This document shows, one piece after another, positions 1 through 21,531 of a stretch of 21,531 nucleotides of DNA. The notes beneath the pieces were generated by a model that had not been told where the DNA came from, made no database searches, and saw nothing but the letters and a program-made list of their open reading frames with translations. The stretch comes from a virus. The position numbers and the translations under genes are program-made. How positions within the stretch are numbered: position 1 is the first letter of the stretch; every line of letters starts with the position of its first letter. The stretch covers positions 1-21,531 of the IMG/VR virus record IMGVR_UViG_3300031974_002193. One strand, 5' to 3'.

Positions 1-63
1 ACCAGATCACCTGCCAAAATGGCAACTTTTTACGTTTTAACCCTCTTTTCGCAGGAGCAAACA

Positions 64-1341
64 ATGCGAAGGAACCCTAACGACATCAAGGCCGAATTGA
101 GCGACGTATCGCTCGAACTCGAAGCCTTGGCACAGTCGGAGGATGCAGGACTTGAAGAACTGCAAGCCCTCCAAGCTAAAGCAGAAGTCCTTGAAGGCGA
201 ATTAGATTCGGCCCTCAAAATCGAAGACATCAAGAGAGACATCTTGGCGAAGCGTGAAGCAGCAGCAGAAGCCGCCGAGCAACCATCCGTAGTAGCAGAA
301 GCTATCCAACCCTCAATCGAAGAAGAACCACAAATGAAGATTCCAGCAGTAGTCGCAACCAGCCGCAGCAAGTACTTCGCATCGGCAGAAGACGCATTCG
401 TTTCCGGTCAAGCTATCCGAGCAATGGCTGGCAACCGTCAAGCTCAGTCGTTCATGAACGACATGGCAACCAACGACAGCAACGGCTCTGACAACACCAT
501 CCCAGCACCACTCAGCAACGCTCTTATCAACTTGCTCGAAGAGTACGGTGTTGCTCGTCAGAAGTGTAAGCGAATCGTTATGTCGCAGAACACTTGGGAC
601 GTTCCTAAGCTCAACGGTCACGTCACGATCAACTACACCGGCGAAGCACAAAGTATCGCAGCATCGGACGTTTCGTTCGAACAGGTTTCCTTGGTTGCCA
701 AGAAGATGACCGCTTTGACCAAGCTCTCCAGCGAAGTCACTGAGGACAGCATCATCAGCATGATGGACACCGTTGTGCAATCAATGGCATACCAGTTGGC
801 AATCGAAGAGGACAAGAACTTGTTCCTCGGCGTTGCTGGTGGTCTTCTCGAGAACAACGCAACTGGATCGCTTCGTGGTAACAGCAGCATCGCTGACACC
901 AACGTCGCAAGCGTTTCGGCTCTTGCTCTTAGCGACTTGACCGCAGCTACCGTTTCGGTTGGCAACCCAGTTGTCGGTGCCCGCAACGAGTGGTACATCA
1001 ACCCAACTCTGTTCCACGGCAAAATTCGCGATTTGGCGAACGCGAGCGGTGGTAACACCATCAGCCACATCGGCGATGCACTTCGTCCGACCTTGCTCGG
1101 CTACCCAGTTAACTTCGTTAACACCCTTCCTGGAGCTTCGGCTTCTGGCGTTGGCGAATTGGTTGCTGTATTCGGCGACTTGAACTTGGCTTGCTACTTC
1201 GGTGAGCGACGTGGACTTAACTTCCGCACGCTGAACGAGCTATACGCAAACACAGATCAGGTGGGCATTCAATGTACGCAGAGAGTAGCGTTGAAGGTCG
1301 CTAATCCTGAGGTTCTCGCGAAAATCACCTTGACTGCATAA
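64..1341 (+). CDS. Major capsid protein, HK97 fold
   Basis: Main shell protein of the phage head. The 425-residue product has the HK97 layout: a charged, Glu/Ala/Leu-rich, probably coiled-coil N-terminal segment (about residues 1-70) acting as a built-in scaffold (delta domain), a linker, then a mature domain starting around residue 90-105. A long shell domain with the usual mix of Asn/Gly/Thr-rich strands follows. I chose the ATG at 64 because AGGAG lies at 53-57; an in-frame ATG at 19 has no ribosome site before it. In HK97-like phages the delta domain is cut off by a prohead protease, which would lie upstream, outside the window. The stop codon overlaps the start of the next gene by one base. 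The position directly before a gp6-like connector gene supports the call. Confidence 0.9.
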   Translation: MRRNPNDIKAELSDVSLELEALAQSEDAGLEELQALQAKAEVLEGELDSALKIEDIKRDILAKREAAAEAAEQPSVVAEAIQPSIEEEPQMKIPAVVATSRSKYFASAEDAFVSGQAIRAMAGNRQAQSFMNDMATNDSNGSDNTIPAPLSNALINLLEEYGVARQKCKRIVMSQNTWDVPKLNGHVTINYTGEAQSIAASDVSFEQVSLVAKKMTALTKLSSEVTEDSIISMMDTVVQSMAYQLAIEEDKNLFLGVAGGLLENNATGSLRGNSSIADTNVASVSALALSDLTAATVSVGNPVVGARNEWYINPTLFHGKIRDLANASGGNTISHIGDALRPTLLGYPVNFVNTLPGASASGVGELVAVFGDLNLACYFGERRGLNFRTLNELYANTDQVGIQCTQRVALKVANPEVLAKITLTA

Positions 1342-1559
1342 TGAAAGTCAGATTCATAACAGCCCGTCTCGGATTTGAGGCGGGCTCTGTGGTCGATGCA
1401 GACTCCTTTGATTCTGGTCTGCTCAAGACTTTGTTTGACTTCAATGCAATAGAAAAGGTAGAAGAAGATGGCGACAAACTGGACTCTAACGCGGGTGACG
1501 AGCCCGTCAAACCTTCCAGTAAGCCTAAGCGAAGTAAAAGATCACCTAAGGCTAAGTAG
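1341..1559 (+). CDS. Small hypothetical head-region protein with basic tail
   Basis: A 72-residue protein of unknown function between capsid and connector genes. The first 45 residues look like a folded domain with mixed hydrophobic and acidic residues; the last 15 are Lys/Ser/Pro-rich and basic. The start ATG overlaps the capsid stop (TAATG), so translation is probably coupled, as no good ribosome site of its own is visible. Its final 92 bases are also the start of the connector gene in another frame, so the basic tail may be only the by-product of that overlap. In this position other phages often carry a small head-decoration or head-completion protein, but nothing in the sequence proves such a role. 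Confidence 0.6.
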   Translation: MKVRFITARLGFEAGSVVDADSFDSGLLKTLFDFNAIEKVEEDGDKLDSNAGDEPVKPSSKPKRSKRSPKAK

Positions 1560-2073
1560 TGCAGACACGACTCACGACAACCACTTACAGTTGTTAATTG
1601 AGGCAGCGACTGAACGCTTAGAAGATGACATCGACAGGCAGATCATAAGTGCCAACTACAAGCAGTCTCAACTCGTCTGGAACGAAGAAGACAATCTTGA
1701 GGGCTCGATCAAACTGTATAAGAGAGCGATCACGGACATAGTGTCGGTGCAATACTACGATGAAGACAACGTGTTACAAACACTTGACGCATCGAAGTAT
1801 GAGTACGACGCAGGTAGAACTAGGATATGGCTTGCCGCTGGTGAGCAATGGCCTACGCTATCGACTGACAAGACTGGCAACAAGGTAGAGATAGTGTTCA
1901 CTGCCGGATACGGAACTGCCGACACTACTGTCCCAAGATCAATGAAAGCAGCAATCCTATTGTGCGTTGGCAAGTGGTTCTTTGACCCAGCCCAAGAAGG
2001 CTCAGCCCTTCACTCACAAGAGGTTGCTTACGAGAGATTAGTGATGACTCTAATGAGGAGTACCTACCCGTAA
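1468..2073 (+). CDS. Head-tail connector protein, gp6-like
   Basis: Likely the adaptor that binds beneath the portal ring in the head-tail joint (HK97 gp6 / phage connector family). The 201-residue product opens with a short strand, then the family hallmark near residues 18-29 (PVSLSEVKDHLRL), followed by helices with a conserved Glu/Arg pattern and a C-terminal section rich in aromatic residues ending in a helix that carries the KAAILLCVGKWF motif. Start: ATG at 1468 preceded by a purine-rich GGTAGAAGAAG; a later start would lose the conserved hallmark, which is why I accept the 92-base overlap with the preceding ORF. The stop overlaps the next start (TAATG). The position between capsid and head-closure genes agrees. 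Confidence 0.82.
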   Translation: MATNWTLTRVTSPSNLPVSLSEVKDHLRLSSADTTHDNHLQLLIEAATERLEDDIDRQIISANYKQSQLVWNEEDNLEGSIKLYKRAITDIVSVQYYDEDNVLQTLDASKYEYDAGRTRIWLAAGEQWPTLSTDKTGNKVEIVFTAGYGTADTTVPRSMKAAILLCVGKWFFDPAQEGSALHSQEVAYERLVMTLMRSTYP

Positions 2074-2429
2074 TGACTATTCGCAAGCGTATAGGGATGC
2101 GAAGACATAGTGCTACGTTCTATGCACACAATGGAAACGTAGACAGCTATGGACAACCAACCTACGACACAGAGGGCGACTGGGAAGTGGCAACTAGCGG
2201 TTGGCCTTGCGAATTGATCACTACGGTTGGCGGTGAAGTTATCAGGGGACGAATGACAAACGCTAAGACAACTCACGTTGCCTATGGCGAGTTCTTCGGA
2301 GCCCAGAACGTAACTGCTAAGCACAGGTGCGTCATCAATGGTGTATGGTACGGAGTCACTTGCGTCATTGACGCAGATGGCTTGCAGATGGAACGACGAA
2401 TCGAACTGAGAGGTGAGAACGATGCCTAG
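2073..2429 (+). CDS. Head closure / head-tail joining protein
   Basis: A 118-residue protein of the SPP1 gp16 / phage head-tail joining family, which seals the head after DNA packaging and docks the tail. Visible family features are an N-terminal basic strand (MTIRKRIGMRRHSATFY), a GQPTYDTEGDWEV segment corresponding to the family's Gly-aromatic stretch, a central GGEV motif (about residues 52-56), and a C-terminal half with Arg, Trp-Tyr-Gly and an Asp-Ala-Asp-Gly turn before the final strand. The start overlaps the connector stop (TAATG) and the 3' end overlaps the tail terminator gene. Order and size fit the neck module well. Confidence 0.78.
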   Translation: MTIRKRIGMRRHSATFYAHNGNVDSYGQPTYDTEGDWEVATSGWPCELITTVGGEVIRGRMTNAKTTHVAYGEFFGAQNVTAKHRCVINGVWYGVTCVIDADGLQMERRIELRGENDA

Positions 2430-2838
2430 TCTTATCCCACAAGTTGTTAGCAGCTTGAAGGCAGACGCAAACGTCACCGCTCTGGTTGGTACTCGCATCT
2501 ACGCCGACTTTGCACCAGAGGATTCACAGAAGCCTTGTATCATCATGTTCATTACCTCCGAAGAAGCTGAAGACAGCATCGTCGGTATGATCGACTTCGC
2601 GGAAGCGAGGGTAAGGATCGAAGGTATTGGGACAAGCAGAGAAGAGGCTGATAACGTAAGCAATGCTGTTAGGAAAGCTCTTAACGACTTACTCGCAACT
2701 CACTACCCTAATACAAGTATTCAGGGTATTTCACAGGCTACTGGTAAGATCCACTTAGTGGATATACCGAACGACGGAACTGACCGCTGGCAATTCAGAA
2801 CTGGTCAGTCTTTCAATATTACTTATCACCCGTTTTAA
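2422..2838 (+). CDS. Tail terminator protein, DUF3168-like
   Basis: Probably the tail terminator that caps the tail tube and joins it to the neck (lambda gpU / SPP1 gp17 group, often annotated DUF3168). The product is 138 residues: an N-terminal helix (SLIPQVVSSLKADANVTALVG), a strand with YADFAP, a conserved PCIIMF strand, a long helix with REEADNVSNAVRKAL, and a C-terminal strand containing FRTGQSFNITY. I prefer the ATG at 2422 with AGAGGTGAG upstream over a GTG at 2413. It overlaps the head-closure gene by 8 bases and directly precedes the tail tube gene, the usual place for a terminator. Confidence 0.7.
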   Translation: MPSLIPQVVSSLKADANVTALVGTRIYADFAPEDSQKPCIIMFITSEEAEDSIVGMIDFAEARVRIEGIGTSREEADNVSNAVRKALNDLLATHYPNTSIQGISQATGKIHLVDIPNDGTDRWQFRTGQSFNITYHPF

Positions 2839-2855
2839 CTTAGGACAAAACCAAA

Positions 2856-3329
2856 ATGGCAACTAACCTTAAAGGACGTACCGGCCAAGGCTGTGTCGTA
2901 ACTTTAGCTGGATCACCATTTGCTGCTTGTGTCCGTTCGATCACTCTTCCTAACTGGACTCAAGAGAAGATCGACATCACTTGCATCGAAGACAAGGGAT
3001 ACCAAAAATTCATCGCTGGAGACATCACAGATCCTGGCGAGTGTACCGTGACTATGTTGTGGGCACCCAACGATGATGTCGGGGATGACTCGGCTGACGC
3101 AGTTCCTGGCGATCTGGTTGTTGGACAAGCCGATACGCTTACGATTACCTTCCCATCTTACTCCGCTGATGTTGGTGGTGGTGGTGGTGGATCGCTTAGC
3201 GGCACTGGCTTTATCACCAGCCTTGACCTTCCAGACTTATCCGTAAACAGCTTACTCGAATACAGCTTCACTTTCTGTTTCGACGGCTTCACCGGCCCAG
3301 TTTGGACGGCAGGATCTGCTGGATCATAA
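2856..3329 (+). CDS. Major tail tube protein
   Basis: Main building block of the tail tube, 157 residues, lambda gpV/HK97 gp32-type position. The N-terminal part carries alternating beta strands with a DITCIEDKGYQKFIAGD segment; the C-terminal part has SGTGFITSLDLPDLSVNS followed by ease of a strand with YSFTF, typical of the tail-tube barrel in which inserted polypeptide elements add strands. A run of six Gly codons, (GGT)5GGA at 3174-3191, gives a flexible linker just before this section. A ribosome site AGGA is at 2842-2845. A strong terminator follows the gene, as is common after a tail tube gene that must be made in excess over the chaperone and tape measure. Confidence 0.8.
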   Translation: MATNLKGRTGQGCVVTLAGSPFAACVRSITLPNWTQEKIDITCIEDKGYQKFIAGDITDPGECTVTMLWAPNDDVGDDSADAVPGDLVVGQADTLTITFPSYSADVGGGGGGSLSGTGFITSLDLPDLSVNSLLEYSFTFCFDGFTGPVWTAGSAGS

Positions 3330-3331
3330 TC

Positions 3332-3350
3332 ATCGATAACTATCGATAAC
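3332..3350 (+). repeat. Short tandem direct repeat ATCGATAAC x2
   Basis: ATCGATAAC occurs at 3332-3340 and again at 3342-3350, one base apart, between the tail tube stop codon and the terminator. It may be a chance duplication or a small protein-binding site; each unit contains the palindrome ATCGAT. Confidence 0.5.
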
Positions 3351-3357
3351 AAAACTT

Positions 3358-3390
3358 GGAGGGGTTCGTTGTGAGCCCCTCCTTTCTTTT
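3358..3390 (+). terminator. Intrinsic terminator after tail tube gene
   Basis: A 10-bp stem (GGAGGGGTTC with GAGCCCCTCC, one G-U pair) and a GTTGT loop are followed by TTTCTTTT. The gene starts downstream within about 20 bases and I see no clear promoter, so this is probably a partial terminator that lowers expression of the later tail genes relative to the tube protein. Confidence 0.85.
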
Positions 3391-3409
3391 AACTTAAATG
3401 AGGATTGAC

Positions 3410-3709
3410 ATGAAGGTGGAACTTCTACCGCATCGCGGTATTAACATGGCAACTCGTCAAGAGGAAACTGTACCACAGTATCAAGTTGTACTTGATGGTA
3501 CTCTCGTCGGATACAAGTCTTGGAACTTCGGTTCTAAGATCATCTTTATCGCCAAGCTGGCTCCAGAGGAGATAGCAGAGGTAAAGAATCAGGTAGAGCA
3601 TATCCTTGGCGACACCGCTGGGCACGTTGATGCACCAGACGATGAGAAGATTATTGCTAAGTACGAAGAAGAAACAGAAGAAGGAGACGTTGCAGATGAC
3701 TTTAACTAA
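3410..3709 (+). CDS. Hypothetical protein between tail tube and chaperone genes
   Basis: A protein of 99 residues that I do not recognise. It has a compact N-terminal half with a GYKSWNFGSKIIFIAKL section that looks like a beta hairpin entering a helix, and an acidic C-terminal tail (EEETEEGDVADDF). I favour the ATG at 3410 because GAGG at 3400-3403 lies just before it; the ATG at 3398 would add four residues and overlaps that site, and one at 3446 has no ribosome site. The gene overlaps the chaperone start by 14 bases, so it probably belongs to the tail assembly group. It might be an auxiliary tail assembly factor, but that is inferred only from position. Confidence 0.65.
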   Translation: MKVELLPHRGINMATRQEETVPQYQVVLDGTLVGYKSWNFGSKIIFIAKLAPEEIAEVKNQVEHILGDTAGHVDAPDDEKIIAKYEEETEEGDVADDFN

Positions 3710-4043
3710 GAAAAGCCTATTAGCCGAAACACCAAAGCCAGTGGCAGTTGAGTGCGAAGGTAGAGGTACTGTGTACGTTAAACCTTTGACAGAGTTTCAA
3801 AGATCAAAGAGACTGTCTGACCTTTGGAATGACAAGGGCGGTAAGTCAGAAGACGCAAAGCTAAAGCTACGCGTTCACATGATCGTTGATCAACTCTGTG
3901 ACGACAAAGGCAAGAATCTCTTTACCGAAGGTGACGTGAAGGATCTGCTCGCACTAGAAGCAAGCAGTCTCGACTCATTGGTCGATGCTATCAGTAACTT
4001 CAACGACGAATATATGTCGGAAAAAAACGGCAAGGCAGAGTAG
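3696..4043 (+). CDS. Tail assembly chaperone, short form (gpG-like)
   Basis: Zero-frame product of the tail chaperone gene, 115 residues, mainly helical and rich in Lys and Asp, with no enzyme motif. In lambda-like phages gpG coats the tape measure protein and recruits tube subunits. The start is the ATG at 3696, with AAGGAGA at 3681-3687; longer in-frame starts lie within the preceding gene and lack support. Near the 3' end the zero frame reads GAA AAA AAC, which contains the canonical slippery heptamer A_AAA_AAC, and the stop TAG follows four codons later. Location directly before the tape measure region, plus the frameshift, makes the role likely even though the protein itself is poorly conserved. 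Confidence 0.8.
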   Translation: MTLTKKSLLAETPKPVAVECEGRGTVYVKPLTEFQRSKRLSDLWNDKGGKSEDAKLKLRVHMIVDQLCDDKGKNLFTEGDVKDLLALEASSLDSLVDAISNFNDEYMSEKNGKAE

Positions 4044-4282
4044 AGAGACTAAAGGAACACTTTGAGGCGAACCATCGCCTCAGGTGGGTCTTCAGGATAT
4101 GCAAAGAACTGGGCATTGACGACCCAGTTCACTGGATGAACTCAGTAAGTCCTAGCGTAGTAGACCAATGGATCGCGTTTGAATTGGTAGAGCGAGAGAC
4201 GGGAGTTAAGAAGCCTATGTCAGCTTCCCCTGAACAAGCTCTGGAACAAATCCAATCAATGGGAATCTATAATGTCAAATAA
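3696..4282 (+). CDS. Tail assembly chaperone, frameshifted long form (gpGT-like)
   Basis: A -1 shift on A_AAA_AAC at 4022-4028 moves ribosomes into an open frame that runs from 4028 to the TAA at 4280-4282, adding 84 residues and giving a fusion of about 195 residues. The extension begins RQGRVERLKEHFEANH and contains HWMNSVSPSVVDQW and IAFELVERE, a Trp-rich helical pattern like the T domain of lambda gpGT, which links chaperone-coated tape measure to the tube protein. No start codon with a ribosome site precedes this frame, so it can be made only by frameshifting. The fusion end overlaps the next gene by 11 bases. Confidence 0.85.
4022..4028 (+). promoter_or_regulatory. Programmed -1 ribosomal frameshift site A_AAA_AAC
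   Basis: The heptamer is in the correct phase: zero-frame codons are AAA (4023-4025) and AAC (4026-4028). After slippage the next codon is CGG at 4028-4030 in an 84-codon open frame. A hairpin with a 7-bp stem, TGAGGCG at 4063-4069 and CGCCTCA at 4076-4082, lies 34 bases downstream, farther than the usual stimulator distance of 5-9 bases, so it may or may not matter. Confidence 0.88.
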
Positions 4283-4808
4283 GAGAATGGATGATCTAGG
4301 GTTGCTCGTACAGAGAACCTTAGATCGTGAGATAAAGAGAATCACCCATGACATCGAAGAAGATGTTATGAAGCACGTCGCTGGTGAAATGGAGATCATC
4401 TTCGCAAGAGAAATGAGATCCGCTGGCGTCGTTGAATCTGAACAAACAGGCACGCACGACTTGAGGTCAGCAAGCGAGAAAGACCTATACAAGAAGCACG
4501 GCGGCACTGTCTTACAAACGGGCAACCGAGTAACGGCAAGCAGTGGCAACAACACTGTTGATGCTTACGCGGGTGTACCATCTGGACGCGATTACGTCGC
4601 AAGGTTCTTGGATCAAGGAACCGAAAGACGAATGGCATGGCACCACGAGAGAGAAACTGGCACTAACCAAGATCCGCTTAACTTCCGCGAGAAGGCAGCA
4701 AAGATCATTGAGTCAATGGCTGAGTCCATGACCAAGAAGGGGATACTTAAAGCACTCACTCGTGTCAAACCAACAATCGTTAAAAGGGATTTAAAGAGCA
4801 ATGGCTAG
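4272..4808 (+). CDS. Hypothetical tail/neck protein, possibly HK97 gp10-like
   Basis: A 178-residue protein between the tail chaperone and tape measure genes. The N-terminal third is helical and charged; the C-terminal half contains DYVARFLDQGTERRMAW and then DPLNFREKAAKIIESMAE. This pattern (aromatic-Val, acidic-x-Gly-Thr, then a Phe-x-x-x-Ala helix) resembles HK97 gp10-type minor tail proteins, which have a YvEfGT segment and a pAl helix near the end. That family normally sits before the tail terminator, so the location here is unusual and the match is weak. The start overlaps the frameshifted chaperone's end; its own stop overlaps the tape measure start by 8 bases. Confidence 0.6.
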   Translation: MSNKRMDDLGLLVQRTLDREIKRITHDIEEDVMKHVAGEMEIIFAREMRSAGVVESEQTGTHDLRSASEKDLYKKHGGTVLQTGNRVTASSGNNTVDAYAGVPSGRDYVARFLDQGTERRMAWHHERETGTNQDPLNFREKAAKIIESMAESMTKKGILKALTRVKPTIVKRDLKSNG

Positions 4809-7017
4809 AAGAAAACAAATCATTCGATACGGCATTAGCCTTGGTATCGACACAACAGATATGGCACGAGGTGCCAGAGAGGCTAACACTGTTACGCGTC
4901 GTCTCAACAGAGACATGGGGCGAACGGAAGCGACTCTGCGTAAATACAAACACGCACAGATGCAGTTAAGGAGTGAGTTCAAGGCTGGATTAATTACGAA
5001 GGAGCAATACCTTCGCCAGTTAAAGAAAGAACGCCTTATACGTGACCGTGCGAGCGGAGCCCTAGATAGGCATCGAATGAAGATGCGTAAAGAGGCTGAT
5101 GAGCGTCGTCGTGAGACAATGGAGCTAAGGCGGCAAGAAGTTGCTATGCGTCGTCTCAACGCACAGAGAGAGCGAGAAGCTAGGGCTATGGCTGCTGCCC
5201 GTGCAAGGCACTCACAGATGATGGGTGGTGCAGGTGCTGGTGCATTAAGCATGTTTGGCCTTGGTGGTCAGTATGCTGGTGGTGCCCGAATGGCAGGCAA
5301 CCTTGGTGCTGACGATATGTTCGCCGGAATGGGCACACACTTGGCAGCGGGTGCTGCTGGTGCTATGGGTATGATCGGGATGGGCAGGTACCTCAACAAT
5401 GCCATCGACAGGTTCGGTGAACTCGAGGGAAAGCTCGTTGACTTGAAAGTCCTGTATGGTGAGATCAAGGGCGAGAAGCTGGGCAAAGAGTTTAAGCAGT
5501 TGGCTAACAGCACAGCCTTGACGACATCTCAGTTGATCGGCAATGCAAAGGTCTGGGCATCCTATGGACTGACGACTGACGGCATCGTTGACCGCATGAG
5601 ACGACTCGGCGAAGTCACTGGCGGTAACACTGAGAAGTTCCAAGCATTGACCGTTGCGTTCGCTCAGGTTAACGCACAGGGCAAGCTGATGGGTCAAGAG
5701 AAGAACCAGTTGATCAATGCTGGGTTCAGCCTTGCAGAGATCGCAAAGGTTGCTGGCATCGAGATGACTGACTTCGCCAAGGCTATGGAAGAAGGACGCA
5801 TCACTGCCGACCACTTGAATCAAGCACTCGTCAACATGACCGAAGAGGGCGGCCTTTACTACGGACTCCTTGAAGAGAAGGCAAAGACCCTTGAAGGCCA
5901 AGCAATCATCACTGCGTCTAAATGGGAAGAGGCGTCTCAGGCAGTCGGTGAGAACAGTAGGTACATGCGTGAAGGATGGCTAGGTGCCTCTAGGGCTCTT
6001 GCTGAATACATAAAGCAGCAAGAAGAATGGTCTATATCCACTGGAAAGTCTGGAGCCTTCGGCTTCGGGCAGGGCGGCATGTTTAACAAGTTCGGCATTG
6101 GCGGAAGGATGACGGGCTCTAGGATGGGCGGCTCGTACAGTACAGAGGGTTTCCTCAAGTCCAGTCCTTTCAGTGCCCGCATGACAGCAGGTGCCGACAG
6201 CACTTCTCTGCTCCAAGAACTTGTCATGGGAATCATGGGCATGGGCGGAGCAGCTCAGCAAGGGCTTGAAGCAGACTTCATTAGGCGGAAGATGGTCAGC
6301 GGCCTCCCAGAAGAACTTCTCAGGGGGACTGCAGGTGGGTGGCAAGAACTGCGAGACCCAGCCAAGCAGAAGGCAGAATTTGAGGCTGCCGAGAGGAAGC
6401 GTAAAGAGCAAGAAGCTAAAGATAAGGTTCAATATGGGAACTATCAGCAGCAGATGGAACGCTTCATGTTTGTCGATTCTGAGAAGACCGGCTACAGAAA
6501 GATTGATGAGGACAAGGCTCTCTATGAAATAGACAAGGCCTTTAAGGCTGGAGAATACAATGTCAGGCAGCACGGCATCATCTACAAGAAGACTATTGAA
6601 TATTTTGAAATGCTAAAGAGGAATGACTCTAAGGTAGAGAAGCAAAAAGAAGCTGACATGGCCGCGAAGGCTGCTGAGGACAGAGCCAAGAAGGTCGGCG
6701 GCTTTATGCAATACGGACAGTACGAGAACCAAGGGTTAACCCCAGATGCTATCGCACTGCTAAAGAAGAGAGACAAGATGCTTGCTGAGTCTCAGTCAAC
6801 ACTTGGCGGCAAAGGTGGTGGAGTGAATGTTGGAACCACTGGCGACTATTCACTTGCCGCTGAGCGTAGGAAAGAAGTTGCTGACCGTGCCAGAGCGATC
6901 AAGATTGCCGAGAAGCAAGAGAAGCATCAGGCACAGATCAGGGCTAACACTAACACTCAGATCCAGCAGATGAATGAACAAAACAGATTCCTAGTAGAGA
7001 ACATCGGAGGCGTATAA
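4801..7017 (+). CDS. Tape measure protein
   Basis: Long structural protein (738 residues) that sets tail length and is ejected with the DNA. Order of parts: a short N-terminal region; a highly charged coiled coil rich in Arg/Glu/Met at about 42-135; a Gly/Ala/Met-rich hydrophobic stretch at 140-195 that may insert in membranes; the conserved tape measure domain at about 200-350, with AQGKLMGQEKNQLINAGFS at 292-310 and NQALVNMTEEGGLYYG at its end; then a long Glu/Lys/Gln-rich helical tail. With the usual 0.15 nm per helical residue, the length suggests a tail of very roughly 110 nm. It follows the chaperone genes, as expected, and its stop overlaps the next start (TAATG). Confidence 0.92.
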   Translation: MARRKQIIRYGISLGIDTTDMARGAREANTVTRRLNRDMGRTEATLRKYKHAQMQLRSEFKAGLITKEQYLRQLKKERLIRDRASGALDRHRMKMRKEADERRRETMELRRQEVAMRRLNAQREREARAMAAARARHSQMMGGAGAGALSMFGLGGQYAGGARMAGNLGADDMFAGMGTHLAAGAAGAMGMIGMGRYLNNAIDRFGELEGKLVDLKVLYGEIKGEKLGKEFKQLANSTALTTSQLIGNAKVWASYGLTTDGIVDRMRRLGEVTGGNTEKFQALTVAFAQVNAQGKLMGQEKNQLINAGFSLAEIAKVAGIEMTDFAKAMEEGRITADHLNQALVNMTEEGGLYYGLLEEKAKTLEGQAIITASKWEEASQAVGENSRYMREGWLGASRALAEYIKQQEEWSISTGKSGAFGFGQGGMFNKFGIGGRMTGSRMGGSYSTEGFLKSSPFSARMTAGADSTSLLQELVMGIMGMGGAAQQGLEADFIRRKMVSGLPEELLRGTAGGWQELRDPAKQKAEFEAAERKRKEQEAKDKVQYGNYQQQMERFMFVDSEKTGYRKIDEDKALYEIDKAFKAGEYNVRQHGIIYKKTIEYFEMLKRNDSKVEKQKEADMAAKAAEDRAKKVGGFMQYGQYENQGLTPDAIALLKKRDKMLAESQSTLGGKGGGVNVGTTGDYSLAAERRKEVADRARAIKIAEKQEKHQAQIRANTNTQIQQMNEQNRFLVENIGGV

Positions 7018-8003
7018 TGGCTTATGAAGTTTTAAGAAAAAGACCTGCTTCTGCTACTGTAACACTCAGTAGGCAGAAGGGTCAGGACAAGAGAGTTAGG
7101 ACTCTCCAAGAAGAATACATACTCATCTTTGATCCTGAAACTATTGAAGCGAACGTGCCAGACCCAGCCTCTGTATCACTGCTTAGTGGAGTCCCGCAGG
7201 TTGGCGGCTGGTCGTACTACGACGCAATCGCTGGAGTGTTCTATCCAAACTTTACTTGCAGAAGCGTAACCATAGAGAGACGTGAAGACAACGCGTTCGT
7301 CTATGACATCACGGCGTCTTATGCGGACGAGTCTTCAGAGGAAGGTGGGCAAACACCACCTGCGTCTGACCCACAAGGATATACTCCAACGGTCAGCTAC
7401 TCTCTTGAAGAGATGGAAGTCTCGAGTTGGCTTGACAACGCTAATGAGCCAATCATGCTCCCGACTGGTAACTTATATGAAGGAGTTAATCCAACTAAGA
7501 AGGTGCCAGTCATCATCTATCAGATCGAGCAGATTGAGACAACCTTCGACGAGACCGACATGGCTAACAGGTGTTTCACTGTTAACTCATCGACATGGCA
7601 GGGCTTCCCGCCGGACACTGCGATGATCACTGACATTAAGTACGCCAAGGCTCAGGTTCCAGTTGGTGGTGGTGTTCCTATCTATGTCAACGCTTATAAG
7701 GTTAACTACACCATCAAGTGCCTGACAGCAGAGATCAAGTCTAGGGCTGACGACGAGACCATCGAGACCCTAAGGGTCAAGCATGGCTTACAGATGGCTA
7801 GGACTGACATTTATTACCTGAAGGCGGCCGATGACCTTAGCACCAAGACTATCTGGGAGCCAGATCAGAAGGCTGGCTGGCCATCCTCGCTGTATCTAAA
7901 AGAAGACGGCACTGGCCACCGGAAGGGGCTTCAAGTTGGGGTGCCACCGATTGATCAGTATGTTACTCAACCAAAAGATTCTTGGTCATTCCTGAGGGTT
8001 TAA
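7017..8003 (+). CDS. Putative tail-tip protein, function unknown
   Basis: A 328-residue protein directly after the tape measure gene, where distal tail and hub proteins sit in siphophages. It is predicted mostly beta from the pattern of alternating hydrophobic residues, with recognisable blocks such as QVGGWSYYDAIAGVFYPNF, a repeated ITASY/YTIKC strand pattern and a Pro/Ser-rich linker near 112-122. No signal peptide or membrane segment. A good ribosome site GGAGG (7006-7010) precedes the ATG. The likely role is a distal tail or baseplate component, inferred from position and composition; I do not recognise the family. Confidence 0.7.
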   Translation: MAYEVLRKRPASATVTLSRQKGQDKRVRTLQEEYILIFDPETIEANVPDPASVSLLSGVPQVGGWSYYDAIAGVFYPNFTCRSVTIERREDNAFVYDITASYADESSEEGGQTPPASDPQGYTPTVSYSLEEMEVSSWLDNANEPIMLPTGNLYEGVNPTKKVPVIIYQIEQIETTFDETDMANRCFTVNSSTWQGFPPDTAMITDIKYAKAQVPVGGGVPIYVNAYKVNYTIKCLTAEIKSRADDETIETLRVKHGLQMARTDIYYLKAADDLSTKTIWEPDQKAGWPSSLYLKEDGTGHRKGLQVGVPPIDQYVTQPKDSWSFLRV

Positions 8004-8004
8004 T

Positions 8005-8790
8005 ATGTACGGTTTTAAGAATAAGAGTGATGCCATAAAGCTAAAGGGCATCGCTCGTGGGCTAAATGCCCAGACGTATGGAGTCATGGGCGGCAGGACT
8101 CACGGACAAGCTGTTGCCATCGTTCGCATTGGGGCAAGCTCAGGGACTTATGGTGGCGACACACAGATCACTTGGGGTATCAAAGCCCACGACGATTACA
8201 CAGATCCCGAAGACACTGCCGCTAACTTTACTCGCAATGGTATCCTTGGCAAAGAGAAGCTGGACTGGTGCAACGCATTTATCTACAGTTTTGAGAACGA
8301 GGACAAGAGCGAAGAGAACTATGCAGACCAGCGAGAGCGAAAGACTACTGTTCTTGATCCAAAAGAGGACGCTCGCTCTGAGTGGAGCTATGATCCAGCG
8401 ACTTATCCAGACTGGTCAACCAATGGTGACATTGGCGACCGCAAGACAGTCATTGTTCACAATATGTCTGTCGTCCCGTTGATCTATGGCATGATCGTTC
8501 CAGTCTTCAACATGGGCGGCACGTTCATCTATTGTGGAGACCATACAATCTTGGCAAGGACATCAGACGATGGGATCGACTCTGAGACTCATGACATTGT
8601 GAACATAAAATCATGGAACTATGACTCGTCTGTGCCAACCAGCTTTGACTTTGACAACCTATCATTGGGTGCTGCACTCAATGGTAACTATAAAGTCTAT
8701 AACCCGTGGAGTGATGACGTACCGGCCGACACAACGTGTGTGATCGGACAACTCGGTGGCGTCCTATGTGTTCTTGGATGGGAGTGCTAA
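8005..8790 (+). CDS. Putative tail-tip protein, function unknown
   Basis: A 261-residue protein, probably part of the tail tip. The N-terminal 80 residues are Gly-rich with a RIGASSGTYGGDTQITWG stretch; the middle is acidic (KEDARSEW); a hydrophobic strand segment VVPLIYGMIVPVFNMGGTFIYC lies around 158-180, more likely a buried beta sheet than a membrane helix given its Pro and Gly residues. The end (GGVLCVLGWEC) is Cys-bearing and hydrophobic. The ATG is one base after the preceding stop. Expressed in the same operon as the tape measure gene. Family not recognised. Confidence 0.65.
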   Translation: MYGFKNKSDAIKLKGIARGLNAQTYGVMGGRTHGQAVAIVRIGASSGTYGGDTQITWGIKAHDDYTDPEDTAANFTRNGILGKEKLDWCNAFIYSFENEDKSEENYADQRERKTTVLDPKEDARSEWSYDPATYPDWSTNGDIGDRKTVIVHNMSVVPLIYGMIVPVFNMGGTFIYCGDHTILARTSDDGIDSETHDIVNIKSWNYDSSVPTSFDFDNLSLGAALNGNYKVYNPWSDDVPADTTCVIGQLGGVLCVLGWEC

Positions 8791-8791
8791 C

Positions 8792-11092
8792 ATGACTATG
8801 TATGGATGCTGTGGATGTGGATGTGTTGAGGCTATCGAGATAATGAAGGCTGACCTTACATGGTCAACCAGTTCTAAAGTCGCGGTGCTATCTGATCCTG
8901 ATAATATCTTCAGCCTTAACTACATCCCTGCTGGCAAGTCAATCACGTTCAACGTAGAGATTGGGTGTAGTAACTTTGTCTTTGACTGTAGACTTGGCAT
9001 ACCATCACTAACCGCTGCAACAAACGGCAAGGTTAAGGTTGGCAAGTACCTACAGTATAAACATGACGTTCCATACTTTACTCACCCTGATCTAGCTTCA
9101 AACCAGACTGGTGCGGGGGCTACCCTGCACTCTGGCTACAAGACATCGCACTTGTTCATTGGCACAGACGGCGTAGCTAGGACTGACATACGCTTTAGGA
9201 TGAGTGAGCTTGACGGCAACGGCAGCATGTTTGCGATGTCTGGTTTCAAAGACCCTTACCTGACTGGCATATCATCTCAAGCTGAGGACGATAACTATAA
9301 CTCTGCAAACGGTACTGTTAAGAAGCCTTGGGCTTGGAGCGACAACACCTTAGCCATACCTGCTGTTGAAGCTGGCTCAAGGTTCATTCCAATTACCTTT
9401 ACGGCAGGCACAGAGGATTTGTACCCAAAGCAGTCCATCCTTTATGCTGGAGGCAGGTATGCCTTCAGGACTCTGCTTACACCGAATGATGAACTGTGTC
9501 TTGTTAACGATGCTCCATCATCTGCTGACTATGCAAGGACTGTTACTAGCAGCTATAGTAACTCGTTCGTTGACTACGACCCAAACCATCCGTTCGGGGC
9601 AGAGACTATCGACCTTTCACTAAGCATTGACGACAGTGCAAGGGCTGGAGGTGACTGGACATTGATATATGATAAGCACATCTCCTTCAGGACTGGCAGC
9701 GGCGTTACCGCAAACGCCTACACTAGGCTTTACACTGGCGACGACACTGTTAACTGGAATGAAGCGGTGAAGGCGGCTGACGCTGGAGCATTAGATGCTA
9801 CGGCAGGTCAGGCTTCAGAGCTAGCTTCAATGAAGACCCTGTGTGCAGACATCTCTACATGGACGCACGCTACTGAATGTCCAGACCCAACACCGTTCTG
9901 GTATAAAGAGCCAACCTACACATCAACGTGGACTTACTCAGCGACAAACGCAACTGGTGACCCAACCATTGTCCTGTATGCTCCTATTGAGAATCAAGGG
10001 ACTGGTGGGACATTCTATGTGTATGAGAGGCCATACCATCGCGGTGCATACGATGTTAGCCCCGCTGCCTTAAATATGTATCAATATTATGGTGTTGGTG
10101 TTGGATGGACTGTCGCTGTTGATGGCTTTAAGAACTGGGCTGAAAAGTTCGATAGTATTTTTAACTCTACTGTTGATTACACTCAGATGGTTCACAACAT
10201 CAACGACTACCTTGGTCGATTGACCAATGCAAGTCTTGTGACGCCCAATGCTCTCTTCTGTCCAGCGTTCACTTTCATTGAACCTTATGACAACGAGCAG
10301 GACACTAACGGGCCAACTGACATCTACAGAGATCGTCAGTATATTGCAGCTAACACTGCAACGAACATCACGGTGGAGTTATACGCTAGCGATGTTACGT
10401 TAACATTTAAGCGGCTATCGTCTATTAATGACTGGGGCACAGCAGACGAGAACATTACCAACTCCTCTATGGGCCACTATTGGCACAACGCTATCTCTAA
10501 TCACGACATAACGGGAACTACTCGACAGTACCCTTGGTACTCATCTGGAGCTTCTGCAACAGGTGACCTTACTGAGAAGCCTTGGGTTGATCCCTACATA
10601 GACAATGGGCTGACGCCTTACTACCAGATCATGATTAAGGATGGCGTGTTTGAGGTTGTGTCAGCAAAGATCAATGGTACTGACTTTCAAGCATACGATA
10701 TATGCACGTTCTTCGATGGCGACATTTCAGACTCGAGGTATGATTACTTCCATACGCCGATCAACCAATACTGGAATGACCAAACGTCATCACCGTTTGA
10801 TGACTACGAGTTCTATCGGTCTGGCAGGAACATAGTGACCATGACAAAGGATGGCGACTCTGTTGGCTTCAAGCTTGGGATTGGAAGAAGTTCGTCGTTA
10901 ACTGGATACAGGGAAGATCAGTTCCTTGGTGCGATACTGAGCGATGGTACGGTCGTAAGCTTTGACTTAACACCATACCACGACCTGAGGGTTGGGCACG
11001 ACTTAAATAAGTACGGTAAGAAGACTATTGAATTTCCGTACATCTCAGGAGGCACACCTGACGACTTCTTGAAAGTGAGAGTGAGGCACTAA
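8792..11092 (+). CDS. Large tail protein, candidate adhesin / receptor-binding protein
   Basis: The largest protein in the window, 766 residues, last of the big tail genes. It opens with a striking Cys cluster (MTMYGCCGCGCVEA, four Cys in residues 6-11), followed by Tyr/Asp/Thr/Asn-rich, mostly beta sequence with few charged helices, typical of secreted or virion-surface adhesion proteins. No enzymatic motif was seen. The preferred start is the ATG at 8792 with GGGAG at 8780-8784; a GTG at 8756 would overlap the previous gene. The stop overlaps the next gene (TAATG). Position at the distal end of the tail operon makes host recognition the best guess; it could also be a central tail-tip protein. 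Confidence 0.7.
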   Translation: MTMYGCCGCGCVEAIEIMKADLTWSTSSKVAVLSDPDNIFSLNYIPAGKSITFNVEIGCSNFVFDCRLGIPSLTAATNGKVKVGKYLQYKHDVPYFTHPDLASNQTGAGATLHSGYKTSHLFIGTDGVARTDIRFRMSELDGNGSMFAMSGFKDPYLTGISSQAEDDNYNSANGTVKKPWAWSDNTLAIPAVEAGSRFIPITFTAGTEDLYPKQSILYAGGRYAFRTLLTPNDELCLVNDAPSSADYARTVTSSYSNSFVDYDPNHPFGAETIDLSLSIDDSARAGGDWTLIYDKHISFRTGSGVTANAYTRLYTGDDTVNWNEAVKAADAGALDATAGQASELASMKTLCADISTWTHATECPDPTPFWYKEPTYTSTWTYSATNATGDPTIVLYAPIENQGTGGTFYVYERPYHRGAYDVSPAALNMYQYYGVGVGWTVAVDGFKNWAEKFDSIFNSTVDYTQMVHNINDYLGRLTNASLVTPNALFCPAFTFIEPYDNEQDTNGPTDIYRDRQYIAANTATNITVELYASDVTLTFKRLSSINDWGTADENITNSSMGHYWHNAISNHDITGTTRQYPWYSSGASATGDLTEKPWVDPYIDNGLTPYYQIMIKDGVFEVVSAKINGTDFQAYDICTFFDGDISDSRYDYFHTPINQYWNDQTSSPFDDYEFYRSGRNIVTMTKDGDSVGFKLGIGRSSSLTGYREDQFLGAILSDGTVVSFDLTPYHDLRVGHDLNKYGKKTIEFPYISGGTPDDFLKVRVRH

Positions 11093-11364
11093 TGAAGATT
11101 GGATCTGAACTGGCTAAACTCATTCCAGAATGGGCAGTCAAGGACAAGTCGGGCTGTGACTGTAAGTCATGGGTTCGCAAGATGAATAACTGGGGTGAGT
11201 TTGGGGTGAAGATGAACCGAGAGGCAATCATCACTCGACTCACCTCACAACGCAAGAGGCTCATACCCCTCCTTCAGGTGGTTCCAGAGCCCCTCGTAAG
11301 AATAGCGGCAGGTAAGCTATTGGATCAGGCAATCGCCAACGCAAAAAAAGATTCAAGAGCTTGA
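11092..11364 (+). CDS. Small protein with GCxC...MNxWG motif
   Basis: A 90-residue protein of unknown function. Residues 20-40 read SGCDCKSWVRKMNNWGEFGV; the GCxC, then MN-x-WG arrangement recalls small phage and environmental-virus proteins with a Cys-rich motif followed by MNxWG, though the third Cys I would expect after WG is absent here. The remainder is helical and basic and ends in Lys/Ala-rich sequence. It is translationally coupled to the large tail gene (TAATG, with GAGG at 11083-11086) and its TGA stop overlaps the -35 box of the next promoter. Role in the virion or adsorption is only inferred from context. Confidence 0.65.
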   Translation: MKIGSELAKLIPEWAVKDKSGCDCKSWVRKMNNWGEFGVKMNREAIITRLTSQRKRLIPLLQVVPEPLVRIAAGKLLDQAIANAKKDSRA

Positions 11365-11389
11365 CAAGACAAGCCGATCATTGTAGACT
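11361..11389 (+). promoter_or_regulatory. Sigma-70-like promoter nested in the terminator
   Basis: TTGACA (11361-11366), 17-base spacer, TAGACT (11384-11389). The -35 overlaps the previous stop codon. Transcription would begin near 11396, inside the loop of the terminator hairpin, so the new transcript lacks the left arm and cannot form it. The upstream extension TCAAGAGC is shared, with one change, with promoters at 16161 and 19751. It would drive the RusA-like, metallophosphoesterase and SPFH genes. Confidence 0.6.
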
Positions 11390-11432
11390 GTAGGATGTTC
11401 CACCCCTACTGTCTGTGGTGGTCGGCTTTTTT
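11371..11432 (+). terminator. Intrinsic terminator ending the tail operon
   Basis: A long two-part hairpin: outer stem AAGCCGATCA (11371-11380) with TGGTCGGCTT (11419-11428), ten pairs including one G-U; inner stem GACTGTAGG (11386-11394) with CCTACTGTC (11405-11413), one mismatch; ten-base loop; then six T (11427-11432). A promoter overlaps the left arm. Confidence 0.82.
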
Positions 11433-11453
11433 CATTAGCACAAGGAGACTAAA

Positions 11454-11924
11454 ATGCTTGACGGCATTTGCATCGGAGAGATCGAAATCCCGATGAAACT
11501 AAAGAACAATAACCAAGGCCAAGGTCGGCATTGGTCGGGCAGCCACAAAGAGCGTACCACAGCCTCTCAGGCGGTCGCTGAGGCCCGTGTGTGGACTCCT
11601 GCGACTGAACAGTCAAGGACGTGGCAGAGCCTCTCAGAATGGACGAGAGAGCGTCACCTTGGCAAGGACGAGAAGCTAGGCCTTGTGGTCTGGCGAATCC
11701 TTGGCAAGAGGGAAAGGCTCTGGGACGCTGACTCCGTGCTGCGTGGCAATTACAAGCAAATTCAGGATGCCCTGATCGAGGCAGGACTTGCTGAAGACGA
11801 CTCACCCAGATACATTGAGTGGGTGCTGGGTCGTCAGGATGATTCGATCAGAGACCAAGGCCCGAAAGTCTTGGTTGAAGTTTACAGAGTTCCTTTCAAT
11901 TCCGCTTTTAACGAGAGAGTATAA
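11454..11924 (+). CDS. RusA-like Holliday junction resolvase
   Basis: Probably a small nuclease that resolves branched DNA during phage replication and recombination. The 156-residue protein shows the RusA-type acidic pattern: WDADS at 90-94, K101, D105 and DD at 115-116 (DADSVLRGNYKQIQDAL then AEDDSPRYIEW), equivalent to the family's D-x-DN...K...D...DD arrangement, with Ser replacing the usual Asn of DN. Length is a little over the 120-130 usual for RusA, due to an N-terminal extension with NNNQGQGRHW. AGGAG at about 11443-11447 precedes the ATG. First gene of the three-gene operon starting at the nested promoter. The substitution and divergence leave some doubt. Confidence 0.6.
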   Translation: MLDGICIGEIEIPMKLKNNNQGQGRHWSGSHKERTTASQAVAEARVWTPATEQSRTWQSLSEWTRERHLGKDEKLGLVVWRILGKRERLWDADSVLRGNYKQIQDALIEAGLAEDDSPRYIEWVLGRQDDSIRDQGPKVLVEVYRVPFNSAFNERV

Positions 11925-11925
11925 C

Positions 11926-12603
11926 ATGCCTAAGAAGAAAACCGTATTGGTCATCGGCGATACACATTGTCCCTGCATGGTTGACGGCTACGTCGATTTT
12001 TTGCGAGACACTTACAACCGATGGAACTGCAACAAGGTCGTCCACATCGGGGACATTGTTGACAATGCCGCACTCTCATTCCATCTCAAAAAGCCACAGT
12101 TGAAAGACCCGTTGGCTGAGTACGAGAAGGCAATGAAGCAGGTGAAGCTATTGACCAAGGCGTTCCCGAGTGCAGAGTTGCTGATCGGCAACCATGATGC
12201 ACTGCCCTATCGCTGGTGCGACGAGGTAGGAATCCCTGAGTCAATGATGAGAGACTTCGGTTCTATCTTTGGACTTCCTAAGCGTTGGAAGGTTCACCAG
12301 AGGTACGACCAGCTTATCATTGACGACGTGATCTACCAGCACGGCGACAGAGGCAAGTCCTCTGCGATCCTGAACGCCAAGGCGGAGTTCAAGTCGGTAG
12401 TGCAAGGTCATCACCACAGCAAGGCTAGTGTTGATTTCTATTGCAACTTATCGACCCGCATCTTCGGTTGTCAGGTTGGTTGCGGAACTGATTGGAAGCA
12501 CGCTCAAATGGAGTATGGCAAGAAGTACTCTCAGAAGCCAGTTGTGTCCTGTGGGGTCGTCATTGAAGGCCGCACAGCAGTTGTGGAGCCAATGAAGCTA
12601 TGA
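11926..12603 (+). CDS. Calcineurin-like metallophosphoesterase
   Basis: A two-metal phosphoesterase of 225 residues. All core motifs are present in order: GDTH (D12, H14), GDIVDN (D43), GNHD (88-91), HGD (139-141) and GHHHS (161-165), the ligands for the two metal ions. Natural substrates of phage members vary (nucleic acid ends, cyclic nucleotides, proteins) and cannot be read from sequence. The start is the ATG at 11926, one base after the preceding stop; the longer upstream frame is overlap with the RusA-like gene. A Cys-rich section (FGCQVGCGTDW, 180-190) is notable. It overlaps the SPFH gene by four bases (ATGA), so the two are coupled and may act together. Confidence 0.85.
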   Translation: MPKKKTVLVIGDTHCPCMVDGYVDFLRDTYNRWNCNKVVHIGDIVDNAALSFHLKKPQLKDPLAEYEKAMKQVKLLTKAFPSAELLIGNHDALPYRWCDEVGIPESMMRDFGSIFGLPKRWKVHQRYDQLIIDDVIYQHGDRGKSSAILNAKAEFKSVVQGHHHSKASVDFYCNLSTRIFGCQVGCGTDWKHAQMEYGKKYSQKPVVSCGVVIEGRTAVVEPMKL

Positions 12604-13115
12604 GCCTATTCGATCTAATCTCAGGCCTGCTGGAGCCGTTCTTCGCACTCGTGCCAAGGATCGCCCACAGGCCACAGACTAATGAGTGGCTGGTGGTTGA
12701 TAGGTGGTTCGGTCATACCAAGCAGACTGTCAATCCAGTGGTCTACATTCCGGCACTCACTCACGTTGAGTACCTGCCAAAGAATGAGATCCCGATTGAT
12801 TGCGGACTGCAACGCGTGACGACCGCTGACGACCTCTCTGTGGCCGTCAACGCAACGGCGGTCATTCGAGTCATCGATCCAGTCCTGTGTCGTGAGAAGG
12901 CCGCTGACGGCTTCGAGGAGCTATCCAGCATATACATCCGTGGTGTTGTCTGTGATCTGATCAGCGGACACAACTGGAGCTATCTGGGAGAGTTGCTCGA
13001 GCAAGATCGGTACTTCGATGAGATCCACTCAGAGCTTGATTACTACGGCATCGAACTGGTGGCCTTTCAAGTCGAAGACCTCCAGCAAGTCGTTCCACTC
13101 AGTCTTTTACAGTAG
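12600..13115 (+). CDS. Minimal SPFH / band-7 (stomatin-like) domain protein
   Basis: The 171-residue product matches the SPFH core of stomatin, prohibitin and HflK/HflC proteins: a VVDRWFGHTKQTVNP strand pair, LTHVEYLPKNEIPIDC, then TTADDLSVAVNATAVIRVIDP (the family's 'T.D...v.v...v.yrV.Dp' signature, about 74-94), a helix with the 'r.vv...is' pattern, and a final YYGIELVAFQVEDLQ strand. The N-terminal LFDLISGLLEPFFALVPRI (3-21) could anchor it to the membrane. Cellular SPFH proteins are about 250-350 residues and have a coiled-coil tail; here only the SPFH domain is left. SPFH proteins scaffold membrane microdomains and modulate the FtsH protease; any such role here is inference. A terminator follows. 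Confidence 0.72.
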   Translation: MSLFDLISGLLEPFFALVPRIAHRPQTNEWLVVDRWFGHTKQTVNPVVYIPALTHVEYLPKNEIPIDCGLQRVTTADDLSVAVNATAVIRVIDPVLCREKAADGFEELSSIYIRGVVCDLISGHNWSYLGELLEQDRYFDEIHSELDYYGIELVAFQVEDLQQVVPLSLLQ

Positions 13116-13121
13116 TTTTTG

Positions 13122-13148
13122 AACCCAGAAGAAATTCTGGGTTTTTTT
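13122..13148 (+). terminator. Intrinsic terminator after SPFH gene
   Basis: Perfect 9-bp stem AACCCAGAA / TTCTGGGTT with a GAAA loop (13131-13134), then a run of seven T ending at 13148. A promoter begins 12 bases downstream. Confidence 0.9.
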
Positions 13149-13159
13149 ATGGATTGTTG

Positions 13160-13187
13160 TTGACGCTCTGGCCGATAGCTGTATAAT
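13160..13187 (+). promoter_or_regulatory. Promoter P1, TTGACG-16-TATAAT
   Basis: TTGACG (13160-13165), 16-base spacer, perfect TATAAT (13182-13187). It lies between a terminator and the 106-codon gene at 13231, with a short leader of about 36 bases ending in GGAG. The upstream ATTGTTG is shared with promoter P2. Confidence 0.85.
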
Positions 13188-13230
13188 GAAGGCACACGAG
13201 ACGAAAACAAACTAACACGGAGACGAGAAA

Positions 13231-13551
13231 ATGACTGACCGACTTAAAGTTGATTTTGTTGATTTCGGAACACACGACGGTCGAACATGGGGAGTTGAAG
13301 CCTCCACTGAGTTCGGACATCGTTTTCATCACCCACACGTTTTCGATTCAGAAGCTCAGGCTCATGCGTTCGTTAAGAAGGTAGAGCGAGTAGGTTCTAT
13401 AGATACATCACTTTGGACTCAGGGACATCCATGTTACGGCTCTGACGCTTTCGTAGCTCAGGAGCGACAAGCACACGCTTGGGCTCAGTCGATACGAGCA
13501 GGTCATTGCTCAGAAGAGCAGGTTCCTGATAGTTTAAGAACTTTGCTTTAA
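13231..13551 (+). CDS. Small hypothetical protein, His-rich
   Basis: A 106-residue protein I do not recognise. It has nine His residues, several in FGHRFHHPHVF (28-38), and a middle with acidic/aromatic turns; a helix rich in Ala/Gln (QERQAHAWAQSIRAG) precedes the C-terminus. No membrane segment. It is expressed from its own near-consensus promoter with GGAG at 13219-13222, at the head of a block of small genes, which is the usual arrangement of early phage genes that alter host functions. The upstream leader and the first codons (ATG ACT GAC) match those of the gene at 13813, although the proteins are unrelated beyond that. Confidence 0.75.
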   Translation: MTDRLKVDFVDFGTHDGRTWGVEASTEFGHRFHHPHVFDSEAQAHAFVKKVERVGSIDTSLWTQGHPCYGSDAFVAQERQAHAWAQSIRAGHCSEEQVPDSLRTLL

Positions 13552-13566
13552 TTTTAAAAATTGTTG

Positions 13567-13594
13567 TTGACAGGCGATGCCCCCGCCTTATAAT
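13567..13594 (+). promoter_or_regulatory. Promoter P2, TTGACA-16-TATAAT with AT-rich upstream region
   Basis: TTGACA (13567-13572) and TATAAT (13589-13594) are both perfect, 16 bases apart. An AT-rich stretch from 13547 to 13563 (TTTAATTTTAAAAATTG) looks like an UP element. It transcribes the long leader before the gene at 13813 and is the strongest-looking promoter in the window. Confidence 0.87.
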
Positions 13595-13606
13595 AGGGGC
13601 ATACGA

Positions 13607-13787
13607 GGGACGGTCGCTGTTAAACGACGCCAAACAAATATCTGGGGGTGGCGTCCCCAGCAGGATGGACAGCACTGTAAGAAATGGCACGAACAGGATA
13701 AACGGACTGAGCCAACGCTAGACACGGCTCGACTCGCTTCCTTCCCGAAGGGGACACGGTAACGTGAATAAGGCCTTCCCTCTTTTC
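13607..13787 (+). ncRNA. Candidate structured leader RNA inserted in module P2
   Basis: About 180 bases separate promoter P2 from the ribosome site of the gene at 13813; the sister module P1 lacks this block but shares both flanks (GGCAYACGAG before, ACAAACTAAC after). I see several hairpins: CTGGGG / CCCCAG (13642-13647, 13655-13660); GAGCC / GGCTC (13709-13713, 13726-13730); CCTT / AAGG with a CCCG loop (13740-13751); and CACG / CGTG closing a GUAA (GNRA) tetraloop (13755-13766). Alternative pairings GACGCC / GGCGTC (13626-13631, 13650-13655) and GGGACG / CGTCCC (13607-13612, 13652-13657) exclude the first hairpin and could form a switch. No credible ORF or tRNA lies inside. It might be a regulatory leader, a small RNA, or an antitermination element. 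No known RNA family was recognised. Confidence 0.42.
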
Positions 13788-13812
13788 ACAAACTAACCAC
13801 GGAGACAAGACC

Positions 13813-14040
13813 ATGACTGACATAACACTTCACGCGATAACGTTCCACAAAGTAACGAAAGTAACGCACTGGCGTAAGAAGGATGGCAGCAAGCTGGTTC
13901 TTGAGTTGGCTGACGGACGCCAGTTCATAACCAAGGACGCTCTCATGAGATGGACTGCCGAGAGCTTCGGCAGAGAGATAAAGCGTAACGGACACGTCAG
14001 CAGCAAGAATCTTTTCAATAATTGGCAAGAATTAGTGTAG
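13813..14040 (+). CDS. Small hypothetical protein
   Basis: A 75-residue basic protein with a beta-hairpin-like start (ITFHKVTKVTHWRKKDGSKLVLELADGRQF), a helix (DALMRWTAESFGREIKR) and a short tail. Not recognised; the size and pattern would suit a small DNA- or protein-binding inhibitor, but there is no diagnostic motif. GGAG at 13801-13804 is in the same leader sequence as the gene at 13231. It is the only gene served by the long P2 leader and is followed within a few bases by the next promoter, so it is probably a single-gene transcription unit unless there is read-through. Confidence 0.72.
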   Translation: MTDITLHAITFHKVTKVTHWRKKDGSKLVLELADGRQFITKDALMRWTAESFGREIKRNGHVSSKNLFNNWQELV

Positions 14041-14065
14041 ACAGACACTTTGTATGCCGTATAAT
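14038..14065 (+). promoter_or_regulatory. Promoter P3, TAGACA-16-TATAAT
   Basis: TAGACA (14038-14043) overlaps the previous stop codon; TATAAT is at 14060-14065. The spacer begins GACACTTTG, also found at the same place before P4, and both have CGTATAATA around the -10 box. Confidence 0.75.
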
Positions 14066-14106
14066 ACCTATGTAACGCGAAACAAACCACTCACTGGAGA
14101 ATAGAG

Positions 14107-14328
14107 ATGAGCGAGAACAAGAGAGTACGAGAAGCACAGAAGTTCGGTGGCGTAGGACTTGGCAGCAAGGTTAAGTTGGAAGTCATGCTAGAAAGCGGCA
14201 GGCTATTCACTAGCAACGCTACCTTCACCCATGAAGACGCTGAGCACAAGTTGCAAAGGCTCTTAGAGAATGGTGTTCACTCCGTAGCCTTGAGGCAAGA
14301 GTGGACTTTTACTGGAGTTCAAAGATAA
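14107..14328 (+). CDS. Small hypothetical protein
   Basis: A 73-residue protein with a Lys/Arg/Glu-rich start, two beta strands (KVKLEVMLESGRLFTSNATF), a helix with HEDAEHKLQRLLENG and a last strand VALRQEWTF. This alpha/beta order is reminiscent of small phage regulatory or anti-host proteins, but I cannot assign a family. GGAG at 14096-14099 precedes the ATG, within a 36-base leader from promoter P3. Another promoter follows the stop at once. Confidence 0.72.
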   Translation: MSENKRVREAQKFGGVGLGSKVKLEVMLESGRLFTSNATFTHEDAEHKLQRLLENGVHSVALRQEWTFTGVQR

Positions 14329-14334
14329 TTCCAC

Positions 14335-14363
14335 TTGCTGGACACTTTGGTTGTGCGTATAAT
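14335..14363 (+). promoter_or_regulatory. Promoter P4, TTGCTG-17-TATAAT
   Basis: TTGCTG (14335-14340), 17-base spacer starting GACACTTTG, TATAAT at 14358-14363. Spacer and leader resemble those of P3, so the two control regions look like copies of one module placed before different genes. Confidence 0.72.
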
Positions 14364-14403
14364 AGCAGTGTAAGGCAAAGACAACTCAACTCAGGAGAGA
14401 ACG

Positions 14404-14649
14404 ATGAACTACGAAACTTTGATCAGCGGACTGAAAGCACTCGTGGCAGAAGCCAATCGTCACCTCGAGTCCATCGCAGAAGACCTTGAGGCCGCAGAGG
14501 AGCGTGAGAAGCAGGCTGTCCGAGATGGGCGGTGGGATCTGATCCTCTGCGAGCGTGACCGGATCTCAAAGCTGCGAGACAGCCAGAGAATCTGGTTCGG
14601 ACGTGCAATCAGCAACCTAGATCGAATCAACGACATTCAAGGAGCATAA
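14404..14649 (+). CDS. Small hypothetical coiled-coil protein
   Basis: An 81-residue, almost entirely helical protein: Leu/Ile at heptad-like spacing with many Glu, Arg and Ala (ALVAEANRHLESIAEDLEAAEE...), a Trp-Asp break near the middle, then a second helix (ISKLRDSQRIWFGRAISNL). It probably forms a dimeric helical hairpin. No function can be assigned. AGGAG at 14393-14397 is well placed. It shares a promoter (P4) with the following 65-codon gene, three bases downstream. Confidence 0.72.
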   Translation: MNYETLISGLKALVAEANRHLESIAEDLEAAEEREKQAVRDGRWDLILCERDRISKLRDSQRIWFGRAISNLDRINDIQGA

Positions 14650-14651
14650 CC

Positions 14652-14849
14652 ATGAGCGATTACCGAGTACAAGTCCTTCAGGACATCAACCGTGAGAACC
14701 GTGCCAAGCTACGCCACATCGAGTGGCAGGCTGGCAATGCGTGGGGCGAAGTCCGCAAGGCATTCGAGGAGCGTGCTGCCGACCTCCGTGAGGAGATCAA
14801 GGACGTTAGCCGCCAGATTCGTGGAGAGGAGTTCACTTATGAAAGCTGA
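14652..14849 (+). CDS. Small hypothetical charged helical protein
   Basis: A 65-residue protein rich in Arg, Glu and Asp and predicted helical throughout (LQDINRENRAKLRHIEWQ, then FEERAADLREEIKDVSRQIRG). GGAG at 14641-14644 lies within the end of the preceding gene, so the two are co-translated. The composition is like that of its upstream neighbour, and the two might interact, but this is a guess. Its stop overlaps the start of a 24-codon ORF. Confidence 0.68.
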   Translation: MSDYRVQVLQDINRENRAKLRHIEWQAGNAWGEVRKAFEERAADLREEIKDVSRQIRGEEFTYES

Positions 14850-14913
14850 AGAATCTTTTGAGATTTTACTGGACATACTACGCAGCGAGCGTATAATTGC
14901 GACAGAGAGATGA
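14839..14913 (+). CDS. Possible 24-codon micro-ORF
   Basis: ATG at 14839 follows AGAGGAG (14825-14831) at a usable distance and encodes MKAEESFEILLDILRSERI plus five residues, an acidic amphipathic helix. It overlaps the preceding gene's end and covers promoter P5. It could be a real microprotein or simply the coding shadow of the promoter; I rate it as uncertain. Confidence 0.25.
   Translation: MKAEESFEILLDILRSERIIATER
14870..14897 (+). promoter_or_regulatory. Promoter P5, TGGACA-16-TATAAT
   Basis: TGGACA (14870-14875), 16 bases, TATAAT (14892-14897), with the same GCGTATAAT context as P4. It serves the genes from 14939 onwards. Confidence 0.75.
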
Positions 14914-14938
14914 GAGTCACCTAACTAAGGAGTTTACA

Positions 14939-15157
14939 ATGTGCAGCAGAACCAACGACCTGAAGGCGGTCAAGCGTCAGGTTATCGCACTGAAGAAGAT
15001 TTACGTCGGACTCAGCGATACCTGTGCTGATCGATACCACGAGGATCAGTCCAACAAGTACAGCCTTGGCAAAGCTCAAGCGTACCGTCAAGCATCTGAA
15101 GCGTTCGATGACTTGAGAGTTTTAATCAACAACCTAATAGAAGGAGAAGCAGAGTGA
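14939..15157 (+). CDS. Small hypothetical helical protein
   Basis: A 72-residue protein with two or three helices (DLKAVKRQVIALKKIYVGL and KAQAYRQASEAFDDLRVLINNLIEG) and two Cys. I chose the ATG at 14939 with AAGGAG just before it rather than a TTG at 14897 that lies inside the -10 region of P5. Function not recognised. The gene overlaps the next by four bases (GTGA), opening a chain of coupled small genes that runs to about 16.4 kb. Confidence 0.7.
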   Translation: MCSRTNDLKAVKRQVIALKKIYVGLSDTCADRYHEDQSNKYSLGKAQAYRQASEAFDDLRVLINNLIEGEAE

Positions 15158-15360
15158 GTAGGTATGACTTCAAGGTTTACTCTTTCATTGACGACAAGAA
15201 TAGAGTAAGATGGGCGTATGACATTCGCGACACACAGGATGTCATCATGTGGCACGGGGAGTATCTCCCCGAGCTTGTGGAGGAATCTGCTAGTAGCTGG
15301 GCGACAGACTCAGCGGCAGAACGTAACGCGGAAGCACGAGTTAAGGAGTTAAATAAATGA
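15154..15360 (+). CDS. Small hypothetical protein, GTG start
   Basis: A 68-residue protein starting with GTG, supported by AAGGAG at 15141-15146. The first half is beta-like with many aromatic residues (YDFKVYSFIDDKNRVRWAYDI), the second an acidic/alanine-rich helix. It ends in KELNK, a by-product of the GGAGTTAAATAAATGAG junction that also supplies the ribosome site for the next gene. Function unknown. Confidence 0.7.
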   Translation: MSRYDFKVYSFIDDKNRVRWAYDIRDTQDVIMWHGEYLPELVEESASSWATDSAAERNAEARVKELNK

Positions 15361-15361
15361 G
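15345..15361 (+). repeat. Repeated stop-start junction, copy 1
   Basis: GGAGTTAAATAAATGAG supplies the ribosome site, the end of one gene and the start of the next. An identical copy lies at 15542-15558 at the following gene boundary. Confidence 0.7.
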
Positions 15362-15557
15362 AGACGTAGAGTCACTTTACAAATACTTCTTCACGAAGTA
15401 TAATCAACCTAACCCTTGCGACATAAACACGCCAGAGAAGTTGGCCTTCTTCAAATCCCTTGAATGGGAAGACGTGAAGGCAATGCAGCGTGCACGCAAG
15501 AAAGGCGAGCTGTTCACTAAGTTGTCATGGTTTCAATCACAGGAGTTAAATAAATGA
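15357..15557 (+). CDS. Small hypothetical protein
   Basis: A 66-residue, aromatic-rich protein (YKYFFTKYNQP near the start; FTKLSWFQSQELNK at the end) with no recognised family. The ATG overlaps the previous stop (ATGA), and its own last codons repeat the same GGAGTTAAATAAATGAG junction. A promoter-like TTTACA-17-TATAAT and a 7-bp inverted repeat lie inside its 5' part. Confidence 0.68.
   Translation: MRDVESLYKYFFTKYNQPNPCDINTPEKLAFFKSLEWEDVKAMQRARKKGELFTKLSWFQSQELNK
15376..15404 (+). promoter_or_regulatory. Possible internal promoter with operator-like inverted repeat
   Basis: TTTACA (15376-15381), 17 bases, TATAAT (15399-15404). ATACTTC (15383-15389) and GAAGTAT (15395-15401) form a 7-bp inverted repeat with a 5-base centre that runs into the -10 box. 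It lies in coding sequence and may be chance. Confidence 0.4.
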
Positions 15558-15558
15558 G
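15542..15558 (+). repeat. Repeated stop-start junction, copy 2
   Basis: Identical 17-base copy of the junction at 15345-15361. Both upstream proteins end in ELNK because of it, although the genes are otherwise unlike. Confidence 0.7.
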
Positions 15559-15817
15559 CGGTATCCAAACATGGTCACGTGGCGAGACCTACCCTGCCAC
15601 AGTAGTTTGCGTCGGTGGCTTCCCAACTGTTGACAATGACGCAACAGCGGAAGTCTGGTACCGAGGAGTCAAGATCAAAGGCTACAGTTGCCATGCAACT
15701 GCCGAGTTGATCGCCAAGCACCTTGCTTGCCACGAGAAGCACCTTGGTGCAACCAAGGCTCTTGCCCGAGCAGAGGCCTTGGCTAACTGGCAGAAGGCTG
15801 GACTCTTTGGAGAATAG
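15554..15817 (+). CDS. Small hypothetical protein
   Basis: An 87-residue protein: a beta-rich N-terminal half (TYPATVVCVGGF, then ATAEVWYRGVKIKGYSC) followed by an Ala/His-rich helix (TAELIAKHLACHEKHLG) and a second helix. The shape is compact and cytoplasmic. No function recognised. It is coupled to the preceding gene through the shared ATGA overlap and is followed after one base by a tiny membrane-protein gene. Confidence 0.7.
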   Translation: MSGIQTWSRGETYPATVVCVGGFPTVDNDATAEVWYRGVKIKGYSCHATAELIAKHLACHEKHLGATKALARAEALANWQKAGLFGE

Positions 15818-15818
15818 C

Positions 15819-15968
15819 ATGAGCTACGCGTTGATACTGATCCCTACTGTCTGCTACTTCGGGCAGGCAGTAGTTAACCTTCAGCAGAAGGACTATCCAC
15901 ACGCACTGATATGGTTCTGCTATTCAGTTGCTAACTTAGGTTTTATTTGGTACGAATTGGAGAAGTAA
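15819..15968 (+). CDS. Tiny predicted membrane protein, two hydrophobic segments
   Basis: A 49-residue protein with a hydrophobic N-terminal segment (SYALILIPTVCYFGQAVVNL) and a second one (ALIWFCYSVANLGFIWYEL) around a short polar QQKDYPH turn, so probably a hairpin in the membrane. Such proteins are common in phage early regions and often have unknown roles. The start at 15819 is chosen because GGAG lies just upstream; the longer frame is the shadow of the previous gene. Its TAA overlaps the next ATG. Confidence 0.68.
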   Translation: MSYALILIPTVCYFGQAVVNLQQKDYPHALIWFCYSVANLGFIWYELEK

Positions 15969-16411
15969 TGTTAAGGTCATTCGAGATTAACGCCGATAAC
16001 TATGTTGAGTCGGTGAGACAGATGAGAACCATTGCCGACTCGACTGAAACATCGTCAGAGGCAATGGTGATCCGCAAGACGGCTACCACGATTGAGAAGT
16101 TCATGGAGTCGTCAGCAACTGAAGAAGAACTGGAGGCACTTTCATATTTAAATCAGGAGCTTGACAGCAAACGCGTATTAGTGTATGCTGATACTATTGA
16201 AGGGGCGGTTGAGTACGAATACATGCTCACTGCCAAAGATGGCAACAACTACGAACGCAACGAGCTTAGTAGTCGTAGCAACTTCCCCTTGCTTACTGAA
16301 AAAGATATTTACACACGAGCCGAGGAGGTTAGATTAAAACGAGATGAGTATTCTGAGTCAGGCGACTACTGGGAAGATCAAGAAGCCGAAGAAGATTATG
16401 ATCTATGGTGA
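15968..16411 (+). CDS. Hypothetical acidic protein
   Basis: A 147-residue, strongly acidic protein. The first 70 residues look helical with heptad-like Met/Ile/Leu; the last 20 are nearly all Glu, Asp, Tyr and Trp. No family recognised; a highly acidic tail is seen in DNA-mimic and SSB-like proteins, but that is only an analogy. The start at 15968 overlaps the preceding stop (TAATG). The 3' 68 bases overlap the ATPase gene in another frame, and a strong promoter lies within it at 16161. Confidence 0.68.
   Translation: MLRSFEINADNYVESVRQMRTIADSTETSSEAMVIRKTATTIEKFMESSATEEELEALSYLNQELDSKRVLVYADTIEGAVEYEYMLTAKDGNNYERNELSSRSNFPLLTEKDIYTRAEEVRLKRDEYSESGDYWEDQEAEEDYDLW
16161..16189 (+). promoter_or_regulatory. 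Promoter within coding sequence, TTGACA-17-TATGCT
   Basis: TTGACA (16161-16166), 17-base spacer, TATGCT (16184-16189). It is preceded by TCAGGAGC, giving a 14-base exact match with the promoter at 19751. It would serve the Sak4-like and SSB-like genes. Confidence 0.55.
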
Positions 16412-17051
16412 ACACGCAACGGGGAAGTCAACTTGTGCAAGCAAGTTCAACAACTCCATCTTCCTTGCAACGGAAGAGGGCACCAATGAGATCGACTGTA
16501 CGAGGGTTAAGCTCACGAAAGCTGTTGATGTTTTAAAGGCAGCAAGTGAGTGTGCGGAAAGCGAGTTCGACACTATAGTGTTGGACTCTGCTGACTGGTT
16601 CGAGAAACTGATTGATGAGGCTCTTAGAGAGGAGAACTTTAAGACAGACTACGGCAAAGGCGTGGTCGAGGTTGCTAGACGATTCTGTAGGTTGCTAGAC
16701 GCCTTCGATAAATGTATCGACGCGGGCAAGACAGTGATCCTCTTAGCACACCAAGAGATCCGCAAAGCTGAAGACATTGCTGGGAACCAGTGGGACGTTA
16801 TTCGGCCCAAGCTCAGCAAGAAAGCTTGCGAGCGAGTCATGGAGTGGTGCGACATTATTGTTCACGCCAAGCATGAAGTGTTCGTTAGGCAAGAGGATGG
16901 TGACTTTGGGCGTACCAAGGGAATCGCAACGACAACTGGGAGACGTATTCTCAGCAGTCAACCTCACCCGAGTTATGTAGCCAAGAGTCGCGTTGACTTG
17001 CCAGCTACGATTGATCAAAACGATTTCGCATCTTTAATTCAAGGAAACTGA
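16344..17051 (+). CDS. Sak4-like RecA-fold ATPase (single-strand annealing family)
   Basis: A 235-residue phage nucleotide-binding protein of the AAA_24/Sak4 kind, RecA-core annealases that act with an SSB in phage recombination. The start KIKKPKKIMIYGEHATGKST contains Walker A at 22-30; Walker B is FDTIVLDSADW, with D81; a further strand VILLAHQEI (about 132-140) carries the polar sensor position. Length is typical of Sak4. The chosen ATG at 16344 overlaps the previous gene by 68 bases, with a GAGGAGG upstream but at a long distance; a start at 16398 would remove residues just before Walker A. The ssDNA-binding gene follows by four bases, the usual pairing. Confidence 0.78.
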   Translation: MSILSQATTGKIKKPKKIMIYGEHATGKSTCASKFNNSIFLATEEGTNEIDCTRVKLTKAVDVLKAASECAESEFDTIVLDSADWFEKLIDEALREENFKTDYGKGVVEVARRFCRLLDAFDKCIDAGKTVILLAHQEIRKAEDIAGNQWDVIRPKLSKKACERVMEWCDIIVHAKHEVFVRQEDGDFGRTKGIATTTGRRILSSQPHPSYVAKSRVDLPATIDQNDFASLIQGN

Positions 17052-17055
17052 GACC

Positions 17056-17514
17056 ATGAGTGACTTCAACAACATCTTCGACGGTATCACCGCAGACAAC
17101 GCTGGCACACCTTCTTTCGAGAACAAGCCAGTGCCACCAGCCGAGTATCACCTGAGCGTGGTCAACGCTGAGCTTCGAACCAGCAAGACCGGTAACCCAT
17201 ACGTCTCTGTCCAGTACCGCATTGAGGACGGACAGGAGTGTGCTAACCGCCGGATCTTTGAGATCTATATGCTGGGTGGCAACGCCACAAGCGTTAACAT
17301 CGCCAAAAAGAGCTTGAGCGTGTTGACCAAGGCGGCAGGCCACGACCAGTTGGCTGACCCAAGCCAGTTGATCGGGGCTCACCTCTGGGGTGAAGTAACC
17401 ATCGAGGCAGGCCGTGATGGATATGACGACAAGAACCGCATCAGGTGGGTCAACGTCTATACCGGCCAGCAGGCAGAGAAGTCTGACACAGCAGACGACT
17501 TCGACGCTTTCTAA
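17056..17514 (+). CDS. Single-stranded DNA-binding protein, DUF669-like
   Basis: A 152-residue protein resembling the DUF669 group of phage ssDNA-binding proteins. It has a PPAEYHLSVVNAELRTSKTGNPYVSVQYRI beta-strand set (OB-fold-like), a NRRIFEIYML strand, a helix with KAAGHD, the strand HLWGEVTI and a turn with DGYDDKNRIRWV. The C-terminal twelve residues are acidic and end in DDFDAF, like the SSB tip that recruits partner proteins. It covers ssDNA during replication or recombination and sits directly after its probable partner, the Sak4-like ATPase. A terminator follows. Confidence 0.8.
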   Translation: MSDFNNIFDGITADNAGTPSFENKPVPPAEYHLSVVNAELRTSKTGNPYVSVQYRIEDGQECANRRIFEIYMLGGNATSVNIAKKSLSVLTKAAGHDQLADPSQLIGAHLWGEVTIEAGRDGYDDKNRIRWVNVYTGQQAEKSDTADDFDAF

Positions 17515-17533
17515 TCTTATCCTGTTTGTTTTT

Positions 17534-17568
17534 GAGCCACCTTCTTAACAGGGGGTGGCTCTCTTTTT
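17534..17568 (+). terminator. Intrinsic terminator after SSB-like gene
   Basis: Stem GAGCCACC (17534-17541) with GGTGGCTC (17554-17561), 12-base loop, followed by TCTTTTT. The next gene begins 12 bases on with no clear promoter between, so read-through is probably needed for the helicase. Confidence 0.85.
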
Positions 17569-17579
17569 GGAGTTACGTA

Positions 17580-17792
17580 ATGAAATCGCACAAGGACATC
17601 CTGCTGGATCTGTTCCTGCAACTGACTGACTACACAGCTAAGGATGTTGCTTGGACGAACTACAGCCCCGCACTCTTCGCCGTTGAAGACTTCGCTATGC
17701 TGCGAGTCATGACGAAGTGCGGTAACTACTACAGCTTCAGCAATGACGCTGGCAACTTTCACCTGATAAAACATGAGGCAAAGAATGAGTAA
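17580..17792 (+). CDS. Small hypothetical protein
   Basis: A 70-residue protein with a helical start (HKDILLDLFLQLTDY), a Tyr/Ser/Pro middle and a strand pair (CGNYYSFSNDAGNFHLIKH). No family recognised. The ATG at 17580 is preceded by GGAG just after the terminator's T-run; upstream in-frame codons lie in the terminator. It overlaps the following ORF by 8 bases. Confidence 0.65.
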   Translation: MKSHKDILLDLFLQLTDYTAKDVAWTNYSPALFAVEDFAMLRVMTKCGNYYSFSNDAGNFHLIKHEAKNE

Positions 17793-18072
17793 CGGCAAGG
17801 GAGACCGTAACAGGTCTAATCCAAGAAACTTTAGAGATGGTTGGGAAGCAATTAGATGGAGAGATTTAAATGAAGATAACGCCAAGGGATTACCAGAGGG
17901 CATCAGTGGAGGCAATGAAGGCCTACGCCAAGAACAACCCTCCAGAGAGTCACGCCTACGTAGAGTTGCCAACTGGATCTGGAAAGTCTGTCGTGATAGC
18001 AGACTTCTGCGAGCAGTTAGTGCGTGCTGGAAAGCGTGTCTTGGTACTCTGCCGACAGGGAGAACTCGTTAA
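17785..18072 (+). CDS. GKGDRNR-type small phage protein with long overlap
   Basis: The first 32 residues (MSNGKGDRNRSNPRNFRDGW, then EAIRW) match a small phage protein type that starts with a Gly-Lys-Gly-Asp-Arg motif and ends soon after an aromatic-x-x-Ile-aromatic block. Here the frame stays open for 95 codons and its last 203 bases overlap the helicase in another frame. The part after about residue 33 is Arg/Gly/Ser/Leu-rich and looks like an unselected shadow, perhaps because an older stop was lost. The start ATG at 17785 has GGCA/AAGA-type purines only. Function of the motif family is unknown to me. Confidence 0.5.
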   Translation: MSNGKGDRNRSNPRNFRDGWEAIRWRDLNEDNAKGLPEGISGGNEGLRQEQPSRESRLRRVANWIWKVCRDSRLLRAVSACWKACLGTLPTGRTR

Positions 18073-19741
18073 GCAGAACGCCGAGAGGCTCGAGCAGCTT
18101 GCCGATGGGGTTAAGGTCGGGATCTACTCGGCCTCACTTGGCCGCAAGGATGTTGACGCTGACGTGATCTTCGGGACAGTGCAGTCCGTCGCTCGCAGCG
18201 TACACAACCTTGGCCGAGTGAACTGCATCCTTGTCGATGAGTGTCACCAGATCGCACCTAAGGCCGATAGCCAGTACGGCAAGGTCGTCAGTGAGATCCG
18301 TAAGTATCAACCCAAGTGTAGGCTGTTCGGGCTCACAGCGAGCCCCTACAGGACTTCCAGCGGGATGATCCACGGTGACGGCAAGATCTTCGACGAGTGC
18401 TGCTACCAAGTGCCACTCCAGAAGATGCTCGACGATGGCCACATCAGTCCTTGGACTCTGCCTGATGTTGATCAGGTGGATCTGAGCAATGTCCACATCA
18501 AAGGTGGCGAGTACGATATCGAAGAGATGTCTGACGCGTTCATCGAAAAGGTGGAGGACAACGCCAGAGAGATTCTGGGGCTCTGTGAGGGCCGTAGACG
18601 CGTCCTAGTGTTCGCATCCAGCATAGCACACGCTAACGCGTTGTCGCTCGTTCTGGGGCGTTCTGGGGCTCACACGAGCATCGTTACTGGGGACACTCAC
18701 CGGAAGCAGAGAGAGGCGAGACTGGCGGCTTTCACAAGCAACCATCCCAAGCAGTTGATCATGATCAACGTGGGGGTCTTGACGACCGGCTTTGACGCAC
18801 CCAACGTAGACGCTGTGGTGTTGTGCAGGGCTACCAAGTCGGCAGGGCTCTTTTACCAGATCCTTGGTCGCGGTATGAGACGCTGTGAAGGCAAGACGGA
18901 CTTCCTCGTTCTGGACTTCGGGGGCAACTTCGATGAACACGGAGATCCGACTGACCCTAACTTTGGACGAAGTGAGCGAGAGGCCAAACGGCTTATGTGC
19001 AACGCCTGCAAGGTATTCGCACCTGCCGAGGACTGTCGGTGCCCTGAGTGCGGCGTAGTCTTGGACTTCAAGGACTGCCCTGCTTGTGGCAACCTCGAGC
19101 CAAGGGATGCACGCAAGTGTACCGCAAAGAAAGACCCTGAGGACTTGTTCTCAGAGCTATGTGAGTTCGACTTCTTAGCCAAGAGGTGCCGGAACGTGAA
19201 GCCAGACGCGTCAGAGTGTCTAGCTATTGTTACTGAAGAGGATGAAATCTGCCAAGAGTGCCAAAACGCAATAGATCGAGCCCTCCAAGAGGGAAAAACA
19301 TTAAAGAATAGTTGCGTAAAAGCCGAAAAATATTGGTGGAAGGTAGACGAAGTGGAGTATAATCTCCACAAGCCCAAGGATGAGGGCAAGCCACCTAGCC
19401 TGAGAGTCGTTTACAAGTGCGTCCGAGAGGAGACTGACGACCTCATCGGGCAGAAGGTGGCACTGAGGGGACGGTTTATGGAGTGGATTTGCTTCGAGCA
19501 TGAGGGCTTCGCCCAAGGCCGAGCGAGGAAATGGTGGGGAGAGTCGTCAAGCTCTATCTGCCCTGACTCGGTGGCTGAGGCTGAGCTTCTCATCTCCAAG
19601 GGAGCCATTCGGGAGCCGTTCCTGATCCTGACACAGGCCGATGGCAAGTGGCAGAGGATAATCCAGCGGAAATTCAATCAGGACAAGCCTGATCGAGTTT
19701 TCCTTGATTTTGAAGAAGAAGACGATGATTGTCCGTTCTAA
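17870..19741 (+). CDS. SF2 DNA helicase with zinc-ribbon and SSB-like C-terminal tip
   Basis: A 623-residue helicase that would unwind or remodel DNA using ATP. Visible motifs: Q-like TPRDYQ (4-9), Walker A LPTGSGKS (33-40), DECH box (123-126), TASPYR (156-161), NVGVLTTGFDAP (300-311) and motif VI QILGRGMRR (330-338). A Cys-rich zinc region follows (C377, C380, C389, C391, C394, C403, C406, C417). A C-terminal domain has WICFEHEGFAQGRARKWW, seen in other phage helicases, and the protein ends EEEDDDCPF, close to the bacterial SSB tip DDDIPF. RecG/UvsW-like roles in replication fork handling are plausible. ATG at 17870 with GGAGAG upstream. Confidence 0.88.
   Translation: MKITPRDYQRASVEAMKAYAKNNPPESHAYVELPTGSGKSVVIADFCEQLVRAGKRVLVLCRQGELVKQNAERLEQLADGVKVGIYSASLGRKDVDADVIFGTVQSVARSVHNLGRVNCILVDECHQIAPKADSQYGKVVSEIRKYQPKCRLFGLTASPYRTSSGMIHGDGKIFDECCYQVPLQKMLDDGHISPWTLPDVDQVDLSNVHIKGGEYDIEEMSDAFIEKVEDNAREILGLCEGRRRVLVFASSIAHANALSLVLGRSGAHTSIVTGDTHRKQREARLAAFTSNHPKQLIMINVGVLTTGFDAPNVDAVVLCRATKSAGLFYQILGRGMRRCEGKTDFLVLDFGGNFDEHGDPTDPNFGRSEREAKRLMCNACKVFAPAEDCRCPECGVVLDFKDCPACGNLEPRDARKCTAKKDPEDLFSELCEFDFLAKRCRNVKPDASECLAIVTEEDEICQECQNAIDRALQEGKTLKNSCVKAEKYWWKVDEVEYNLHKPKDEGKPPSLRVVYKCVREETDDLIGQKVALRGRFMEWICFEHEGFAQGRARKWWGESSSSICPDSVAEAELLISKGAIREPFLILTQADGKWQRIIQRKFNQDKPDRVFLDFEEEDDDCPF
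19352..19369 (+). promoter_or_regulatory. TATAAT framed by a perfect 6-bp inverted repeat
   Basis: GTGGAG, TATAAT, CTCCAC lie back to back at 19352-19369 within the helicase gene. No good -35 box sits at the right distance (best TTGGTG, 19 bases away), so promoter activity is doubtful; it may be an operator-like palindrome or chance. Confidence 0.2.
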
Positions 19742-19750
19742 TTCAGGAGC

Positions 19751-19779
19751 TTGACAAAGTGTCGTCAATATGATAACAT
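19751..19779 (+). promoter_or_regulatory. Promoter for protease operon, TTGACA-17-TAACAT with extended -10
   Basis: TTGACA (19751-19756), 17-base spacer, TAACAT (19774-19779), preceded by TG at 19771-19772 as in extended -10 promoters. TCAGGAGC before the -35 is shared with the promoter at 16161. It starts after the helicase stop and drives the protease and two further genes. Confidence 0.6.
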
Positions 19780-19798
19780 GGTAGTTTCGCAGGAGCTT

Positions 19799-19829
19799 AG
19801 GGGGTGGGCACAGACTGATGCCGCCCCCT
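19799..19829 (+). promoter_or_regulatory. Hairpin in the protease mRNA leader
   Basis: AGGGGGTGGGCA (19799-19810) pairs with TGCCGCCCCCT (19819-19829): 11 pairs with one bulged G and one G-U, and a CAGACTGA loop. CTCTCTT follows rather than a T-run, so it is at best a weak terminator; it may stabilise the 5' end of the mRNA. CAGGAGCTT occurs just before it (19790-19798) and again at the promoter (19744-19752). Confidence 0.55.
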
Positions 19830-19873
19830 CTCTTGCCCAATCCGCACACACAACAAACAGGAGCAGACAGAAT

Positions 19874-20575
19874 ATGCGGAATCTCATCTTAATTGCGGCA
19901 CTTTTGGCACCCGTAGGAAACTACATTGACAACGGGTTCTATCTCATTCGTGCCTCCGTGGAGCCCGTAGCTCCTACACAGCAATCCATCGAAGCGGCCA
20001 ACACTGTGGTCGGTATCGAGTGTTCTAACGGGCTTGGATCTGCAACCCATATCGGGAATGGCCTCTTCATCTCAGCACACCACGTCGTTGATGGCTGTGA
20101 GAATGAGCCTATCGCTATCGTTGACCACCACCTCGAGAAGTTCTACAAGGGCAAGGTTGTGGCTTTCGACGTGCCTTCGGATCTTGTATTGATCAAGGCA
20201 GACAACCCCAACAAGGTCGTCACGCCAGTGGCACGAGTCGGCTGGGATGATCCTGTCGAAGGCGAGTATGTTCACGGCGTTGGCTTCGGGGTGTCCTACA
20301 GTGACAACCGAGCGGGCTGTGAGCGGCGTCTCTGGAGCGGCATTGTGTCCGACTACACAGACAACATCGGGGGAGAGCAACCGAACTGCATCCAATCCAC
20401 AAATCCAGCAATTCCTGGAGATAGTGGCGGGGCATTGTTCAACGACAGAGGGGAATTGATCGGGGTCATTCACGCGACCGATTACATCCACACCTACTCC
20501 ATCAGAACCGCGTGTATTCACAAACTGCTAAGAAGGTACGAACATGCTGAGCAGAAAGAAGCGGCGACAAGCTGA
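19874..20575 (+). CDS. Exported trypsin-like serine protease (S1 fold)
   Basis: A 233-residue protease with the chymotrypsin-fold catalytic triad: H70 in SAHHVVDG, D103 in PSDLVLIK and S184 in PGDSGGALF, plus GVGFGVS and the GVIHATDY strand typical of the fold. The N-terminus MRNLILIAALLAPVG is a short hydrophobic signal or anchor, so it is likely periplasmic or membrane-linked. Five Cys (C50, C75, C149, C172 and one near the end) could form disulfides, consistent with export. The start at 19874 has AGGAG before it; the longer frame upstream is leader sequence. It overlaps the next gene by 32 bases. Host-envelope damage, processing of virion or membrane proteins, or superinfection control are possible roles. 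Confidence 0.85.
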   Translation: MRNLILIAALLAPVGNYIDNGFYLIRASVEPVAPTQQSIEAANTVVGIECSNGLGSATHIGNGLFISAHHVVDGCENEPIAIVDHHLEKFYKGKVVAFDVPSDLVLIKADNPNKVVTPVARVGWDDPVEGEYVHGVGFGVSYSDNRAGCERRLWSGIVSDYTDNIGGEQPNCIQSTNPAIPGDSGGALFNDRGELIGVIHATDYIHTYSIRTACIHKLLRRYEHAEQKEAATS

Positions 20576-20810
20576 AGACATCGCTGCGGCCAACTTTGAC
20601 AGGGCTGGCCAGTATTACCGCACTGACGTTAACAACCACAAGCGGTTAGCGAAGGAGTGGACTAAGGACGACATCGAAGCACTCAGGGATGGCTTCGGGC
20701 AACAGTACGGAAGCATCCTTACGAGCATCCTGATCAGCATCATGATGAAGATTGCCTTCAAGCTGATCGAGAAGTGGATTCAAAACAAAATCGATGACCT
20801 TTTGGAGTAA
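20544..20810 (+). CDS. Small hypothetical protein with one hydrophobic segment
   Basis: An 88-residue protein starting with a basic MLSRKKRRQ and an acidic/polar helix, with a hydrophobic stretch SILTSILISIMMKIAFKLI (57-75) followed by an amphipathic tail. It may be a membrane-associated partner or substrate of the protease, or a holin-like lysis protein; the single segment and charged ends would be compatible with either, and neither is shown. The start lies within the protease gene (32-base overlap). Confidence 0.68.
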   Translation: MLSRKKRRQAEDIAAANFDRAGQYYRTDVNNHKRLAKEWTKDDIEALRDGFGQQYGSILTSILISIMMKIAFKLIEKWIQNKIDDLLE

Positions 20811-20816
20811 AGAGAA

Positions 20817-21509
20817 ATGTGGAAAAACTTAAAAGAAAACAAGAGCTTTCAATTTGTGATTGGCCTAGCTACCATCTGGTTCGGCTGGGTCTTGTACCGT
20901 GATGGGTGGCTGCACCTGTTCGCGACTGAAGGGTCTGACGGGTACGGGTCGGCAGAATGGGCCGCACTTGGGGCTACATTGCTCGCCAGTGCTGTCTCGT
21001 TCGTGCAACTGATCGGTATTTTGACGATAGGCGTCCTGAGCGGCCTTCTCCCGCACGTTGAGGAAGGTGCCCGATGGTTGGGTCGTCTTGTCAAGAGAGG
21101 CTCTGAGAAAGCCGTACAGGCTGCCAAGGACTGGAAGAACTCCGAGAAGGTTGAGGGCGAGTGGAACTGGAAACCACTGGCCGCTGCAATCCTTGCCGGC
21201 GTACTCTGGACCGGTGGCCACCTGAGCACTGCTTGGGACTGGGCTTGGGATAACATCCCAGACATCGTGGAGGTACTCCCACGGGGAGAGTCCAACGGCC
21301 GTCCTGTTCTTGACGGACGAGACGGTCGAACCGGAAATCTTGACCTTACTCCGATCGTTGATGATCGAGAAGAAATTAGAGTCGATGAAGATCGAGAGAC
21401 GCCTGTACCAGACGACTCAGGAGACTGCATCGATGGAAAGAAACATCGCAAAGGCGTTTCTGACGGCAAGAGGAAACCCCTCGGTCGTCTTCGTCTATGG
21501 CGACGTTAA
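20817..21509 (+). CDS. Predicted multi-pass membrane protein with charged C-terminal tail
   Basis: A 230-residue protein with hydrophobic segments at about 11-28, 48-79 (long enough for one or two passes) and 120-135, several Trp at their ends, and a linker of Lys/Glu helices between. Residues 150-230 form a hydrophilic tail rich in Asp, Arg and Gly that ends basic (KRKPLGRLRLWRR). No family recognised. Co-transcribed with the protease and the small gene before it, so the three may act together at the cell envelope, for instance in lysis or superinfection control. The stop is 22 bases before the window end. Confidence 0.72.
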   Translation: MWKNLKENKSFQFVIGLATIWFGWVLYRDGWLHLFATEGSDGYGSAEWAALGATLLASAVSFVQLIGILTIGVLSGLLPHVEEGARWLGRLVKRGSEKAVQAAKDWKNSEKVEGEWNWKPLAAAILAGVLWTGGHLSTAWDWAWDNIPDIVEVLPRGESNGRPVLDGRDGRTGNLDLTPIVDDREEIRVDEDRETPVPDDSGDCIDGKKHRKGVSDGKRKPLGRLRLWRR

Positions 21510-21520
21510 GAGCCGTTGTT

Positions 21521-21526
21521 TTGACA
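21521..21526 (+). promoter_or_regulatory. Possible -35 box at the window edge
   Basis: TTGACA preceded by GTTGTT, close to the ATTGTTG context of P1 and P2. The -10 region would lie outside the window, so this is only suggestive. Confidence 0.25.
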
Positions 21527-21531
21527 TGCCA

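Follow-up and report, generated by a model that had tools for sequence, protein, structure and literature searches.

A candidate structured RNA heading an early transcript in two related tailed phages

The window, by which we mean the whole stretch of DNA analysed here, comprises positions 1-21531 (21,531 bases) of IMG/VR virus record IMGVR_UViG_3300031974_002193. It derives from an uncultivated phage, whose proteins include capsid, tape-measure, Band-7, AAA (Sak4-like) and helicase proteins, and ARAGORN detected neither tRNA nor tmRNA genes in it. Searches with the AAA and Band-7 proteins yielded the relatives L003, L004, L005, L006, L007, L083, L087 and L088. The tail-region proteins encoded at 8756-11092, as well as those of L004 and L005, are rich in cysteine either at the N-terminus, which is of the CCGCGC type, or in repeats. 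The SPFH/Band-7 protein gene (12600-13115) adjoins a metallophosphoesterase gene, an arrangement conserved in L003, L004, L006 and L083. It is followed by a terminator (13121-13144) and by two promoters, each of which has one small gene behind it; these promoters and the leader elements described below lie on the plus strand.

Promoter 1 (TTGACG-16-TATAAT), together with a short leader, spans 13160-13230 and precedes a gene for a 106-aa protein (13231-13551). Its sister, the sigma-70-type promoter 2 (TTGACA-16-TATAAT, 13567-13594), agrees with the consensus at 12 of 12 positions and is the only such match within 11000-21531. The first gene downstream of promoter 2 encodes a small early protein of 75 amino acids (13813-14040), which has no Pfam match and weakly resembles the products of the first small genes of L003 and L005; the sole match of a search with this protein, in L002, was rejected as spurious. 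Four of the small early genes possess a sigma-70 promoter of their own (13160-13187, 13567-13594, 14038-14065 and 14870-14897); the spacer measures 16 bp in every case, and GGCAYACGAG is the initial transcribed sequence behind both the first and the second of these promoters. The same promoter family occurs in L003, L005 and L083. Further downstream, a strong terminator (17534-17561) separates the DUF669 gene from the gene that follows it within the early operon, and L003 has its equivalent at the same place with a different stem sequence.

Leader 1 (13188-13230) is 43 nt long and leader 2 (13595-13812) 218 nt, a difference of 175 nt. Besides the promoter-proximal GGCAYACGAG and the RBS-proximal ACAAACTAAC and GGAGAC, the comparison aligns GGCACACGAG with GGCATACGAG and AACAAACTAAC with CACAAACTAAC, followed in both leaders by CGGAGACRAGA and by the first three codons, ATGACTGAC. 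The RBS-proximal leader ACAAACTAACCACGGAGACAAGACC (13787-13812), common to leader 1, and the start codon are retained behind the additional block, which thus lies in the 5' UTR and is neither duplicated in nor similar to any other part of the window. These observations bear out much of an earlier, sequence-only reading, which had described two leaders with common ends and first codons, about 180 extra bases in the second, a location behind the strongest promoter and the absence of a credible ORF. On the plus strand, a frame of 60 amino acids occurs only once, and it begins inside the promoter.

Folding predictions bound the unit better at 13605-13782 (178 nt) than at the 13607-13787 first proposed. 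The predicted fold is a multi-branched domain closed by helix P1 (13605-13610/13777-13782 and 13612-13615/13772-13775). In its interior, P2 (13616-13620/13669-13673) encloses P3 (13626-13632/13649-13655), so that this arm spans 13616-13673. P3 (-11.1 kcal/mol) and an alternative hairpin, CUGGGG/CCCCAG (13642-13647/13655-13660; -10.0 kcal/mol), are mutually exclusive. The P4/P5 hairpin domain (AGGA..UGAGCC-loop-GGCUCG..UCCU, 13695-13742) is followed by two small hairpins of high pair probability (13743-13766), UCCC-GAAG-GGGA and CACG-GUAA-CGUG, the latter (13755-13766) with a GNRA tetraloop. The hairpins, the tetraloop and the exclusive pairings noticed in the sequence-only reading are thus all recovered by prediction, the hairpins and the tetraloop with high pair probability. 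However, the stability of the block is unremarkable (MFE z = -1.0 against shuffles; subdomains z -1.3 to -1.9), and a long-range helix with 10 of 11 pairs, as good as P1, arises in 24 of 150 shuffles. The sequence of the window alone therefore proves nothing about structure, and what lifts the block above chance is its homologue.

This homologue resides in IMG/VR contig 3300031974_000758 (L083); the Band-7 proteins of L083 and the window are 96% identical. The copy (TATAATGAAGGCATCGAGGGACGGTCGCTGC..., L083:6608-6755) is located directly behind the early promoter that follows Band-7, a promoter of the same family as promoter 2 with a diverged spacer, and is cut off by the end of the contig at block position 148. 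This end, at 6755, thus lies within the block. Assemblies may break in this way at sequence common to several strains; L007, from the same sample, resumes at approximately the equivalent of window position 15230. Judged from the -10 box, the RNA would start 3-4 nt ahead of P1 in both phages, which in the window places the predicted start and the unpaired leader bases at 13601-13604, 7 nt from TATAAT.

Over the 148 nt the two copies are 94.6% identical, with 8 substitutions, and the 60-nt run 13687-13746, which contains the P4/P5 domain, is the same in both phages. In the neighbouring aligned region, 148-nt windows have a median identity of 88%, only 9 of 246 (the best 4%) reaching the level of the block, and third positions of the Band-7 gene are approximately 81% identical. 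Two of the substitutions, T13620C and A13669G, affect both sides of a single P2 pair and convert U-A into C-G. The others fall into the P3 loop (A13634T), a junction (T13685G, G13686A), the loop of the first small hairpin (G13747A, A13749T), which keeps its CCC/GGG stem, and a position unpaired in the centroid structure (C13657T) that becomes a G-U pair in the alternative hairpin, which hence stays possible. Relative to a reference structure that was predicted from the window sequence only, and hence not fitted to L083, no predicted pair is broken among 28-34 testable pairs, and one compensatory double change is observed. This joint outcome was reached in 0.55% (MFE structure) or 0.81% (centroid) of base-matched permutations (P ~0.006-0.008); a shuffle control of the structure pairs is powerless with two sequences. 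By codon position, the substitutions in the block are distributed 2/3/3 in every frame, compared to 4/2/33 in the Band-7 gene (P 0.003).

The block looks like a real folded RNA, since its sequence is nearly unchanged in a second phage, where both partners of one base pair have been exchanged. The comparison supports a functional structured RNA, with one compensatory pair in two sequences over the first 148 nt, a stretch that leaves P1 aside; one such pair is thin evidence. Homologues that keep a reading frame instead of base pairs, or that lack compensatory changes, had been named as grounds for abandoning an RNA interpretation, and L083 displays the opposite: its pairs are kept, one of them through a compensatory change, and no reading frame is maintained. 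A brief or atypical coding region, or the remnant of a decayed gene, is a most improbable explanation. Stop-free frames of 40-60 codons do exist, but they have no start codon with an RBS, the substitutions are not biased towards third positions, and no similarity to other sequence of the window is found.

The Rfam search proposed with the sequence-only reading identified no family: against the Rfam 15 covariance models the block reaches no gathering cut-off and has no match even at relaxed thresholds (E 10), and a 17-nt xanthine riboswitch fragment (E 3.3) lies outside the block and was dismissed as an unrelated chance match. Comparison by blastn with phages and plasmids returned nothing or two chance matches, and none of the collections of phages, plasmids and genomes gave a true match. 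Patterns of 16 and 19 letters from the block recovered only L083 (listed as L094) and four chance hits in unrelated sequence, and a 21-nt pattern from the 3' end had no exact match in IMG/VR; an 18-mer pattern hit two MAG contigs in GTDB genomes, both unrelated. A covariance model of the block, R1, retrieved only the window and L083 among 45 loci, a third match (E 3) being rejected for its poor fit. The block was not found in 294 genomes of one bacterial phylum that was picked after a chance hit, a result that says little; the Band-7 gene had no match in genome contigs. The block may thus be regarded as a new candidate structured phage leader or small RNA, known in two copies and not yet a family.

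In L003, L004, L005 and L006, four relatives whose flanking genes are in the same order, the leaders are short and the block is absent. The corresponding position of L003, whose AAA protein is 88% identical to that of the window, carries a promoter of the same type and the short leader TATAATAGAGGCATAAGAGGAAACAACAACACAACGGAGGC. In L083 there is no copy of the 106-aa gene between Band-7 and the block, which follows the first promoter. The sister leaders of the window do differ by the block, yet its insertion into one of them, as originally envisaged, is doubtful and not the only possible history, because the L083 block stands directly behind the post-Band-7 promoter. A cassette consisting of leader 1, gene 13231-13551 and promoter 2 may have been added in the lineage of the window or lost in that of L083, which explains the data equally well. 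Since L003 is devoid of the block, the element may have been gained in the common ancestor of the window and L083 or else lost in L003.

Several known RNAs resemble the block in part. The put RNAs of phage HK022 are cis-acting antitermination leaders of about 65-70 nt with two stem-loops, and like the block they are found right at the beginning of early transcripts of a phage, which makes them a candidate for a similar mode of action. However, they are shorter than the 178-nt block and no sequence match was found; moreover, the block seems dispensable for passing the terminator at 17534-17561, because L003 has an equivalent terminator and no block. 5'-terminal stem-loops of the ompA type stabilise mRNA, a single short hairpin being sufficient. 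As in the block, their 5' end is base-paired and few unpaired bases precede the stem, whereas the block is a 178-nt multi-branched domain with conserved sequence. The manA and wcaG motifs are candidate cis-regulatory RNAs in 5' UTRs of cyanophage and marine metagenome sequences, where they precede metabolic genes (PMC2864571). They, too, are structured domains in 5' UTRs of phage genes discovered by comparative sequence analysis, but the Rfam scan revealed no sequence or structure match, and the block precedes a small early phage gene. GOLLD and ROOL are phage-borne structured RNAs of hundreds of nucleotides, often found near tRNA islands (PMC12286853); both are much larger than the block, which is likewise phage-borne, lacks an Rfam match to them and lies in a window without tRNA genes.

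We tentatively favour, at somewhat less than even confidence, a conserved, transcribed structured RNA that forms the 5' end of an early transcript in a small group of tailed phages and acts in cis. Transcription from the strongest early promoter would start 3-4 nt ahead of P1, and the nascent RNA would fold into the multi-branched domain that P1 closes; downstream of this domain, the short remainder of the leader would be unstructured and leave the ribosome-binding site open. The paired 5' end might shield the early mRNA against 5'-end-dependent decay; alternatively or additionally, a phage or host factor, such as RNA polymerase or an RNA-binding protein, might read the fold. Several points weigh against a role in cis: comparative support is thin, as one of the two sequences ends at position 148 and P1 is not covered; the folding energy is near that of shuffles; and the 178-nt element is larger than simple 5' protection requires. 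Furthermore, any cis role is dispensable within the group, given that leader 1 and the relatives L003-L006 do without the block.

The main rival, possible but rather unlikely, is a discrete non-coding phage RNA of about 180 nt that acts in trans, owes its 3' end to processing or to partial termination at the UUUU that follows P1 and leaves the downstream gene to read-through only. In its favour, the predicted transcription start is at the closing helix, the block goes with the promoter and not with one gene order (in L083 it stands behind promoter 1), and it contains no recognisable expression platform. Yet a plus-strand terminator-like site is found neither in nor after the block, where there are only four U, and the next gene (13813-14040) lacks a promoter of its own and has its RBS leader in common with leader 1. 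A more specific and distinctly unlikely proposition is a new class of structured phage RNA, made early and abundantly from the strongest promoter, that would target a host machine in trans (RNA polymerase, the ribosome or a defence system) and so far be confined to one narrow lineage. A regulated, riboswitch-like or protein-binding leader, with P3 and the CUGGGG/CCCCAG hairpin as its two states, appears improbable. The two hairpins are nearly equal in energy and both can still form in L083, but no terminator accompanies the block, no Rfam riboswitch matches it and the RBS is not predicted to be hidden: its unpaired probability in the thermodynamic prediction is 0.60 with and 0.64 without the block. 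A classical riboswitch is therefore unsupported, whether a transcriptional riboswitch or attenuator or a translational riboswitch. Among the functions initially considered (regulatory RNA, switch, ribozyme or small RNA), a functional structured RNA holds up through the pairs kept in L083, while the switch and the ribozyme, the latter without an Rfam match, find no support. Very improbable, finally, is a DNA-level site (a replication origin, packaging or recombination site) with inverted repeats conserved as DNA. The block is conserved non-coding phage DNA with inverted repeats and adjoins the position where the gene orders of the window and L083 differ; the GNRA tetraloop, the G-U pairs in helices and the exact placement at the predicted transcription start nevertheless suit an RNA better, and the block is missing from four relatives that agree with the window in flanking gene order.

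Few structured RNAs are known at the head of early transcripts of phages, and those few are poorly catalogued. The block adds a defined, testable unit of 178 nt with independent support from a second phage, and it could seed a new RNA family if more relatives are found.
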